Made by a program: the position numbers and the translations under genes. The notes under the pieces are model-generated. The model had not been told where the DNA came from and made no database searches. It saw only the letters and a program-made list of their open reading frames with translations. From Micromonospora parathelypteridis (GTDB lineage: Bacteria; Actinomycetota; Actinomycetes; Mycobacteriales; Micromonosporaceae), in assembly GCF_014201145.1 (NCBI RefSeq), contig NZ_JACHDP010000001.1, positions 6,014,001-6,078,000 of the forward strand: DNA of 64,000 nucleotides, read 5' to 3'. Of the stretch, positions 1 through 64,000 are shown piece by piece; positions within the stretch are counted from its first letter, which is position 1, and each line of letters opens with the position of its first letter.

Positions 1-419
1 ACGACCGAGGCCGCGGCCCGATCGAGCGTGTCGCCGGCCACGGTGCGGCTGGTGACCTCGGCCAGCATCTCCATGCACTGTTCGCCGGCACCGCCGTGCA
101 CGTCGCCCAGGAGGTTCACCCCGGTGGCGACGGCGTTGTTGAGCCCGACGCCGCAGGTGGCGGCAATGCGGGCCACCGCGATCGACGGAGCGTGCGGGCC
201 GTGATCCACGCCGGACACCATCGCGGCCTCGAGCAGCCGCTCCTGGGCGGGTGTCGGAGGGTGCCCCCGGAGCAGCAACCAGATCGTCCCGACAAAGCTC
301 GTGTGCCCGATGAGGTCCTGCACCGGTCGACCACGCAGTTCGATCACATCAGGTTCGATGCGGGACACCGCGGTGGACCACCAGTCCGACACGTCCCGCA
401 CGGTTGGTCCGTCACTCAC
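1..419 (-). CDS. Citryl-CoA lyase / citrate synthase-family protein, 5' part
   Basis: The gene starts with GTG at 417-419 and runs off the left edge, so only about 139 N-terminal residues are visible. The translation contains HTSFVGTIWLLLRG and DVHGGAGEQCMEML, which resemble the citrate-synthase superfamily branch annotated as citryl-CoA lyase: an N-terminal 'ELRG.P..DLIG' segment and a glycine-rich HGGAGE segment. Known family members cleave citryl-CoA or related 3-hydroxyacyl-CoA esters in a retro-Claisen or aldol direction, or condense acetyl-CoA with an oxo acid. The GTG overlaps the TGA of the upstream CoA-transferase (shared GTGA at 416-419), so the two are translationally coupled. A CoA-transferase feeding a CoA-ester lyase is a sensible pair, but the substrate cannot be read from the fragment. 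The N-terminal family resemblance is clear; the active-site half lies outside the window. Confidence 0.72.
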   Translation of the reverse strand, partial: MSDGPTVRDVSDWWSTAVSRIEPDVIELRGRPVQDLIGHTSFVGTIWLLLRGHPPTPAQERLLEAAMVSGVDHGPHAPSIAVARIAATCGVGLNNAVATGVNLLGDVHGGAGEQCMEMLAEVTSRTVAGDTLDRAAASV

Positions 420-1606
420 GGTGCCGCGACCTCGTCGACGGCGCCGAGGTCGGCGTCCAGGGCGAACTCGTCGTTGTGCTCTCCCAGGAGCGGTGGGGGT
501 GTCGCTGGTCGAAGAGGAGTGCCGTTGACATGCACGCCGTTGCCGCTGACCCGCAGGGTGCGGTCGGCATTGCCGGGAAAGGCCAGGTCGGTGAAGAAGC
601 CGCGCACCTGTAGCTGTTCGAGTTGGACCGCCTGGGGGACGGTCAGAATGCGCGCCGCGGGAACACCCGCCGCGGAGAGCATCCGCTCCCACTCGACCGC
701 CGGCCGTCGGCGGAGCGCGACGTTGATCTCCTGGTTCAGGGCCGCGCGGTTGGCCTTCCGTGCCTCGCGGTCGGCGAAGCGTTCGTCGGTGACGAGATCG
801 TCGCGCTGGACGAGCCGGCACAGCACCTCGAACTGCCGCTGGCGGTTGGCCGCGATGTTGAGAGCGCCGTCGGCGGTCTCGAAGGTTCCCGAGGGGGCGG
901 CGGTCGCGTTCTGGTCGCCCATCGGCTTCGGTGGGACGCCGCTCACCAGATAGTTGGAGGTGGCCCAGCCCATGGCAGACAGGGATGCCTCCAGCATGGA
1001 CACGTCAAGGAACGCGCCCTCCCCGGTCTGGGACCGGCCGGTGAGCGCCGCGCAGATAGCCATTGCGGCCACGAGGCCGCCGACTGAGTCGGACACTGGG
1101 AAGCCGACCCGCAGGGGTGCCGTCTCCGGCGTGCCGGTGATGCTCATCATCCCGGCGAGACCCTGAATGATCTGGTCGTACGCGGGCGCCTGGCTCATCG
1201 GGCCGCCCTGCCCGAAGCCGGAGATGGCGCAGTAGATCAGGCGCGAGTTTGCCTGTCGGAGGGTGTCCCAGTCGTACCCGAGCCGTTCCATCACGCCGGC
1301 GCGGAAGTTCTCGAGCAGGACGTCTGCTCCGCTCAGGAGTTCCTCGAAGGAGGCGCGATCGTGCGGGTCCTTGAGGTCCAGCTCGATCGACTTCTTGCCG
1401 GCGTTCTGGGCGAGGAAGGAGGTGCCGAGCCCTGCCTCGTTGAGCGCCGGCTCCGGACCGAGCCGACGTGCCAGATCCCCGTGCCCCGGTTTCTCGACCT
1501 TGACGACCTCCGCTCCGAGCAGCATGAGTTGGTAGCTGCAGTACGGGCCTGCCAGTACGTTGGTCAGGTCGAGGACCCGTACGCCGCGCAGCGGTCGGTT
1601 GTCCAT
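416..1606 (-). CDS. Class III (CaiB/BaiF) CoA-transferase
   Basis: This is a 396-residue protein of usual family length. It begins with RGVRVLDLTNVLAGPYCS and has GAEVVKVEKPGHGD, the classical N-terminal signature of formyl-CoA/carnitine-CoA type transferases. The aspartate that forms the acyl anhydride in this family fits D144 in PAYDQIIQGL. The enzyme moves CoA between carboxylic acids in the cytosol. It lies 50 bp downstream of the IclR gene on the same strand and overlaps the citryl-CoA-lyase-like gene by 4 bp, so regulator, activator and lyase look like one transcription unit. The substrate is not identifiable from sequence; an organic acid imported by the nearby Liv system is the simplest guess. 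Confidence 0.9.
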   Translation of the reverse strand: MDNRPLRGVRVLDLTNVLAGPYCSYQLMLLGAEVVKVEKPGHGDLARRLGPEPALNEAGLGTSFLAQNAGKKSIELDLKDPHDRASFEELLSGADVLLENFRAGVMERLGYDWDTLRQANSRLIYCAISGFGQGGPMSQAPAYDQIIQGLAGMMSITGTPETAPLRVGFPVSDSVGGLVAAMAICAALTGRSQTGEGAFLDVSMLEASLSAMGWATSNYLVSGVPPKPMGDQNATAAPSGTFETADGALNIAANRQRQFEVLCRLVQRDDLVTDERFADREARKANRAALNQEINVALRRRPAVEWERMLSAAGVPAARILTVPQAVQLEQLQVRGFFTDLAFPGNADRTLRVSGNGVHVNGTPLRPATPPPLLGEHNDEFALDADLGAVDEVAAP

Positions 1607-1655
1607 GCGTGCCCCTCGGGTGGGTAGTGGCGGCCTGAGCCGATGTGGCGTCGGC

Positions 1656-2462
1656 CTACCGGGCGAGTGGGTGGTCGAAGCCTGTCTCGGACATGCGGGC
1701 CGCGGCGACCTTGAGCGATTCGACGAACTCGGCGACTCGCCCCGGGGTGAACCGCATTGTCGGCCCGCTCAGGCACAGCGCCGCCACGACCGGTCCCGAT
1801 CTCCCGGTCACCGGCACGGCGACGGCGGACAGGCCAGGTTCGCGTTCACCGTCGCTGGTGGCGAAGCCCGTGGCCGCGGCGTCGTCGAGCCACGTCCGCA
1901 GCGTCGCGATGTGCGACTGACCCCACGGCGACGATGCGGCGACCCGCGCGAGCAGAGCGGGCGGCGCGTCTCGAAGCAACACCTTGGATGATGCGCCGGC
2001 CCACATGGGCAGCTCATCGCCGACCCGGACCACGTGGCGCAGGGCCTGTGGGCTCTCCTCCTGGGCGACGCAGACTCGGCTGATGTCCCGGGTCACGTAC
2101 AGATTGACCGTCTCGCGATGGGTCGCCGCGAGGTCGCGCATCAGCTGGCGGGTTTCGGGCGGGACCTCCCAGCTGCGGTTGGCGAGGTGGGCCCACCGCC
2201 ACAGGCCGGGGCCGGCTGTGTAACCGTGGCTCGTCGCCCACAGCAAGCCGTTCTGCTCCAACGTCTGGACCAGGCGAATGACAGTCGTCTTCGCGAGGCC
2301 CGTGCTGTCCACGATCTCCCGGATGGTTACCGACGGTCTGCTCTCTGTCAGCAGCGACATGATTTCCATCGCGCGCTGGACGCTGCGGACACCGCCCGCA
2401 TCAGGGGTGTCTGTGGGTGTCGGCCCCGGTGTTGATGAGTTTCGTTCGGCCATGGATGCCAT
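1656..2462 (-). CDS. IclR-family transcriptional regulator
   Basis: A 268-residue protein with an N-terminal winged helix (about residues 25-85; VTIREIVDSTGLAKTTVIRL) and a C-terminal ligand-binding IclR domain (TRDISRVCVAQEESPQALRH onward, ending AVAVPVTGRSGPVVAALCLS). IclR proteins usually control aromatic or short-chain-acid catabolism and sit divergent to their targets. Here the gene is divergent from the aldehyde dehydrogenase/TPP enzyme/Liv operon and is first in the CoA-transferase transcription unit. ATG at 2462 is preceded by a GAGAGAGA purine tract; ATG at 2453 is an alternative start. Confidence 0.9.
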   Translation of the reverse strand: MASMAERNSSTPGPTPTDTPDAGGVRSVQRAMEIMSLLTESRPSVTIREIVDSTGLAKTTVIRLVQTLEQNGLLWATSHGYTAGPGLWRWAHLANRSWEVPPETRQLMRDLAATHRETVNLYVTRDISRVCVAQEESPQALRHVVRVGDELPMWAGASSKVLLRDAPPALLARVAASSPWGQSHIATLRTWLDDAAATGFATSDGEREPGLSAVAVPVTGRSGPVVAALCLSGPTMRFTPGRVAEFVESLKVAAARMSETGFDHPLAR

Positions 2463-2613
2463 GGTCTCTCTCTCGCGTCCTTCGAAACGGCTTCACGTCC
2501 CCGTAACGGTTTTGGAACCAACTATTGCCAGGGGACCTCGCCGCCCGTACGTTACACCTAGTCCGCAGGACGGTCCAGGAGTGCCACTACGCGGTCCACT
2601 CGAGGGAGCGGCG
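2463..2613. promoter_or_regulatory. Divergent promoter region between IclR and aldehyde dehydrogenase genes
   Basis: This 151-bp space separates two outward-facing genes and must hold both promoters. Visible structure includes the short inverted repeat TTGGAACCAA at 2512-2521, adjacent to CCGTAACGG (2501-2509), and GGGAG at 2604-2608 as the ribosome site for the 2614 start. IclR regulators bind short palindromes in such divergent regions, so the TTGG-AA-CCAA repeat is a candidate operator. That assignment is inference. Confidence 0.4.
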
Positions 2614-4101
2614 ATGCTCGACAAGCCCATCCGTACGCCATCGATCGAGGTCGTCGAGGTCGGATGCCTCATCGCTGGCGAGTGGGTCACGACGGGACCG
2701 CGACTCGAACGCGTCGGACCCTGGGTGCGGCAGAGCGTCAGCGCCGCCCGGCAGGCGGACGAGGACGACGTCACCGCCGCACTCGAATACGCACGCCGTG
2801 GCGCGAAAACGACCGCCCGCCTCTCGCCAGCGGCACGAGCCGCAGTGCTGGAGCGCGCCACCGCTGCCGCGACCGAACAGCGGGACCGCCTGGCGCGGCT
2901 ACTGGCGCTGGAACTCGGCAAGCCGGTCAAGGACGGTCTGGGCGAGATCGATCGGGTCGCGGACACGTTCGCCGTCGCCGCAGCCGAGGCCAGGCGTATC
3001 GGGGGAGAGGTCCTGCCGGTCGCCGGCTGGGCCCGGGGTGTGGGGACGACCGCCTTCACACACCGTGCGCCGGTCGGCGTGGCTCTGGCGATCACGCCAT
3101 TCAACGCGCCGGCCAACCTGCTGGCGCACAAGCTCGCGGCAGCGTTCGCGGCGGGAAACACGACGATCGTCAAGCCGCCGCCGCAGGCGCCGGCGGTGTC
3201 CGCGGCGATCGTCGCGCTCCTGCTCGACTCTGGAATGCCCCCGGAGGCCGTTCAGGTGCTCAACGGTGAGGGCCGGCTCGGGGCTGCTCTGTGTGGGGCC
3301 CCGGACGTCGGCGTCGTCAGCTTCACCGGCAGCGTCGCCACCGGTGCGGCGGTCGCCCGTGCGGCCGGCGCCAAACGGCTCGTCATGGAACTCGGGGGCA
3401 ACGCCGCCACGATCGTGTGTGAGGACGCGGACGTCGGGGCAGCCGCCCGGATCTGCGCCGCCACCGGATACAGCAACTCGGGACAGAGTTGCATCTCGGT
3501 TCAGCGGATCTACGTCCACCGTGGGCGCTACGACGAGTTCCTGGCCGCCTTCACCGGCGAGGTGGAGAAGTTGTCGGTCGGCGATCCGCTCGACCCGACC
3601 ACCGACGTCGGGTCGATGGTCGACGACGACGCGGCCGAACGCGTGGTCGCCTGGGCCGCCGAGGCGGAGGCCGCAGGTGCGACCGTCACGACCGGCGGCC
3701 GCCGGGACGGCGCCACCGTCGTGCCGACCGTAGTGGCTTCGCCTCCCGTCGACGCACGGTTGATCCGCGACGAGGTGTTCGGCGCGGTGGTCAGCGTGTT
3801 GCCCTACGACAACTTCGACGATGTGGTCGCCGCCTGCAACGACAGCCGTTACGGACTGCAGGCAGGGCTTTTCACCAATGACGTCCGGCGGATCGTGAGA
3901 GCGTGGCGCGAGCTTGAGGTCGGTGGCCTCGTCGTCAACGGCTCATCCAACTTCCGACTCGACCACGTCCCGTTCGGCGGGGTCAAAGACTCCGGGTTCG
4001 GGCGCGAATCACCGCGCTGGATGATCGACGACTACACGGTTGTGAAGACGTTGCTGCTGCGTGGCATGTCCCTGTTCGGCGATCAGGAAGGCACGCGATG
4101 A
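2614..4101 (+). CDS. NAD(P)-dependent aldehyde dehydrogenase
   Basis: A 495-residue protein of the ALDH superfamily. Visible motifs are ITPFNAP (cofactor channel Asn), SFTGSVATG (nucleotide loop), MELGG with the general base E259, and NSGQSCIS with catalytic C293. The C-terminal PFGGVKDSGFGRE is typical of lactaldehyde/succinate-semialdehyde-type members. The frame is open further upstream, but ATG at 2614 has GGGAG just before it and family homology begins about 20 residues later. Its stop overlaps the start of the TPP enzyme (ATGA at 4098-4101). The likely role is oxidation of an aldehyde, either from the neighbouring TPP-dependent decarboxylation/lyase or from retro-aldol cleavage of a CoA ester; the substrate is unproven. 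Confidence 0.92.
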   Translation: MLDKPIRTPSIEVVEVGCLIAGEWVTTGPRLERVGPWVRQSVSAARQADEDDVTAALEYARRGAKTTARLSPAARAAVLERATAAATEQRDRLARLLALELGKPVKDGLGEIDRVADTFAVAAAEARRIGGEVLPVAGWARGVGTTAFTHRAPVGVALAITPFNAPANLLAHKLAAAFAAGNTTIVKPPPQAPAVSAAIVALLLDSGMPPEAVQVLNGEGRLGAALCGAPDVGVVSFTGSVATGAAVARAAGAKRLVMELGGNAATIVCEDADVGAAARICAATGYSNSGQSCISVQRIYVHRGRYDEFLAAFTGEVEKLSVGDPLDPTTDVGSMVDDDAAERVVAWAAEAEAAGATVTTGGRRDGATVVPTVVASPPVDARLIRDEVFGAVVSVLPYDNFDDVVAACNDSRYGLQAGLFTNDVRRIVRAWRELEVGGLVVNGSSNFRLDHVPFGGVKDSGFGRESPRWMIDDYTVVKTLLLRGMSLFGDQEGTR

Positions 4102-5873
4102 CTCTCGACCAACTTGTGGACACCGCCGCGCACCGGGACACGGTCCCCGCGGCGGAGGCCATGGTGGCCCAGCTCGAGTCGTACGGGGTGGAGTACGTCT
4201 TCGGCACCTGTGGACACACCAACATCGCACTACTCGATGCCATTGGGCGCAGCAGCATCCGGTTCATCATCGCCCGTCACGAACAGACGGCCGCGCATGC
4301 GGCCGACGGCTACGCCCGCGCCACCGGCAAACCCGGCGTCCTGCTGCTGCACGTCGGCCCCGGCATGACGAACGCGGTCACCGGCGTGCTCACCGCCGCG
4401 ATGGACTCGGTGCCGCTGGTGGCGATCGCCGGCGACATCCCGTCCTACTACTACGGCCGGCATCCGCACCAGGAGATCAACCTCCATGCTGACGCCGACC
4501 AGGCGGCGATCTACCGTCCCTTCGTCAAGCGGGCGTGGCAGGTGCACCGAGCGGGTGACCTGGCGCGGTTCACCCAGCGCGCCTTCTCGACCGCGACCAC
4601 CGGGCGTCCGGGCGCAGTGCTGCTCAGCGTGCCGATGGACCACTTCTCGCGTCCGGTCCCGCGGGAGACCGCGGACGGGTTCCCGCTTGTGACACCGGAG
4701 CGGCCGGGCCTGCAGGCTGCCGTCGCTGGACGGATTGCCGACCTGCTCGTGGCCGCCGAGAGGCCGCTGGTCTACCTGGGCGGCGGCCTGCGGCGCGGAC
4801 CAGGACTCGACGCCCTGCGCTCGCTGATCGAGCACCTCGACATCCCCGTCGCACATTCGCTCATGGCCAAGGGGACCCTGCCCGACAGCCATCCGCTCCT
4901 GCTCGGGATGCCAGGCTTCTGGGGCCTTGAGGTGACCAACCGGCACACCCGTGAGGCTGACGTCGTCCTGGCGCTGGCCACCCGGTTCGCCGAGACCGAC
5001 ACCAGCTCCTGGGACCCCCGCTACACCTGGCAGTTTCCGCCCGGGCACCTGATCCAGATCGACATCGACCCGGCGGAGATCGGCCGCAACTTCCCGGTCG
5101 CGGTGGGCGCCGTCGCCGACGTCTCGGACGCCGTGCGCGCCATCGACACCGCTGTCCGTGAACGACAGCCCACGCCGCGCCAGCGGCCCGAGCTGCGCGA
5201 GACCATCACCGCGACCCGTCGTGCGCTCTTCAGCGAGAGCCGGGAACGCGGCACCAGCGCCCAGTTCCCGCTGCGACCCGAGCGGATCCTGGCCGACCTG
5301 CGGGCGATTCTCCCGCCGGATTCCATCCTCGTCACCGATGTGGGATGGAACAAGAACGGCGTCGCCCAGTGCTACGAGCTGCCCGACGAGGGGCGGTTCA
5401 TCACACCCGGTGGCGCTTCGACGATGGGCTTCGGCCCAGCGGCAGCGGTCGGTGTCCAGATCGCTCAGCCCGACCGGACCGTCGTCGCCCTGATTGGCGA
5501 CGGCGGCATGGGCGCGCAACTGCCCGCGGTGCCCATGGCGGTCGAACAGGGCGCCCCGGTCATCTTCGTCGTGATGAACAACCGGTCCCACGGCACGATA
5601 TCCGACCTGCAGTCGGCGAACTTCGGGCGCAGTTACGGCTGCGACTTCGTCGGACCCGACGGCTTGCCGTACAGCCCGGACTTCGCCGCCTATGGCCGGG
5701 CGTGCGGCGCCGACGGCTACAGCATCGCCACGGCCGAGGAACTGGGCTCCGCCCTGCGCAGCGCCGTCGAGGCACGCCGCCCGGCGGTGCTGGACGTGCC
5801 CATGATCAACGAGCCGGTCCCGACACCGGGGCACTGGAACATCAAGGACATCTACCGGGGGGTCTTCGACTGA
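4098..5873 (+). CDS. Thiamine-diphosphate-dependent enzyme (acetolactate synthase/decarboxylase family)
   Basis: A 591-residue protein with the three-domain layout of this family. The N-terminal Pyr domain carries the cofactor-activating glutamate E62 in IARHEQTAAHAADGYAR, followed by a central domain. The C-terminal PP domain has the Mg/ThDP motif from G467-D468-G469 (GDGGMGAQLPA) to N494-N495. It resembles acetolactate synthase large subunits and related 2-oxo-acid decarboxylases or carboligases. No regulatory small subunit is adjacent and the setting is catabolic, so branched-chain biosynthesis is unlikely. It overlaps the aldehyde dehydrogenase by 4 bp, which suggests decarboxylation to an aldehyde that the dehydrogenase oxidises. 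Substrate unknown. Confidence 0.88.
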   Translation: MTLDQLVDTAAHRDTVPAAEAMVAQLESYGVEYVFGTCGHTNIALLDAIGRSSIRFIIARHEQTAAHAADGYARATGKPGVLLLHVGPGMTNAVTGVLTAAMDSVPLVAIAGDIPSYYYGRHPHQEINLHADADQAAIYRPFVKRAWQVHRAGDLARFTQRAFSTATTGRPGAVLLSVPMDHFSRPVPRETADGFPLVTPERPGLQAAVAGRIADLLVAAERPLVYLGGGLRRGPGLDALRSLIEHLDIPVAHSLMAKGTLPDSHPLLLGMPGFWGLEVTNRHTREADVVLALATRFAETDTSSWDPRYTWQFPPGHLIQIDIDPAEIGRNFPVAVGAVADVSDAVRAIDTAVRERQPTPRQRPELRETITATRRALFSESRERGTSAQFPLRPERILADLRAILPPDSILVTDVGWNKNGVAQCYELPDEGRFITPGGASTMGFGPAAAVGVQIAQPDRTVVALIGDGGMGAQLPAVPMAVEQGAPVIFVVMNNRSHGTISDLQSANFGRSYGCDFVGPDGLPYSPDFAAYGRACGADGYSIATAEELGSALRSAVEARRPAVLDVPMINEPVPTPGHWNIKDIYRGVFD

Positions 5874-5948
5874 GCGGCGAGCGCCCTGCCGTCGTCCGCG
5901 CACACCCCACAAACACCCACCACCCCACCACGACTCGAGGTGACCCTC

Positions 5949-7103
5949 ATGACTCGACGCTATCGGCGTACGTTCGCCGCCTCGCTCCTCGCCATCGGAG
6001 TGGTCTTCGCTGGCGCCTGCTCCGCCCCTGGGGAGGAGTCCGCCGGTGAGGACGGGAAAACCGGCCCCATCAAGATCGCCATCGCCAACGCGCAGAGCGG
6101 CCAGCTGAGCTCGCTCGGCGCCTGGGAACTCAAGGGCGCCAAACTCGCCATCGACGAGTGGAACAAGAAGGGCGGCATCGACGGCCGTCAGATCGAGACC
6201 GGCGTCTTCGACAGCCAGGGCGATCCGACGGTCGGCACCAACGTCGCACGCAAGATCGCCAGCGAGGGCTACATCGCGATGCTCGGCACCGCCGAGAGCG
6301 CGGTGACGATCGCCATGGCGCCGATTCTCCGGCAGGAGGAGATTCCCAACATCACCTCCGGCCAGTCGCCGGGCCTGATCGCCGTCAAGAGCCCCTTCCT
6401 GTTCCTCAATGGCCCGACCAGCCTGACCTACGACGAGACGCTGGCCGAGCACGTCGTCGACAAGCGCGGGATCAAGAGCATCGCTCTCATCACCAACAAC
6501 GGCTCCTACGGCAAGGGCGAACACGACGCCTTCACCAAGGCGCTCGCCGCCCGCGGTGTGACGCCGGTGGCCGACCAGGTCGTCACCACCGACCAGAAGG
6601 ACTTCAGCGCGGCCTTGACGAACATCCGTCAGCGTAAGCCGCAGCTGATCTTCGTCGGTGCGGAGGAAGTGCAGTCCGGTCTGATCGTCAAGCAGGCGCG
6701 CGACCTCGGTATCACCGCTCCCTTCGCCGGTGCCGCGCCGCAGGGCACGCCCGTGTTCATCGACACCGCCGGGGCGAGCAACACCGAGGGGACGATCGTG
6801 AGCACGCCCTACCTCAGCAACGAGGTGAGCGATGCGTCGCGCACATTCGCCGCCGCCTACCTGGCAGCGTTCGGCGAACCCGCCGAGATGCACGGCGCAA
6901 AGGCCTATGACGGCGCGCAGATCCTGCTGACCGCCCTCAAGAACACCAACGTGGCCTCGGGCAAGGAACTCGCCGACGCGATCCGTGCGGTCAAGCACCA
7001 GGGCCTGCTGGGCAGCTTCGCGTACGACGAGACGGGCGTCGGGATCTTTGCGACCTCGATCGGCACGATCACCGCAGGCAAGTTGGTCCCGACCCAAGGC
7101 TGA
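5949..7103 (+). CDS. Liv-type ABC transporter substrate-binding lipoprotein
   Basis: A 384-residue periplasmic-binding-protein-type I receptor with a lipoprotein signal peptide (basic MTRRYRR, hydrophobic core, lipobox ending at C24 in FAGAC). The mature part begins IKIAIANAQSGQLSSLG and continues LAIDEWNKKGGIDG, typical of branched-chain amino acid/carboxylate receptors. An in-frame GTG at 5940 is also open, but GAGGTGA at 5936-5942 sits six bases before ATG 5949 and fixes the start. The protein would be lipid-anchored on the outer face of the membrane and deliver ligand to the permeases that follow. Many actinobacterial members bind aromatic or alicyclic acids rather than amino acids, which fits the surrounding catabolic genes. 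Confidence 0.92.
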   Translation: MTRRYRRTFAASLLAIGVVFAGACSAPGEESAGEDGKTGPIKIAIANAQSGQLSSLGAWELKGAKLAIDEWNKKGGIDGRQIETGVFDSQGDPTVGTNVARKIASEGYIAMLGTAESAVTIAMAPILRQEEIPNITSGQSPGLIAVKSPFLFLNGPTSLTYDETLAEHVVDKRGIKSIALITNNGSYGKGEHDAFTKALAARGVTPVADQVVTTDQKDFSAALTNIRQRKPQLIFVGAEEVQSGLIVKQARDLGITAPFAGAAPQGTPVFIDTAGASNTEGTIVSTPYLSNEVSDASRTFAAAYLAAFGEPAEMHGAKAYDGAQILLTALKNTNVASGKELADAIRAVKHQGLLGSFAYDETGVGIFATSIGTITAGKLVPTQG

Positions 7104-7111
7104 TCTTGGAG

Positions 7112-7136
7112 GGGGCGGCTCCCGTGGGGCCGCCCC
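7112..7136 (+). terminator. Intra-operon hairpin after the binding-protein gene
   Basis: GGGGCGGC (7112-7119) and GCCGCCCC (7129-7136) form an 8-bp all-GC stem in the 63-bp gap between the binding protein and LivH. There is no T-tract. Such hairpins often stabilise or partially terminate the message so that the receptor is made in excess of the permeases. Confidence 0.6.
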
Positions 7137-7166
7137 GGATCGTCGGAAGAGGGTCAGGGGAGAAGC

Positions 7167-8036
7167 ATGCAAGTCTTTCTGCAGACGTTCATCGGCGGGA
7201 TGAGCCTCGGCGCGATCTACGCTCTTGTCGCGTTGGGCTTCTCGCTCGTCTACCGCACCATGGGCCTCGTCAACTTCGCGCACGGCAGTGTCGTGATGAT
7301 TGGCGCCTACCTTGCGTCGACGTTCTACCTCACGGTGAGACTCCCCTTCGCTCTGGCCATGGTGGTGGCGATCGGGGTCACCGGGCTGATCGGCATCATC
7401 ATCGAGCGGGTGCTGCGGCCGCTGGAGAACAAGGACTTCGACCTCATGCTGATCGGCACGATCGGCTTCGGAATCGTGCTGGAGGCGCTCGCGATCGTCA
7501 TCTGGGGTGCGACCGGACGTGCGGTGCCGTCGCCCGTACCGGCAGCACCCCTGGACGTCCTCGGCATCCGCATCCGGACGTACGACCTTGTCGTGCTCGC
7601 CATCGCGGCCGTCGCGACGGTCCTGCTGGTCCTCTTCCTTCAGCGGACGAAGCGTGGCATCGCGATGCAGGCGGTGGCCATGGACCACCAGGCCGCAACC
7701 GCCGTCGGCATCCATGTCGGGCGGAGCAACTCGATGGCGTTCATGATCGGGGCAGGCCTCGCCACGTTGGCCGGCGGCCTCGTCGGCCCGCTGTTGTATG
7801 TGAGCCCCGCGATGGGCGGAGCGCTCGGCATCAAGGGCTTCGCCGGGGCGATCCTCGGCGGCTTCGGCAGCATCCCGGGCGCGATTCTCGGTGGGATCAG
7901 CATCGGGGTGATCGACTCGTTCGCGGCTGGGCACTTCCAGGGCTACTCCGAGCTTGTCACATTCCTGATCTTCACCATGATCATCATGATTCGCCCGACC
8001 GGCATCTTCGGCGAGAGGACGGTGAACCGGGCATGA
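7167..8036 (+). CDS. livH: Branched-chain-type ABC permease LivH
   Basis: A 289-residue integral membrane protein with eight or so hydrophobic segments and the family signatures GMSLGAIYALVALGFSLVYR at the N-terminus and GFAGAILGGFGSIPGAILGG in the LivH/LivM loop that contacts the ATPases. ATG at 7167 follows GGGGAGAAGC. It ends in a 4-bp ATGA overlap with the next gene. Together with LivM it forms the membrane channel of the importer. Confidence 0.92.
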   Translation: MQVFLQTFIGGMSLGAIYALVALGFSLVYRTMGLVNFAHGSVVMIGAYLASTFYLTVRLPFALAMVVAIGVTGLIGIIIERVLRPLENKDFDLMLIGTIGFGIVLEALAIVIWGATGRAVPSPVPAAPLDVLGIRIRTYDLVVLAIAAVATVLLVLFLQRTKRGIAMQAVAMDHQAATAVGIHVGRSNSMAFMIGAGLATLAGGLVGPLLYVSPAMGGALGIKGFAGAILGGFGSIPGAILGGISIGVIDSFAAGHFQGYSELVTFLIFTMIIMIRPTGIFGERTVNRA

Positions 8037-9847
8037 GGTACCGGCTCGGCGGTCTGGCGGCGCTGGCGGTCGTCGCCTGGATGCTCCCGTACCAGCTCAA
8101 CTCGTACACCATGCACGTCGTCAACGTCATGTTGCTGTACGCGATCCTCGCGGTCGGTCTCGGCCTGGCCATGGGCATCGCCGGGCAGATCAACCTGGCT
8201 CAGGTCGCGTTTTTCGGCGTGGGGGCCTATGCCACGGCTGTCCTCACCGTCAAGGCGGGCCTGGGTTTCTGGATGGCTGCCCTGCTCGCCATCCTCGCCA
8301 CGGCGGCGGTCGGCCTGGTCGTGGGTACCCCCGCGCTACGCGTGCAGTCCCATTACCTGGGCATCGTGACACTCGGGCTCGCACTGGCCTTCACCAACTG
8401 GGTGACCAACTCCGAGGTCGCTGGCGGCGCGGAGGGCATCTCGGGCATCCCGCGGCCGGAACTGCCCGGCATCGACCTGTCCAACGCGTATCTCTACTAC
8501 TACGTCGAGCTCGCGCTGTTCGCGCTGACCCTGGGTTTCGGCCTCTTCGTCGTGCACACCTCGCTGGGCCGGCGGATGCGCGCGATGCGCGACGACTCCC
8601 TCGCCGCCGGCGCGGTCGGCGTCGAGGTGCCCGCGCTGCGGATGACCGCCTTCCTGCTCGCGAGCGTCTACGGCGGCGTCGCGGGCGTGCTCTACTCCGG
8701 GCTGATCGGGTACGTGGCACCGGAGACGTTCAGCATCGCCAACATGTTCCTGCTCCTCGCCATGGTGATCATCGGAGGGCGGCAGAGCCTGGTGGGTTGC
8801 GTGGTCGGCGCGATCGCACTCGCACTCGTCCGCGAGGTGCTGATCGACTATCCGACCTACGCGCAGGTGGCGTACGGCACGGTCGTGGTCCTCACCGTCG
8901 TGTTCGCACCGACCGGGTTGGCCGGCCTTCCCCGCCGTCTGAACTCCGTGGCGCGGCGGCTGGGCTGGCGTCGTCGGCCGGAGCAGCAGGCAGCCTCCCT
9001 GAGCCCGTTTCGGCCGTACGAGCCCGGGCCGGCGCCGGTCGACGACGCTGCGCCCATCCTGGAGGTCCGCAACCTCAGCATGCATTTCAAGGGCGTCAAG
9101 GCCGTCGCCGACGTCTCCATCCTCGTGCCGGCCCGGCAGATCAGGGGCATCGTCGGCCCGAACGGTTCGGGCAAGACCACGCTCTTCAACGTGATCAGTG
9201 GGCTCTACCGGCCGACCGCGGGACGCGTGCTCCTCGACGGTCGCGATGTCACCGCGGCAAGGCCACATGCCCTGGCACACGCCGGCATCGCGCGGACGTT
9301 CCAGAACCTGCGGCTCTTTCCGGCGCTGACCGTGCGGGACAACGTTCTGGTTGCCCTCGACCCGAGCCGGGTCCGCGGTACCTGGCGCTACCTCCTGCTC
9401 CCGCTCGGCGTATGGCGGCGCGACCGTGCCCTGCGTCGGGAGGCCGACGACCTGCTCGACCGGTTCGGTCTGCGAGCCTTCGCCGACAGCCAGCCAACAG
9501 CGCTGCCGTACGGCACCCAACGCCGGGTCGAGATCGCCCGCGCGATGGCCGCCCGACCGCGACTCCTGTTGCTCGACGAGCCAGCGGCAGGCCTCAACGG
9601 CGATGAGGTCCGGCAGTTGTGCGACATCATCCGCTCGATTCGCGACGCCGGCGTCAACGTCGTCGTCATCGAACACAACATGGGGATGGTCATGTCCCTG
9701 TGTGACCACGTCACCGTCCTCGCCCACGGCGCGATCATCGCCGACGGGCCGCCGGACGAGGTTGCGGTCTCACCCGAGGTGATCGAGGCCTACCTCGGCG
9801 AGACGATGGCCATGCCAGCACCGGCCGTGTCGGAGGCCCAGCGATGA
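8033..9847 (+). CDS. LivM-LivG fusion: ABC permease fused to ATPase
   Basis: A 604-residue fusion. Residues about 1-300 are a LivM permease (YAILAVGLGLAMGIAGQINL, then the IIGGRQSLVG loop). Residues about 340-590 are a LivG ATPase with Walker A GPNGSGKT (375-382), signature-like YGTQRRVEIARAM, Walker B LLLLDEPAAGLN and the switch region VVIEHNMGMVM. LivM and LivG are usually separate genes, although fusions are known in actinobacteria and proteobacteria. ATG at 8033 overlaps the LivH stop; although the frame is open upstream, hydrophobic LivM sequence starts immediately. The stop overlaps LivF. The linker (about residues 300-338) is rich in Arg, Gln, Pro and Ala. Confidence 0.92.
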   Translation: MRYRLGGLAALAVVAWMLPYQLNSYTMHVVNVMLLYAILAVGLGLAMGIAGQINLAQVAFFGVGAYATAVLTVKAGLGFWMAALLAILATAAVGLVVGTPALRVQSHYLGIVTLGLALAFTNWVTNSEVAGGAEGISGIPRPELPGIDLSNAYLYYYVELALFALTLGFGLFVVHTSLGRRMRAMRDDSLAAGAVGVEVPALRMTAFLLASVYGGVAGVLYSGLIGYVAPETFSIANMFLLLAMVIIGGRQSLVGCVVGAIALALVREVLIDYPTYAQVAYGTVVVLTVVFAPTGLAGLPRRLNSVARRLGWRRRPEQQAASLSPFRPYEPGPAPVDDAAPILEVRNLSMHFKGVKAVADVSILVPARQIRGIVGPNGSGKTTLFNVISGLYRPTAGRVLLDGRDVTAARPHALAHAGIARTFQNLRLFPALTVRDNVLVALDPSRVRGTWRYLLLPLGVWRRDRALRREADDLLDRFGLRAFADSQPTALPYGTQRRVEIARAMAARPRLLLLDEPAAGLNGDEVRQLCDIIRSIRDAGVNVVVIEHNMGMVMSLCDHVTVLAHGAIIADGPPDEVAVSPEVIEAYLGETMAMPAPAVSEAQR

Positions 9848-10599
9848 CAGTCACCCGTGGCACGTCCGACGGCACCAACGTCAGCACCGAGCGCCAGCTC
9901 GTCGTCGACGGCCTCTCCGTCCGCTACGGCGGGGTGACGGCTGCCCACGACGTGTCGTTCACCGTGCAGGCGGGACAGTCGGTCGGCATCATCGGCGCGA
10001 ATGGCGCTGGCAAGACCTCGACGCTCAAGGCGCTGATGGGCCTGGTCCCGCGCACCGTGCGGTCGATTCGATACGGTGACGTGGACCTCACGCGTGTGCC
10101 GGGCCGCAACATGGTCCGCCACGGGATTGGCTACGTGCCGGAAGGTCGGCATGTCTTCCCCGGCCTTCCGGTGGAGAGGAACCTTCTCCTCGGCGCCTAC
10201 ACCCGCCGGTGGAAGGGCGCGACGCTGGACACGCTCGACGAGGTCTACGAGCTGTTTCCGGTCCTGCGCGAGATGCGCGGTCGGCTCGCCGGTGCGCTGT
10301 CCGGCGGGCAGCAGCAGATGCTCGCGATCGGGCGCGCACTGATGTCGGCACCGCAGCTGATGCTCCTTGACGAGCCGTCGATGGGCCTCTCGCCGAAGCT
10401 GGTCAGCGAGATTGTCGCCGTACTCAAGAAGCTCAACGAACGCGGTCTCAGCATCCTGCTCGTCGAGCAGAACGCACAGTTGACATTCGAAGTGACCACG
10501 GAGTGTCTCGTCATGGAGAACGGCGTCGTCGCCATGACCGACTCCTCCGAGGCACTCCGTCAGAACCCCCAGGTACGCAAGATCTATCTCGGCCTCTGA
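9844..10599 (+). CDS. livF: Branched-chain-type ABC ATPase LivF
   Basis: A 251-residue ABC ATPase with Walker A GANGAGKT (51-58), the family motif GIGYVPEGRHVFPGL, signature LSGGQQQMLAIGRAL and Walker B LMLLDEPSMGLSP. It pairs with the LivG half of the preceding fusion to energise import. Its start overlaps the fusion gene's stop by 4 bp. It is the last gene of a unit that probably begins at the aldehyde dehydrogenase: catabolic enzymes and importer share orientation with gaps of at most about 75 bp. Confidence 0.93.
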   Translation: MTVTRGTSDGTNVSTERQLVVDGLSVRYGGVTAAHDVSFTVQAGQSVGIIGANGAGKTSTLKALMGLVPRTVRSIRYGDVDLTRVPGRNMVRHGIGYVPEGRHVFPGLPVERNLLLGAYTRRWKGATLDTLDEVYELFPVLREMRGRLAGALSGGQQQMLAIGRALMSAPQLMLLDEPSMGLSPKLVSEIVAVLKKLNERGLSILLVEQNAQLTFEVTTECLVMENGVVAMTDSSEALRQNPQVRKIYLGL

Positions 10600-10646
10600 A
10601 CAAGTCCTGTCTCGTGGAACTCGTCGACAGAGAGAGGTAGCCGTCG

Positions 10647-12788
10647 ATGACGAACATCGATCGAAGGAATGTACTGAAGGGCGTGGCCGCGACAGCCGTG
10701 GCTGCCGCGGTCGCGCCCGCCGCCTCAGCCGCTCCGGCACAAGCCGGTGGACGGCACGGTGGTGGTCACCAACGACCATCGGCCGCCGACCTCGCCCGAT
10801 TCGATACGCCCGGCGACCGGGACTTCCCGAAGGTCGGCGGCAACCTGGGCAACCAGAACTACACCGCACTGCGCGGCATCGACCGGGGGAACATTCGCCG
10901 TCTGCGCGGGGCCTGGGTCAACCGGATCGAGGGCGGTCTCGCCTCGGGCAGCAGCCAGAGCACGGCTGTCGCCGTCGGCGGAGTGCTCTACATCGAGTCC
11001 GCGCTCGGCAATGTCGTCGCCGTCGACGGTGCCACCGGGCAGACCAGATGGCGGTACGACCAGACTCGCGGCACCCTGACCCGACGCGGCGTGGCAGTCG
11101 GTGGCGGCTACGTCTTCACCAAGTCGAACGAGAACTACGTCATCGCGCTCGACCAGGAGACCGGCCAGGTCGCCTGGGAGCACCAGGTCAACGGCTTCGG
11201 CAACATCGAGAAGGTCGCCGTCGTCTACCACGACGGTCTGCTGTTCTGTGGCACCAACGACGGTCCCCGTGGCGCCGCCCTCGCCCTCGACGCCCAGAAC
11301 GGCGAGGTGCTGTGGCATTTCTGGGGCACTCCGGGCCCCGGCGAGTTGGGCAACGACACCTGGGAGGGCGACTCCTGGATGGATGGCGGCGCCACACCGT
11401 GGATCCACCCGGCCGTCGACCCCGAGCTCGGCCTGACCTACTGGACGTTCGGCAACGCCCGTGGCAACAACTCGTCGCAGGACGGGTCAGCGCGGGGCGG
11501 GCAGAACCTGTTCGCCAACTCGCTCGTCGCGCTGGATCTGCGGACCGGCGCCTACCGCTGGCACTTCCAGTCGATCCACCACGACATCTGGGACATGGAC
11601 AACGTGATGTCGCCGGTCCTCGCCGACGTCAGCATTCGGGGACGCACCCGCAAGGTGGTCATCTACGGCAGCAAGTCCGGCATGTTCTTCATCCTCGATC
11701 GCCTCAGCGGCACGGCGCCGTTGGGCGTCGTCGAGCGGCCGGTGCCGCAGGAGCCACGCCAGAAGACGTGGCCGACCCAGCCGTTTCCCGCGCAGGGTGG
11801 GTGGACCGAGCAGCGGATCGTCGACCAGCCCCTGGGCACCGCCGTCCCCGGCGACCCCAACCGCGCGGTGCCCAACTACGTGCAGGGCGCCCTCTACGAC
11901 CCGCACTGGGAGACGCCCATCCTCTCCATCCCGGGCCATGGCGGCGGCGGAGACTGGTCGCACCTGTCGTTCAGTCACCGCACCGGCCTGGTCTACAACG
12001 GCTTCGGGTACGTCGCGGCCGCGCACTCACTGACCGAGAGCAGCAACGGGCTTCGCCCGCCCGGCGAGTACCAGACCGGGGGAATCGTCGCCGTCGACGT
12101 TCGGACCAACCTGGTGAAGTGGAAGCGGCGGATGCCGTACTCGCTGGCACACGGCAACGGCATTCTCACCACCGCCAGCGACCTGATGTTCATCGGCCAG
12201 CCCGACGGCAACCTGCTGGCGATGGACGCGCGCAACGGTCGCGAGCTGTGGCGGTTCCAGACGGGCGCGGCGATCAGCTCCAGCCCGATCATGTACCGCG
12301 TCGGCAACAAGGAATATCTCGCGGTGTACGCCGGCGGAACCAGCATCCCGTACGGGAACTCGGCGCCACGCGGTGACTTCCTCTGGGCCTTCGAGATCGG
12401 CGGAGACCTCGGTCCGGCCCCGACGCCGCCACCCCCGGTGATCCGTCGGCCGGTCTCCGGCGGGCCGGTCGAGGGCACTGCGGTGGCGAACACGGTCGTC
12501 ATCGGGCGCACGTACAACGCCTCCACGGGCGAGATCGGCGCCACGGAGTCGTTCGCGGTCGCCGGTATGGCGCCCACGCACCTGCGGATCCCGGTCGGCA
12601 CGGCCGTGACGTTCACCAATCACTCCGGCAACGCCGGCGTGCGAGGGGCGACGCAGTTCTTCGAAGGGCTCTTCAACGTACGGCTCGCGCCCGGTGAGTC
12701 GTTCCAGTACACGTTCACCAAGGTGGGCGAGTACTTCTACAACGACCCGGGAAGCCCTCGCTCCACCGGGAAGATCGAGGTCTACTAG
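10647..12788 (+). CDS. Tat-exported PQQ-type dehydrogenase with C-terminal cupredoxin-like domain
   Basis: A 713-residue secreted protein. The N-terminus has a Tat signal (RRNVLKG, then an Ala-rich core to about residue 35). Residues about 60-600 form the PQQ eight-bladed propeller. The segment H311-H312-D313-I-W315-D316-M-D318 matches the HHDLWDMD block of membrane glucose/quinate dehydrogenases and carries the catalytic-site Asp, so the enzyme is closer to that class than to methanol dehydrogenases. It lacks the membrane anchor domain of GCD/QuiA and the Cys-Cys ring of alcohol dehydrogenases. Residues about 610-713 have a cupredoxin fold pattern (PVGTAVTFTN ... KVGEYFY) but no cysteine, so a type-1 copper site is unlikely. 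It lies 47 bp after LivF. Oxidation of quinate or shikimate outside the cell would suit the next genes; PQQ supply is not encoded here. Confidence 0.82.
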   Translation: MTNIDRRNVLKGVAATAVAAAVAPAASAAPAQAGGRHGGGHQRPSAADLARFDTPGDRDFPKVGGNLGNQNYTALRGIDRGNIRRLRGAWVNRIEGGLASGSSQSTAVAVGGVLYIESALGNVVAVDGATGQTRWRYDQTRGTLTRRGVAVGGGYVFTKSNENYVIALDQETGQVAWEHQVNGFGNIEKVAVVYHDGLLFCGTNDGPRGAALALDAQNGEVLWHFWGTPGPGELGNDTWEGDSWMDGGATPWIHPAVDPELGLTYWTFGNARGNNSSQDGSARGGQNLFANSLVALDLRTGAYRWHFQSIHHDIWDMDNVMSPVLADVSIRGRTRKVVIYGSKSGMFFILDRLSGTAPLGVVERPVPQEPRQKTWPTQPFPAQGGWTEQRIVDQPLGTAVPGDPNRAVPNYVQGALYDPHWETPILSIPGHGGGGDWSHLSFSHRTGLVYNGFGYVAAAHSLTESSNGLRPPGEYQTGGIVAVDVRTNLVKWKRRMPYSLAHGNGILTTASDLMFIGQPDGNLLAMDARNGRELWRFQTGAAISSSPIMYRVGNKEYLAVYAGGTSIPYGNSAPRGDFLWAFEIGGDLGPAPTPPPPVIRRPVSGGPVEGTAVANTVVIGRTYNASTGEIGATESFAVAGMAPTHLRIPVGTAVTFTNHSGNAGVRGATQFFEGLFNVRLAPGESFQYTFTKVGEYFYNDPGSPRSTGKIEVY

Positions 12789-12795
12789 CCGGTGC

Positions 12796-12826
12796 GCCGC
12801 CGTCGTGGCCCTGCCACGGCGGCGGC
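12796..12826. terminator. Bidirectional hairpin terminator between convergent genes
   Basis: GCCGCCGTCGTGG (12796-12808) and CCACGGCGGCGGC (12814-12826) pair over 13 bp with one G-U and a 5-base loop. It lies in the 46-bp gap between the PQQ-type dehydrogenase (plus) and the dehydratase fusion (minus), where both transcripts must end. Confidence 0.75.
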
Positions 12827-12834
12827 TCGCCGCG

Positions 12835-15633
12835 TCAGTGGCCGGCGCTCGGTGACACGGCCGATGGTCGCCGAACCGGCGTCGCACCGGAGCGGTCGAG
12901 ATGGTCGCGGGCGGCCGTGATCGCCAGGCGGGCATGTTCCCTGGCGCCCACCTGAGCGACCAGGGTCGCGCGCGGGATCTCCAGGGCGTAAGGCAGCCCG
13001 GGCGGCAGGGCGTCGAGAATGCCGTGGACGTCGATGCCACCCTCGCCCGGAAAGAGACGCTCGAACCGAGCGGTGTGAATGAGGCCCTCGTTGGTCGTGG
13101 GCACCCCGGGCGGCGCGTCGCAGACATGGACGAAGTGGAACCAGTCGACGGGGAGCTGACGGAGGTCATCCACGCTCGATCCGGAGCGTGCGAAGTGCAA
13201 CAGGTCGATCAGCATGCCGACGTTGGGCTGGTCGGCTCCCCGTAGGACGCGCACCGCCTCGCGGAGGTCGGGTGTTTCCGTCCACGACGGGAATTCCAGG
13301 TCCACGGTGAGGCCGAGCGGTCGGGCCAGCTCACACAGCTGGGCGTACCGGTCGATCTTCCGGGCCCGGTCCGGGTCCGGCAGTTGCGCTATGACGTGCC
13401 GGGCCCCGAGTTCCGCGCCGGCCTCCAGAAATCGCAGGAACGCCCGCGGGTCGTCGTCCGGACTGATCCGGGCCAGTTCGATGTCGAGCACCTCGATCCC
13501 GGTGGCGGCAAGGCGGACCTTGGTGGTCCGCATGAGGGCCGGATCGGTGGCGAGCGGGTAGTGCGGTTCCTGTGGGGTGACACGGGTCAGGCGCAGGCCC
13601 ACGTATCGGTATCCGGCGTCCGCCGCGGCGTCCACCAGGTCCGGTGGGGAGAGGCTCAGGGCCGTGAGATGGGCCAGCGAGTAGTCGTGGCGCTCGTCGT
13701 TGCGGGCTGCGGGTACGTCCCGCAGCGTCATCAGGCGACGTTCCCGATGGGCGGCCATCCGCACCGGGACGCTTGAGGCCGCACCGCAACCGAGGTAGCC
13801 CTCGATGCGCTGGACGACCTCGAAGAAGATACGCGAGCCGAGTATCTCGGTGTAGAAGTGCAGATACTCCCCACGCTCGTCGCGGTCGTAGAGGATCGAG
13901 AGGTCCCGCATCGCGGAGAGGAGTTCCGGCGGCGGGTCGAGTCGAGCGTCCAGGTCGACGTAGTAGTTGTCGGGGATCCGCAATATCGGAGCGCCCAGCG
14001 CGCGCATCGCCCTGGCGCTGGCGACCACATTGTCGGAGCCGAACGCGATGTGTTGGGGGCTCGGGACGGCGGGCGACCAGTCACCGCGGCGCAGGGGCGC
14101 TGTGTTGAGGGTGATCCGGACCCGTTGGCGCAGGTCGCTGGCGGTCCGGGTCCGGATAAGCCCGAACGGTGCGGCGATCTCGGTGGCCTCGCCAGCGTGC
14201 AGACCGAGCACCGTTCGGTAGAAGATCGCGGCCTCGTCGAAGTCGTCGACGGACTCGGTGAGCGAGACGTGATCGATGCCGGTCAAAAGGCCGTCGCTGC
14301 GCGGCGCCGCGCCGGTGGGGGAGAAGTCTTCGAGCCAGCTGCCCCGGTCCGCGCTCTGGACGAGGAAGACGGCCGTGCCGTCGGGTGCCGCCACGGAGGT
14401 GAGGTCCGCTTCCTCCGGACGGCGCAGGCGCGGTAGCACCGGGGCGAGCAGCCGTTCCGCCCGTTGGGCCGACCCGGCCGGATCCGCACTCTCCAGGCCG
14501 AGGGCGCAGACCGCCGCCGTCACTGGCGGGACTGCCCTGTGCGCCGCGAAGTTCAACAGGATCCGCGCCCTGCCCTGTTCCCACAGCTGCACCGGCTTGG
14601 AGCGGTGTTGCCCGGTGTGTGCGAAGCCGAGAGCGGTCAGCGTGCGCGCCACGACCGGACCCGAGCGATCGTCGACGGCAAGCTCGGTGAACACGTGCCC
14701 CCCGAGCTGGGGGGCCGGCGGTAGACCGGTCATGCGAAGGCGTTCACGAGCGGCTGGTGGGCCGGAGATGCTGACCGCCTCCCGCAGGGCGACCAGCGCA
14801 CGCATGCCGTCGATGGCCGCGTGTCGGGGGTCGGCCTGGCGGTAGACGTCGTTGAACACCTCGAGCGACAGGGGGCCGTCGTAGCCGGTGGTCAGGACGT
14901 GGCCGAGGAATCCGGGCAGGTCGAACGAGCCAAGCCCGGGGAACAGCCGATGATGCCGGGACCACTCGACCACGTCCATGGTCAGCCGTGGCGCATCCGC
15001 CAGCTGCACGTGGAACACCTTCGCGCCGGGTATGACCCTGATCCCGGCGGGGTCGTCGCCGCGGGAGAGGACGTGGAAGCTGTCGAGGCACAGGCCGAGC
15101 GCGGGATGCCCGGCGCGTCGGACGATTCGCCAGCTGTGCGCGTAGGTGTTGACGAACCGACCCCACGCCAGAGCCTCGTACGCGATGCGCAGGCCGCGTT
15201 GCTCGGCCCGGCCGGCCAGGAGGTTGAGTTGCTCGGCGGCGAGGTCGTCGTCGTCGACGGCGTCCGTCGACGTCGACGAGGCGACCAGCATCGTCTTGGC
15301 GCCGAGTTGTTCGACCACGTCGAACGTCCGCTCGGCGCGCCGCAGGTTGGCCCTGAACACCTCCGGCGGGACGGCCTCGAAGTCACGGAACGGCTGGTAG
15401 ACGTCAATTGACAGGCCTCGGCGGGCGCATTCCTGCCGCACCCGGTGGGGTGACCAGGGCGATGCGATGAGATCGCTCTCGAAGATCTCGACTCCCTGGA
15501 AACGAGCCGCGGCGGCGGCCGCCAGCTTGTCCTCCAACGTCCCGGAGAGGCAGCCCGTCGCGATGACTGCACCTGGACGCGCGGGCGTCTCCTCGACCTG
15601 ATCGTGCGGACTGTCACGGTGCGCGGTGCGCAT
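12835..15633 (-). CDS. 3-dehydroshikimate dehydratase / VOC domain / second sugar-isomerase-like TIM barrel fusion
   Basis: A 932-residue, three-part protein. Residues 22-290 are a TIM barrel of the QsuB/QuiC 3-dehydroshikimate dehydratase type (SGTLEDKL, GVEIFESDL). Metal ligands fit E153, D184, Q210 and E258, with the 31/26/48 spacing of QsuB as I recall it. Residues about 310-620 are a hydroxyphenylpyruvate-dioxygenase-like VOC module with a plausible H455/H528/E605 triad. Known QsuB/QuiC1 proteins end about here. An extra 298 residues from M635 form a second xylose-isomerase-like barrel with candidate site residues E780, D810, H836 and E885. The first reaction gives protocatechuate from 3-dehydroshikimate; the function of the third domain is unknown. 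The start at 15633 overlaps the dehydrogenase gene by 20 bp. An internal translation start at M635 (13731) or loss of a stop between two former genes are alternatives. Confidence 0.85.
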   Translation of the reverse strand: MRTAHRDSPHDQVEETPARPGAVIATGCLSGTLEDKLAAAAAARFQGVEIFESDLIASPWSPHRVRQECARRGLSIDVYQPFRDFEAVPPEVFRANLRRAERTFDVVEQLGAKTMLVASSTSTDAVDDDDLAAEQLNLLAGRAEQRGLRIAYEALAWGRFVNTYAHSWRIVRRAGHPALGLCLDSFHVLSRGDDPAGIRVIPGAKVFHVQLADAPRLTMDVVEWSRHHRLFPGLGSFDLPGFLGHVLTTGYDGPLSLEVFNDVYRQADPRHAAIDGMRALVALREAVSISGPPAARERLRMTGLPPAPQLGGHVFTELAVDDRSGPVVARTLTALGFAHTGQHRSKPVQLWEQGRARILLNFAAHRAVPPVTAAVCALGLESADPAGSAQRAERLLAPVLPRLRRPEEADLTSVAAPDGTAVFLVQSADRGSWLEDFSPTGAAPRSDGLLTGIDHVSLTESVDDFDEAAIFYRTVLGLHAGEATEIAAPFGLIRTRTASDLRQRVRITLNTAPLRRGDWSPAVPSPQHIAFGSDNVVASARAMRALGAPILRIPDNYYVDLDARLDPPPELLSAMRDLSILYDRDERGEYLHFYTEILGSRIFFEVVQRIEGYLGCGAASSVPVRMAAHRERRLMTLRDVPAARNDERHDYSLAHLTALSLSPPDLVDAAADAGYRYVGLRLTRVTPQEPHYPLATDPALMRTTKVRLAATGIEVLDIELARISPDDDPRAFLRFLEAGAELGARHVIAQLPDPDRARKIDRYAQLCELARPLGLTVDLEFPSWTETPDLREAVRVLRGADQPNVGMLIDLLHFARSGSSVDDLRQLPVDWFHFVHVCDAPPGVPTTNEGLIHTARFERLFPGEGGIDVHGILDALPPGLPYALEIPRATLVAQVGAREHARLAITAARDHLDRSGATPVRRPSAVSPSAGH

Positions 15634-16522
15634 GGGAATTCCGCCTCCCCTGTTGGTGAACGAGGACGTCGAAGTGACGCAGCATCCGCCCCACGTCCGG
15701 CTCTACTCCGGTGAAAAGCTGGAACGCGTACGCGGCCTGGAAGACCACCATTCGTCCGCCGTCGAGCACCCGGCACCCCCGCGCCCGTGCCGCGGTCATC
15801 AGCTCCGTCTCCAGTGGTCGGTAAACGACCTCGGCCACCCACAGCTCGGGGCGCAGTAGCGCCGGGGCGACGGGCAGCCCAGGATGGCCCTCCATGCCGG
15901 TTGGGGTGGCGTGGACGAGCCCGTCGGCCGCGCCCAGCTCGTCCGCCACGGCGGTGAGGGGCGCGGCGACCGCTCTCCCGGCGCCGAACCGGTCGGCCAC
16001 GGACCGAGCCAGCGCGGTGCTGCGCCCGACGTCGGTGTCGAGGATGTGCACCGAACCCGCGCCCAGGGCAAGCAGTGCGTGCGCGACGGCGGCGCCGGCG
16101 CCGCCGGCACCGAGTAACACCACACGCTCCAGGGCCGCGTCCGGGAGGCCACTGCTGAAACCGCGGGCGAAGCCGGGCATGTCGGTGTTGTGCCCTACCG
16201 CTTTTCCGCCGGTGAACACGACCGTGTTGACCGCGCCAACCGCGGCGGCGTCGGGCGACACCGCGTCGAGGTGTGTGAGCACCAGCTGTTTGACGGGGTG
16301 CGTGATGTTGACACCGTCGAACCCGGCCATCCGGACCGCGGTGAGGACCTCGTCGACGGCGCTGGGAGGCACCCCACGTTCGGCGAGGTCGAGCAGGCGA
16401 TACAGGCACCGAAGCCCGAGCTCGTCGGCCTCCCGCTCATGCAGGGCTGGGCTCAGCGATGATCGGATCCCCGAACCGATCAGGCCTACGAGGAAGCGGT
16501 GGTCGTCGTCCTCCGGGGTCAT
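15614..16522 (-). CDS. Quinate/shikimate dehydrogenase (AroE/QsuD family)
   Basis: A 302-residue protein with the shikimate-binding SSLSPALHE (S22, S24), catalytic K78 in NITHPVKQ, VGAVNT, N112-T113-D114 and a nucleotide-binding GAGGAGAAVA. The strand after the glycine loop ends HILDTD; an acidic residue there favours NAD over NADP, as in catabolic QsuD rather than biosynthetic AroE. NITHP with His is also typical of the QsuD branch. The gene is upstream of and overlaps the dehydratase fusion, so quinate or shikimate would be oxidised and then dehydrated to protocatechuate. The 3-dehydroquinate dehydratase needed for quinate is not in the window. ATG at 16522 is divergent to the TetR gene. 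Confidence 0.88.
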   Translation of the reverse strand: MTPEDDDHRFLVGLIGSGIRSSLSPALHEREADELGLRCLYRLLDLAERGVPPSAVDEVLTAVRMAGFDGVNITHPVKQLVLTHLDAVSPDAAAVGAVNTVVFTGGKAVGHNTDMPGFARGFSSGLPDAALERVVLLGAGGAGAAVAHALLALGAGSVHILDTDVGRSTALARSVADRFGAGRAVAAPLTAVADELGAADGLVHATPTGMEGHPGLPVAPALLRPELWVAEVVYRPLETELMTAARARGCRVLDGGRMVVFQAAYAFQLFTGVEPDVGRMLRHFDVLVHQQGRRNSHAHRAP

Positions 16523-16644
16523 GGACCCCTCCCGATGGTCTGGGCGAACGTACTAGATAGTTACTTATACGCCACGCCGACGCCCGTTGGGAAGGGCCGG
16601 ATCAGCGCCCTCGCTACAGTGGCTCTCGATGGGAAGGAGTGGCC
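16523..16644. promoter_or_regulatory. Divergent promoter/operator region, shikimate dehydrogenase and TetR genes
   Basis: This 122-bp divergent space contains an AT-rich patch (16551-16571, around TAGATAGTTACTTATA) that stands out in GC-rich surroundings and is the likely core promoter. AAC (16550-16552) and GTT (16561-16563) flank it as a weak inverted repeat. GGAAGGAG at 16632-16639 is the ribosome site for the TetR gene and decides its TTG start. TetR probably represses both directions from here. Confidence 0.4.
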
Positions 16645-17301
16645 TTGAACGCACAGGCCTCCGATGCGGTCGCCGATACCCCGGTGGGGCGAAACGCCGA
16701 CCGCACCAGATCTGAGATCCTCGCGGTAGCGAGCCACGAGTTCGCCGACAAGGGGTACGCGGGCGCCCGCGTGGACGAGATCGCCGCCAAGACCCGCACG
16801 ACGAAACGGATGATCTACTACTACTTCGGCGGCAAGGAACAGCTCTACATCGCGGTCCTGGAACACGCGTACACGGGCGTCCGGGCGTTGGAGCAGCAGC
16901 TTGACGTCGAGCACCTCGATCCCGCCCAAGCCATCCGGCGGCTCGCCGCGGTGACGTTCGACCACCACGAGGCGCACCCCGACTTCATCCGCCTGGTCAG
17001 CATCGAGAACATCCACCGCGCCGAGCACCTCGCCCGCTCGGAGGTCCTGGCGGGCCTGGCCAATCCCGCACTGGACGTCCTGACCCGCATCCTCGAACGC
17101 GGCCGCGCCGAGAGTCGGTTCCGCGACGACGTCGATCCCATCGACGTGCACATACTGATCAGCGGCTTCTGCGTCTTCCGCACCGCCAACCGGTACACCT
17201 TCAACGCGATTTTCAACCGGGACATGCTCGACCCGGCACGCCGCGAGCACTACCGGACGATGCTCGGTGACGTCGTCCTGGAATACCTCACCGCGCGATG
17301 A
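16645..17301 (+). CDS. TetR-family transcriptional regulator
   Basis: A 218-residue regulator. The N-terminal helix-turn-helix (ILAVASHEFADKGYAGARVD, then RTTKRMIYYYFGGKEQLY) is a textbook TetR domain; the C-terminal ligand domain is not recognisable to a subfamily. GTG at 16639 is in frame, but it coincides with the Shine-Dalgarno GGAAGGAG; TTG at 16645, five bases after that motif, is therefore preferred. The gene is divergent from the quinate/shikimate dehydrogenase-dehydratase pair and is probably its repressor, released by a pathway acid. In corynebacteria the equivalent genes are controlled by a LysR-type activator, so the regulator type differs here. Confidence 0.88.
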   Translation: MNAQASDAVADTPVGRNADRTRSEILAVASHEFADKGYAGARVDEIAAKTRTTKRMIYYYFGGKEQLYIAVLEHAYTGVRALEQQLDVEHLDPAQAIRRLAAVTFDHHEAHPDFIRLVSIENIHRAEHLARSEVLAGLANPALDVLTRILERGRAESRFRDDVDPIDVHILISGFCVFRTANRYTFNAIFNRDMLDPARREHYRTMLGDVVLEYLTAR

Positions 17302-17381
17302 GACGCACCGGCAGGCCAACCGACCCGGACACCAGGGAACGGCTCGGCGCGGGGCGGGACGGAGCGGAATAGGCTTCAACC

Positions 17382-18560
17382 ATGAGTGGCGTGCTGAGTG
17401 GTGCCCGAGACGCGCTGAATCCCCTTCGCCAGCTCACGATCGACCAGCTCAGGCAACGGACGAGCCTCAAGTGGCGGGAGTACCCCGACGACGTGCTGCC
17501 GCTCTGGGTGGCCGAGATGGACGTGCCGCTGGCCGAGCCGGTCGCTTCGGCGATCACCGACGCCGTCGCGCGCGGCGACACCGGTTACACCGCCGGCATC
17601 GAGTATCCGCAGGCGCTGGCCGAGTTCGCTCGGCGGCGGTGGGGTTGGGACGGATTGGCCGTGGAGCGCACCGCGCTGGTGCCCGACGTGATGCACGGCG
17701 TCGTCGAGGCGCTGCGGCTGGTCACCGAGCCGGGAGACGCGGTGGTCGTCAACTGCCCGGTCTACCCGCCGTTCTACGAGTTCGTGGCGCACGCCGGCCG
17801 CCGGATCGTGGAGGCGCCGCTCGGCGAGGACCTGCGGATAGACCTCGGCGCGCTGGAGGACGCGTTCCGGCAGGCGCGGGCCGATGGGCGGCCAGCGGCG
17901 TACCTGCTGTGCAGCCCGCACAACCCGACCGGCGTCCTGCACACCGCGGACGAGCTGGCCGCTGTCGCCAAGATGGCCGAGCGGCATGGGGTGCGGGTGG
18001 TCGCCGACGAGATCCACGCTCCGGTGGTGCTCGCAGGAGCGCGCTTCGTGCCGTACCTCTCAGTGCCTGGCGCCGAGAACGGCCTGTCGCTGATGTCCGC
18101 CTCCAAGGGGTGGAATCTGGCCGGCCTGCGCGGCGCGCTGCTGATCGCCGGCCCGGCCGCGGCGGGAGACCTCGCCCGCGTTCCGTTCGAGGCCAGCGTC
18201 AGCACCAGCCACCTCGGCGTGATCGCCCACACCGCCGCCCTGCGCGACGGCGGCGAGTGGCTCGACGCCTTGTTGACCGGCCTGGACGACAACCGTCGGC
18301 TCCTCTCGGCGCTGCTCACCGAGCACCTGCCGGCCATCCGATACCAGCCCGGCCAGGCCACCTACCTCGCCTGGCTCGACTGCCGCGCCCTGGGCCTCGG
18401 CGACGACCCCGCCACCGTGTTCCTCGACCGTGGCCGGGTGGCGCTCAACTCGGGCCTGGCCTTCGGCACTGGCGGTGGCGGTCACGTCCGGCTGAATCTG
18501 GCCACCGCACCGGAGCTGATCACCGAGGCGGTACGACGAATGGCCACCGCCGTCGCGTGA
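17382..18560 (+). CDS. MalY/PatB-type PLP-dependent C-S lyase (aminotransferase class I/II)
   Basis: A 392-residue fold-type I PLP enzyme. [16 protein letters not shown] near the N-terminus is the hallmark of the MalY/PatB cystathionine beta-lyase branch. LCSPHNPTG carries the PLP-contacting Asn, and [14 protein letters not shown] holds the Schiff-base lysine K242. Members cleave cystathionine or other cysteine S-conjugates to thiol, pyruvate and ammonia. It stands alone, 80 bp after the TetR gene and convergent with the membrane-protein gene that follows, so nothing links it to the quinate cluster. Confidence 0.88.
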
Positions 18561-18715
18561 GAAGCCACGTCGGCGCCGATGCCTGGAAGCAAGCCAGAGC
18601 GCGCCGCTACGCACCCGCCGTCTGATCAGGTCCGCGCGCGCCACCGATTCGCATGGATCCGCGACATACTGCCGACCCTAGTGGACCGGTTTGGCTGACG
18701 ACCTCCCCAAACCCG

Positions 18716-19279
18716 TCACCTGCCAGGCCCCTGGCCCAGGTCGTGGCGGAAAGGCGCGGTCCGTTCCGCGTAGGACCGGGTGGCCACGAACAGGCCGAGC
18801 CACCAGGGGATGAACTGGATGATGCCGTAGACGCTGGTCCACGGGCTGAAGATGGCCTCGGGGCTGCCGAACTGCACGATGGTCAGCACGACGGCGTAGA
18901 CGGAGTACAGCAGCAGCAGGGTGGGGACCGCGTAACCCGGGATCACCAGCAGACGCCGGGGCACCCGGCGACCGGCGAGCATCGGCACCCACCGGGGGAA
19001 CACCAGGCCCCAGGGCCGGACCAGCGCGAGGGACAGCACCGCGGGCAGCACCGCTAGGCCGCACAACGCGAACAGGTATGCGCCACCACCGTCCGCATAC
19101 CAGTCGTGGAATCTGGCGTCGTCCGCGAACAGCGGCACCTCGAACGCCCACACCAGGTGCAGCGGGATGAACCCGATCACCGCGGCTGCGGCCGAGGCGT
19201 ACCCGGCGATCCGCGCGTTGCGGCGCGGCGGCGGGACCCGGGGCACGTCGGTCGCGGGAAGGTGGGTGGTGGGGATCAT
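18716..19279 (-). CDS. Small four-helix membrane protein of unknown function
   Basis: A 187-residue protein with four hydrophobic segments (about residues 25-45, 65-90, 105-135 and 145-165). The frame is open 60 codons further upstream, but ATG at 19279 has a perfect GAAGGAG four bases before it and the upstream part looks non-coding. The pattern resembles small DUF3995-like actinobacterial membrane proteins, but I cannot assign a family with confidence. Convergent with the MalY-type gene. No function is inferred. Confidence 0.75.
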   Translation of the reverse strand: MIPTTHLPATDVPRVPPPRRNARIAGYASAAAAVIGFIPLHLVWAFEVPLFADDARFHDWYADGGGAYLFALCGLAVLPAVLSLALVRPWGLVFPRWVPMLAGRRVPRRLLVIPGYAVPTLLLLYSVYAVVLTIVQFGSPEAIFSPWTSVYGIIQFIPWWLGLFVATRSYAERTAPFRHDLGQGPGR

Positions 19280-19538
19280 CGAGCTCCTTCGGTGGGGGAC
19301 GTCCGCGGGACGTCTCCCGCTGGGGCATCCGCCGGACGGTGGGTCGTGGGCAGCAAAGCCCGGTATCGCCCGTCCAGACACCCCTGTCCGTATCGGCCCA
19401 CTCGACTGTAGGTGGCGGGCGCGAATCGGACGGGCTCGGCGTTGCGATACCGTCAAGACGCCCACACCGGCGTCGAGTAGTCCGCGTCCGTCGGCTGCCG
19501 ATGGTCCGCAGGGCGCCCCACGAATTCAGGGAGACACG

Positions 19539-19772
19539 ATGCCGGAGCCTGAGCCCGTTCAAGACGCCCACGCGGCGGATGCCGACACCTCAACCACGGC
19601 CGAGGCCGAGACCGAGGCCGAGACCGACCAGCCTGCCGTTCCCGCCAATCGCGCTGCCCGACGCGCGAAGGGCAAGGTCGCCTCGCCTCAGCCGCACGGG
19701 AAGGGTCAGCACTTCGGCGGCCGTGGCTCGGTCCAGAGCCCGCGCCAGTGGGGTAACCGACGAAGCGGTTGA
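19539..19772 (+). CDS. Short charged conserved actinobacterial protein
   Basis: A 77-residue protein: an acidic, Glu/Thr-rich N-terminal half followed by a basic tail containing NRAARRAKGK and ending RQWGNRRSG. Small proteins of this composition, with NRAARRA and NRRSG-type ends, are common in Streptomyces and relatives and have no known function. ATG at 19539 is preceded by CAGGGAGA. The rest of the surrounding open frames look like chance frames of high GC. Confidence 0.65.
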   Translation: MPEPEPVQDAHAADADTSTTAEAETEAETDQPAVPANRAARRAKGKVASPQPHGKGQHFGGRGSVQSPRQWGNRRSG

Positions 19773-19860
19773 TCCGCCGGAGGACGCGGCAGCGGGAGTT
19801 CGGTGCCGCAGCCTCTGGCCCCACTGCCCATGACGCGGGGACAGCCCGTGCCGACGATCG

Positions 19861-20643
19861 TCAGCGCAGCATCGCCCGGGTCATTCGACGGGTGGCGACG
19901 TACATCGCGATCGACCCGAAGGCGATGAGGTAGAACACCGGGATCAGCAGATCCCAGCTGAGCCGGCCCAGCGCCGGTTCGCGGACGAGCTCGATGCTGT
20001 GGTAGAGCGGCAGCGCTCGGATCAGCGGCTGTACTGCCTCCGGGTAGACCGACAGCGGGTAGAACGTCGTTGCGAACAGATACATCGGCAACATGAAGAG
20101 CTGGATGTACTGGAAGTCGGGGAAGTCGCGCAGGTACGTCGTGACGGCCAGGCCGCCCGCCGCGAACGCGTACGAGATCAGCACCGACGCGGGTAGGGCC
20201 AGGAGCACCCAGGCCGAGGTGACCAGCCCGCCGACCGCCATGAGGGTGAGGAATCCGATCGACGTCAGCAACGCGTTGATCATCGCGCTGGTGACCTCGC
20301 CAACGGCGATGTCGGTGACGGAGAGCGGTGTCGGCAGGATCGCGTCGTAGGTCTTCTCGATCTTCATCCGGGTGAAGACGCCGAAGCTGGTCTGGTTGAA
20401 CGCGGTGTTCATCGCGGTCGTGGCCAGGATCGCCGGGGCCACGTAGACGGCGTAGGGGACATCGACCCCGGGTACCGTGCCGACGAGCAGCCCGACGCCG
20501 ACACCGATCGACAACAGGTACAGGATCGGCTCCACGAGCGCGTTGAGCAACGGCGTGATCGACCGGCGGTAGACCATGAAGTTGCGTTCGACGAGGGCCA
20601 GGGTCCGGCGTCTCGTCCAGGCGGGTGCGCCGACGGTGGTCAC
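19861..20643 (-). CDS. ABC-2 type exporter permease (second)
   Basis: A 260-residue ABC-2 permease with about six transmembrane segments. It starts with RRTLALVERNFMVYRRS and ends in a basic tail. The loop FNQTSFGVFTRMKIEKTYDA is typical of NodJ/DrrB-like exporter permeases. It is the last gene of a three-gene operon (ATPase, permease, permease) and would pair with the preceding permease as a heterodimer in the membrane. Substrate unknown; drug, lipid or oligosaccharide exporters all look like this. Confidence 0.88.
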   Translation of the reverse strand: MTTVGAPAWTRRRTLALVERNFMVYRRSITPLLNALVEPILYLLSIGVGVGLLVGTVPGVDVPYAVYVAPAILATTAMNTAFNQTSFGVFTRMKIEKTYDAILPTPLSVTDIAVGEVTSAMINALLTSIGFLTLMAVGGLVTSAWVLLALPASVLISYAFAAGGLAVTTYLRDFPDFQYIQLFMLPMYLFATTFYPLSVYPEAVQPLIRALPLYHSIELVREPALGRLSWDLLIPVFYLIAFGSIAMYVATRRMTRAMLR

Positions 20644-20674
20644 AAGGTCTCCACGGAGTTCTGGACGTGGGCCG

Positions 20675-21433
20675 TCATGGGTGCAGTCTCCGTCGGTAGG
20701 TGATTCGGGCGATCAGGAAGCCGCCGATCGCGAGCGCCAGCAGGTAGGCGACGTGGATGGAGCTGCCGGTGATCGTCGCCGTTCCGAGGCTGAGCGTTCG
20801 GCACAGCTCGACCCCGTGCCAGAGCGGCAGCAGGTAGGACACCGGTTGGATCCACTCTGGTAGCTGCGAGACCGCGAAGAACGTGCCGGAGAACATGTAG
20901 AGCGGCATGATGACGAAGCGGAACATCGTGTCGATGTGGCGCAGCTTGCGCACGCCGACCGCCCAGGCCGCGGCCGGCGCCGCGAACGCGACCCCGGTCA
21001 GCGTCGCGCCGAGCAGCGCGCCGAGGGCCTGCCATCCTGCGGTCAGCCCGAATGCGGCCATCACCACGACGAAGGCTCCGCTGGCGATGAGTACGCGGAA
21101 GGCGATGAAGAGCAGGTGCCCGCCAGCGAGCTGCTCAGGTTCGAGTGGCGTCGGTGTGGCGCCCCGGTAGGCCCCGTAGCCCGCAGCCCGGGCGACCCCT
21201 GCGGACCCCTCCAGGAACGCGCTCTGCATCGCCGCCGCGGCCAGCATGCCCGGAGCGAAGAACGCCGCATAGGAGACGCCGGCTATCTGGGCCGGCGCAT
21301 TGTCGTCGACGAGGGCGCCCAGGCCGGCGCCGATGCCGACGAGGAACAGCATCGGGTTCACCACGCTGATCACGATCGAGCCACGCCAGGTGCGCCGGTA
21401 GAGCGTGATCCAGTATCCGAATGCGCGAAGCAT
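20675..21433 (-). CDS. ABC-2 type exporter permease (first)
   Basis: A 252-residue membrane protein homologous in layout to its downstream neighbour (YWITLYRRTWRGSIVISVVN at the N-terminus, SYAAFFAPGMLAAAAMQSAF in the first loop, YMFSGTFFAVSQLPEWIQP before the last helix). It lies 15 bp after the ATPase gene and 31 bp before the second permease. The two permeases and one ATPase form a complete exporter. Confidence 0.88.
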   Translation of the reverse strand: MLRAFGYWITLYRRTWRGSIVISVVNPMLFLVGIGAGLGALVDDNAPAQIAGVSYAAFFAPGMLAAAAMQSAFLEGSAGVARAAGYGAYRGATPTPLEPEQLAGGHLLFIAFRVLIASGAFVVVMAAFGLTAGWQALGALLGATLTGVAFAAPAAAWAVGVRKLRHIDTMFRFVIMPLYMFSGTFFAVSQLPEWIQPVSYLLPLWHGVELCRTLSLGTATITGSSIHVAYLLALAIGGFLIARITYRRRLHP

Positions 21434-21448
21434 CAGTGGTCTCTCCCG

Positions 21449-22426
21449 CTACTCGATGAGTGATCGGCCGGTGAGCTTGAGGAACACGTCCTCCAACGTC
21501 GCGCGGCGGACCAGTGCGGTGAGCGGGGTGAGCGACATGGCGTGGACCGCGGACAGGGCCGCCTCGCCGTCGTTGGCGTAGACGAGCACCCGGTCGGGGA
21601 GCAGCTCGATCCTGCCGTCGGTGTCGGTGCCGCCGGTGGCCAGTGTCGAGGTCTGGAGCTTCTCCGCTGCGGTGTCCCGTTCGTCAAGGTGGAAACGGAG
21701 TTCGAGGACCTCTCTGGTGGCGTACCTGTTGATGAGCTCACGGGGGGAGCCTTGCGCGACGATCCGGCCGTGGTCGACGACGATGAGCCGGTCGCAGAGC
21801 TGCTCGGCTTCGTCCATGTAGTGCGTGGTGAGGATGAGCGTGACGCCCTCCTGCTTGAGCCGGAAGAGCCGGTCCCACAGGATGTGTCGAGCCTGCGGGT
21901 CGAGGCCGGTGGTCGGCTCGTCGAGCAGCAGGATGTCGGGTTCGTTGATCAGGGAGCGGGCAATGGTCAGCCGTCGCCGCATACCACCGGACAGCGTCTC
22001 GACCTGGTCGCCGGCTTTCTCCTGGAGCTGGGCGAAGTCCAGCAGTCGGTTCGCACGTTCGCGGATGACGGCCCGCGGCAGGCTGAAGTATCGCCCGTAG
22101 ATGTGCAGGTTTTCCCGGACGGTGAGCTCGTTGTCAAGGCAGTCGTCCTGCGTCACGACGCCCAGCCGGGCGCGGATGTCCGGCCCCTGTTTCGTCGGGT
22201 CCATTCCGAGCACCCGCAGACTGCCGCCGCTGATCGGCGACGTCGCGGCGATCATGCGCATGGTGGTGGACTTGCCAGCACCGTTGGGGCCGAGAAGCCC
22301 GAAGGCCTCGCCCCGCTGGAGCTCGAAGTCGATGCCGTCGACCGCGTGGAACTCCGCTGTGGACCCACGCGCGGGATAGATCTTGGTCAGATTTCTCGCC
22401 TGGACCAGGGGAAGTTCGCTCACCAC
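21449..22426 (-). CDS. ABC-2 type exporter ATPase (NodI/DrrA-like)
   Basis: A 325-residue ATPase with Walker A GPNGAGKST (46-54), signature LSGGMRRRLTIARSL, Walker B ILLLDEPTTGLDPQ and H-loop ILTTHYMDEAEQL. The C-terminal extension after about residue 230 is usual in this branch. It is first in the exporter operon and divergent from the arabinan locus; the 459-bp intergenic region carries LacI-type operators that probably serve the other side. Confidence 0.92.
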   Translation of the reverse strand: MVSELPLVQARNLTKIYPARGSTAEFHAVDGIDFELQRGEAFGLLGPNGAGKSTTMRMIAATSPISGGSLRVLGMDPTKQGPDIRARLGVVTQDDCLDNELTVRENLHIYGRYFSLPRAVIRERANRLLDFAQLQEKAGDQVETLSGGMRRRLTIARSLINEPDILLLDEPTTGLDPQARHILWDRLFRLKQEGVTLILTTHYMDEAEQLCDRLIVVDHGRIVAQGSPRELINRYATREVLELRFHLDERDTAAEKLQTSTLATGGTDTDGRIELLPDRVLVYANDGEAALSAVHAMSLTPLTALVRRATLEDVFLKLTGRSLIE

Positions 22427-22579
22427 GGCAGCTTACGAAGCGAGACAGAGCTTTGCAAGATTTGAGCAACACCCTGAAATTTCCAGACGACATGATCAGC
22501 CATTGGTTGCGGCCGGTCTGCTCGGTGCGGCTCACGGGCTCGTTCAATGGGCGTCTACATAACTGACCAGAAATCCGCG

Positions 22580-22592
22580 CCGAAAGTGTTTC
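22580..22592. promoter_or_regulatory. LacI-type operator, CGAAA-N3-TTTCG
   Basis: CGAAAGTGTTTCG is a perfect inverted repeat of 5 bp around a 3-bp spacer. The same half-sites recur before the LacI genes at 27884 and 30094 and before the importer operon. It could give DNA looping with the site 130 bp downstream. Confidence 0.6.
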
Positions 22593-22700
22593 GTGGGGGA
22601 GGCTGGCGCATTCCTTTGTGCCGAAGCATCATCTGACCGGCGTCGGAGCGCCGTGGCGTCGGGGAATTGCACGCCGCATAGGGGTTCGCTTTCACCTTGT

Positions 22701-22747
22701 CGACATCTTGCCGAAATGGTTTTCGTACTGCACGCTGACGGCAGAAA
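22701..22747 (+). promoter_or_regulatory. Promoter/operator block of the GH43 operon (copy 1)
   Basis: CGACATCTTGCCGAAA, a 2-bp difference, then GTTTTCGT are shared exactly with 30229-30254; further matches (CAC, CT, CGGC, GAA, GTGATG) follow at the same spacing. Inside lies CGAAA-TGGT-TTTCG (22712-22725). The conservation extends beyond the palindrome, which suggests promoter elements are duplicated too. The GH43 and GH121-like genes follow, and both are likely controlled from here. Confidence 0.65.
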
Positions 22748-22885
22748 GTGATGAATGTCGATCATTCAGTGCCTGTCCGCGATGTCTGCGGCCCACGTCG
22801 CCGGTCCGCTGTGCGCCGGCCGGTATCCGGCGCCACTGCCGAGGCGCCGGCATCGCCCGTCCCGATCCCTCGACAGGAGACGCCC

Positions 22886-24328
22886 ATGCGACGAAGACTC
22901 GCCGTCCGCGCGTTGGCCGTAGGCTGCGCCGCGGCGCTGGTCACCAGCCTGGTCACCGTGCCGGCCGCTTCGGCGGCCAACCCGATCGTCACCGCCATCT
23001 ACACCGCCGACCCCGCTCCGCTCGTGGTCGGCAACACGATGTACGTCTACGCCGGTCGCGACGAGGCGCCGGCCGGTACGAACAACTTCGTCATGCGCGA
23101 GTGGCACGTCCTCTCCACCACCGACGCGGCGAACTGGACCCACCACGGTGCCCGGGCGAACATCGGCACCTTCGGTTGGGCCGGCGCGGACGCCTGGGCG
23201 AGCGAGGTCGAGCAGCGCAACGGCCGGTATTACTGGTACACCTCCGTCAACGGCAACGGTCCCGGCTGGATGAACATCGGCGTGGCCGTCGCCGACAGCC
23301 CACTCGGCCCGTTCACCGACGCGAAGGGTGGGCCGCTGATCAGCGACAGCACCCCGAATTCCTCGCCGCTGAACATCGACCCGACCGTCTTCGTCGACGA
23401 CGACGGCCAGGCGTACCTCTACTGGGGCGGCTACTGGGGTCCCCGCGCGGTGCGGTTGGCGAGCAACATGATCGACACGGTGGGGTCCGTGGTCACTCCG
23501 CAAGGGCTGACCAACTTCTGGGAGGCGCCGTTCCTGTTCAAGCGCAACGGCCTCTACTACATGATGTACGCGGCGAACGACACCCAGGGCTGCGTCACCT
23601 CGTCGAGCTACGCCTGCCAGCGGTACGCCACCGCGACCAATCCGATGGGCCCGTGGACCCACCGTGGCGTCGTGCTCGGCCAGGTCTCCTCAACCACCAA
23701 CCACGCCGGGGTAGCCCAGCTCAACGGGCAGTGGCACATGGTCTACCACAACGCCAACGCCCCCGGCGGTGGCAACTTCCGTCGTTCTGTGGCCGTGGAC
23801 CGGATGTACTTCAACGCCGATGGCAGCATCCAGCCGGTGGCGCAGACCACCGCAGGCCCGCCGCCCAACCCGGGTGGCGGCGTCCAACCACCGGCCGGCA
23901 CCAACGTGGCGCCCACCGCCACCGCCTCCACCTCGTACGTGTCCACCTGGGAGAGCCTTGCCGCGGTCAACAACGGCGGGGTGCCGAGCAGCTCCGCGGA
24001 CCGCAACAACCTGGCGTACGGCAACTGGCCGCAGCAGGGCACCCAGTGGATCGAGTACCGCTGGCCGACCGCGCAGAGCATCAATCGCGCCGCCGCCTAC
24101 TGGTTCGACGACGGTCAGGGCATCGACGTGCCCGCGTCGTGCCAGGTGCAGTACTGGAACGGCAGCGCCTACGTCAACGTGCCCAACCAGTCCGGCTGCG
24201 GGGTGGCGGCCAACACGTACAACGTCACGACGTTCAGCCCGGTCAGCACCAGCCGGCTGCGGTTGAACATCACCTCCCGTGCCGGCTACTCCACCGGAGT
24301 TCTGGAATGGATGGCGTTCCTGTCATGA
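22886..24328 (+). CDS. Secreted GH43-family glycosidase with C-terminal F5/8-type carbohydrate-binding module
   Basis: A 480-residue secreted enzyme. A Sec signal peptide (1-30, ending PAASA) leads into a five-bladed GH43 propeller with general base D42 (TADPAPLV), pKa-modulating D165 (NIDPTVFVD) and general acid E213 (FWEAPFLFKRNG). Residues 340-480 form an F5/8-like module (ASTSYVSTWESLAAVNNG ... YWFDDGQGIDVPASC) that recurs in the neighbouring secreted enzymes. GH43 enzymes are mostly alpha-L-arabinofuranosidases, arabinanases or beta-xylosidases; locus context favours arabinofuranose. ATG at 22886 follows AGGAGA. The stop overlaps the next gene by 4 bp (ATGA). Confidence 0.87.
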   Translation: MRRRLAVRALAVGCAAALVTSLVTVPAASAANPIVTAIYTADPAPLVVGNTMYVYAGRDEAPAGTNNFVMREWHVLSTTDAANWTHHGARANIGTFGWAGADAWASEVEQRNGRYYWYTSVNGNGPGWMNIGVAVADSPLGPFTDAKGGPLISDSTPNSSPLNIDPTVFVDDDGQAYLYWGGYWGPRAVRLASNMIDTVGSVVTPQGLTNFWEAPFLFKRNGLYYMMYAANDTQGCVTSSSYACQRYATATNPMGPWTHRGVVLGQVSSTTNHAGVAQLNGQWHMVYHNANAPGGGNFRRSVAVDRMYFNADGSIQPVAQTTAGPPPNPGGGVQPPAGTNVAPTATASTSYVSTWESLAAVNNGGVPSSSADRNNLAYGNWPQQGTQWIEYRWPTAQSINRAAAYWFDDGQGIDVPASCQVQYWNGSAYVNVPNQSGCGVAANTYNVTTFSPVSTSRLRLNITSRAGYSTGVLEWMAFLS

Positions 24329-27300
24329 GCAGAATTCAGCCCGTACGCGCGAGCCTGGCGGCGATCGTCACGGCGACCCTGGTGGCCGGTGCCCTCGCGG
24401 TGTCCGGCCGCCCCGCGCTGGCCGATCAGACCATCGGCTATCCCACCTTCTCCGGCCCGGCGGTGCCGGCGCCGCCGGTCGGCTACTCCACCGGCAACAC
24501 GATGCAGGCGATCTACGACGCGGAGAGCGCCGGCACGGACTTCTGGATGGATCGGCTGCTGGCCCGACCCGGCAACGACCCGGCCGGCCCCTGGCTGATG
24601 ACCCGTGGCCGTGGGTTGTTCATGTACACCCACAACCCGTCGATCATCGGCTTCGGGGGCAACACCGCCTACTGGGACAACATCAGCAGCCAGGGCGCCT
24701 ACACCATCACCGCAGGCAGCGGCACGTTGACCGAGCAGGTGGCGCAGCGCTGGCAGGCGCCCAGCCACTGGCGCAGCGTCCACACCGGAGGCACGCTCCG
24801 CGTCGACGTCAACAAGTTCATCACCAACCAGAACGTCGCGGTGACCAACCTGACCGTCACCAACACCGGCTCGGCCAGCAGCACCGTGCAACTGCGGGTC
24901 ACCTCGCCGTACGCCACCTCCGGCAGCGGCAACGAGCTGACCGGAAGCCGCCAGGTGAAGAACAACCTCACCACCATCCGCCCGCGCCTGTCCGCCGACG
25001 GGTTCACCGTCAGCGGTGGCGGCCTGAACCGTTCGGTGACCCTCGGCGCCGGGCAGAGCGTCACCACGAAGGTGCAACTGGGGATCGTCACCGACGAGAT
25101 TCCCGAATCGCTGACCGAGTACACCAACTACCGCAACGCCACTCCGGCCGCCGCGTTCGCCACCCACGTACGCGAGTACAACCGCTGGTGGGCCGAGAAC
25201 GTGCCCTACATCGACGTCCCCGACGGGGCGATCAAGAAAAACGTCTACTACCGCTGGTGGCTGATGCGATTCAACCACCTGGACGTCGACATCCCCGGCC
25301 AGGACTTCCAGTTCCCCACCTCGATCGAGGGCGTGACCGGGTACAACAACGCCATCGTGCTGACCCAGCCGATGCACGTCGACGACCTGAAGTACCTGCG
25401 CAACCCGATCTACTCGTACGGGCCATGGCTGTCGGTCGGCCAGTCGTCGGCCAGCGGCCGCTTCATGGACAACCCCGGTGACCCGGAGAACTGGTCCAAC
25501 AGCTACACCCAGTACCTCTCCGAGGCATCCTGGCGCGCATACCAGCTGCACGGCGGGCAGCCCGCGATGCTGCAGAACCTCGCCCGGTACGCGGAGACCG
25601 ACGTGAAGGGTCAGCTCGCCACCTACGACACCAACAACAACGGGGTCATCGAGTACGACTGGGGTGCGATGACCGGCAACGACGCCGACGCGGTGTCGTT
25701 CCACTGGCGCTCGGGCAACCTGGACCGGGCCGAGGGCGCGTACGTCTACAGCAACGCCCTGGCCGCCGCGCAGGCGTACACGGTGCTTGGCAACACCGCC
25801 AAGGCCGCCGAGATGCAGACCCTGGCCAACCGGATCCGTGACGGCATCGTCAACGTGCTGTGGAACCCGAGCCGGCAACTGCTGGAGCACCGGCACGTCG
25901 CGACCAACACCCACGTGCCCTGGAAGGAGATCAACAACTACTACCCGTACGCCGTCGGGCTGATGCCGAACACCGCCACCTACCGGGAGGCGCTACGGCT
26001 GTTCAACGACCCGGCCGAGTATCCGATCTTCCCCTTCTACACCGCCAACCAGCGGGACAAGGCCGCCGCGGCAGCCGCCGGCAACCCGGGCAGCAACAAC
26101 TTCTCGACCATCAACTCCACCGTCCAGTTCCGGCTCTATTCCTCGGTGCTGCGCAACTACCCCAACCAGTGGATGACCGCCGAGCACTACAAGAAACTGC
26201 TCTACTGGAACGCCTGGGCGCAGTACGTCAACGGCAACACCCAGTGGCCCGACGCCAACGAGTTCTGGTCCAACTGGAACGGCTCGGCGATCACCTACCG
26301 CTCCTGGATCCACCACAACATCCTCGGCAGCAGCAACTGGACGGTCGTCGAGGACGTGGCTGGCCTGCGACCGCGTACGGACAACACCATCGAGCTGCAC
26401 CCGATCCCCATCGGTTGGTCCCACTTCGCGGTCAACAACCTGCGCTACCGCAACGCCGACCTGAGCGTGGTCTGGGACGACCCGGCCGACGGCATCACCC
26501 GCTACCCGGGCGTGCCACAGGGCTACTCCATCTACCTCAACGGCAGCCGGGTCGCCACCGTGGACCGGCTGACCAGAGTGCTCTACAACCCAGCGACCGG
26601 CGCGGTCACCCTGCCGTCCGGCGGCACCGCAACCTTCAGCGCCGCGTTCTCCGGCCTGCAGACTCCGCAGGGTGTCAGCCACACCGGTGCCCGGATGGTC
26701 GACATGTTCGCCAAGGCCGGCGTCGACCTGACGTCGACCGTGCCGAACCTCGCCCAGGGCGCGACCACGTCGGCGTCGTACACCGCCTCCGGCAGTTCCA
26801 CGGGCGCGGCCGTCGATGGGTTCCCCACCAACGCGCCGCTCTGGGGCAGCTCGGGGTCACCGAACGCCACGGACTGGTACGAGGTCAACCTCGGACAGAC
26901 CCGGACCGTGGACGACGCGTGGCTGTACTTCCGCGACGACCGGGCCGGCAACCGTTACCGGGCGCCGGCGTCGTACACCGTGCAGTACTGGAACGGCAGT
27001 TCGTGGGTCGCCACGGCCGCGCAGGTCAAGACACCGGCGGTGGCTCGGGCGAACTACAACAGGGTGCGGTTCACGCCGGTCAGCACCCAGCGGATCCGGG
27101 TGCAGGTCACCCATGCCTCCGGCTTCCGCACGGGGCTGACCGAGGTGAAGCTGTACGCCCGCGGGGGCGCTCCTCCCTCATCGGGGAACCTTGCCGCCTC
27201 GGCGACACCCTCGGCGTCGTACACCTCGTCCTGGGAGACGGTGGCCGCGCTCAACGACGGCATCGACCCGCCGTCGTCGAACGATGCGGTGAATCCGCGG

Positions 27301-27606
27301 TGGGGGACGTGGCCCAACACCGGGCAGCAGTGGGCGGAACTGACCTGGTCGTCCGCGCAGACGCTGCGGTCGGCGGAGGTGTACTTCTTCGACGACAACG
27401 GTGGCGTGCGGCTGCCGGCGTCGTGGCGGTTGCAGTACTGGACGGGCACCGAGTACGCGGACGTCCCCGGGCCCAGTGGTTACCCGACCGCGATCAACCA
27501 GTACAACCGTGTCACCTTCCCCGCCGTGAGCACCTCCCGGCTTCGGGTGGTGCTACAGGCCGGCACGGCCTCGGTGGGGCTGTTGGAGATCAAGGCGACC
27601 GGCTGA
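24325..27606 (+). CDS. Secreted MGH1/GH121-like glycoside hydrolase with two C-terminal F5/8-type modules
   Basis: A 1093-residue exported protein. The signal peptide spans about 1-33 (ending RPALA). Residues 34-805 hold an N-terminal beta domain (MTRGRGLFMYTHNPS) and an alpha/alpha-barrel-like region with conserved blocks YIDVPDGAIKKNVYYRWW, PTSIEGVTGYNNAIVLTQPM, IFPFYTANQ and VVEDVAGLRPR. Residues 806-947 and 954-1093 are discoidin-like modules. The catalytic region is strongly similar to the first 870 residues of the giant protein at 35814. The setting (GH43, GH127, importer, LacI) matches beta-L-arabinobiosidase GH121 loci, so that is my best guess; an uncharacterised GH63-like clan member is the alternative. 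Coupled to the GH43 gene by ATGA overlap and followed by a strong terminator. Confidence 0.72.
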   Translation: MSRIQPVRASLAAIVTATLVAGALAVSGRPALADQTIGYPTFSGPAVPAPPVGYSTGNTMQAIYDAESAGTDFWMDRLLARPGNDPAGPWLMTRGRGLFMYTHNPSIIGFGGNTAYWDNISSQGAYTITAGSGTLTEQVAQRWQAPSHWRSVHTGGTLRVDVNKFITNQNVAVTNLTVTNTGSASSTVQLRVTSPYATSGSGNELTGSRQVKNNLTTIRPRLSADGFTVSGGGLNRSVTLGAGQSVTTKVQLGIVTDEIPESLTEYTNYRNATPAAAFATHVREYNRWWAENVPYIDVPDGAIKKNVYYRWWLMRFNHLDVDIPGQDFQFPTSIEGVTGYNNAIVLTQPMHVDDLKYLRNPIYSYGPWLSVGQSSASGRFMDNPGDPENWSNSYTQYLSEASWRAYQLHGGQPAMLQNLARYAETDVKGQLATYDTNNNGVIEYDWGAMTGNDADAVSFHWRSGNLDRAEGAYVYSNALAAAQAYTVLGNTAKAAEMQTLANRIRDGIVNVLWNPSRQLLEHRHVATNTHVPWKEINNYYPYAVGLMPNTATYREALRLFNDPAEYPIFPFYTANQRDKAAAAAAGNPGSNNFSTINSTVQFRLYSSVLRNYPNQWMTAEHYKKLLYWNAWAQYVNGNTQWPDANEFWSNWNGSAITYRSWIHHNILGSSNWTVVEDVAGLRPRTDNTIELHPIPIGWSHFAVNNLRYRNADLSVVWDDPADGITRYPGVPQGYSIYLNGSRVATVDRLTRVLYNPATGAVTLPSGGTATFSAAFSGLQTPQGVSHTGARMVDMFAKAGVDLTSTVPNLAQGATTSASYTASGSSTGAAVDGFPTNAPLWGSSGSPNATDWYEVNLGQTRTVDDAWLYFRDDRAGNRYRAPASYTVQYWNGSSWVATAAQVKTPAVARANYNRVRFTPVSTQRIRVQVTHASGFRTGLTEVKLYARGGAPPSSGNLAASATPSASYTSSWETVAALNDGIDPPSSNDAVNPRWGTWPNTGQQWAELTWSSAQTLRSAEVYFFDDNGGVRLPASWRLQYWTGTEYADVPGPSGYPTAINQYNRVTFPAVSTSRLRVVLQAGTASVGLLEIKATG

Positions 27607-27615
27607 GGAACTGGG

Positions 27616-27655
27616 GTCCGGCAGCGGCGGGCTGCCCAGCCCGCCGCTGCCGGAC
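27616..27655 (+). terminator. Strong hairpin terminator
   Basis: An 18-bp perfect stem (27616-27633 with 27638-27655, arm GTCCGGCAGCGGCGGGCT) and a 4-base loop start 10 bases after the stop of the GH121-like gene. It ends the GH43-GH121-like transcript. There is no T-run, as usual in actinobacteria. Confidence 0.88.
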
Positions 27656-27763
27656 CTGTACCACGCTGACGATTGGGTAGACGGTGCGTGCCTGGTGGTG
27701 CGGTCTCCCGAAACGGGCTGCCTGTCGATCCGAGGTCTGGCTGCGAATCTCCTGAGAGTCATT

Positions 27764-27781
27764 GCCGAAATCCTTTTCGGC
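27764..27781. promoter_or_regulatory. LacI-type operator, GCCGAAA-N4-TTTCGGC
   Basis: A perfect 7-bp inverted repeat around TCCT, 103 bp before the start of the LacI gene at 27884. It shares the CGAAA/TTTCG core with sites at 22580, 22712, 30096 and 30240 and is the most symmetrical of them. It suggests this LacI gene belongs to the same regulon. Confidence 0.65.
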
Positions 27782-27883
27782 GTTCATTCTCAGAGATCAG
27801 GTGACAGGGCTGATCGAGGCTCCCGGGAGGGACCACCGACTGCCCGACGGCACACGTCGAGACCTCTGACGAGGAGATGCAGA

Positions 27884-29026
27884 GTGATCGAAGACGACGA
27901 CCGTGACGGGCGATCAGTCCCGTCGGCCCCGGCGCGGCGCGAGGAACCCGAATGGGGGGCGAGACATCCCGGCCCATCGGTCATGCGCGACGTCGCGGAC
28001 CTGGCGGGAGTGTCCTCGCAGACGGTCTCCCGCGTCATCAACCGGCACCCGCACGTCGCTGACGGGACCCGGCAACGGGTCCTTGACGCGATGCGCAGTC
28101 TGAACTACCGACGGAATCCGGCGGCCCGGGCGCTGGTCACCCGCCGCTCCGGCACGCTCGGCATCATCGGTTACGAGAGCCCGCTCTACGGGCCGACCTC
28201 GATGCTGTACGCGATCGAAGGCGCGGCGCGCGCCGCCGGATACTTCGTCAGCGTCGCCAGCGTGCGCGACCTGGACCACCGGTCGGTGCTGGACGCGGTC
28301 GACTGGCTGCGCGGGCATTCGGTCGAAGGAATCATCGCCATCGCGCCCAAGCCCGCGATGGCCAACGCGTTCGCCCAAGCGTCCTCCGGCCTGGCCTCGG
28401 TGACCGCGGGCGGCGGCTGCAGTCCGGCGGTTCCGAGCGCTCAGATCGACAACGTCGAGGGCGCGCGGCTCGCCACACGCCACCTGCTCGACCTGGGGCA
28501 CACCACCGTCCACCACGTCTCCGGCCCGGGCGACTGGCCGGAGGCGGCGGAGCGGGTCGAGGGCTGGCGCGGCGCGCTCCTGGCCGCCGGTGCGCCGGTG
28601 CCCGCGTTGATGCTCGGTGACTGGAGCGCTGCCACGGGATACGAGCAGGGCGAGCGCCTGGCCCGTGATCCGTCCGTCACCGCCATCTTCTGCGCCAGCG
28701 ATCAACTCGCCCTCGGCGTGCTGCGGGCGCTGCACGAGGCGGGCCGCCGGGTGCCGGACGACGTCAGCGTGGTGGGCTTCGACGGCACCTCCGATGGCGC
28801 CCACTTCCTGCCGCCACTGACGTCGGTGCGGCAGGACTTCGCCGAGTTGGGCCGGCGCAGCCTACGGCTGTTGTTGGCGCAGCTCGACCTGCCCGCGCAC
28901 GAGCCGCTGCGGGGGCGCGACGTGCTCGTGCCCGAGTTGGTGCTTCGGCGCAGCGCGGCAGCACCGCCCGATCCCGAACTTCCGCCTGCGCAACTGACGC
29001 GATCCGGCCTGACACGCAGCGCGTGA
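27884..29026 (+). CDS. LacI-family regulator (arabinan locus, first)
   Basis: A 380-residue LacI protein. The helix-turn-helix is SVMRDVADLAGVSSQTVSRV, followed by the hinge NRHPHVADGTRQRV and a ribose-binding-like effector domain (LGIIGYESPLYGPTS to GFDGTSDGAHFLPPLTSVRQ). The start is GTG 27884, with GAGGAG at 27871-27876; the open frame upstream has no ribosome site. About 35 residues precede the DNA-binding domain, longer than usual, and ATG 27984 (start MRDVADLAG) is an alternative. Recognition residues SQT/R resemble the E. coli LacI type that reads GAGCGCTC-like sites, so GTTAGCGCTAAC at 35750 is a possible target. The ligand is probably an arabino-oligosaccharide. Confidence 0.88.
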   Translation: MIEDDDRDGRSVPSAPARREEPEWGARHPGPSVMRDVADLAGVSSQTVSRVINRHPHVADGTRQRVLDAMRSLNYRRNPAARALVTRRSGTLGIIGYESPLYGPTSMLYAIEGAARAAGYFVSVASVRDLDHRSVLDAVDWLRGHSVEGIIAIAPKPAMANAFAQASSGLASVTAGGGCSPAVPSAQIDNVEGARLATRHLLDLGHTTVHHVSGPGDWPEAAERVEGWRGALLAAGAPVPALMLGDWSAATGYEQGERLARDPSVTAIFCASDQLALGVLRALHEAGRRVPDDVSVVGFDGTSDGAHFLPPLTSVRQDFAELGRRSLRLLLAQLDLPAHEPLRGRDVLVPELVLRRSAAAPPDPELPPAQLTRSGLTRSA

Positions 29027-29068
29027 CCTGACGGATCTGGCACCACCCGCCCGGCGATCCCGACCGTC

Positions 29069-30094
29069 TCAGCTACGGGGCAGGGCCGGCCCGGTGGACT
29101 CGCGTACCACCAGGCGGCCGCGTTGGCGGATGACCCCGACGCCGGCATTGCCGTCCAGCGCCGCGATGAGGTGCTGGACCGCGGTCGCGCCGAGCTGTTC
29201 GAGATTGAGATCCACCGTGGTCAGCGTCGGCCGGCAGTCCTCGGCGAAGAACTCCCAGTTGTCGTAGCCGACGATCGCCACGTCGTCCGGGATCCGGCGG
29301 CCGAGATCGCGCAGCGTGTCGGCGACCCCGGCGGCCACCTGGTCGTTGCCGCAGAAGATCGCGTCCACGTCCGGCCGGGCCGCCAGCAGCAGTCGTGCCG
29401 CGTGCCTGCCCCACCGCTGTGACCACTCACCGAACAGCGGGTCGCCGGCGGGGGACAAGCCTGCCTCGGCGAGCACCGTGCGCAGGCCGGCGGCCCGGTC
29501 CCGCGCAGCGCGATAGCTGTCCGGACCGGTGATGTGTCCAATCCGGCGTCGGCCCTGCGACACCAGGTGATCCGCGGCCAGTCGGGCACCGCCCTCGTCG
29601 TCGGCGACGATCGACAGGTCGCCCGGGTCCGTCGACTCAGCGTAGGCGTAGACCACCGGAACCGGGATGTGCTGGGTCAACGAGGGGCTCACCTCGTTGC
29701 TGTCACCAACCACGATGAAGCCGTCCACCTGGCGTGCCAGCAGGGTGCGAATGTAGTGCTGTCGGCGGATCGCGTCGCCCCGGGCGTCGCAGAGCAGCAC
29801 CGACATCTGCCCGTTGCCCAGCGCGTTCTCCGCACCGAGCAGGATGGACATGGCGAACCTGCCACCGAGTTCGTCGGTCAGCAGTCCGACCGTGCGGGTG
29901 CGTCCGGAGATCAGCCCGGCGGCCAGGGCGTTGGGCTGGAAGGAGAGTTCGGCGGCGGCGCGCAGCACCCGTTCCCTGGTGGTCGGTGCGACTTCGGCGC
30001 GACCGTTGAGCGCTTTGGACGCCGTGGCCACCGAGACGCCGGCCTGGCTCGCCACATCACTCAGCGTCACTGACTGCGATCGTCGCCGCCCCAC
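29069..30094 (-). CDS. LacI-family regulator (arabinan locus, second)
   Basis: A 341-residue LacI protein beginning SVTLSDVASQAGVSVATASK. It is a close paralogue of the regulator at 49323 over its whole length (LLCDARGDAIR, IPVPVVYAYAESTDP, YDNWEFFAEDCRPTLTTVDL in both with few changes). It is divergent from the importer operon, and its start codon is 1-2 bases from a CGAAA-N3-TTTCG operator, which would give tight self-repression. The V-A-T/K recognition residues resemble CcpA/GalR-type regulators that read CGAAA/TTTC-like half-sites, matching the palindromes here. Confidence 0.9.
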   Translation of the reverse strand: MGRRRSQSVTLSDVASQAGVSVATASKALNGRAEVAPTTRERVLRAAAELSFQPNALAAGLISGRTRTVGLLTDELGGRFAMSILLGAENALGNGQMSVLLCDARGDAIRRQHYIRTLLARQVDGFIVVGDSNEVSPSLTQHIPVPVVYAYAESTDPGDLSIVADDEGGARLAADHLVSQGRRRIGHITGPDSYRAARDRAAGLRTVLAEAGLSPAGDPLFGEWSQRWGRHAARLLLAARPDVDAIFCGNDQVAAGVADTLRDLGRRIPDDVAIVGYDNWEFFAEDCRPTLTTVDLNLEQLGATAVQHLIAALDGNAGVGVIRQRGRLVVRESTGPALPRS

Positions 30095-30095
30095 C

Positions 30096-30108
30096 CGAAA
30101 ACCTTTCG
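30096..30108. promoter_or_regulatory. LacI-type operator at the regulator start
   Basis: CGAAAACCTTTCG, a 5-bp inverted repeat with 3-bp spacer, lies immediately upstream of the start codon of the LacI gene at 30094. A bound regulator would block its own translation-initiation region or promoter. Confidence 0.6.
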
Positions 30109-30228
30109 CAACGTTTCAGGGCAACGGCAACTGCCCGCACGCCCTGCGGTTTTCGGCCAGCGTAGTGCGCAGACAGCTTCAGGCGAAAGAGCGAGAGGCG
30201 ATCGAAATAGGTTCGGGTTTTACCCGCA

Positions 30229-30275
30229 CGACATCTTGCCGAAACCGTTTTCGTGGGACACCCTAGCGGCGGAAC
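30229..30275 (+). promoter_or_regulatory. Promoter/operator block of the importer operon (copy 2)
   Basis: This is nearly identical to 22701-22747, with the operator CGAAACCGTTTTCG at 30240-30253. This copy fits the CcpA/GalR-like consensus CGAAAnCGnTTTCG exactly. It lies about 300 bp before the binding-protein start, implying a long leader. Confidence 0.65.
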
Positions 30276-30554
30276 GTGATGCGCACCACCTCAGCCACGA
30301 CGGTGACGATGTGCCGCACGAGCCGCGTGCCGGGACCGACGAGAGGGCGGAGAGGCGATGACGACATGGCAGGCGTCGCCCGTCACGGCGGCGCGAGCAG
30401 CACCCACGTCACGGGCGGATTCGACCCGGCAGGCGGTCGACGGCGACGTCGCCGCCCCAGCCGTCCACATGCAGCAGCAATCCGGAGATCACATCTCGTC
30501 TTGCGGGGGCCGCCCAGCGGTTCCCTCCGAACGATGAACCCCGTGGGAGGAATC
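30276..30554 (+). other. Long leader of the importer operon
   Basis: These 279 bases between the operator block and the binding-protein start are open in the frame of the gene, but they lack protein-like composition (Arg/Pro-rich) and the lipoprotein signal begins only at 30555. The segment contains a 14-bp perfect palindrome, CGGCGACGTCGCCG (30441-30454). I see no recognisable riboswitch. Confidence 0.45.
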
Positions 30555-31850
30555 ATGACGAAATCCCTGGGCAGGCGGACTGCCCTACGTTCGTTGGCAG
30601 GAGTCCTCGTGGCGGCGCTGACCGTGGGCGCGGCCGCGTGCAGCAGCGACGGCGGCGGCACCAGCGCGGCCGAGGCTGGCCCCAACGGCGTCGACGACGG
30701 CAGCGAACTCACCCTGTGGACCCGCGCGCCGTTGGAGAAGCAGGCGAAGCTCCTCGTCGACGCGTACAACACCGGCCACAAGAACAAGGTCAAGCTGACC
30801 GTCGTTCCCAACGACGACTATGTTGCGAAGGTCGGCGCGGCGGCGGGCTCGGACGGCCTTCCGGATCTGTTCGCCGCCGACATCGTCTACGTACCGAACT
30901 GGGTGCAGCAGGGCCTCTTCCAGGACCTCAGCACCAACATCGACGGCCTCAGCTTCAAGGACACCATCAACAAGGGCCACCTGTCGGCCGGCACCGTGGA
31001 CGGCAAGAAGCACGTCCTGCCGTTCGTGCTGGACCTGTCGATGCTGTTCTGGAACAAGCAATTGTTCAAGGATGCCGGACTGGACCCGGAGAAGGCCCCG
31101 GCGACCCTCGAGCAGTACGCGGCCGCCGCCAAGGCGGTCCAGGCGTCGAAGAAGGACGGCGTCTACGGCACGGCGGCCGGCCTCAACTGCGGCGGGTGCC
31201 TGGTCTTCACCTGGTTCCCCTCCGTCTGGGCGGACGGCGGAGAAGTGCTGAGCGAGGACGGCAAGGAGTCCAAGCTCGCCGACGACACCGCCCAGAAGGT
31301 CTACAGCACCTGGAACGACCTGTGGAAGTCCGGAGCGGTGCTGCCGGCCTCGGCCGATGAGACGGGCCCGACCTGGACCGCCGCCTTCACCGAGGGCAAG
31401 GTCGGTCTGATGCTCTACCCTGCGACGCTGCTCTCCTCGACGCCGTTCGACGTCGGCGTGGCCCCGATCCCCGGCCCCAGCGGTGGTGGATCCACCTTCG
31501 TCGGTGGGGACGGCATCGGTGTGTCGAAGGACTCGAAGAAGGCGGCTCAGGCCTGGAACTTCCTGAGCTGGATGATGTCCGAGGACGCCCAGGTCGGCGT
31601 GCTGGCGAAGAACAAGGACGTGGTGTCCCGCGCCGATCTCGCGAACAACAAGTACGCCGCCGAGGACCCGCGGCTGGTCACCATCAACGAGGCGGCCGGC
31701 AAGGGCGACACCCCCGTCGCGCTGAACTTCCAGCAGGCGTTCAACGCGCCGAACAGCCCGTGGCTGACCCTCGTCCGTAACCGCGTGCTCAACGGCAGCG
31801 GCGACCTGCAGAAGGACAACGGCGAGATCACCGCGGTGCTCAAGCAGTAG
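30555..31850 (+). CDS. Sugar ABC transporter substrate-binding lipoprotein (arabinan locus)
   Basis: A 431-residue carbohydrate-uptake-1 family receptor. A lipoprotein signal with lipobox GAAAC (C29) is followed by ELTLWTRAPLEKQAKLLVDA and a typical family core (LPDLFAADIVYVPNWVQQGL, VGGDGIGVSKDSKKAAQAWN). ATG 30555 follows GGGAGGAA. Two permeases and an intracellular GH127 follow, so the ligand is likely a beta-linked L-arabino-oligosaccharide released by the secreted enzymes. It would be anchored outside the membrane. Controlled by the operator at 30240. Confidence 0.92.
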   Translation: MTKSLGRRTALRSLAGVLVAALTVGAAACSSDGGGTSAAEAGPNGVDDGSELTLWTRAPLEKQAKLLVDAYNTGHKNKVKLTVVPNDDYVAKVGAAAGSDGLPDLFAADIVYVPNWVQQGLFQDLSTNIDGLSFKDTINKGHLSAGTVDGKKHVLPFVLDLSMLFWNKQLFKDAGLDPEKAPATLEQYAAAAKAVQASKKDGVYGTAAGLNCGGCLVFTWFPSVWADGGEVLSEDGKESKLADDTAQKVYSTWNDLWKSGAVLPASADETGPTWTAAFTEGKVGLMLYPATLLSSTPFDVGVAPIPGPSGGGSTFVGGDGIGVSKDSKKAAQAWNFLSWMMSEDAQVGVLAKNKDVVSRADLANNKYAAEDPRLVTINEAAGKGDTPVALNFQQAFNAPNSPWLTLVRNRVLNGSGDLQKDNGEITAVLKQ

Positions 31851-31854
31851 GCGC

Positions 31855-31904
31855 CCGCCGCGGGTGGGTGCCGACCCATGGCTCCCGGCACCCACCCGCG
31901 GCGG
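31855..31904 (+). terminator. Perfect 19-bp hairpin between binding-protein and permease genes
   Basis: Arms 31855-31873 and 31886-31904 are exact reverse complements (arm begins CCGCCGCGGGTGGG) around a 12-base loop. The stem starts four bases after the binding-protein stop. Such a strong intra-operon structure should favour receptor over permease expression by partial termination or 3'-end protection. Confidence 0.8.
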
Positions 31905-31957
31905 AACGACCCGCACGAGTCAACGACCGTCCGCCGCCGACTGATGAGAGGGTTCCC

Positions 31958-32875
31958 ATGAGAGTCACCGCACCGTCTCGACCGCCCAGTGCGGCGATGC
32001 GGGGCCGTGCCCGGCCACGCGGCCGTCAGGCCCTGCTGGGCTGGCTCTACGCGACGCCGACCGCGGTGTTCGTCGTGGCGCTCTTCGCCGTACCACTGCT
32101 GCTCGTCATCAGGATGTCGGTGTCGAGGTGGCCGCTGCTCACCGGCGACCAGGGGGTCAACGCTCCCGACAACTTCGTGAAGGCCGTCAACCACCGGTTC
32201 TTCACCGACTCGGTGGTGTTCACCATCAAGTACACCGTGCTCGCGACCGTGCTGCTCCTGGCCCTCGGCCTGGGGCTGGCCCTGCTCGTGCAGGAGTCGA
32301 GCCGGTGGAACAACCTGCTCCGCGCGTCGTTCCTGATTCCCAGTGCCCTCGGGCTGGCGTCGGCGTCCCTGCTGTTCTACGTGCTCTACTCGCCGTACGC
32401 GAGCCCTCTGGCACCCGTGCTCGATCGGCTCGGCATCACCTTCCTCGGTTCACCGACCGCGGCGCTCATCTCGACGACGTTCCTCATCGTGTGGCGCTAC
32501 GCCGGCTTCTACATGGTGCTCATGCTGGTCGGCCTGCAGGGCATACCGGCGGACGTGTACGAGGCCGCCCGCGCGGACGGCGCCAGCCGGTGGCAGACCT
32601 TCCGGAAGATCACCCTGCCGCTGCTGCGTCCGACCCTGGCGCTGACGACCGTGCTCTGCGTGACCGGTTCACTGCTCGCCTTCGAGCAGTTCTACATCCT
32701 GACGAAGGGCGGTCCGGACAACAGCACGATCACCGTCGTCCAGCTCATCTACATGGTGGCGTTCCAGGGGCAGAACGACCTCGGCGTGGCGGCGGCGCTC
32801 TCCCTCATCGTGCTGCTGGCCCTGGTCCTCATCAACGCGCTGCAACTGCGCGCCTTCCGGTCCGAGGAGAGCTGA
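31958..32875 (+). CDS. Sugar ABC permease (MalF/UgpA type)
   Basis: A 305-residue six-helix permease of the CUT1 family. The EAA loop that contacts the ATPase reads EAARADGASRWQTFRKITLP. The frame is open further upstream, but ATG 31958 has GAGAGGG five bases before it and is followed by a short basic cytoplasmic tail. It works with the next permease; no ATPase gene is present, so a shared MsiK-like ATPase elsewhere in the genome is expected. Confidence 0.92.
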   Translation: MRVTAPSRPPSAAMRGRARPRGRQALLGWLYATPTAVFVVALFAVPLLLVIRMSVSRWPLLTGDQGVNAPDNFVKAVNHRFFTDSVVFTIKYTVLATVLLLALGLGLALLVQESSRWNNLLRASFLIPSALGLASASLLFYVLYSPYASPLAPVLDRLGITFLGSPTAALISTTFLIVWRYAGFYMVLMLVGLQGIPADVYEAARADGASRWQTFRKITLPLLRPTLALTTVLCVTGSLLAFEQFYILTKGGPDNSTITVVQLIYMVAFQGQNDLGVAAALSLIVLLALVLINALQLRAFRSEES

Positions 32876-32880
32876 CGCCG

Positions 32881-33792
32881 ATGGTCGCCGTATCCCGTTC
32901 CCACATTGCCGACGGCGGGCCTCCGCCATCCGCCGCCGGGACAACTCGCCGGAGCAGACCCAGGGGCGTCACCATCGCCGGCATCGCGCTGCGCACACCG
33001 TACTGGGTGTTCTCCGGATCGGTCGGGCTGATCTTCCTGGCTCCGCTGCTCTGGACGGCGGTCGCCTCGGTCGGCCCACGGGCCGGCACGAACCAGGTGG
33101 ACGGCTGGGGCTTCGGCAACTACGAGACGCTGGCGAACTACCAGGCCGGCATCTGGCGCTACCTCGCCAACACGGCGATCGTCGCCCTGCTCGCGGTCGC
33201 GCTGACGCTGCTGATCTCCCTCCTCGGTGGTTACGCGTTCGCCCGGTTCCGCTTCCCCGGCAAGAACATCCTGTTCCTGGTCACGCTCGCCATCCTGATG
33301 GTCCCGTACGCGACGTTGCTGATCCCGCTCTACGTGCTGCTCAACCAGGTGGGGCTGCAGAACTCCCTCGTCGGTGTCGCGCTGGTGCTGACGATGTTCC
33401 AGCTCCCGTTCTCCACCTTCCTGATGCGCATCTCCTTCGAGGCGGTGCCGCGCGAGTTGGACGAGGCCGCGATGGTCGACGGCTGCTCGACGTTCAGCGC
33501 GCTGTGGCGGGTGCTGTTGCCCGCGGTGAAGCCGGGCCTCATCACCGTGGGGCTGTTCGCGTTCCTCACCGCGTGGAACGACTTCATGGCACCGCTGATC
33601 CTCATCAACGACAGCGAGCGCATGACCCTTCCGCTCGCTGTGTCCAACCTGCGGGGCCAGGTGCAGGGTGTCGTCGACTACGGGGCGACCGAAGCGGGCG
33701 TCGTCGTGCTCGCCCTTCCGTGCATCGTTCTGTTCCTGCTGCTCCAACGACACTACGTGCGCGGCTTCATGTCCGGCGCGATGAAAGGATGA
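32881..33792 (+). CDS. Sugar ABC permease (MalG/UgpE type)
   Basis: A 303-residue CUT1 permease with six predicted helices and the EAA loop DEAAMVDGCSTFSALWRVLL. ATG 32881 lies 5 bases after the preceding stop, with GAGGAG at 32864-32869. It ends MKG at the start of the GH127 gene, so translation of importer and intracellular hydrolase is closely linked. Confidence 0.92.
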   Translation: MVAVSRSHIADGGPPPSAAGTTRRSRPRGVTIAGIALRTPYWVFSGSVGLIFLAPLLWTAVASVGPRAGTNQVDGWGFGNYETLANYQAGIWRYLANTAIVALLAVALTLLISLLGGYAFARFRFPGKNILFLVTLAILMVPYATLLIPLYVLLNQVGLQNSLVGVALVLTMFQLPFSTFLMRISFEAVPRELDEAAMVDGCSTFSALWRVLLPAVKPGLITVGLFAFLTAWNDFMAPLILINDSERMTLPLAVSNLRGQVQGVVDYGATEAGVVVLALPCIVLFLLLQRHYVRGFMSGAMKG

Positions 33793-33794
33793 CC

Positions 33795-35717
33795 ATGAGC
33801 GGCACCGTACCTGCGGCCGCCCCCGTCCTGCCGATCCGTGGCCGGCTCCGGCCGCTCGGGCTGGACCAGGTCCAGATCACGGGGGGATTCTGGGCCGAAC
33901 GTCAATCGATCAACGCCGTCGCGACTCTCCCGCACATCGAGCACTGGATCGAGCGGGAAGGTTGGATCGGCAACTTCGACCTCGCCGTGCGGGGCGACCT
34001 GTCACGCGACCGCCGTGGCCGCGAGTTCTCCGACTCGGAGATCTACAAGTTCCTCGAGGCGATGGCGTGGGAGATCGGCCGGACCGGCGATGCGGAGCTA
34101 GAGTCGAGGTTCCGCGCCGTCGTGCGGCGGGTGGCCGCGGCGCAGGAGGTTGACGGCTACCTCAACACGAGGTTCGGTCGCCCGGGGCAGGCGCCTCGCT
34201 GGTCCGACCTCGAATGGGGTCACGAGCTCTACTGCGTCGGTCATCTCCTCCAGGCCGCGGTCGCCCGCGCCCGCACGCGCCCGGGCGCGGACGACGGCCT
34301 GTTCGAGGTCGCCCGCCGTGCCGCCGACAACGTGTGCGAGACGTTCGGGCCGGACGGTATCGACGGCCTCTGCGGGCACCCGGGGATCGAGACCGCGCTG
34401 GTGGAGTTCGCCCGAGTCACCGGCGACGACCGCTACCTGACCCAGGCCGCTCTCTTCGTCGACCGGCGGGGCCACGGCCGGCTCAGCGATGTGGAGTACG
34501 GCCGGGAGTACTTCCAGGACGAGCTTCCCGTCCGGGAGGCGACGGTCCTGCGGGGGCACGCGGTACGGGCGAACTACCTCGCTGCCGGTGCCGCCGACGT
34601 CGCAGTCGACCTGAAGGACACCGGCCTGCTGGACGCGGTACGCAACCAGTGGAGCAACGGGGTGGCCCGGCGGACATACGTCACCGGCGGACAGGGCTCC
34701 CGGCACCAGGACGAGGCGTTCGGCGAGGACTGGGTGCTCCCGTCCGACCGCGCGTACTCGGAAACCTGCGCCGGGGTCGGCTCGGTGATGCTCGCGTGGC
34801 GGCTGCTGCTCGCCGACGGCGACCCCCGCTACGCCGACCTCATCGAGCGGACGCTGTTCAACGTGGTGTCGACCTCGCCGTCGGCCGACGGGCGGAGTTT
34901 CTTTTACACGAACACCCTGCACCGCCGCGAGCTGGGCAGCCTCCCCGACGCCGAGCGGCCCAGCCTGCGCGCGGCGGCCTCTCTGCGGGCGCCCTGGTTC
35001 GAGGTCTCCTGCTGCCCGACGAACGTCGCCCGCACCCTGGCAAGCCTGACGGCGTACGTCGCGACGTACGACGACGAGGGTATCCAGCTGCACCAGTACC
35101 TGCCGGGGACCATCGAGCACCGGCTCGCCGACGGGCGTGACCTCCGGGTGAGCGTGGCGACCGACTACCCGCACGACGGGCAGATCCGGGTACGGATCGA
35201 GAGCGACGACGACCAGCCCTGGTCGCTGACGGTGCGGGTGCCCGGCTGGGCGAGCGAGGGTGCGACGTTGACCATCGCCGGAGACACCCGCCCGGTCGGG
35301 CCGGGTTTCGTCACCGAGTGCCGGACGTGGCGCCGCGGCGACGAGGTCGTCCTGTCCCTGCCGGTGGGGCCCCGCTTCACCCACCCGGACGCGCGCATCG
35401 ACGCGGTCCGCGGCTGCGTCGCGGTGGAGCACGGCCCCCTCGTGCTCGCCCTGGAGTCGGTGGACGTGCCCGGCGTCGAGACGGTCGACGAACTCCGCGT
35501 CGACACCAGCCAACCGCCCCGTCTCGTGAATGGCCGGGTCACCGTGCGCTTGCGGCGCGTCCACCCGCGAGACCACGACTGGCCCTACCAGACCGACGCG
35601 GTCGAGTCGGCGCCGACGGTCGGCGAAAGCCTCGACGAGGTGGCGCTGGTGGCGTACCACGACTGGGCCAACCGAGGGCCCTCGACCATGCGCGTCTGGC
35701 TCCCGACAACCCGCTGA
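33795..35717 (+). CDS. Intracellular GH127 beta-L-arabinofuranosidase
   Basis: A 640-residue cytosolic enzyme without signal peptide. The GH127 zinc/cysteine site is complete: E323 and C325 in YSETCAGVG and C406-C407 in EVSCCPTNVARTL. E307, sixteen residues before E323, matches the acid/base glutamate of HypBA1, and the first cysteine of the CC pair is the expected nucleophile. Known GH127 enzymes release L-arabinose from beta-1,2-linked L-arabinofuranosides. ATG 33789 overlaps the permease stop, but AAAGG (33784-33788) is correctly spaced only for ATG 33795. It would finish degradation of the imported oligosaccharide. Confidence 0.9.
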   Translation: MSGTVPAAAPVLPIRGRLRPLGLDQVQITGGFWAERQSINAVATLPHIEHWIEREGWIGNFDLAVRGDLSRDRRGREFSDSEIYKFLEAMAWEIGRTGDAELESRFRAVVRRVAAAQEVDGYLNTRFGRPGQAPRWSDLEWGHELYCVGHLLQAAVARARTRPGADDGLFEVARRAADNVCETFGPDGIDGLCGHPGIETALVEFARVTGDDRYLTQAALFVDRRGHGRLSDVEYGREYFQDELPVREATVLRGHAVRANYLAAGAADVAVDLKDTGLLDAVRNQWSNGVARRTYVTGGQGSRHQDEAFGEDWVLPSDRAYSETCAGVGSVMLAWRLLLADGDPRYADLIERTLFNVVSTSPSADGRSFFYTNTLHRRELGSLPDAERPSLRAAASLRAPWFEVSCCPTNVARTLASLTAYVATYDDEGIQLHQYLPGTIEHRLADGRDLRVSVATDYPHDGQIRVRIESDDDQPWSLTVRVPGWASEGATLTIAGDTRPVGPGFVTECRTWRRGDEVVLSLPVGPRFTHPDARIDAVRGCVAVEHGPLVLALESVDVPGVETVDELRVDTSQPPRLVNGRVTVRLRRVHPRDHDWPYQTDAVESAPTVGESLDEVALVAYHDWANRGPSTMRVWLPTTR

Positions 35718-35749
35718 GCAGATTTGAGGAGCGCGAGGCGCTCTCCGAT

Positions 35750-35761
35750 GTTAGCGCTAAC
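35750..35761. promoter_or_regulatory. LacI-type operator GTTAGCGCTAAC
   Basis: A perfect 12-bp palindrome with a central CG step lies 52 bp before the start of the giant GH121-like gene and 32 bp after the GH127 stop. It resembles the lac-operator-like sites read by LacI proteins with QT recognition residues. It differs from the CGAAA/TTTCG sites, so the downstream secreted-enzyme genes may have their own regulator or promoter. Confidence 0.65.
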
Positions 35762-35813
35762 TCCTGCACCCGCCCCACCCCGTTCAGCCGCACCGACGAC
35801 AAGGAGGAACGAC

Positions 35814-38800
35814 ATGATCCATAGACGAGTGAGGAGGGTGCCCCTCTGGGCCGCCCTGGCCGCGCTGGTGGTGGGAGGGGCGGTCGGCGTACCGTCCCCG
35901 GCCAACGCCGCCAGCCCGATCCTGCCGGGCAACGAGGGTGACGTCGGTGTCTACACCGACGGGCAGAACCATGCCATGGAGATCGGCGACCCGGCCTACA
36001 GCAACGTCGGCGACGTCGCCAACCAGCTCAAGCCCGGTGTGCCCTTCACCGCGGGGAACATGCACCAGTCGATCTTCGAGAAGGATCTGGCCGCCGGCGG
36101 CACGGACTACTACCTCGACCGCGTGCTGGGCGTCCCCGGAACGATCGGGTCGGCGGTGCTGATGACCCGGGGCCGCTCCCTCTACATGCGCGGCGCGAGC
36201 AACAACAACTTCACCAGCATGGGCTTCGCCGGCAGCGCGTACGTCGGTGGCCCCAACAACCTCGGCAACCTGTACACCGTCACGGTGCCCGGCCAGACCG
36301 TCACCGAGGTCAACGCCAACCGCTTCAACGCGCCGAGCCACGCCAGGACCCGGTACACGATCGGGACCACCGGCGTCACCGCGGACCAGACCAAGTTCAT
36401 CACCGAGGACAACGTCGCCGTCACTGCCATCGACTTCGGCAACCCCGGCGACGCACCGGCCACCTTCACCGTCCGTGCCGCATCACCGCTGGCCACCCAG
36501 GCCGGGCCGGGCACGGCCACGGTGACCGGCACACGCACCATCACCAGCGGCTCCAACAACGGGCTCGTCGACACCGCGTGGGACTCGGTCCGGGTCGACC
36601 TCACCGGTTCCGGCTTCAGTCGTACCGGAGCCAACCTCGACCGTCAGATCACCGTGCCGGCCGGCGGAACGGTGTCGCTGTCGGTGGTCGGCGCCGTCTC
36701 CTCGGCCACGCTGCCGCAGACGGTGCAGAGCTACCAGGAGTACGCCGCCATGTCGCCGGCCACGGCCGTGCGCACCGGCATCACCGCGTTCAACCGCCGT
36801 TGGGCGCAGGACGTGCCCTACATCGACGTGCCCGACCCCGCGCTGGAGAAGGCAATCGTCTACCGGTGGTGGGGCGAGCGGTACAACACGCTCGACGCCA
36901 ACGCGCCTGGCCACGTCTACCAGTACCCCACGACGATCGAGGGGGTGAACCTCTACCAGAACGCCGTCGCGCTGACCCAGCCGATGCACCTGCAGGACAC
37001 CAAGTGGCTGCGCACCCCCTACCTGCCGTACGGCCAGGTCCTCAACATCGGCGAGCTGTCCGGCTCCTCGGCCTTCCTGGACAGCCCGGGGCACACGAGC
37101 TGGAACAACCACTACTCGCAGTACCTCGGGACCGCCGGGCTCGAGGCCTACAACGTGCACGGCGGCGGGAAGGAGATCGCCCAGAAGTTCGCGCGCTACT
37201 TCGAGGGCGACGGCGTCGGCCAGCTGGAGCACTACGACGGCAACAACGACAACCTCATCGCCTACGACACCAACTACATGCCCGGCAACGACGCCGACGC
37301 GATCACCTTCGGCTACCCGAAGGCCAACGCCGGCGCACCCGGCGCACGCACCATCGAACGCCCCGAGTCGGCGTACGTGTGGGGCGCGTTCGACGCCGCC
37401 CGCCAGCTCTACCAGATCGCCGGCGCCGACCAGGGCAAGGTCGACGAGATGGCCGGCGGTGCCAACGACATCCGCGCAGCGATTCTCGATCGGCTGTGGA
37501 GCCCCGACATGCGGATGTTCCTTGCCGGCACGTCGCACGGCGCCAGCAGCGCGGCCACCGCCAACGGTCGACCCAACCCGCTGCCCGCGTCGGCCCGCGA
37601 CCTGATCCCGGCCCGGGAGTCGAACCTCTACGACGTCTACGCCGAGAACCTCATCCCGTTCGACCAGTGGCAGAACTACGTCGACGGGTTCCGGTTCCTG
37701 ACCTACGGCGACAACTTCCCGATCTTCCCGTTCTACACCGCCAACCAGTACGACCGGACGGCCTACGGGATCGGCGGCTCCAACAACTTCTCCAACATCA
37801 ACTTCACCGTGCAGTACCGCAGCGTCCGCTCGGCGCTGCGCCACTACGACCCGGAGCAGAAGTACATCACCCCGGAGTACGCCAAGCGGCTGCTGGACTG
37901 GATGGCCTGGAGCATCTACCCGAACGCGGACCTGCGCGCCCCTAACCAGGCGGAGTACTACTCCAACTGGAACCCGACAGCGAAGACCTACAACCGCAAC
38001 AACCCGAACCACGTGATGCTCGGCAACATGAACTACATCTTCGTCGAGGACATGGCCGGCCTCCAGCCGCGCTCCGACGACAAGATCGAGCTGTCGCCGA
38101 TCACGTTCGGCTACGACCACTTCATGGCCAACAACCTGCGCTACCACGGTCAGGACGTCACCATCGTCTGGGACCCCGACGGCAGCAACTACGGCCTCGG
38201 CGCCGGCTACAGCCTCTTCCTCAACGGTGAGAAGAAGGTCAGCACCGACAAGCTCGGCAAGCTCACCTACGACCCGCGTACCAACCAGGTCCAGGCCGAG
38301 GACGGCCTGACCGTCACGTTCACCGCGACGACCGGGGCCAACGTCCCGAGCGCGGTCGACACCCCGATCGAGGACACCCGCGTCGTCGAGTACCTGAAGA
38401 CGGCCGGCATCGACCTCACCGAGGACGCGCCGAACCTGGCGTCGGGCGCCCACCTCAGCTCGTCGTACACCCAGCAGGGCGTGCGGCCGGCACCGTGGCG
38501 GCAGTTCCACACGCCCGGCTGGAGCAGCACCTCGATGAACTACACGCCCGGCGCCATCGGGGAGACCGAGCGGCCGGTGTCGCTCGCGGCCGTGACCGAC
38601 GGCGTCACCGCCAACGAGCCGTACTGGGGCAACTACGGCACCACCGACAAGAACGGCTACATCGAGCTCGACCTCGGATCGGCCAAGTCCTTCGACAACG
38701 TGAAGGTGTACGCGGTCAGCGACCGCCAGGCCGGTGGTTACCGCGAACCCGCACGCTGGTGGGTGCAGGTGCCCGACGGGAACGGCGGCTGGAAGGAGGT

Positions 38801-40553
38801 GCCGGGCCAGTTCAAGAACCCGACCGTCCCGTCGGCGAAGTTCAACGAGGCGCTGTTCCACAACGTCACCGCGAACAAGCTGCGCATCGCGTTCACGAAC
38901 AACCCGACCTTCTACACGGCGATCTCCGAGATTCAGGTGTTCGACTCAGGACGCGACGTACCGGAGGTGTCCAACCAGGCCCCCGTGGTCACCGCCGCGC
39001 GCGACGGCTCGGCGGACGGCAACCTGTCCACCCGGCTCGTCGGCACTGCGTCCGACGACGGCATCCCCTACGACAGCGAGCTGACGTACGGCTGGGAGAC
39101 CGTCTCGGCCCCGTCCGGAGCCGGCGTCATCTTCTCCGACTCAAAGGCACTGACCACGCGGGTGACCGGCACCGTCGAGGGTGACTACGTGTTCCGGCTC
39201 TTCGCCAGCGACGGCGAGAAACGGTCCGAGGCGACCGTGGCGGTGACGCTCGCCAAGCGGGAGGTGGTCGCGGAGTTCGGCTCCTCGGCGACGATCAGCA
39301 CCAGCGGTACCGCGTCGTGGGAGAACCACCAGCGGGTCAAGGAGAGCACCACCCCGACCAGCTCGAACCCGGGGGCCGGAAACGGCTGGGGCAACTGGGG
39401 CCAGCCGCAGAACGGCACCAGCCCCGAGCGGGCGGCGTGGATCCAGTATCGGTGGACCGCGCCGGTACGGCTGTCCTCGACCGACATCTACTGGTACGAC
39501 GACAACGGCGGCACCCGCCGGCCCACCGGCACCACGTACGCGATCGAGAGCTCCGCGGACGGCACCACCTGGACGCCGGTGACCCTCGCCGGGGACTCGA
39601 CGTACGAGAACGGGCTCGTCACCAACACCTACAACCACTTCGACTTCCAACCGGTCACCACCAGCTATCTGCGCATCCGCATCTGGGGCCTCATGGGCAG
39701 CGGCGCGGGCACCGGCGTGCTGCGCTGGCGTGCCAACGGCGAGACCGTCGACTCGGTGCGCTCGCCCGTGCTCATCCGGACCACCGTGGGCGAGGTGCCC
39801 ACCCTGCCGGGCACGCTCGACGCGGTCTACGCCGGCGGCGCACGGGGCAGCGTCGCGTTCAACTGGCAGGAGATCACGCCGGCGATGGTCGCGGAGACCA
39901 ACGTCGAGCCGTTCGTGGTCTACGGCACGAACGACGCGTACGGCCTCATCGCCGAGGCCCGCGTCTACGTGCGGCCCGAGACGGCGCCGGGCGGCATCTC
40001 GATCCAGGGCGCCGAGACGTTCGAGCGATCCGTTGACGTGGGGGAGTTGCCACACCTGCCGGACAAGGTGGAGGTCTCCTACAACGACGGCTCCCGGGAC
40101 AACCAGGCGATCGGCGTGGACTGGGAGTTCGACGAGGACATCGTCGACACCCCCGGTCGCTACACCCTCATCGGCAACCTGATCCTGCCCGACTACGTCA
40201 GCCAGGCCGGCGCCACGCGGACCACCTTGACCCTCACCGTGGGCGACCCGCCGGAGACCCCGACGTGGGACGTCGAGGTGCAGGCGCGCACGCAGTGCAT
40301 CGGCACCCGCGCCTACGTCTCGGTCGACGCGCGCAACGCCGAGGACGTGCCGCTGAGCATCGAACTGCTCACGCAGTACGGGTCGCGCACGGTGTCCAGC
40401 GTCGCCCCCGGCAAGTCCGCGTACCAGGCGTTCACCACCCGCGCCGAGTCGGTGCCGGCCGGAGTCGCGACGGTGAAGGCCACCGGCAGCGTGAACGGCC
40501 AACCGGTGACGGTCGCGTTCGAGGCGCCGTTCGGCGCGCTCGCCTGCGGCTGA
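35814..40553 (+). CDS. Giant secreted GH121-like multidomain glycoside hydrolase
   Basis: A 1579-residue secreted protein. The signal peptide covers about 1-32 (ending PANA). Residues 33-870 are a catalytic region paralogous to that at 24325 (YIDVPDPALEKAIVYRWW, YPTTIEGVNLYQNAVALTQP, IFPFYTANQ, VEDMAGLQPR). Then follow a discoidin-like module (872-1045), a PKD/cadherin-like domain (about 1053-1145), an F5/8-like module (1155-1310), two Ig-like Big_4 repeats (1315-1390 and 1395-1475) and a C-terminal domain of about 95 residues (1484-1579) shared with two neighbours. GH121 beta-L-arabinobiosidase HypBA2 is similarly large and multidomain, which supports the guess. AAGGAGG at 35801-35807 fixes the start. 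No sortase motif or membrane anchor is seen. Confidence 0.72.
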   Translation: MIHRRVRRVPLWAALAALVVGGAVGVPSPANAASPILPGNEGDVGVYTDGQNHAMEIGDPAYSNVGDVANQLKPGVPFTAGNMHQSIFEKDLAAGGTDYYLDRVLGVPGTIGSAVLMTRGRSLYMRGASNNNFTSMGFAGSAYVGGPNNLGNLYTVTVPGQTVTEVNANRFNAPSHARTRYTIGTTGVTADQTKFITEDNVAVTAIDFGNPGDAPATFTVRAASPLATQAGPGTATVTGTRTITSGSNNGLVDTAWDSVRVDLTGSGFSRTGANLDRQITVPAGGTVSLSVVGAVSSATLPQTVQSYQEYAAMSPATAVRTGITAFNRRWAQDVPYIDVPDPALEKAIVYRWWGERYNTLDANAPGHVYQYPTTIEGVNLYQNAVALTQPMHLQDTKWLRTPYLPYGQVLNIGELSGSSAFLDSPGHTSWNNHYSQYLGTAGLEAYNVHGGGKEIAQKFARYFEGDGVGQLEHYDGNNDNLIAYDTNYMPGNDADAITFGYPKANAGAPGARTIERPESAYVWGAFDAARQLYQIAGADQGKVDEMAGGANDIRAAILDRLWSPDMRMFLAGTSHGASSAATANGRPNPLPASARDLIPARESNLYDVYAENLIPFDQWQNYVDGFRFLTYGDNFPIFPFYTANQYDRTAYGIGGSNNFSNINFTVQYRSVRSALRHYDPEQKYITPEYAKRLLDWMAWSIYPNADLRAPNQAEYYSNWNPTAKTYNRNNPNHVMLGNMNYIFVEDMAGLQPRSDDKIELSPITFGYDHFMANNLRYHGQDVTIVWDPDGSNYGLGAGYSLFLNGEKKVSTDKLGKLTYDPRTNQVQAEDGLTVTFTATTGANVPSAVDTPIEDTRVVEYLKTAGIDLTEDAPNLASGAHLSSSYTQQGVRPAPWRQFHTPGWSSTSMNYTPGAIGETERPVSLAAVTDGVTANEPYWGNYGTTDKNGYIELDLGSAKSFDNVKVYAVSDRQAGGYREPARWWVQVPDGNGGWKEVPGQFKNPTVPSAKFNEALFHNVTANKLRIAFTNNPTFYTAISEIQVFDSGRDVPEVSNQAPVVTAARDGSADGNLSTRLVGTASDDGIPYDSELTYGWETVSAPSGAGVIFSDSKALTTRVTGTVEGDYVFRLFASDGEKRSEATVAVTLAKREVVAEFGSSATISTSGTASWENHQRVKESTTPTSSNPGAGNGWGNWGQPQNGTSPERAAWIQYRWTAPVRLSSTDIYWYDDNGGTRRPTGTTYAIESSADGTTWTPVTLAGDSTYENGLVTNTYNHFDFQPVTTSYLRIRIWGLMGSGAGTGVLRWRANGETVDSVRSPVLIRTTVGEVPTLPGTLDAVYAGGARGSVAFNWQEITPAMVAETNVEPFVVYGTNDAYGLIAEARVYVRPETAPGGISIQGAETFERSVDVGELPHLPDKVEVSYNDGSRDNQAIGVDWEFDEDIVDTPGRYTLIGNLILPDYVSQAGATRTTLTLTVGDPPETPTWDVEVQARTQCIGTRAYVSVDARNAEDVPLSIELLTQYGSRTVSSVAPGKSAYQAFTTRAESVPAGVATVKATGSVNGQPVTVAFEAPFGALACG

Positions 40554-40559
40554 CCCCTC

Positions 40560-40592
40560 GTGGTGGCGGCGCCGCGCCGGCGCCGCCACCAC
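40560..40592 (+). terminator. Perfect 15-bp hairpin after the giant hydrolase gene
   Basis: GTGGTGGCGGCGCCG (40560-40574) and its exact complement (40578-40592) flank a 3-base loop, starting six bases after the stop codon. The next gene begins 30 bp later without an evident new promoter, so this probably attenuates transcription inside the operon. Confidence 0.8.
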
Positions 40593-40621
40593 CTCCAAAC
40601 AACAGTGAGGAGATCGAGACC

Positions 40622-43600
40622 GTGAACACCACCGTGGTGCACGGCGCCGCCCCACCAACCCACCGGCCGGCGCGCCGGATCCACAGGACGCTCGCCGCGA
40701 CGGCTGTCGCCGGGCTTGTCGCCGCCGGTCTGGTCGGGGTCGCCGCGCCTGCCTACGCGGCCGACTCGTACACCTTCACCAACACCGTCAACCCGATCCT
40801 CGGCGACGGCAGCTACTACTCGGCCGATCCGGCGCCGGTCGTCGTGCCGGGCGGCGCTCCCGGCAACGACACGGGCCAGGACCAGCTCTACATCTACACC
40901 GGCCACGACCAGGCCGGGCCGTCCACCAACGACTTCGTCATGAACGAGTGGGGTGCGTTCCGTACCACGGATGTCCAGGCCGGCCAGTGGACCCACTACC
41001 CGTCGCTGATGCGCCCGGAACAGGTCTTCTCCTGGGCGACGCCGGGGCGCGCGTACGCGGGCCAGGTTGTCCGGGGCGTGGACGGGCGCTACTACTGGTA
41101 CGTACCGATCAACGAACGGGACAGCCCGGCGTCCGACAAGTTCGCCATCGGCGTGGCCGTCTCAGACAGCCCCACCGGCCCGTGGACCGACCACGCGGGC
41201 GGGCCGATCATCTCCCAACGCGTGCCGACCGCCAACACCATCCACAACATCGACCCGACGATCCTCATCGACGGCACCGCACCGAACCAGCGGGTGTACC
41301 TCTGGTGGGGCTCGTTCAGCCAGCTGCGGATGATCGAGCTCCAGCAGGACATGAAGACCCCGGTGACCACACAGCGCTCGGTCACCGGCCTGACCGGCTT
41401 CTTCGAGGCGGCCTGGGCCTTCAAACGCAACGGCACCTACTACATGGCGTACGCCGGGAACAACGCCGGTCCGACATCGGCGTGCACCCCGGCGAACTAC
41501 CACGCCTGCATCGCGTACGCGACGGCGTCGTCGCCCGAGGGACCGTGGACCTACCGGGGCACCATGCTCCGTCCGGTCTCCTCGACGACGAGCCATCCGG
41601 GCATCCTGGAGTTCAACGGCAAGTGGTACATGGCGTACCACACCGCCGACGCCGTGGGCGGCGGCCACTTCCGCCGCTCGGTGGCGATCGACCCGGTCGA
41701 GTGGGATGACACGCAGAGCCCTCCGCGGCTGAAGCTCGTGACGCCGACGCCGGTCAAGGGGCCTGACCGGACGCCGCGGGCGAACATCGCCCAGGCAGCC
41801 AGGGTCACCGTCTCCAACGAGCCGGTGCCCACGCAGTACTGGGTGAAGGCGCTCAATGACGAGATCGTCCGGTCGAACCCGCTGCCACCGGACATGTGGG
41901 GGACGTGGACGGGTAACAACCCGCCCCAGCAGTGGGTGCAGTACACGTGGGACCAGCCGATGCGGATCTCCGGTTCGCAGATCGACTTCTGGAACGACCA
42001 GCCGCAGGGCACCGGCGCGGGCGTCGCCGCCCCCGCCCGCTGGCGTATCCAGTACTGGAATCTCGACAGCGGCCAGTGGGCCGACGTGCCGAACCCGAGC
42101 GGCTTCCCGACCAGCACACAGGGCTTCCAGGACACCACGTTCGACCCGGTGACCACGACCCAGGTCCGGGCCGTGTTCGACGCGTCCACCAATGGCAGCA
42201 CCTACTCCGCGGTGGCCGTGGAGGAGTGGAAGGTCCTCGCCGCACAGCCGGAGTCCGTCACCGCCCCCGGGATGACGGTGGAGGTGGGGGAGACCGAACT
42301 GCCCGACAGCCTCCCCGTGACGTTCGGCGCCGAAACGCTGCAGCTGCCGGTCTTCTGGGATCCGGTCACGCCCGAGAACGTCGCGACGCCCGGGACGTTC
42401 ACGATCGGGGGCAGCGTGCTCGGCTACGCCGCCGGTCGCGTCTCCGCGCAGGTCCGGGTCATCTCGCCGGAGGACACCGAGGGCGACGAGACCCCGCCGA
42501 CGCTGACGCTCACGCCCAGCGGCAGCGCTGGTGGTGCCGGCTGGTTCCGGTCGGCGGTGCGGGTACGTGTCGCCGGTGTCGACGACGGTGGCGGTCGGTT
42601 GACCATCGAGTCGCGGGTGGACGACGGCCAGCCGGTCGTCGCGAGCGCCGTGCGGTCCGTCGACGTGACCGTCTCTGGAGACGGTCAGCACAGCGTCCGG
42701 GCGACCGCGACCGACCGTGCGGGCAACGTCTCGTCGCCCGCGACCCTTCCGGTACGCATCGACGGGACGCCGCCGGCCAGCACGGCCACCGTGGACAGCG
42801 CCACCCGGGCGGTCACGGTGGCCGCCAGCGACGCGACCTCCGGGGTCGCCCGCATCGAGTACGCCATCGGCACCGGCGCGTGGACGACCTACAGCGGTGC
42901 CATCGCGGCGCCTGACTCGAACCGGCACACCGTGTCGTTCCGGGCGCTCGACGTGGCGGGGAACCTGGAGACCGCGAAGACGGTCAGCATCCCGGCGGAC
43001 CTGTCCGGGCCGCTCGCCGGCAACATCGGGCCCATCGCGACCCCGACCGCCTCCTACACGGCCGGCTGGAACAGCGTCACCGCCCTCAACGACGGCGCCG
43101 ACCCGTCCAACCCGGGCCAGGCGCAACTCTGGGGCACCTGGTCCGGCACCCGCCCGGCGACCCAGTGGGTCCAGTACGACTGGGCGCGACCGGTGCGCAT
43201 CACCGGCACGGAGCTGAAGTTCTGGCGGGACTCCGACCAGGGCTCCGGCGACGGCGTCGCCCAGCCCGACGGGTGGGTGCTGCAGTACTGGGACGAGACC
43301 ACCTCGACCTGGCGCGACGTGACCGGGGCTTCCCCCTACGGCACCAGCACCACCGCGTTCAACACCGTCTCCTTCGACCCCGTCACCACGCCCAGGGTGC
43401 GCGCCATGATCCGGGCCAACGGCAACGACACCACCTACTCCGCGGTCGCGATCACCGAGTGGCGGGTCGTCGCCGACGACCCGGGAGCCCAACCCGCGTT
43501 GCCCGTCACGGTCAGCGTGCAAGCGAGGTGTGTCGGCGGCCGGGCGTACGTCGCCGTTCAGGCGCGCAACGACCACGACGTGCCGGTGGACATCCTCCTG

Positions 43601-43807
43601 GAGACGGCGTACGGCCAGCGGTCCGTCGCCGACGTAGCGCCCGGTGCGAGCGCCTACCAGTCGTTCGCCACCCGGGCGGTCTCGATCCCGGCCGGGTCGG
43701 CGACCGTCCGGGCCACCGCACCCATCAACGGTACTGACGTGACGAGCGTCCGCACCGCAGAGCACGCCGGCGCCGATTGTGCCGGCGATCCCCGCCAGGC
43801 CCCGTAA
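40622..43807 (+). CDS. Secreted multidomain GH43-family glycosidase
   Basis: A 1061-residue secreted enzyme. The signal peptide is about 1-46 (ending AYA). The GH43 propeller carries D69 (SADPAPVV), D211 (NIDPTILID) and E262 (FFEAAWAFKRNG). Residues 388-540 are an F5/8-like module, 542-620 a Big_4 repeat, about 622-790 two Ig/OmpL47-like repeats (DGTPPASTATVD), 800-950 a second F5/8-like module, and 961-1050 the C-terminal domain shared with the proteins at 35814 and 45618. Catalytic part and first module resemble the GH43 at 22886. Start is GTG 40622, with GAGGAG nine bases earlier. It is likely to debranch or trim arabinofuranose-containing glycans outside the cell. Confidence 0.86.
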   Translation: MNTTVVHGAAPPTHRPARRIHRTLAATAVAGLVAAGLVGVAAPAYAADSYTFTNTVNPILGDGSYYSADPAPVVVPGGAPGNDTGQDQLYIYTGHDQAGPSTNDFVMNEWGAFRTTDVQAGQWTHYPSLMRPEQVFSWATPGRAYAGQVVRGVDGRYYWYVPINERDSPASDKFAIGVAVSDSPTGPWTDHAGGPIISQRVPTANTIHNIDPTILIDGTAPNQRVYLWWGSFSQLRMIELQQDMKTPVTTQRSVTGLTGFFEAAWAFKRNGTYYMAYAGNNAGPTSACTPANYHACIAYATASSPEGPWTYRGTMLRPVSSTTSHPGILEFNGKWYMAYHTADAVGGGHFRRSVAIDPVEWDDTQSPPRLKLVTPTPVKGPDRTPRANIAQAARVTVSNEPVPTQYWVKALNDEIVRSNPLPPDMWGTWTGNNPPQQWVQYTWDQPMRISGSQIDFWNDQPQGTGAGVAAPARWRIQYWNLDSGQWADVPNPSGFPTSTQGFQDTTFDPVTTTQVRAVFDASTNGSTYSAVAVEEWKVLAAQPESVTAPGMTVEVGETELPDSLPVTFGAETLQLPVFWDPVTPENVATPGTFTIGGSVLGYAAGRVSAQVRVISPEDTEGDETPPTLTLTPSGSAGGAGWFRSAVRVRVAGVDDGGGRLTIESRVDDGQPVVASAVRSVDVTVSGDGQHSVRATATDRAGNVSSPATLPVRIDGTPPASTATVDSATRAVTVAASDATSGVARIEYAIGTGAWTTYSGAIAAPDSNRHTVSFRALDVAGNLETAKTVSIPADLSGPLAGNIGPIATPTASYTAGWNSVTALNDGADPSNPGQAQLWGTWSGTRPATQWVQYDWARPVRITGTELKFWRDSDQGSGDGVAQPDGWVLQYWDETTSTWRDVTGASPYGTSTTAFNTVSFDPVTTPRVRAMIRANGNDTTYSAVAITEWRVVADDPGAQPALPVTVSVQARCVGGRAYVAVQARNDHDVPVDILLETAYGQRSVADVAPGASAYQSFATRAVSIPAGSATVRATAPINGTDVTSVRTAEHAGADCAGDPRQAP

Positions 43808-43831
43808 CCACTAGCGACGATGGAGCAGCCC

Positions 43832-44464
43832 ATGAAAACAGGAAACCGTAGGCGGTTGTTCGCGGCCGGTGCCGCGGGTGCGGTGCTGGCCGGGACGGTG
43901 GCGATGCAGACGCCGGTCCAGGCCGAGCCCGGCGACGGCACCGACGTGCGGGTGACGGTCGACATCGAGGAGATCACCGAGCCCGGTGTGCTCGCCATGT
44001 CGATCGCCGGCGACTCGGTCGCGCTGTCCGAGGACGGCTCGACCCTGCTCGTCCGTCAGTTCGTCGGCAGCCTGCCGACGGTGACGGTGACCGACACCCG
44101 TACGCCAGAGGAGGTGCCCGACAACGCCGCCTGGGCCGTGCTGGGTAGCGCCACCGACTTCGTCGGCGGCGCCGGTCAGGCGCCGATCAGCGCGGGACAT
44201 CTCGGGTGGAAGCCGCGCCTGCTCGACGGCGGCGACACCGGCCTGGTCACCGAGGGCGAGGAGGTGGTGACCGTCCTCGACGAGCCGACCCAGCCCGGCA
44301 ACAACGTGGGCCTGGTCGACCAGGAGCTGCTGGTGTCGACCTTCGACTCGGAGGCGGTGACCGGCGACGCGTACTCGGTGGACGCCGACCTGTACCTGCG
44401 CACCCCGGCGGATGTCGCCGCCGGCTCGTACACCTCGACGTTGACCCTCTCCCTGTTCGAGTGA
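43832..44464 (+). CDS. WxL-domain-like secreted protein
   Basis: A 210-residue exported protein: signal peptide about 1-31 (ending TPVQA), then a beta-rich domain with AAWAVLGSATDFVGG in the middle, LGWKPRLLDG, and a C-terminal end AAGSYTSTLTLSLFE. This layout matches WxL surface domains of Gram-positive bacteria, in which a Trp motif precedes an aromatic 'DF' and the protein ends in a YTATLTW-L-like strand; the second Trp is replaced by Leu here. ATG 43820 is in frame, but GGAG at 43822-43825 fits ATG 43832. The next gene encodes the DUF916 partner that in Firmicutes always accompanies WxL proteins. Probable role: non-covalent attachment to peptidoglycan. Confidence 0.68.
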   Translation: MKTGNRRRLFAAGAAGAVLAGTVAMQTPVQAEPGDGTDVRVTVDIEEITEPGVLAMSIAGDSVALSEDGSTLLVRQFVGSLPTVTVTDTRTPEEVPDNAAWAVLGSATDFVGGAGQAPISAGHLGWKPRLLDGGDTGLVTEGEEVVTVLDEPTQPGNNVGLVDQELLVSTFDSEAVTGDAYSVDADLYLRTPADVAAGSYTSTLTLSLFE

Positions 44465-44470
44465 CGCACC

Positions 44471-44500
44471 GGTGGGGGTCGCGGTGACGCGGCCCCCACC
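44471..44500 (+). terminator. Hairpin between WxL-like and DUF916 genes
   Basis: GGTGGGGGTCGCG (44471-44483) pairs with CGCGGCCCCCACC (44488-44500) over 13 bp with one G-U and a GTGA loop. It is probably an attenuator that makes the WxL-like protein more abundant than its membrane partner. Confidence 0.65.
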
Positions 44501-44529
44501 CGTCACATCCCTCCGTCGAAGGACCCGCG

Positions 44530-45591
44530 ATGATCCGGACCTCGCCGCGGACGCCGCTGCGACTGCTCGCCGTGCTGGCCGCGGTGTTCGTCGCCGTGCC
44601 GATCGCACCCGCCGCCGCAGCGGCGCAACCGACCACTCCGACGCTGACCTGGGCGGTCCAGCCCGCGAACCAGCAGGGCCCGGACGGCCGCCGGTGGGTC
44701 GAGCGCACGCTCGACCCGGGTCAGGCGGTGACCGAGCACCTGGCGGTGCGGAACTTCAGCGACGGCACGGTGGTCTTCGCGCTGAAGGCCGCCGACGGCT
44801 ACCTCACCGACAACGGCCGCTTCAATATGCTCGCGTCGAACCAGCAGTCGGCCGACGGCGGCACCTGGATCAGGGTGCAGCAGACGGTCAGCGTCGGACC
44901 CCGCCAGACGAAGGTGGTGCCGTTCACCATCACGGCGCCCCACAACACCACGCCCGGGGACCACCCGGCCGGCATCGCGGCCGCGGTCACGAGCGCGGGA
45001 GGCACAGTCGCCGTCGAGAGCCGGGTCGGGTTCCGGGTCATGCTGCGGGCAAGCGGCACGGTAACCGCGTCCCTAGCCATCAACGGTCTCACCGCCCGGT
45101 ATGAGCGTTCGTGGAACCCCTTCTCGGCCGGCACGGTCCACCTCAGGTACACCACGACGAACGACGGCAACGTCGCGGTGGCCGGCACCGGCCGGACGAC
45201 CGCCGCCGGCCCACTCGGCCTGGCCGCCCGGCGCAACACGACGAACGTCGAGGAGACACTTCCCGGCGGCAGCCGCGCCGTCGAGGGCCGCCTCGACGGC
45301 GTCTGGTCGCTGGGACGACTCGGGACCCGCGTCGACCTCACCCCGGCCATCGTCGGCGGCGACCCCACCAGTGCCGAAACCAGGCCCACCACCGCCACCG
45401 TGACGATCTGGGCGCTGCCGTGGCCGCAGCTTTCCCTCGCCGCCGTCCTCGCCGTCCTGGCCCTCGCCGTACGACACACCCTGCGCCGACGCCGGCGGCG
45501 ACTCGCGCAGCTGATCGCCGACGCCCGGGACGAGGGCCGGGCAGAGGCCCGGAAATCGGCTCTCGCCGACGGTGCGCCACAGGCTTTCTGA
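44530..45591 (+). CDS. DUF916-type WxL-interacting membrane protein
   Basis: A 353-residue protein with a signal peptide (about 1-32), a DUF916/WxLIP peptidoglycan-binding beta domain (LTWAVQPANQQGPDG ... RRWVERTLDPGQAVTEHLAV, then FTITAPHNTTPGDHPAGIAA), a second beta domain, one transmembrane helix near 293-314 and a basic cytoplasmic tail (RRRRRR). In Firmicutes, DUF916 proteins bind both peptidoglycan and WxL proteins. Here it lies directly after a WxL-like gene in an operon of secreted glycosidases, so an anchoring complex for arabinan degradation is plausible. ATG 44530 follows GAAGGACC. Family assignment is firmer than the functional inference. Confidence 0.78.
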   Translation: MIRTSPRTPLRLLAVLAAVFVAVPIAPAAAAAQPTTPTLTWAVQPANQQGPDGRRWVERTLDPGQAVTEHLAVRNFSDGTVVFALKAADGYLTDNGRFNMLASNQQSADGGTWIRVQQTVSVGPRQTKVVPFTITAPHNTTPGDHPAGIAAAVTSAGGTVAVESRVGFRVMLRASGTVTASLAINGLTARYERSWNPFSAGTVHLRYTTTNDGNVAVAGTGRTTAAGPLGLAARRNTTNVEETLPGGSRAVEGRLDGVWSLGRLGTRVDLTPAIVGGDPTSAETRPTTATVTIWALPWPQLSLAAVLAVLALAVRHTLRRRRRRLAQLIADARDEGRAEARKSALADGAPQAF

Positions 45592-45617
45592 TCCCCCGCG
45601 TGAAAGGACGATCCGCA

Positions 45618-48600
45618 ATGGTTCTCTCCGACAAGATGCCCGTCAGTCGACGTCAGGTCCTTCAGGCGTCCGCCATCGGTGTCACCGCGGCGGCCACCGC
45701 GGGCGCGCTCCCCGCGACCGCCGCCCAGGCAGCCGCCGAGGCGTCAGCCGGACCGACTCCCCTCAACGTGATCTCGGCCGACCCCGGTCCCGGCGGCACC
45801 GCGCCGGTCCGGCCATTCCAGCTGCGCGACGTGACGCTGGGCGACGGCCTGCTCCAGGAGAAGCGCGACCGCACCAAGAGCTACCTGCGGCAGCTCGACG
45901 AGCGGCGCTTCCTCGTGTTGTTCAACAACCAGGCCGGCCGACCGAACCCGCCGGGCGTCTCCGTCCCCGGGGGCTGGGAGGACGGTGGGCTGCTCAGCGG
46001 CCACTGGGCCGGCCACTTCATGACGGCCCTGGCGCAGGGCTACGCCGACCATGGCGAGCCGATCTTCAAGAGCAAGCTCGACTGGATGGTCGACGAGCTC
46101 GCGGCGTGCCAGGCCGCGATCACCGCGCGGCTGGGCGGGGGCGACCCGGGCGGTGAGGAGCCGGAGGACCCGCAGATCGGCCGGGTGCCGGGTCGCTTCG
46201 GAAGCGGCCTGCGCCTGAACGGCCCCAGCCGGGCGCAGCACGTGACCCTGCCCCAGGAGGCGATCAGCCAGCTCGCCGACTTCACCATCGCCACCTGGGT
46301 CAATCTCGCCTCCACCCAGAACTGGAGTCGGCTGTTCGACTTCGGTCAGAACACCACGGTCAACATGTTCCTGACCCCCCGCGCCGGCGTCACCGGCAAC
46401 GCGCCGAGGTTCGCGATCACGGTCAGCGGTAGCGGTGGTGAACAGCGGATCGACGGTACCGCCGCACTGCCGACCAACCAGTGGGTGCACCTCGCCGTCA
46501 CCCTCACCCAGCGCACCGGCACCCTCTACGTGAACGGTCAACAGGCCGGCCAGAACCCGAACATGACCCTCAGCCCGGCCAACCTCGGAAACCCGGGAAA
46601 CCGGTGGATCGGGCGCTCCCAGTACGGCGACGCGTACCTGGACGCGACCGTCGACGAGTTCCACATCTTCGACCGGGCACTGAGCGCGCAGGAGATCCAG
46701 TCGCTGCTGGACTCCGCGGCCGGGAGCACCGGCGGCGGGTCGATCGCCTGGTACCGGTTCGAGGAGGAGGACGGCACCACGATCAGGGACGCCTCGCCCA
46801 ACGGCCGCGACGGCGGAATCGTGGCCAGCCAGAGCGGCGGGGGAGCCCTCTGGGTCCCGACCCATCCCGGCTACCTGGGCGCGATCCCCGAGGACGCGGT
46901 GCTCCGACTCGGCCCGCCACGGTGGGCCGTCTACGGCGGTGACCTGAGCGCCAACACCTGGGCGCCGTGGTACACGCAGCACAAGATCATGCGTGGACTG
47001 CTCGACGCGTACTACCACACCGACAACCAGAAGGCCCTCGACGTGGTCGTTCGGATGGCCGAGTGGGCGCACCTCGCACTGACCATCGGGGACAAGAACC
47101 ACCCCGCCTACACGGGCCCGATCACCCGGGACAACCTCAACTACATGTGGGACCTCTACATCGCTGGCGAGACCGGCGGCGCGAACGAGGTGTTTCCTGA
47201 GATCTACGCGCTCACCGGCGACGCGAAGCACCTGGACACCGCCAAGCGCTTCGACAACCGGGAGTCGCTCTTCGACGCCTGCGTCGAGAACCGCGACATC
47301 CTCGTCACTACGCCACAGACCCGGCCCGGTCGTCGCCGTCCGGACCGGCTGCATGCCAACTCGCACGTGCCGCAGTTCATCGGCTACCTGCGCGTATACG
47401 AGCACAGCGGCGAGCAGGACTACCTCCAGGCCGCCAAGAACTTCTTCGGCATGGTCGTACCGCACCGGACGTACGCCAACGGGGGAACGGGCGGAAACTA
47501 CCCGGGCTCCAACAACAACACCGAGCTGTTCCAGAACCGGGGCAACATCGCGAACTCGATCGCCCAGGGCGGTGCCGAGACGTGTACCACCTACAACCTG
47601 ATCAAGCTGGCTCGTAACCTGTTCTTCCACGAGAGCGATCCCGCGTACATGGACTACTACGAGCGCGGTCTGATCAACCAGATCGCCGGTTCGCGGGCGG
47701 ACAGCACCAGTGTCAGCAACCCGCAGGTCACCTACTTCCAGCCGCTGACCCCGGGTGCCACCCGTGACTACGGCAACACCGGCACCTGCTGCGGCGGTAC
47801 AGGTCTCGAGAACCACACCAAGTACCAGGAGACGATCTACTTCAAGTCCGCCGACGGTGGAACGCTCTGGGTCAACCTGTACGTGTCGTCGACACTGACC
47901 TGGGCCGAGAAGGGCTTCACCATCACCCAGCAGACCACCTACCCGCGCGAGGACCGCACCAGGCTCACCGTGCAGGGCAATGGTCCTCTCGCCATCAAGC
48001 TGCGGGTGCCGGCCTGGGCGCGAAAGGGCTTCTTCGTCACGATCAACGGTGCGGCTCAGGACGTCACCGCCACACCCGGCAGCTACCTGACCCTGAGCCG
48101 GGCCTGGAACACCGGCGACACCATCGAGATCCGGATGCCCTTCAGCATCCGGATCGAGCGGGCGCTGGACCGTCCCGACACACAGTCGATCTTCTGGGGA
48201 CCGGTCCTGCTGCAGATCCTGGGAAACCCGGGCGTCGGGAACTACCGGGAACTCTCGCTCTACCGGCACCTCAAGCGCGACGGCGACTACTCCCGCGCAG
48301 CGATCACCGCCACGAGCACCACCGCGGCGGGCGACCACCTCTTCACCACGCACGGCTTCACCCTGCGCCCGTACTACATCGCCGACACCCAGGCCGCCTC
48401 GTCGTACTTCCGGCGGGTCGAGCCGACCATCGTGTTCGGCTCGGTCGACACCGGCGTACCCAACCGCAAGCGCAATGACGGCCTGCCGCACTACGACATC
48501 CCGGTGACCGGGGTTCCCTCGCCCGGCACCGACGGCCCCACCTTCCTCGACCTGGTGTGGGACCAGGCGCCCTTCGCCACCCACGGACAGTTCGTCTCGA

Positions 48601-49016
48601 CTGTCACGCAGACCGCCGAGGCATTCGTCGCGGCGGGCGCCTTCACCGCGGCGGAGAAGGATCTCGTCGTCTCGTACGCCGCCGCCTCGAACAGGGAACT
48701 TGAGCCGGCACCCACCTGGAACGTCGAGGTGCAGGCCCGCACGCGGATCATCGGCTCCACCGCCCACGTCGCCGTCACCGCCCACAATGCCGACGACGTG
48801 CCGCTCACCATCGAGCTGAACACGCCGTACGGCTCGCGGACGGTGGCCGGTGTAGCCCCGGGGAAGGCCGTCTACCAGGCGTTCAACGCTCGCGTGGCGT
48901 CGGTGCCCGCGGGGACCGCGACCGTCAGGGTCACCGGAACGGTGGACGGTGGGTCGGTGACCGTCCAGATCGAGGCGCCGTACGAGGCGATCGGCGGCGA
49001 CTCGGGCAGGCCGTAG
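45618..49016 (+). CDS. Tat-exported GH127/GH146-type beta-L-arabinofuranosidase with inserted LamG domain
   Basis: A 1132-residue protein with a Tat signal (SRRQVLQASAIG). The GH127/GH146 catalytic domain starts at about residue 55 (RPFQLRDVTLGDGLLQEKRD), is interrupted at about 165-410 by a LamG/concanavalin-like domain, and resumes to about 830. Zinc-site residues fit E654 and C656 (GGAETCTTYN) and C724-C725 (GTCCGGTGLENH); acid/base E636 is likely. Residues 1033-1125 are the C-terminal domain shared with the proteins at 35814 and 40622, but without the cysteine pair present there. CCGGTG places it nearer GH146 than the intracellular GH127. Presumed extracellular beta-L-arabinofuranosidase. 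Start ATG 45618 after AAAGGA; ATG 45636 is an alternative. Confidence 0.84.
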   Translation: MVLSDKMPVSRRQVLQASAIGVTAAATAGALPATAAQAAAEASAGPTPLNVISADPGPGGTAPVRPFQLRDVTLGDGLLQEKRDRTKSYLRQLDERRFLVLFNNQAGRPNPPGVSVPGGWEDGGLLSGHWAGHFMTALAQGYADHGEPIFKSKLDWMVDELAACQAAITARLGGGDPGGEEPEDPQIGRVPGRFGSGLRLNGPSRAQHVTLPQEAISQLADFTIATWVNLASTQNWSRLFDFGQNTTVNMFLTPRAGVTGNAPRFAITVSGSGGEQRIDGTAALPTNQWVHLAVTLTQRTGTLYVNGQQAGQNPNMTLSPANLGNPGNRWIGRSQYGDAYLDATVDEFHIFDRALSAQEIQSLLDSAAGSTGGGSIAWYRFEEEDGTTIRDASPNGRDGGIVASQSGGGALWVPTHPGYLGAIPEDAVLRLGPPRWAVYGGDLSANTWAPWYTQHKIMRGLLDAYYHTDNQKALDVVVRMAEWAHLALTIGDKNHPAYTGPITRDNLNYMWDLYIAGETGGANEVFPEIYALTGDAKHLDTAKRFDNRESLFDACVENRDILVTTPQTRPGRRRPDRLHANSHVPQFIGYLRVYEHSGEQDYLQAAKNFFGMVVPHRTYANGGTGGNYPGSNNNTELFQNRGNIANSIAQGGAETCTTYNLIKLARNLFFHESDPAYMDYYERGLINQIAGSRADSTSVSNPQVTYFQPLTPGATRDYGNTGTCCGGTGLENHTKYQETIYFKSADGGTLWVNLYVSSTLTWAEKGFTITQQTTYPREDRTRLTVQGNGPLAIKLRVPAWARKGFFVTINGAAQDVTATPGSYLTLSRAWNTGDTIEIRMPFSIRIERALDRPDTQSIFWGPVLLQILGNPGVGNYRELSLYRHLKRDGDYSRAAITATSTTAAGDHLFTTHGFTLRPYYIADTQAASSYFRRVEPTIVFGSVDTGVPNRKRNDGLPHYDIPVTGVPSPGTDGPTFLDLVWDQAPFATHGQFVSTVTQTAEAFVAAGAFTAAEKDLVVSYAAASNRELEPAPTWNVEVQARTRIIGSTAHVAVTAHNADDVPLTIELNTPYGSRTVAGVAPGKAVYQAFNARVASVPAGTATVRVTGTVDGGSVTVQIEAPYEAIGGDSGRP

Positions 49017-49024
49017 CCCCGACG

Positions 49025-49058
49025 GGGGTGGCGGGGCCCGTCTGGACCCCGCCACCCC
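49025..49058 (+). terminator. Hairpin terminator of the secreted-enzyme operon
   Basis: GGGGTGGCGGGG (49025-49036) and CCCCGCCACCCC (49047-49058) form a perfect 12-bp stem with a 10-base loop, starting nine bases after the last hydrolase stop codon. Confidence 0.8.
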
Positions 49059-49322
49059 ACCGGGTCAGCCGCCGTGGACTTTCGGCGGAGATTTCGGTAG
49101 GTGACCCGCCCGGGCATCGCTGGCACCTGCCGCCGGTGTTCGCCGGTGTAGTGTTCCGCCCAGGTGAGGGCTTCGATGGGGGACCGCAGGGCCGCACCCC
49201 CACCGAAACGTCGCCGAAAAGGCACTGAGAATCCTCGTCCGCCAGGAGTGGTCGTCACGGCACTCCGGGGCGGCCTGTCGCCGCGTACCACGCCTGTGCC
49301 GGTCGCCGGGAGGGAGCACCAC
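49059..49322. promoter_or_regulatory. Promoter region of third LacI gene
   Basis: No gene is visible. Half-sites of the locus operator occur as direct repeats: TTTCG at 49080-49084 and 49092-49096, CGAAA at 49204-49208 and 49215-49219. None forms a compact palindrome. They may be weak autoregulatory sites of the LacI that follows. GGGAGGGAG at 49308-49316 is its ribosome site. Confidence 0.4.
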
Positions 49323-50351
49323 ATGGCCAACGAGCCCGAAATCCCCACCAACCGCACGCCCACGCTCACCGATGTCGCCAAGCTCGCGGGCGTGTCCATC
49401 GCGACCGCCTCCAAGGCGATCAACGGGCGTAGCGAGGTGCGGGCGACCACCAGAGTCCGGGTGTTGGAGGCGGCAGAACTGCTCTCCTTCGCACCGAACG
49501 CTCTCGCCCGTGGCCTGCTCAGTGGCCGCACGGGGACCGTGGGCCTGTTGACGAGCGACCTCGAAGGGCGCTTCTCGATTCCCATCCTGATGGGAGCCGA
49601 GGACGCCTTCGGCGCCGGCCAGGTGTCGGTCTTCCTGTGCGACGCGCGCGGTGACGCCATCCGGGAGAAGCATCACGTACGCGCGCTGCTGTCGCGCCGG
49701 GTGGACGGCCTGATCGTGGTGGGATCCCGCACCGACGCCCGTCCACCGCTGGCCGGCAACATCCCCGTGCCGGTGGTCTACGTCTACGCCCCCTCCTCGG
49801 ACCCAGCCGACGTCTCCATCACCGTCGACAACGTGGGAGGCGGTCAGCTCGCCATCGAGCACCTGCTGGCCTGCGGTCGGCGCAACATCGCGCACATCAC
49901 CGGCGAGCCCGGGTTCCAGGCGGCGCGGGATCGCGCCGAGGGCGCGGCCGCGGCGCTCGCCGCCGCCGGCCTGAGCATGACCGGTGGACGGCCGTACTAC
50001 GGGTCGTGGGACGAGTCCTGGGGGCGGGCCGCAGCGCACATGGTCGTCGAGCAGCATCCCGAGGTCGACGCGATCTTCTGCGGCAGTGACCAGATCGCCC
50101 GGGGTGTCCTGGAGGTGCTGCGGGACCTCGGGCGCGACGTCCCCGGTACGACCTCCGTGATCGGCTTCGACAACTGGGAGGTGATCTCCGCGCACTCCCG
50201 GCCCCGCCTGACCAGCATCGACATGAACCTCAAACAACTCGGTGCCATTGCCGGCCAACGGCTCTTCGAAGCCATCGATGGTGGCGTGCCCACCTCGGAG
50301 GAGTTCCCGAGTCGAGTCGTGATGCGCGAGTCGACCCTGCCGGTCGGTTAA
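49323..50351 (+). CDS. LacI-family regulator (arabinan locus, third)
   Basis: A 342-residue LacI protein (LTDVAKLAGVSIATASKAIN, then an effector domain ending GFDNWEVISAHSRPRLTSID). It is a clear paralogue of the regulator at 29069-30094, with near-identical DNA-binding helices (VATASKALN versus IATASKAIN), so both may read CGAAA/TTTCG sites. It closes the locus on the right. The frame is open to 49164, but ATG 49323 has a strong GGGAGGGAG site and gives the normal LacI N-terminus. Confidence 0.92.
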   Translation: MANEPEIPTNRTPTLTDVAKLAGVSIATASKAINGRSEVRATTRVRVLEAAELLSFAPNALARGLLSGRTGTVGLLTSDLEGRFSIPILMGAEDAFGAGQVSVFLCDARGDAIREKHHVRALLSRRVDGLIVVGSRTDARPPLAGNIPVPVVYVYAPSSDPADVSITVDNVGGGQLAIEHLLACGRRNIAHITGEPGFQAARDRAEGAAAALAAAGLSMTGGRPYYGSWDESWGRAAAHMVVEQHPEVDAIFCGSDQIARGVLEVLRDLGRDVPGTTSVIGFDNWEVISAHSRPRLTSIDMNLKQLGAIAGQRLFEAIDGGVPTSEEFPSRVVMRESTLPVG

Positions 50352-50615
50352 TTCGGCGCGCTGCTGCCCGTCGCCAGGCGGTGTCGGACGGCGGAGGGGC
50401 CAAGGTGTGGCAGATCCGGCAGGAGGCGATCCGGTTCGCCGCGCGGTTCCGCACCATGATGACGCTTCGGGAGGGGTACGAAGGAGAGCGGCCCTTTCGG
50501 GCCGGCTCCCTGTCGCCTGCTCGAACGGATCAGGTGTTGTCGTCGCCGAAGCCTGACGGGTACCTGGTCGACCCTGGGCCGATCGGGCGCTGTGTCAGGA
50601 AGAGATTGGCGGGCG
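50352..50615. other. Intergenic region with hairpin
   Basis: 264 bases with no convincing gene. A small terminator-like hairpin, CGGCCC-TTTC-GGGCCG (50489-50504), lies in the middle and could end the LacI transcript and the minus-strand nucleotidyltransferase transcript. Confidence 0.45.
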
Positions 50616-51137
50616 CTATCGGACGATATCGCCGGCTCGCCCGGCCTCCGTGATGAGTCTGTGCAGCGAGTCCAGGTCAGCGCGGTCGATGTCACGCGGT
50701 TCGTATCCGCTGTGGAACAGCAGTTGCTGCTCCACCGAGATGCAGTTGACCGGGCGGCCGGCGATGTTTCCGGTGGTAAAGCACTCCTTTGGCCAGCGGA
50801 AGCTACCGCCGTCGAGGCCGGCCTGATGGCCGTGGCCGGCCTTGTCGAACTTGAGCGGGTGAAGGTCTACTCGGCCTCGTTCTTCGGCGACGACTTCCAC
50901 GCGTACCGGGCGCCAGTCAGTCTCGATGATGTAGCCGAGCCGGCCGAGAGCCCGCAACGCCGCTGCTTCATGCTCTGAGGCGATGGCCAGGTCCAGGTCG
51001 CGATGTGTACGGGTCTGAATCCCAACCAGCGCATCAACGCCCCACCCGCCGCTGATCCATGCGTTGCAGCCGGCGGCAGCGAGAGTGTCCAGAACCGTGT
51101 GGACCTCATCGGCATTCATATCAATAGTGTTGATCAT
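50616..51137 (-). CDS. Nucleotidyltransferase of the aminoglycoside/lincosamide-modifying type
   Basis: A 173-residue protein with AWISGGWGVDALVG (G30-G31, D35) and RTHRDLDLAI, where D47 and D49 are the metal-binding pair of pol-beta-type nucleotidyltransferases. This is the arrangement seen in ANT(2'')- and LinA/LinB-type antibiotic adenylyltransferases; many chromosomal relatives have other or unknown substrates. The C-terminal helical part (CISVEQQLLFHSGYEPRDID) also fits. Whether it confers resistance cannot be told from sequence. No partner genes; no clear ribosome site, and ATG 51119 is an alternative start. Confidence 0.78.
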   Translation of the reverse strand: MINTIDMNADEVHTVLDTLAAAGCNAWISGGWGVDALVGIQTRTHRDLDLAIASEHEAAALRALGRLGYIIETDWRPVRVEVVAEERGRVDLHPLKFDKAGHGHQAGLDGGSFRWPKECFTTGNIAGRPVNCISVEQQLLFHSGYEPRDIDRADLDSLHRLITEAGRAGDIVR

Positions 51138-51490
51138 AGCTGTTCTGCTCGCGCAACTGGTGAAGACGAACGTGGCGACCGAGGTGCACTCGTGGGATTC
51201 GCGGTCGATGAAGACAGGCTCAACCGGCTGGCCATGAGGGCTCTCCAGGATCGCGTGTCATGGTTGCGGAGCTGGCGACCAGCGGACGATGTATGACACC
51301 TGGTCGGTGTTCGACCAGACCTCGCTCTTCCTGGATGGCCCGCCCCAGCCTGGCTAGGCGACAGATGACATTGCCGTCACGGGCATCACGCCGACCGTTC
51401 ACCGCATCGGGCATCTGCTGCGCGACGGCAAAGGACGGACAGCGGCTGCAGCCTCTCAAGATGCGCATCCCGGCATGGAAGAGTGCCGGG
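51138..51490. other. Gene-poor segment, possible remnant
   Basis: 353 bases between the nucleotidyltransferase and acetyltransferase genes. Frames are open on both strands but none has a ribosome site or recognisable protein sequence. A short plus-strand stretch from ATG 51289 (MYDTWSVFDQTSLFLDG) reads like the start of a real protein and then hits a stop at 51355, so this may be decayed coding sequence. Confidence 0.35.
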
Positions 51491-52036
51491 ATGCCCTGGG
51501 AAGCCGCGGTTCCATCTCGACCGCCGTCGAGTCCCGTCGCCCTGATACCGGTCGACCGTTCGCACCGGGCGGTGCTTGGCAATCTGGGTCAGTTGTATCG
51601 GCATGACCTGTCGGAGGCTTACGGTCACCTCCCGAATGACGACGGCACATTCAACGACCGACCGCTCGACCGGTTTCTCGCCGGTGTCGACCCGCAACGC
51701 CGCGCCTGGTTGATCACGGCAGCCGGCCGGACAGCGGGCTTTGTGATGACGACCCCGGCCGAGGACGGCGGTATGTCCATCGCTGGTTTCTTCGTCGTCC
51801 GCGCGCTTCGCCGCACGGGCGTTGGTCGTGCCGCAGCCGGTCAGATCATCTCTCTGTTCCCAGGCCGGTGGAGCATCGCGTTTCAGCGCTACAACTCTGG
51901 TGTGGAAGCGTTCTGGTCGCAGGTGGCGACCCAGGTCGTCGGGGACTCGTGGGGGATCCACGACGGCCCCACTCCCGAAACCCGGCCCCCCGATACCTTC
52001 CTCACCTTCACCACCTCCGTGCCGGCCAGTGTCTAG
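51491..52036 (+). CDS. GNAT-family acetyltransferase
   Basis: A 181-residue protein. After about 20 residues comes a GNAT fold: VALIPVDRSHRAVLGNLGQL at the N-terminus, AWLITAAGRTAGFVM (beta strands), and the acetyl-CoA loop FFVVRALRRTGVGRAAAGQI, a good R/Q-x-x-G-x-G/A match. The substrate is unknown. The frame is open to 51260, but sequence before about 51540 is not protein-like; ATG 51491, preceded by GGAAGAG, is the best start. The stop shares CTAG with the convergent MocR gene. Confidence 0.78.
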   Translation: MPWEAAVPSRPPSSPVALIPVDRSHRAVLGNLGQLYRHDLSEAYGHLPNDDGTFNDRPLDRFLAGVDPQRRAWLITAAGRTAGFVMTTPAEDGGMSIAGFFVVRALRRTGVGRAAAGQIISLFPGRWSIAFQRYNSGVEAFWSQVATQVVGDSWGIHDGPTPETRPPDTFLTFTTSVPASV

Positions 52037-53457
52037 ATCGCCATCGTTGGCAAGCCAGCCTTACGGCCTGGACCAGCTTCGTAGCTGCGCCACGCGGTAG
52101 CCAGGCGATGAACGGCCTCGCTGAGTTGGTCGAGCGGGGCGAGGAAGTGCAGGCGCAGATAGTCGGCGCTGCGGCCCTCCGCGTCCAGTCCGGGACCCGG
52201 CAGTACGGCCACGCCGTGGCGGAGTGCCTGCTGTGCGAAGGAGCTGCCGTCACCGTGCGGCAGGCGGACCCACAGGGTCTGGCCGCCGGGGACGGCGGGT
52301 ACCTGCCAGTCCGGGAGGTGGCGGGCCAATTCGGCACGCAGGTGGTCGTGGCGGGCGAGGCGTTGCTCGGCTCCTCGGCGTTGTGGTGCGTCCAGGCGGG
52401 GCAGGAGGTCCGCGGCGGCGAGTTGTGCCGGAATGTTGCCGCCGAGGTCGTGAACGGCGCGCAGCCGTGCCAGTCGAGCGACGACCGGTGCCGGCGCACG
52501 CAGCCAGCCGATCCGGAGACCACCCCAGATGACTTTGCTCAACGATCCGATCGTGATCACCTGGTCGTGATACGCAGCCAACGGCAGCGGTGCCCGCTCG
52601 CCGGGGAAGCCGAGGTCGCAGAGGACCTCATCGTCGACCAGCACGACACCCGCCGCAGCAGCGGTCTCGACGAGCCTTCGTCGCGACTGCTCGGGCAGTA
52701 CCAAGCCGGTGGGATTGTGGAAGGTGGCGATCACGTAGGCGAGCGCCGGGTGATGTTCGGCGAGTGCGGCCGCGAACCCGGTGAGGTCGACCGGTATCGC
52801 CCGCAGCACGGCTGTCTCCTCCCGGAACGCCTCCAAGGCGCCCGGATATGTGGGCGCCTGCACCAGTACTCGATCGCCCGGCCGGATCAACGCCCTGGCC
52901 AGCAGCGTCAGTGCCTGCTGTCCGCCGTTGGTGACGAGGATCTGATCCGGCGTGGTGGACAGTCCCCGGGACTGGTATCGGGTGGCGATCGCACGCCGGA
53001 GCGCGATGTGCCCCATGGGGTGATAGCCGATGTCGCCCACGGTGTCGGCCAACTGCGGAAGGGTGCGCCGGTACGCCGCGACCAGTTCCGGAGGTGGCGT
53101 GTCCGGCGCGGCGCACCCCAACATGATCACGCCGTCCTGAGGCTCGAGCAGATGCAGGAAGGCCGGCGCGTCCGTAGTGGGCCGTACCGGCGCCGGTGCG
53201 CTCCCGGCGACCCTGGTGCCGCTGCCCTGTCGGCGCACGACACGGCCCTCCCCGGTCAGCAGGTCGTACGCCGCGACCACGGTGCTTCGGCCCACCACCA
53301 GGGCGGACGCCAGCGCACGCTCCGGCGGCAGCCGCGTCCCGGGCGGGAGTTCGCCCTCGTCGATCAGGGTGCGTATCCGCGCCGCCAGCAACAGGTACAG
53401 GGATCCTCGGCCGGAGGACCACCGGCCCAGGCGCTCCACCAACCCCATTGGCTCCAT
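52033..53457 (-). CDS. MocR-family regulator (GntR winged helix fused to aminotransferase domain)
   Basis: A 474-residue fusion. The N-terminal GntR winged helix (LAARIRTLIDEGELPPGTRL, LASALVVGRSTVVAAYDLL) is joined by a Pro/Ala linker to a fold-type I aminotransferase domain with NPTGLVL, DDEVLCDLGF and PLP lysine K308 in SLSKVIWGGLRIGW. MocR proteins use PLP or a PLP adduct as effector and usually activate a divergent gene; here that is the aminotransferase at 53523. TTG 53463 is in frame two codons upstream; ATG 53457 is preferred, with ATG 53448 possible. Confidence 0.92.
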   Translation of the reverse strand: MEPMGLVERLGRWSSGRGSLYLLLAARIRTLIDEGELPPGTRLPPERALASALVVGRSTVVAAYDLLTGEGRVVRRQGSGTRVAGSAPAPVRPTTDAPAFLHLLEPQDGVIMLGCAAPDTPPPELVAAYRRTLPQLADTVGDIGYHPMGHIALRRAIATRYQSRGLSTTPDQILVTNGGQQALTLLARALIRPGDRVLVQAPTYPGALEAFREETAVLRAIPVDLTGFAAALAEHHPALAYVIATFHNPTGLVLPEQSRRRLVETAAAAGVVLVDDEVLCDLGFPGERAPLPLAAYHDQVITIGSLSKVIWGGLRIGWLRAPAPVVARLARLRAVHDLGGNIPAQLAAADLLPRLDAPQRRGAEQRLARHDHLRAELARHLPDWQVPAVPGGQTLWVRLPHGDGSSFAQQALRHGVAVLPGPGLDAEGRSADYLRLHFLAPLDQLSEAVHRLATAWRSYEAGPGRKAGLPTMAI

Positions 53458-53522
53458 CGGCAAACCAATCTACTCGCTATTGGCTCTGCCCTGGCCCGGC
53501 GTGCACCTCGACGATGTGTGTC
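53458..53522. promoter_or_regulatory. MocR/aminotransferase divergent promoter with repeats
   Basis: The space is short (65 bp). CCAAT (53465-53469) and ATTGG (53479-53483) form an inverted repeat. ATTGGCTC occurs at 53447-53454 (inside the regulator's first codons) and again at 53479-53486, 32 bp apart, about three helical turns. MocR-type regulators commonly bind such direct repeats. No ribosome site is evident for the aminotransferase, so a leaderless or short-leader message is possible. Confidence 0.5.
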
Positions 53523-54632
53523 ATGACCGCCTTCGCGCCGAGCCCCATGAGCGCTCTGATCGACCTCCCGGTCCGCTACGACCTGGCCGAGAGCACCAGC
53601 CCGCCGCTGAACCTGGGCGACCTCGCCGACGGGGCGACGCTGGCCACCGTCCCGCTGGCCTACGGCACCTCACGCGGGGCTGCCGGCCTGCGTGCACTGA
53701 TCGCGGCCGACGGCGGCGTGGACGCCGAGCAGGTGCTGGTCACGGTCGGCGCGATCGAGGCCATGTTCCTCGTGGCCCAGACGACCTGTTCCCCAGGTGA
53801 CCGGGTCCTGCTGGCGACACCGTGCTTTCCACCGGCCCGGTCGGTCCCGGAAGGGCTCGGGGCGCGGGTGGACGTGGTGCCGCTGTCGTTCGACGACGGC
53901 TACCGGTTGCCGCTGGACCGGATTTCCGAGCAGCTTGACCCGCGTACACGTCTGGTGTCCCTGGCCTCGCCGCAGAATCCGTCCGGCGTCCGGTTCACCG
54001 ACCGGGAGTTGCGCTCGCTGCTCGCGATCGTGCAGGAGCGCGCTCCGGACGCGGTCGTCCTGGTCGACGAGACGTACCGGGAGTCCACCTACGGCGACGC
54101 GGCGATGCCGCGCTCGGCGGCGGCGCTGTCGCCGCGGCTCGTCACCTGCTCGTCGGTGTCCAAGGCGCACGGCGCACCCGGCCTACGCCTCGGCTGGTTG
54201 ACCACGACAGACGCCGCGCTCTACGACCAACTGCGTGAGGCCAAGTTCCTGACCACGATCGCATGCTCCACAGTCGACGAATTCCTCGCCGCACAGGTGC
54301 TCCGGAAGCGGACCGAGATCCTCGCGCCTCGTGCCAAGCGACTCCAGGAGGCCCTCGACGAGCTACTGCACTGGGCGCGGGACCGGCCGATCGACATCGT
54401 CGTCCCCGATGGCGGCGCCCTGTGCTGCCTACGCCTGCCCACAGACCGGTTCTCCGACGACGCGGTCCGGACCTTCTATGCCCACCTCGCCGAGCGTGAC
54501 ACCCGGGTCGCGCCGGGATCCTGGTTCGGCGAACAGGACCGGGTCTTCCGGCTCGGCTTCGGTCACCTCCCAGCCGCCGATTTCAGCGCGGCCCTCGCAT
54601 GCCTCGGTGACGCCCTCGCCGCATGCGGCTGA
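53523..54632 (+). CDS. PLP-dependent class I/II aminotransferase
   Basis: A 369-residue fold-type I enzyme with LPVRYDLAESTSPPLNLGDL, SPQNPSGVRF (PLP-contacting Asn), VDETYREST and PLP lysine K214 in SSVSKAHGAPGLRLGW. It resembles small aspartate/aromatic-type and capreomycidine-synthase-like aminotransferases; the amino donor and acceptor are not predictable. It is divergent from, and probably regulated by, the MocR gene. In-frame ATGs at 53514, 53523 and 53547 are all possible starts. Confidence 0.85.
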   Translation: MTAFAPSPMSALIDLPVRYDLAESTSPPLNLGDLADGATLATVPLAYGTSRGAAGLRALIAADGGVDAEQVLVTVGAIEAMFLVAQTTCSPGDRVLLATPCFPPARSVPEGLGARVDVVPLSFDDGYRLPLDRISEQLDPRTRLVSLASPQNPSGVRFTDRELRSLLAIVQERAPDAVVLVDETYRESTYGDAAMPRSAAALSPRLVTCSSVSKAHGAPGLRLGWLTTTDAALYDQLREAKFLTTIACSTVDEFLAAQVLRKRTEILAPRAKRLQEALDELLHWARDRPIDIVVPDGGALCCLRLPTDRFSDDAVRTFYAHLAERDTRVAPGSWFGEQDRVFRLGFGHLPAADFSAALACLGDALAACG

Positions 54633-54822
54633 CCATCTGTCCACCTCTATCCCGCAGCAGGAGAGACGGCGACAGCTCGATCGACGCATCTGCAGGCGGC
54701 GCAGACGGATTCGGATGTGCCACCGATGATCACGCGCCGACTGGCGTCGCCTGCGACGGGGCAGCATTGGAAGATCACATCGCGTAGCCTGCCGCTGATC
54801 GTGATCTTTGGGAGGGCAGGGC
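54633..54822. other. Intergenic region upstream of beta-lactamase-fold gene
   Basis: 190 bases with no gene. GGAGGG at 54811-54816 is the ribosome site for the next gene. No operator or hairpin stands out. Confidence 0.3.
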
Positions 54823-56106
54823 ATGAACGGGATGAATGTCAGCAGGCGCGCCTTCGGCAAGCTGGTGGGCGCGGCGAGCGCCGGGACCCTTGCCGCCGCC
54901 ACGCTGGGCGGGTCGCCAGGCCAGGCGGCACCGCCGCCCATCTGGGTGACGACCGGAACGACGGTGGCCGCGCTGTCGGCCTTCGACAACGCCATGAAGA
55001 CGTTCATGCAGGCCCGGCACATCGCCGCTGGGCAGCTCGCCGTGACCTACAAGGGTCGGTTGGTGCTGGCCCACGGCTACAGCAACCAATCCGTGCAGTT
55101 GGTCCAGCCGACGTCGCTGTTCCGGGTGGCCAGTCTGTCGAAGTCCCTGACCGCGGCGGCGCTGCTCCGGCTCGTTCAGGACGGCAAGCTCAGCCTCGGC
55201 GACCCGGTCGGCAGGTATGTCGACCTGACCCCGCCGGCCGGCCAGGCGGTGGATCCACGGCTGGCCAACGTCAGCCTGTGGCGAATCCTCCAGCACACCG
55301 GCGGCTGGGATCGGGACGTGACCAACTTCGACCCCCTGTTCAAGGACCTGGTCATCGCCCGGTCGCTCGGCGTGCCGCTGGGGCTGACCCACGCCGACGT
55401 GGTCCGGTTCATGTCCGGCCAGCCACTCCTGCACGACCCCGGCTCGTACGTGTCCTACAGCAACTATGGCTACCTGTTGGCCGGACGGGTGGTCGAGGCG
55501 GTGACCGGCCAGCCCTACGAGACGTACGTGCGGCAGAAACTGCTGGCGCCGCTGGGCATCACCCGGATGGTGAACGGCGAGTCGATCAACCGGCACAGCA
55601 ATGAGGTTCTGTACGAGTCGCAGTACACCGGCACTACCGTGCTGGACAACTCCGGCACCATCGTGGACTCCCCGTACGGCACGTTCAACATGCGACTGCA
55701 CGACGCCAACGGCGGGTGGATCGCCTCGGCCGTGGACCTGGTGCGTTGGGCGTCGGCTTTCGACGCCGGCAGCCCGATCCTCAACAGCACCTCGCTGGGC
55801 CGGGCCTGGGCGGTGCCGAACCCTACCGGCGTGAACGCCAACGGCTGGTATTACGGCCTCGGTTGGCAGGTGCGTCCGGTGACGACCGGCGGCACCGGGC
55901 GTAACACCTGGCACACCGGCAGCCTGCCGGGCACGTACAGCATCGTGGTCCGCACCTACCACGGACTGAGCTGGGCGGCGGTGTTCAACCGGCGCGACGA
56001 CGAGTCCGGGCTGACCTACGGCGACATCGACCCCGCGCTCTGGGCCGCCTCCCGAGCGGTGACCAGTTGGCCGACCCACAACCTCTGGTCGACGTACTTC
56101 GCGTGA
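54823..56106 (+). CDS. Tat-exported class C beta-lactamase-fold serine hydrolase
   Basis: A 427-residue protein with a Tat signal (VSRRAFGKLVGAASAGT), then the serine-hydrolase fold: S104-L-S-K107 (SxxK), Y212-S-N214 (YxN) in VSYSNYGYLLAG, and HTGSLPGT near residue 365 as the third motif (KTG equivalent HTG). This is the general beta-lactamase/DD-peptidase/esterase family; HTG rather than KTG is common in esterases and D-amino-peptidases, so antibiotic hydrolysis should not be assumed. It is secreted and stands alone. ATG 54823 has GGAGGG six bases before it. Confidence 0.88.
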   Translation: MNGMNVSRRAFGKLVGAASAGTLAAATLGGSPGQAAPPPIWVTTGTTVAALSAFDNAMKTFMQARHIAAGQLAVTYKGRLVLAHGYSNQSVQLVQPTSLFRVASLSKSLTAAALLRLVQDGKLSLGDPVGRYVDLTPPAGQAVDPRLANVSLWRILQHTGGWDRDVTNFDPLFKDLVIARSLGVPLGLTHADVVRFMSGQPLLHDPGSYVSYSNYGYLLAGRVVEAVTGQPYETYVRQKLLAPLGITRMVNGESINRHSNEVLYESQYTGTTVLDNSGTIVDSPYGTFNMRLHDANGGWIASAVDLVRWASAFDAGSPILNSTSLGRAWAVPNPTGVNANGWYYGLGWQVRPVTTGGTGRNTWHTGSLPGTYSIVVRTYHGLSWAAVFNRRDDESGLTYGDIDPALWAASRAVTSWPTHNLWSTYFA

Positions 56107-56197
56107 CGCCGGTCGTGCGGCGGGCGTCGGCTCTGACCACGCTCGCCGCGCGCACGGTCCTACGCCTGGCCCAGGGCGAGCGGACCGGTTTCGGACG

Positions 56198-57178
56198 TCA
56201 GTGATGCGGGCGGCAGGAGGAACGGATGACCAGCTCGGTGGGGAGCCGGATGTGGGTGTTGCGTTCGACGCCGGCGATCAGGTCGATGAGCAGGCGTAAC
56301 GCCTCGGCGCCCATCCGCTGCAGCGGTTGCATGATGGTCGTCAGCGGCGGGTTCACCAGCGCCGACTCCGGTACGTTGTCGAAGCCGATAACCGACAGGT
56401 CATCGGGCACCGAGAGGCCCATGCCACGGGCGACGTCCATCGTGGATATCGCCGAGAGGTCGTTACCGGCGAAGATCGCACTCGGCCGGTCGGGGAGGCT
56501 GAGCAGCTCTGCGGCCGTGCCGGCGGCGCTCTCGATCCGGAACCCGCCGACGCGGACGAGCCGCTCGTCCACCGGCACGCCCGCGTCGGCCATCGCCTGG
56601 CGGAAGCCGGCCTCGCGCAGCCGCGCCGACTTCAGGTCGGCGCGTCCACTGATGTGCCCGATCCGTCGGTGGCCGAGGGACAGCAGGTAGTTGGTCGCCA
56701 GCACGGCGCCGGCGAAGTTGTCCGAATCGACGGTGGGTAGGTCGGACGGCCCGGTGTGCGGGTCGACGGCCACGACGTGGAAGCCGTGCTTGGTCTCGAC
56801 CACGGTCGGCGTGACGATCACGGCCCCGTCGATGAGAGTGCCGGAGAGGCGGGCGAGCGAGCGCCGCTCCCACCCCACGGCGGCACCCTCGCCGTCGCCG
56901 CTGGAGTAGGCCAGCAACTGGTATCCGCTGCCCGCGACCTCCTGGGACGCCCCCTTGAGCAACTCGGTCGAGAACGGCTCGAACTCGGCGACCAGGATGC
57001 CGAGCACGTTGGTGCGGTGGCTGCGCAGGCTCTGCGCCCCCAGGCTCGCCTCGTAGCCGAGCTCGTGGATGACCTGCTGAACGCGCAGCACGGTTGCCTG
57101 GGCCACGCCGTATCGGCCGTTGACGACCTTCGACACGGTCGCGACCGAGACGCCGGCTGTGCGTGCGACATCCGACAT
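56198..57178 (-). CDS. LacI-family regulator of the xyloside-type operon
   Basis: A 326-residue LacI protein starting MSDVARTAGVSVATVSKVVN, hinge GRYGVAQATVLRVQQVI, and an effector domain (NVLGILVAEFEPFSTELLKG to GFDNVPESALVNPPLTTIMQ) like that of BxlR-type xylo-oligosaccharide repressors. The frame is open far upstream; ATG 57178 has GGAG nine bases before it. A start about nine codons earlier (GTG, VVFQERVK) is also reasonable and has relatives. It is divergent from a binding protein-permease-permease-GH3 operon and is its likely repressor. Confidence 0.88.
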   Translation of the reverse strand: MSDVARTAGVSVATVSKVVNGRYGVAQATVLRVQQVIHELGYEASLGAQSLRSHRTNVLGILVAEFEPFSTELLKGASQEVAGSGYQLLAYSSGDGEGAAVGWERRSLARLSGTLIDGAVIVTPTVVETKHGFHVVAVDPHTGPSDLPTVDSDNFAGAVLATNYLLSLGHRRIGHISGRADLKSARLREAGFRQAMADAGVPVDERLVRVGGFRIESAAGTAAELLSLPDRPSAIFAGNDLSAISTMDVARGMGLSVPDDLSVIGFDNVPESALVNPPLTTIMQPLQRMGAEALRLLIDLIAGVERNTHIRLPTELVIRSSCRPHH

Positions 57179-57342
57179 CTTGACGCGCTCCTGAAACACC
57201 ACGCCGATGATGATAGGGCCCCGTCTCGACCACGTCACGAGCGACTCGAAAACGTTATCGATACCGATTGACATCAAGTTACATGACTGTAAAACTTCGC
57301 CGGAAAGCCGAGTACCGCGACTGAGTAGTCGAGGAGACATCG
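57179..57342. promoter_or_regulatory. Divergent operator/promoter, LacI and xyloside importer
   Basis: CGAAAACGTTATCGATA (57247-57263) contains the palindrome TATCGATA and AACGTT and lies directly before a consensus -35, TTGACA (57268-57273); an AT-rich -10 candidate, TAAAAC, follows at 57290-57295 with 16-bp spacing. A repressor bound here would cover the promoter of the importer operon. Confidence 0.55.
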
Positions 57343-58650
57343 ATGGCAACGAAGCGACGTGCGGGTGCCGTCCTGGCACTGCTAATGACAAGTGTTCTCG
57401 TTGTCGCCGGGTGTAGCGGCGGCGGCGACGAGGAATCCCCTCAGAGCGAGCTGTACAAGAACCCGGTGACCCTGACCTGGTGGCACAACGCCTCACAGGA
57501 CGGGCCTGGCAAGACCTACTGGGAGAAGGTCGCCAAGGACTTCTCCGCGCTCCACTCCACCGTCAAGATCGAGATCGAGGCGATCGAGACCAACCAGCTC
57601 CAGCGCACCCGGATCCCCGCCGCGCTGCTGAGCAGTGACCCGCCGGACATCTTCATGACCTGGGGCGGCGGCGAGATGAGCGAGCAGGTGGAGGCCGACT
57701 ACCTCAAGGAGGTCACCGACCAGGTCAAGACCGAGGTCGCCAGCATCGGCAGCCCCGCGGAGATCTGGCAGGTGAACGGCAAGCAGTACGGTCTGCCGTT
57801 CCGGATGGGCATCGAGGGCATCTGGTACAACAAGGAGTTGTTCGCCAGGGCGGGCATCGCGGCGCCGCCGACCACCTTCGAGGAGCTCAACACCGCGGTC
57901 ACCAAGCTCAAGGCGATCAACGTCATCCCGATCGCCGTGGGCGCCGGTGACAAGTGGCCGGCCGCGCACTGGTGGTACAACATGGCGCTGCGCGCCTGCT
58001 CTGTCGACACCCTGAAGAAGGCGGCGAAGGACAAGACCTTCGACGATCCGTGCTTCCTGAAGGCCGGCCAGGACCTGAAGGCCTTCATCGACACCAAGCC
58101 GTTCCAGCCCAACTTCATCGCCACGCCGGGCCAGAACGACCCGACCAGCGCCAACGGCATGCTCGCCAACGGCAAGGCCGCGATGGAGCTCATGGGTGAC
58201 TGGAACCGCGGCACGCTGGACACCGTCGCCACGGACCCCGCGAAGCTCGCGACGTTCCTCGGCTGGTTCCCGGTGCCGGCGATTTCCGGTTCCCCGGGTG
58301 ACCCGAAGGCGGCCCTCGGCGGTGGCGACGGGTTCTCCTGCTCCAAGAACGCCCCGGCCGAGTGCGTCGAGTTCCTCAAGTACATCCTGAGCCCCGAGGT
58401 GCAGAAGGGCTACGCCGAGACCGGCACGGGCCTGCCTGTCGTCAAGGGCGCCGAGGCCGGCGTGAAGGACCCCGCACTGAAGTCCATCTCGGACGCCACC
58501 GCCGCAGCGAGCTACGTCCAGCTCTGGCTGGACACGGCTTACGGCAGCACCGTCGGCAACGCGATGAACGACGGGATCGTCGCCATCTTCGCCGGCAACG
58601 GGACGCCTGAGAAGGTCGTCTCAGGGATGAAGGCGGCCGCAAGCAAGTGA
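57343..58650 (+). CDS. Sugar ABC transporter substrate-binding lipoprotein (xyloside/xylobiose-type)
   Basis: A 435-residue CUT1 receptor with lipobox VVAGC (C24), then VTLTWWHNASQDGPGKTYWE, typical of BxlE-like xylobiose receptors, and LPFRMGIEGIWYNKELFARA. Its stop overlaps the permease GTG start (GTGA at 58647-58650). With the two permeases and a GH3 enzyme it forms a classical oligosaccharide uptake-and-cleavage operon. Ligand probably a beta-xyloside or beta-glucoside; xylobiose is a guess by analogy. Confidence 0.9.
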   Translation: MATKRRAGAVLALLMTSVLVVAGCSGGGDEESPQSELYKNPVTLTWWHNASQDGPGKTYWEKVAKDFSALHSTVKIEIEAIETNQLQRTRIPAALLSSDPPDIFMTWGGGEMSEQVEADYLKEVTDQVKTEVASIGSPAEIWQVNGKQYGLPFRMGIEGIWYNKELFARAGIAAPPTTFEELNTAVTKLKAINVIPIAVGAGDKWPAAHWWYNMALRACSVDTLKKAAKDKTFDDPCFLKAGQDLKAFIDTKPFQPNFIATPGQNDPTSANGMLANGKAAMELMGDWNRGTLDTVATDPAKLATFLGWFPVPAISGSPGDPKAALGGGDGFSCSKNAPAECVEFLKYILSPEVQKGYAETGTGLPVVKGAEAGVKDPALKSISDATAAASYVQLWLDTAYGSTVGNAMNDGIVAIFAGNGTPEKVVSGMKAAASK

Positions 58651-59645
58651 CCTCCACCAACCAGATCCGTATGCCCGCCGGCGGCGCTTCCGCGTCGCCG
58701 GCGGGCCCCGGCGGGGCCGGGCGTGCGTCCGCCCGCCGAGCCGAGACCCGCCGCAAGTGGTACGAGATCATCGGGCTCACCACGCCAGCCGTGATCATCT
58801 ACGTGATGTTCGTGCTGGTCCCGATGGGCTTCGCGGTCTACTACAGCCTGTTCCGGTGGCGCGGAGTCGGGCCGCCCACCGAGTTCGTCGGCCTGAGGAA
58901 CTACACCCTCGCCTTCCAGGATCCGATCTTCCTCGACGCGCTGCGCAACAACGCCATCATCGTGTTCGGGTCGCTGCTGATCCAGGGCCCGATCGCCCTG
59001 GGCGTCGCCCTGCTGCTCAACCGTCGCTTCCGTGGGCGCGCCGTGTTTCGCCTGCTGGTGTTCGTGCCGTACGTGCTCGCCGAAGTCACCGTCGGCATCA
59101 TGTGGAAGCTGCTCCTGACCGGCGACGGCACGGTCGACGCGCTGCTGCGGTCACTGGGACTGGGCGGTCTGGTACGCCCCTGGCTCGCTGACCTGGACCT
59201 GGTCATCTGGACCTTGCTGGCCGTCCTCACCTGGAAGTACGTCGGCTTCGCCATCATCCTGCTCCTCGCCGGGCTGTCCAACGTGCCCGACGAGCTGACC
59301 GAGGCGGCGGCCATCGACGGCGCGAGCTGGTGGCAGATCCAACGGCACGTCACGATCCCGCTCCTCGGCCCGACGATCCGGATCTGGATGTTCCTGTCCA
59401 TGATCGGCTCACTGCAGATCTTCGACATGATCTGGGTGACCTCGGTGCCCGCGGTGCGATCGCTCGGCGCCTCGGCCACCATGGCGACGTACATGGTGGA
59501 CAACGGGTTCTTCGCCCGGTTGTGGGGCTACGGCAACGCCGTGGCGGTAATCCTGTTCGCCATCTCCTTCGTGGCGGCGCTGCTGTTCCAGCGGTTCCTG
59601 CTCCGCCGCGACATCGAGGGCGCCATCACCGGAAGGGCGAAGTGA
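58647..59645 (+). CDS. Sugar ABC permease (MalF/BxlF type)
   Basis: A 332-residue CUT1 permease with six helices, a long Ala/Gly-rich cytoplasmic N-terminus (about 40 residues) and EAA loop EAAAIDGASWWQIQRHVTIP. It starts with GTG overlapping the receptor gene's stop. No ATPase gene accompanies it; a shared MsiK-type ATPase is expected. Confidence 0.92.
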   Translation: MTSTNQIRMPAGGASASPAGPGGAGRASARRAETRRKWYEIIGLTTPAVIIYVMFVLVPMGFAVYYSLFRWRGVGPPTEFVGLRNYTLAFQDPIFLDALRNNAIIVFGSLLIQGPIALGVALLLNRRFRGRAVFRLLVFVPYVLAEVTVGIMWKLLLTGDGTVDALLRSLGLGGLVRPWLADLDLVIWTLLAVLTWKYVGFAIILLLAGLSNVPDELTEAAAIDGASWWQIQRHVTIPLLGPTIRIWMFLSMIGSLQIFDMIWVTSVPAVRSLGASATMATYMVDNGFFARLWGYGNAVAVILFAISFVAALLFQRFLLRRDIEGAITGRAK

Positions 59646-59647
59646 CG

Positions 59648-60508
59648 ATGGCCGTGAACTCCGTTCGCTCCCCGTCCACCGGGCGCCGTCAGGCCTCCTG
59701 GGGCACGCCGCTCACCTACGCGCTCGCGCTCGCGGTCGCGGCCGTGTCGATCGCCCCGGTCATCTACGTGGTCATCGGCGGTTTCCGCACCACCCCGCAG
59801 ATCGTCGCGAACCCGGCCGGCCTGCCCGACCCGTTCGTCTTCGACAACTACGCCAGGGTGCTGACCCAGAGCAACTTCTGGCAGCAGGCGTTCAACAGCG
59901 CGGTCATCGCCCTCGGCACCACGCTCGCCGTCGTCGTGCTCGGGCTGGCCGCCGCGTTCGTGCTCGCCCGCTACTCCTTCCGCGGGCGGGAGGGGCTCTA
60001 CACCTTCTTCACGCTCGGCCTGCTGTTCCCGGCCGGGGCGGCGATCCTGCCGCTCTATCTCATGCTGCGTGACCTGGACCTGATCAACTCCTACTACGCG
60101 GTGATCCTCCCGCAGGTCGCCTTCTCACTGCCACTGACGATCGTGATCCTGCGTCCCTTCCTGTCGGCCATCCCGAGAGAGTTGGAGGACGCCGCCGCCA
60201 TCGACGGCGCGAGTCGGCTCGGTTTTCTCTGGCGCGTCGCGATGCCGCTGTCGCGGCCCGCGCTCGTCACCGTTGGCGTCCTGGCGTTCGTGGCGAGTTG
60301 GAACTCGTTCCTACTGCCGCTGCTCGTCCTCAGCGACGTCAACCTGCACACCCTGCCGCTGGGCGTGCAGAACTTCTCCAGCCAATACACCACCGACACG
60401 GCAGGCGTCCTCGCCTTCACCTCGCTGGCAATGCTGCCGGCGCTGCTCTTCTTCACGCTCGCGGAGAAGCAGATCGTCGGTGGCCTGCAGGGTGCGGTCA
60501 AGGGCTGA
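59648..60508 (+). CDS. Sugar ABC permease (MalG/BxlG type)
   Basis: A 286-residue CUT1 permease, six helices, EAA loop EDAAAIDGASRLGFLWRVAM. ATG 59648 is preceded by GGAAGGGCGA; GTG 59642, overlapping the upstream stop, is an alternative. It completes the channel with the preceding gene and is 39 bp before the GH3 gene. Confidence 0.92.
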   Translation: MAVNSVRSPSTGRRQASWGTPLTYALALAVAAVSIAPVIYVVIGGFRTTPQIVANPAGLPDPFVFDNYARVLTQSNFWQQAFNSAVIALGTTLAVVVLGLAAAFVLARYSFRGREGLYTFFTLGLLFPAGAAILPLYLMLRDLDLINSYYAVILPQVAFSLPLTIVILRPFLSAIPRELEDAAAIDGASRLGFLWRVAMPLSRPALVTVGVLAFVASWNSFLLPLLVLSDVNLHTLPLGVQNFSSQYTTDTAGVLAFTSLAMLPALLFFTLAEKQIVGGLQGAVKG

Positions 60509-60547
60509 GCGGCAGCGGTACGGGGCACGACCAGAGAAAGGCACAGC

Positions 60548-62872
60548 ATGACTGAGGTCCACACACTGGTGGACGGGCCGACGCCGGCTCAGACAGGTCG
60601 GGTTCACGGCCGACCGGACGGGCACGACGGCGGGGCACGCGTACGCGATCTGCTCGGCCGGATGACGATCGAGGAGAAAATCGCCCAGCTCGTCGGCTTC
60701 TGGGAGAAGGAGGACGGCGAGGCGGTCGCACCGCTGCAGGGGGAGTTCGGCGACGTCTTCAAGCTCGAAGACTTCTCCCGGCACGGGCTCGGCCACCTCA
60801 CCCGCGCCTATGGCACCCGCCCCCTGGACGCGGCGGAACGCGCGTCCTGGCTGTGGAAGTTCCAGCGGGATCTGGTCACGGGGACCCGGCTCGGCATCCC
60901 GGCGATCGTCCACGAGGAGTGCCTCACCGGGCTGTCGGCGTGGAAGGCGGCAACCTTCCCCACCCCGCTGGCCTGGGGCGCCGCGTTCAACCCCGAACTG
61001 GTCACGGAGATGGCCGCGGCGATCGGCGCCTCGATGCGGGCCCTGGGCATCCACCAGGGGCTGTCTCCGGTGCTCGACGTGATCCGTGACCCCCGCTGGG
61101 GTCGGGTGGACGAGTGCATCTCCGAAGACCCGTACCTGGTCGGCACCATCGGCACGTCGTACGTGCGCGGCCTGCAGTCGCAGGGGGTGCACGCCACCCT
61201 CAAGCACTTCGCCGGCTACTCCGCCTCGCGCGCCGGGCGCAACTTCGGCCCGGTGCACGTCGGCCGCCGGGAACTGGCCGACGTGCTGCTCCTCCCGTTC
61301 GAGATGGCGATCATCGACGGCGACGCACGCAGCGTCATGCACTCGTACGCCGAGATCGACGGGGTGCCCGTCGCCGCCGACCCGACGATGCTGACCGGCG
61401 TTCTGCGGGACAAGTGGGGCTTCGACGGCACGGTAGTGGCCGACTACTACGGGGTCGCGTTCCTGAACCTGCTGCACCACGTGGCCAGCGATCACGCGGA
61501 GGCGGCCGGACAGGCGCTGAGCGCGGGTGTCGACGTCGAACTGCCGACCGGCGACGCCTATCTGACCCTGCGGGAGTCGGTGCGGGCGGGCAAGATCGAC
61601 GAGGCGCTCATCGACCGCGCGGTGCTGCGGGTGCTGCGCCAGAAGCAGGACCTGGGTCTGCTCGACGCGACCTTCACCGACGAGCCGCCCCAGACGATCG
61701 ACCTCGACTCGCCCGAACACCGGTCGATCGCCCGCCGGCTCGCCGAGGAATCGATCGTGCTGGTCGCCAACCGGGACGTGCTGCCGCTGCCGGCCGGACG
61801 ACGGGTGGCGCTCATCGGCCCGAACGCCGACCGGCAGGGTGCCCTCTTCGGGTGCTACTCGTTCCTCAACCACGTCCTCGTCCAGCATCCCGGCGTGGAG
61901 ACGGGCATCGAGGTGCCGACCGTGCTCGACGCCATGCGGGCCGAGTTCGGCGGCGATCTCGTCACCTGGGCACACGGCTGCGACGTGGACACCGACGACC
62001 GATCCGGCTTCGAGGAGGCTGTCGCCACGGCCGCCGCGGCGGATGTCGCCGTCCTGGTCGTTGGCGACCACGCCGGCCTCTTCGGACGCGGCACGGTCGG
62101 CGAAGGCTGCGACCGGGACGACCTGGAGCTGCCCGGCGTCCAACGCGAACTGGTCGAGGCGGTGATGGCGACCGGCACACCGGTTGTCCTCGTGCTGGTC
62201 ACCGGCCGGCCGTACACGGTCGGCTGGGCGCTGTCGGGCTGCGCGGCGGTGGTGCAGGCGTTCTTCCCGGGCGAGGAGGGCGCGGGGGCGATCGCGGGGG
62301 TGCTCTCCGGGCGGGTCAACCCGTCGGGCAGGCTGCCGGTCACCCTGCCCGGGTCGGCCGGCGCGCAGCCGTACTCCTACCTGCACCCCACCCTCGGTGC
62401 GGGCAACGAGGTGACCAACCTGCCGGCGACACCCGTGGCGCCGTTCGGCCACGGTCTGTCCTACACGACGTTCGCGTACAGCGATCTCACCGTGCCCACC
62501 ACGGTGCCCACCGATGGTGCGGTACGCGTGACGGTGCGGGTGACGAACACCGGCGCGGTCGCGGGCGACGACGTGGTCCAGCTCTACGGTCGCGACCTGG
62601 TGGCCTCGGTGACCCGGCCGGTGGCGCAGCTGCTCGGCTACCGACGAGTCCACCTGGAGCCGGGCGAGTCCGTCACGGTCGAGCTGACGGTCCCCACCAC
62701 CCGCCTGGCCTTCTCCGACCGCACGTTCACCCGCGTCGTGGAGCCCGGCGACGTCGAACTCTGGGTCGGCACCAGCGTGCGGCGGGACACACAGGCGACG
62801 ACCACGCTCGTCGGCGACACCGTCGCGGTCACCAACGCTTCCCCGCGCTGGACCACCGCCGACGTCCGCTGA
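60548..62872 (+). CDS. Intracellular GH3 beta-glycosidase (beta-xylosidase/beta-glucosidase)
   Basis: A 774-residue cytosolic GH3 enzyme. The N-terminal (alpha/beta)8 domain has IPAIVHEECLTGLSAWKAAT, LSPVLDVIRDPRWGRVDEC and LKHFAGYSASRAGRN, with nucleophile D299 in GTVVADYYGVAFL. The alpha/beta sandwich follows (VALIGPNADRQGALFGCYSF), and residues about 670-740 form the FnIII-like C-terminal domain (DGAVRVTVRVTNTGAVAGDD). No signal peptide, so it acts on the imported oligosaccharide. Operon context (BxlEFG-like) favours beta-xylosidase. RBS GAAAGG before ATG 60548. Confidence 0.92.
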   Translation: MTEVHTLVDGPTPAQTGRVHGRPDGHDGGARVRDLLGRMTIEEKIAQLVGFWEKEDGEAVAPLQGEFGDVFKLEDFSRHGLGHLTRAYGTRPLDAAERASWLWKFQRDLVTGTRLGIPAIVHEECLTGLSAWKAATFPTPLAWGAAFNPELVTEMAAAIGASMRALGIHQGLSPVLDVIRDPRWGRVDECISEDPYLVGTIGTSYVRGLQSQGVHATLKHFAGYSASRAGRNFGPVHVGRRELADVLLLPFEMAIIDGDARSVMHSYAEIDGVPVAADPTMLTGVLRDKWGFDGTVVADYYGVAFLNLLHHVASDHAEAAGQALSAGVDVELPTGDAYLTLRESVRAGKIDEALIDRAVLRVLRQKQDLGLLDATFTDEPPQTIDLDSPEHRSIARRLAEESIVLVANRDVLPLPAGRRVALIGPNADRQGALFGCYSFLNHVLVQHPGVETGIEVPTVLDAMRAEFGGDLVTWAHGCDVDTDDRSGFEEAVATAAAADVAVLVVGDHAGLFGRGTVGEGCDRDDLELPGVQRELVEAVMATGTPVVLVLVTGRPYTVGWALSGCAAVVQAFFPGEEGAGAIAGVLSGRVNPSGRLPVTLPGSAGAQPYSYLHPTLGAGNEVTNLPATPVAPFGHGLSYTTFAYSDLTVPTTVPTDGAVRVTVRVTNTGAVAGDDVVQLYGRDLVASVTRPVAQLLGYRRVHLEPGESVTVELTVPTTRLAFSDRTFTRVVEPGDVELWVGTSVRRDTQATTTLVGDTVAVTNASPRWTTADVR

Positions 62873-62874
62873 AT

Positions 62875-62912
62875 CCGGTCCGCCGGCGTCCCCGTGGACG
62901 TCGGCGGACCGG
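62875..62912 (+). terminator. Hairpin terminator of the xyloside operon
   Basis: A 17-bp stem (62875-62891 with 62896-62912; arm CCGGTCCGCCGGCGTCC, one G-U) with a 4-base loop begins three bases after the GH3 stop. Confidence 0.85.
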
Positions 62913-62994
62913 CCCCGGCTGCGGGCCGGATTCCTGCGGCGCTGCTACACCGCGAGGTTGATCCACCGGGTACGCGCGGTCGAGAATCGATGCC

Positions 62995-64000
62995 GTGGAA
63001 GACACGGACTTATCCCAGGGCTGGTTGCCACTGCTGGATCACCTTGACCGGCAGGTATCTTCCGGGCGGCTCTCGCCGGACACGGCGACGTTGTCCGATC
63101 TGATGAGCATCTACCAGGTGCCCGGGGTCAGCATCGCCGTCGGGCACGTGAGCGGGCAGGTGTGGACGGCGGGGTATGGCGTCGCAGCTGGTGGGACGTC
63201 GACGCCGGTGACCGCGGGCACCGCGTTCGCGGCCTGTTCGATCAGTAAGCATGTCGCCGCGTTCGGCGCCTTGCGGCTGGTCCAGGACGGTGTGCTGGAC
63301 CTCGACACCGACGTCGGCGAGTACCTCACGTCGTGGCATCTACTCGACCTCGAGGGTCGGCAACCGGGAGTTACGGTACGACAGCTCCTGGCGCACACGG
63401 CGGGATTGTCCGACACCTGGTACCGCGGCTATGCCGCAGACAACGCCCCGTCGCTGTTGCAGGTCCTGGAAGGCAGCGGCCCGACGACCACTCCACCGGT
63501 TCGGTCGACCCTGTTGCCGGGTAGCCGCTTCCGGTACTCGGGCAGCCACTACTCCGTGCTCCAGCAGCTGATGGTGGACGCGACCGGAGCCCCGTTCGAC
63601 GACCTCATGCAGACCCTGGTGCTGGAACCGATGGCCATGACCGACAGCAGCTTCGACCAGGGGTTTCCGCACCGGCGACCAGATCTGGTGGCTCGCGGCC
63701 ATCACGGTGGCGGCACCGGGGTTCCCGGCGGTTGGCGAGCGCAGCCGGAGACGGCTGCGGCTGGTATGTGGAGCACCCCGACCGACCTGCTCCGGCTCGA
63801 CCTTGAGATCGCCCGAGCGGCCTCGGCAAACTCGAAGCTGCTCGACCGCGACCTGGCCACCGAGATGTGGACACCGCAGATTCCCGGTGGCACCTACGGG
63901 CTCGGCACCGAGGTCGTCGAGCGCGTCGGGCGCCGGCGTTTCGGACACACCGGGTTGAACGTCGGCTATACCTGCTTCTCCTACGTGTGGCCCGACAGCG
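62995..64000 (+). CDS. Beta-lactamase-fold serine hydrolase, 3' end outside window
   Basis: About 335 residues are visible before the right edge. The protein has no signal peptide and contains the class C/esterase motifs S82-I-S-K85 (AACSISKHVAAFGALRLV), VRQLLAHTAGLSD, Y181-S-G183 (YxG in place of YxN) and RRFGHTGLNVGYT (HTG). It is probably a cytosolic esterase or peptidase of this fold rather than an antibiotic-hydrolysing enzyme. The start is GTG 62995 with only a weak ribosome site; the frame has no ATG nearby. Codon 6 is TTA (63010-63012), very rare in this GC-rich genome. The gene is unrelated to the exported relative at 54823 in the way it is delivered, though both share the fold. Confidence 0.82.
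   Translation, partial: MEDTDLSQGWLPLLDHLDRQVSSGRLSPDTATLSDLMSIYQVPGVSIAVGHVSGQVWTAGYGVAAGGTSTPVTAGTAFAACSISKHVAAFGALRLVQDGVLDLDTDVGEYLTSWHLLDLEGRQPGVTVRQLLAHTAGLSDTWYRGYAADNAPSLLQVLEGSGPTTTPPVRSTLLPGSRFRYSGSHYSVLQQLMVDATGAPFDDLMQTLVLEPMAMTDSSFDQGFPHRRPDLVARGHHGGGTGVPGGWRAQPETAAAGMWSTPTDLLRLDLEIARAASANSKLLDRDLATEMWTPQIPGGTYGLGTEVVERVGRRRFGHTGLNVGYTCFSYVWPDS

Follow-up and report, generated by a model that had tools for sequence, protein, structure and literature searches.

An old three-part fusion of a QsuB-type dehydratase with a second barrel in soil actinobacteria, and a possible non-aromatic route for quinate and shikimate

The plant acids quinate and shikimate are abundant, and their known degradation by bacteria leads via protocatechuate, with O2 needed for ring opening. 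Within the 64,000-nucleotide stretch of Micromonospora parathelypteridis DNA analysed here (the window), one gene begins as a QsuB-type dehydroshikimate dehydratase and runs on into a second barrel, raising the questions of whether this frame is real, how it arose, and what the added barrel would do. The gene and its parts are as follows:

12835 to 15633, minus strand: whole fused gene, a 932-residue open reading frame with an ATG start and no internal stop
14773 to 15567, minus strand: D1, QsuB/QuiC-type dehydroshikimate dehydratase barrel, residues 23-287 (Pfam/NCBIfam, alignment to QuiC1)
13738 to 14700, minus strand: VOC part (HPPD-like), residues 312-632, with the QsuB-type tail PVRMAAHRERR after it (Pfam/NCBIfam, alignment)
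12859 to 13689, minus strand: D3, second xylose-isomerase-like barrel, residues 649-925 (Pfam, alignment)

The 932-residue protein thus consists of D1, a barrel of QsuB/QuiC type, a VOC part resembling HPPD, and D3 as the second barrel. A Pfam search of the whole protein matched AP_endonuc_2 over two stretches, the better at residues 37-280, and Glyoxalase at 453-559, with the HPPD N-terminal domain at 312-423 slightly below its cut-off (24.1 bits, cut-off 27); NCBIfam QuiC (NF042435) spanned residues 24-632 with 578.5 bits, below its cut-off of 1200. The 298-residue extension past the VOC part that an earlier note had read as a second barrel is borne out, these residues alone passing the gathering cut-off of AP_endonuc_2 (PF01261; 61.8 bits versus 31.1), and the residues it named are all present (E153/D184/Q210/E258 in D1, H455/H528/E605 in the VOC part and E780/D810/H836/E885 in D3). 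The three-domain frame is confirmed as genuine: database proteins of 932 and 931 residues share 97% and 98% identity over D3, respectively, which excludes a sequencing error. The architecture is common, since 115 of the 120 database matches listed have 850-942 residues and 114 align to both D1 and D3; the labels 3-dehydroshikimate dehydratase and sugar phosphate isomerase/epimerase were both seen among the matches. Many proteins of this architecture, which the earlier note had regarded as an argument against its reading if already characterised, therefore exist, but among the titles and abstract openings listed by a literature search none reported such a protein as characterised.

In its D1 and VOC parts the protein resembles QsuB of C. 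glutamicum and QuiC1 of P. putida (PDB 5HMQ), with all 10 QuiC1 active-site residues kept in D1 of the window, including the E/D/Q/E metal ligands. It differs from both in some 300 extra residues carrying the second barrel beyond the HPPD-like domain, in D1 and VOC residues that are altered in many relatives, and in having thiamine-diphosphate (TPP) enzyme, CoA and lyase genes as neighbours.

The junction string CGCCTGATGACG occurs in the sequence as the earlier note had quoted it, but the proposal that it preserves an overlapping stop and start, with M635 as the ancestral start codon, was rejected: of the 60 fused proteins aligned, only one has methionine at that position. An indel or a recent loss of the stop at CTGATGACG was likewise rejected. 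Both parts lie within one open frame at 59 of the 66 judged loci (a count that includes locus L070 as fused, although its frame is broken in D1), the two-domain QsuB tail PVRMAAHRxRR, or a sequence near it, is retained at the equivalent place in 8/8 aligned two-domain proteins, and in a tree built by a quick method, with L070 omitted, the D1-VOC parts of the fused proteins group as a single clade (SH-aLRT 99). That two adjacent genes were joined by an error in sequencing or assembly, or by recent loss of a stop, would fit the existence of free-standing D3 genes; against the fused majority of loci, the single clade and the near-identical 931- and 932-residue proteins, this explanation is refuted and its probability is practically nil. 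The shared tail position and the single clade instead make the fusion seem one old event, and the sequences suggest that a separate DSD/IolI-like barrel was apparently joined once to a QsuB-type two-domain protein in the ancestor of the actinobacterial genes. That D3 had once been a separate gene is supported by its free-standing homologues. Recent duplication of D1 was also rejected as a source, since D1 and D3 are only distantly alike and the closest relatives of D3 are other D3 genes.

The candidate site of D3 (R722, E780, W784, D810, H813, H836, D839, R856, R859 and E885) is identical at all ten positions in 60/60 fused proteins, L070 included, which upholds the claim of a third domain whose candidate metal site is conserved; E780 and W784 sit in one of the peptides with which the loci were retrieved, so that their invariance is partly built in. 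Mean pairwise identity among the fused proteins (L070 left out) is 0.806 for D3, 0.683 for D1 and 0.664 for the VOC part, in a set of 67 loci retrieved with two D3 peptides, a sampling that favours conserved D3. Genomes of the family, drawn without this peptide filter, agree, as in G077, with 90% identity over D3 versus 81% over the whole protein. The position of QuiC1 R64 is arginine in only 28/60 fused proteins, and two of the VOC ligands persist in 41/60 and 39/60. From these comparisons D3 looks to be the most constrained part of the fused protein.

IolI, Lmo2234 and AsbF, single xylose-isomerase-like barrels, belong to the same sequence family as D3, but the similarity is weak: Lmo2234 and IolI were the best PDB matches and AsbF a weak one (2g0w, 1i60 and 3dx5 among the matches), and an NCBIfam search of the D3s reached no equivalog, with QuiC at 22.6-35.6 bits and IolO at 25.7-27.2 bits, far below their cut-offs, and IolE and IolI absent from the matches. 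Aligned by eye to the QuiC1 active site, D3 keeps 6/10 equivalents (R64, E134, D165, H168, R210 and E239), and at the position of Q191, the fourth metal ligand, fused D3 has His and the D3 of Azoarcus Gln. D3 might be a second 3-dehydroshikimate dehydratase of another class, making protocatechuate like D1 while the neighbouring module serves something else; the six kept residues, QuiC as best NCBIfam match (35.6 bits), the AsbF match and the QuiC1-like Gln in Azoarcus all point this way, and we consider this unlikely but worth weighing. Slightly less probable is an isomerase or epimerase of the IolI/hydroxypyruvate-isomerase type, which would rearrange the alpha-ketol of dehydroquinate or dehydroshikimate before the TPP enzyme splits the ketol. 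The fourth ligand is His in IolI and epimerases, as in the fused D3s where D1 has Gln, and the best structural matches agree; the Gln in Azoarcus D3 argues against it, and a ketol split would yield two aldehydes rather than an aldehyde and an acid, a poorer fit to a neighbourhood with a single dehydrogenase. That neighbourhood comprises, in the window:

15614 to 16522, minus strand: AroE-type shikimate/quinate dehydrogenase (profile search), its last 20 bases shared with the start of the fused gene
16639 to 17301, plus strand: TetR-family regulator, divergent from aroE (Pfam/NCBIfam)
10647 to 12788, plus strand: PQQ-type dehydrogenase with a TAT signal, candidate quinate oxidase (Pfam/NCBIfam)
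5940 to 10599, plus strand: branched-chain-type ABC importer (SBP, LivH, LivM/G, LivF; names except SBP read by eye)
4098 to 5873, plus strand: TPP enzyme of the acetolactate-synthase superfamily, candidate ring-opening 1,2-dione hydrolase (from sequence)
2614 to 4101, plus strand: NAD-type aldehyde dehydrogenase (start codon chosen in the analysis; the listed frame opens at 2278)
1656 to 2462, minus strand: IclR-family regulator (profile search)
416 to 1606, minus strand: CaiB-type (family III) CoA transferase (profile search)
1 to 419, minus strand: citryl-CoA lyase-like gene, start only, leaving the window at its left end (remainder in L104; 11628 to 12419 in all)

Among 150 genomes of the family, the TPP enzyme was found in 24/25 genomes with D3 and 4/125 others (p = 1.3e-22) and citryl-CoA lyase in 25/25 and 6/125 (p = 3.8e-23), whereas no tie of D3 to two-domain QsuB was seen (7/25 versus 23/125, p = 0.28), all p values ignoring the relatedness of the genomes. 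This association with the TPP and lyase genes speaks against a second dehydratase feeding protocatechuate, as does pcaH, which exceeded its cut-off in 23/23 two-domain-only genomes versus 13/18 fused-form genomes without a separate two-domain QsuB (p = 0.011); in favour of that alternative, PcaH occurs in 20/25 D3 genomes and AroE or dehydroquinase in 31/67 loci. The genome of the window gave no match for an intradiol dioxygenase, again unfavourable to it, but contains a class III dioxygenase pair that might open protocatechuate, which counts against our preferred explanation, a separate catabolic arm for D3.

Across the loci, a TPP orthologue was present for 63 of the 65 tested genome_contigs loci, 48 in the locus and 15 elsewhere in the genome; two acidobacterial MAGs have D3 and no close TPP orthologue. 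NAD-type aldehyde dehydrogenase occurs in 28/67 loci, 23 of these with a CoA transferase alongside, and an acylating-type dehydrogenase in 16/67, none with a CoA transferase; the two dehydrogenases are together in 0/67, these tallies resting on identity thresholds set in the analysis and on many loci that end at contig ends. The two ways to an acyl-CoA are thus mutually exclusive across the loci. The module occurs without D3 in three of the 150 family genomes (G037, G049 and G098), and in Nonomuraea gerenzanensis its locus carries a two-domain QsuB, with no close D3 in the 11.85-Mb record, the best D3 match of the plasmid-collection search being the one from Azoarcus with 59.3% identity.

Some loci that lack QsuB carry D3 as a gene of its own, and one of these is from a sulfate reducer, Desulfosediminicola. 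A 20.8-kb locus of this organism, in which QsuB was not found, holds D3, a dehydroquinase, an HMG-CoA-lyase relative, a TPP enzyme, an acylating-type dehydrogenase, a 2-oxoacid oxidoreductase and SucCD-like genes, those for D3, the dehydrogenase and the TPP enzyme being consecutive. The presence of D3 in a sulfate reducer is a further argument against a second dehydratase for protocatechuate. Among 297 genomes of the phylum, D3 was detected (E <= 1e-40) in Desulfosediminicola alone, which leaves few genomes, besides protein matches, behind the anaerobic case. A plasmid of Azoarcus KH32C carries within 20 kb D3, dehydroquinase, shikimate dehydrogenase, TPP, citryl-CoA lyase, CoA transferase, D1-like and VOC-like genes; RHS and IS genes separate D3 from the others, and the stretch has no annotated aldehyde dehydrogenase. 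Alphaproteobacterial relatives of D3 (43-45% identical) had a KstD-like flavoenzyme alongside and no TPP enzyme in the three regions read.

For all 25 NCBIfam families listed, the TPP enzyme stayed under the family cut-off, including acetolactate synthase (TIGR00118; 369.5 bits, cut-off 538.35). Among PDB chains it was closest to BbmA (291 bits), for which a literature search gave no identification, followed by acetolactate synthase (235.7 bits), both scoring above cyclohexane-1,2-dione hydrolase (148.1 bits). Homologues of the lyase from locus L089 and from Azoarcus pass NF004864 (citryl-CoA lyase) with 417.9 and 460.7 bits (cut-off 261), and the copy in the window, with PDB 6HXP as best structure match, is 68% identical to the L089 homologue by BLAST; the substrate proposed for this neighbour gene differs, being homocitryl-CoA. 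Alternatively, the TPP enzyme could be a 2-oxoacid decarboxylase in a module that turns a C7 oxoacid into citrate semialdehyde and citryl-CoA, with D3 acting on a substrate of the same route. One family genome, G073, yielded no TPP enzyme but has, next to an aconitase gene, relatives of both the CoA transferase (59%) and the citryl-CoA lyase (62%), so that such a pair may have citrate itself as a substrate; in the genome of the window, a CaiB and lyase-like pair adjoins a LigAB-like dioxygenase. The known C7 oxoacid arises from oxygenolytic ring cleavage and is not expected in a sulfate reducer, and the gene row of Desulfosediminicola makes this alternative rather improbable, the least so favoured of the three functional ones.

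We tentatively prefer, at not quite an even chance, that D3 acts in an arm of quinate and shikimate catabolism distinct from that of D1, and hold the whole scheme at the same level. The sequences show the fusion, its single clade, the conserved residues, the co-occurrence and the gene neighbourhood. In favour of the scheme are the constraint on D3, its ties to the TPP and lyase genes, the two exclusive ways to an acyl-CoA, the Desulfosediminicola and Azoarcus loci and the missing intradiol dioxygenase match; against it are the module without D3 (once with a two-domain QsuB instead), the acidobacterial MAGs, the missing aldehyde dehydrogenase annotation and the Gln ligand in Azoarcus, the alphaproteobacterial neighbourhoods, the closer structural matches of the TPP enzyme, the NCBIfam scores of D3 and the PcaH of most D3 genomes. 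The substrates, products and order of steps that we infer would be as follows. The PQQ enzyme and AroE would oxidise quinate and shikimate, with dehydroquinase leading to 3-dehydroquinate, from which D3, with its putative Glu-Asp-His-Glu metal site, would remove the C4 hydrogen and the C5 hydroxyl in a reaction of the DSD/IolE type. The predicted product, 1-hydroxy-3,4-dioxocyclohexane-1-carboxylate, is a 1,2-dione whose C3-C4 bond the TPP enzyme would cleave, opening the ring and forming an aldehyde. This could become homocitryl-CoA via aldehyde dehydrogenase and CoA transferase or via an acylating aldehyde dehydrogenase, and citryl-CoA lyase or the HMG-CoA-lyase relative would then release acetyl-CoA and 2-oxoglutarate. 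IolD and cyclohexane-1,2-dione hydrolase (PDB 2PGN) open 1,2-diones, and the scheme would share the logic of the inositol enzymes IolE and IolD, a ketone dehydratase barrel followed by TPP-dependent opening of a 1,2-dione. It differs from them in that the sequence tests do not place D3 and the TPP enzyme in these families, the proposed ring is carboxylated, and the proposed route closes with a CoA ester and a lyase.

The three-part fusion enzyme is old and is borne by soil actinobacteria. It may, somewhat more speculatively than the scheme itself, mark an undescribed O2-independent and never-aromatic route for quinate and shikimate in actinobacteria, betaproteobacteria and sulfate reducers, with D3 and the TPP enzyme as its first two committed steps; actinobacteria would have fused the entry enzyme to QsuB, whose active sites then decayed in many lines. 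Among the titles and abstract openings listed in our literature search, none described such a route. Hydroaromatics of this kind are broken down by some fermenting bacteria without passing through aromatic intermediates; the enzymes responsible are, to our knowledge, not yet identified. If the proposal is true, the gene set supplies candidates for each step of non-aromatic hydroaromatic breakdown, and proteins labelled as 3-dehydroshikimate dehydratase or sugar phosphate isomerase/epimerase may have another activity.

The earlier note had described a QsuB-type frame that continues into a third domain, an observation that proved right; the features concerned in the window are as follows.

4098-5873, plus strand: thiamine-diphosphate (TPP) enzyme
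12835-15633, minus strand: fused gene, a stop-free frame of 932 residues
17382-18560, plus strand: PatB-type C-S lyase / aminotransferase adjoining a TetR gene, probably outside the module discussed below

Pfam searches placed two xylose-isomerase-like barrels (D1, of QsuB/QuiC type, and the C-terminal D3) on either side of an HPPD-like vicinal-oxygen-chelate (VOC) part, and the last 298 residues by themselves scored 61.8 bits as such a barrel (cut-off 31.1). An AroE-type dehydrogenase gene lies directly upstream, with a 20-base overlap with the start of the fused gene; the genome is a single contig of 7.01 Mb. A database search returned 375 matches to long proteins bearing D3, the closest two from Micromonospora (D3 identity 97% and 98%); among the 120 matches listed, 115 were 850-942 residues long, and both D1 and D3 were matched in 114. 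Scanning a single genome for each species with two D3 peptides yielded 67 D3 loci. All but L099 were judged for fusion, and 59 of the 66 judged loci hold D1-VOC and D3 in one open frame, including L070, although its frame breaks within D1. Of the other seven, L037 is cut by a contig edge, the draft frame of L094 is broken, and five have D3 genes without an adjoining QsuB: two from acidobacterial records, two from desulfobacterial ones and one from a betaproteobacterial record (L098, also frame-broken). Fused forms occur in Micromonosporaceae, Actinophytocola, Amycolatopsis, Nonomuraea, Kribbella, Jiangella, Microbacterium, Agromyces, Leifsonia and Occultella, and in a D1-VOC tree the 59 fused proteins formed one clade (SH-aLRT 99) separate from 22 two-domain proteins. 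The three-domain architecture is neither an artefact nor rare; the fusion is old and widespread, apparently a single event, and the fused enzyme is a variant of the known QsuB-type enzyme.

A methionine at position 635 and a TGA/ATG string at the junction had been read as the relic of a coupled stop and start. In eight aligned two-domain QsuB proteins the tail is PVRMAAHRxRR or a close variant, and the fused proteins run through a tail of this type and a loose linker to HDYSLAHLTAL, the point where free-standing D3 genes begin. Because the tail runs through into the linker and only one of 60 aligned fused proteins has Met635, the string is a coincidence of this single sequence.

PMC7442255 lists ten residues in the active sites of QuiC1 and QsuB; it observed no action of QsuB on protocatechuate and proposes an oligomerisation role for the second domain. 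All ten residues are present in the window's D1, and all are retained in 8/8 two-domain proteins. Retention among 60 fused proteins was 58 for Glu134, 59 for Asp165, 58 for His168, 56 for Gln191, 59 for Arg210 and 57 for Glu239; the Arg64 position (window residue 83) is occupied by Arg in 28 of them and by His in 21, the latter mainly in Microbacteriaceae, Nonomuraea and Amycolatopsis. The substrate of D1 may have changed in fused proteins with this His. The VOC ligands H455, H528 and E605 are kept in 57, 41 and 39 of the 60 fused proteins; the corresponding counts among the 8 two-domain proteins are 8, 5 and 7, so that loss of H528 is not peculiar to fused forms. In D3, ten residues are invariant in 60/60 fused proteins, a count to be read with E780 and W784 falling within one of the two peptides used to fetch the loci. 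D3 was less divergent than D1 and VOC alike in 96.4% of 1711 pairs and is the best conserved of the three domains.

In the window, the fused gene is accompanied by a PQQ-type dehydrogenase, an ABC importer, the TPP enzyme, an aldehyde dehydrogenase, an IclR gene and a CaiB-type CoA transferase, which adjoins a citryl-CoA lyase relative extending past the window's left end. Among 150 family genomes (Micromonosporaceae), D3 is present in 25; the frame holding it has at least 894 residues except in G018, where D3 is split across two contigs, and G031, where it is interrupted near residue 123 and an additional copy is more broken. The TPP enzyme (E <= 1e-100) occurs in 24/25 D3 genomes versus 4/125 others (Fisher p 1.3e-22, kinship ignored) and in 2 of the 23 genomes with two-domain QsuB only; citryl-CoA lyase (E <= 1e-40) occurs in 25/25 versus 6/125 (p 3.8e-23, kinship ignored). 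A secreted ThuA-domain protein of ~330 residues adjoins the module in L104 (10332-11312, minus strand), the locus of the window's left-flank lyase gene, and in L110, L111, L114 and L116; PF06283 is present in the L104 and L110 copies, and the others were matched by eye.

Across the species loci, the TPP enzyme (>=45% identity) lies in 48/67, and genome-wide searches of 17 of the other 19, leaving out L037 and L045, found it (>=50% identity) in 15 and not in two acidobacterial MAGs. An NAD-type aldehyde dehydrogenase occurs in 28/67 loci, 23 of them also with the CoA transferase, and an acylating-type dehydrogenase, whose top NCBIfam hit is to an acylating enzyme (450.9 bits, below the cut-off of 600), in 16/67. 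The CoA transferase is absent from all 16 of these, and the two dehydrogenase types never share a locus among the 67. Citryl-CoA lyase is found in 38/67 loci, including 13 of the 16 acylating ones, and is replaced by an HMG-CoA-lyase relative in L090 and L091. AroE or dehydroquinase occurs in 31/67 and the PQQ enzyme in 37/67. A Gfo/Idh/MocA-like dehydrogenase often follows dehydroquinase (L116 10525-11586 and 12/67 loci; in most of them 22-34% identical to its L090 counterpart) and is a candidate quinate or shikimate dehydrogenase. A KstD-like FAD enzyme adjoins D3 or its relatives in L101-L103, L089 and L095, accompanied in Amycolatopsis by the TPP/citryl-CoA-lyase set.

D3 also occurs as a free-standing gene. 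The Desulfosediminicola flagellatus locus (L091) starts with an HMG-CoA-lyase relative and dehydroquinase, followed by D3, an acylating-type dehydrogenase and the TPP enzyme, then a transporter, a 2-oxoacid oxidoreductase and SucCD-like genes (these last identified by eye); QsuB is absent from its 20.8 kb. Further D3 proteins occur in Desulforhopalus, Desulfosarcina, Castellaniella and Motiliproteus. A plasmid of Azoarcus sp. KH32C carries, within 20 kb, separate genes for D3 (55% identity, with Gln at the H836 position), AroD, shikimate dehydrogenase, TPP enzyme (51%), citryl-CoA lyase (460.7 bits against a cut-off of 261) and CoA transferase, together with genes for a D1-like barrel and a VOC-like protein; RHS and IS3 genes separate D3 from the rest.

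The set of TPP enzyme, dehydrogenase, CoA transferase and lyase also occurs without D3. It is present in G037, G049 and G098, where D3, AroE and dehydroquinase are absent from the 18-19 kb read (G049 and G098 have two-domain QsuB elsewhere), while G005, also lacking D3, is a genome 69% complete. In the stretches read, the set is joined by two-domain QsuB and AroE in Nonomuraea gerenzanensis and by AroE on a Streptomyces plasmid, with D3 in neither; throughout the plasmid collection containing both, D3 identity to the free-standing query never exceeded 59.3%. These cases make the set wider than D3: D3 implies the set almost always, and the reverse does not always hold. In G073, CoA transferase and lyase relatives adjoin an aconitase gene; the genes for aconitase, citryl-CoA lyase, CoA transferase and IclR are consecutive (L115 4607-10164), next to an FAD enzyme gene, an arrangement that resembles a distinct tricarboxylic-acid route. 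In three plasmid regions from alphaproteobacteria a D3 relative is accompanied by a KstD-like flavoenzyme; two of these regions also have QsuB and shikimate dehydrogenase, the remaining one has dehydroquinase, and no TPP enzyme was seen in them.

Regarding protocatechuate, the window's complete genome gave no match to PcaH and no intradiol dioxygenase (PF00775), a search positive in 4/14 control genomes. One LigB-like protein of the class III extradiol type, encoded at 294 kb (129.1 bits, cut-off 290), neighbours a LigA-like gene and a further CaiB and lyase-like pair, and the LigB/LigA-like pair might open protocatechuate. These genes lie in locus L125 (9115-12262; G000 near 292-295 kb), where this second CaiB and citryl-CoA-lyase-like pair precedes the LigB- and LigA-like genes (lyase-like and LigA-like genes identified by eye), possibly an extradiol route likewise ending in citryl-CoA-type cleavage. 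PcaH scored above cut-off in 23/23 two-domain-only genomes versus 13/18 fused-form genomes without separate two-domain QsuB (p 0.011); its presence in 20/25 D3 genomes means that most could still use protocatechuate.

We infer every reaction of the following pathway from gene parts. A citryl-CoA- or HMG-CoA-type lyase requires a 3-hydroxy-acyl-CoA with a tertiary alcohol, and C1 of quinate or 3-dehydroquinate is a citrate-like one, bearing a carboxylate and flanked by two CH2 groups. Because this alcohol is gone in shikimate and dehydroshikimate, dehydroquinate would be the stage of ring opening, with cleavage between C3 and C4. A DSD- or IolE-type reaction removing the C5 hydroxyl would give a C3-C4 1,2-dione, the kind of substrate that TPP ring-opening hydrolases act on; the resulting aldehyde would become a CoA ester, homocitryl-CoA, whose splitting would yield acetyl-CoA and 2-oxoglutarate. 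In the anaerobe, the 2-oxoacid oxidoreductase gene and the SucCD-like genes beside the cluster are consistent with the latter product. D3 belongs to an uncharacterised family linked to a putative module for ring opening and CoA chemistry and, as far as literature searches reach, the route would be new if true.
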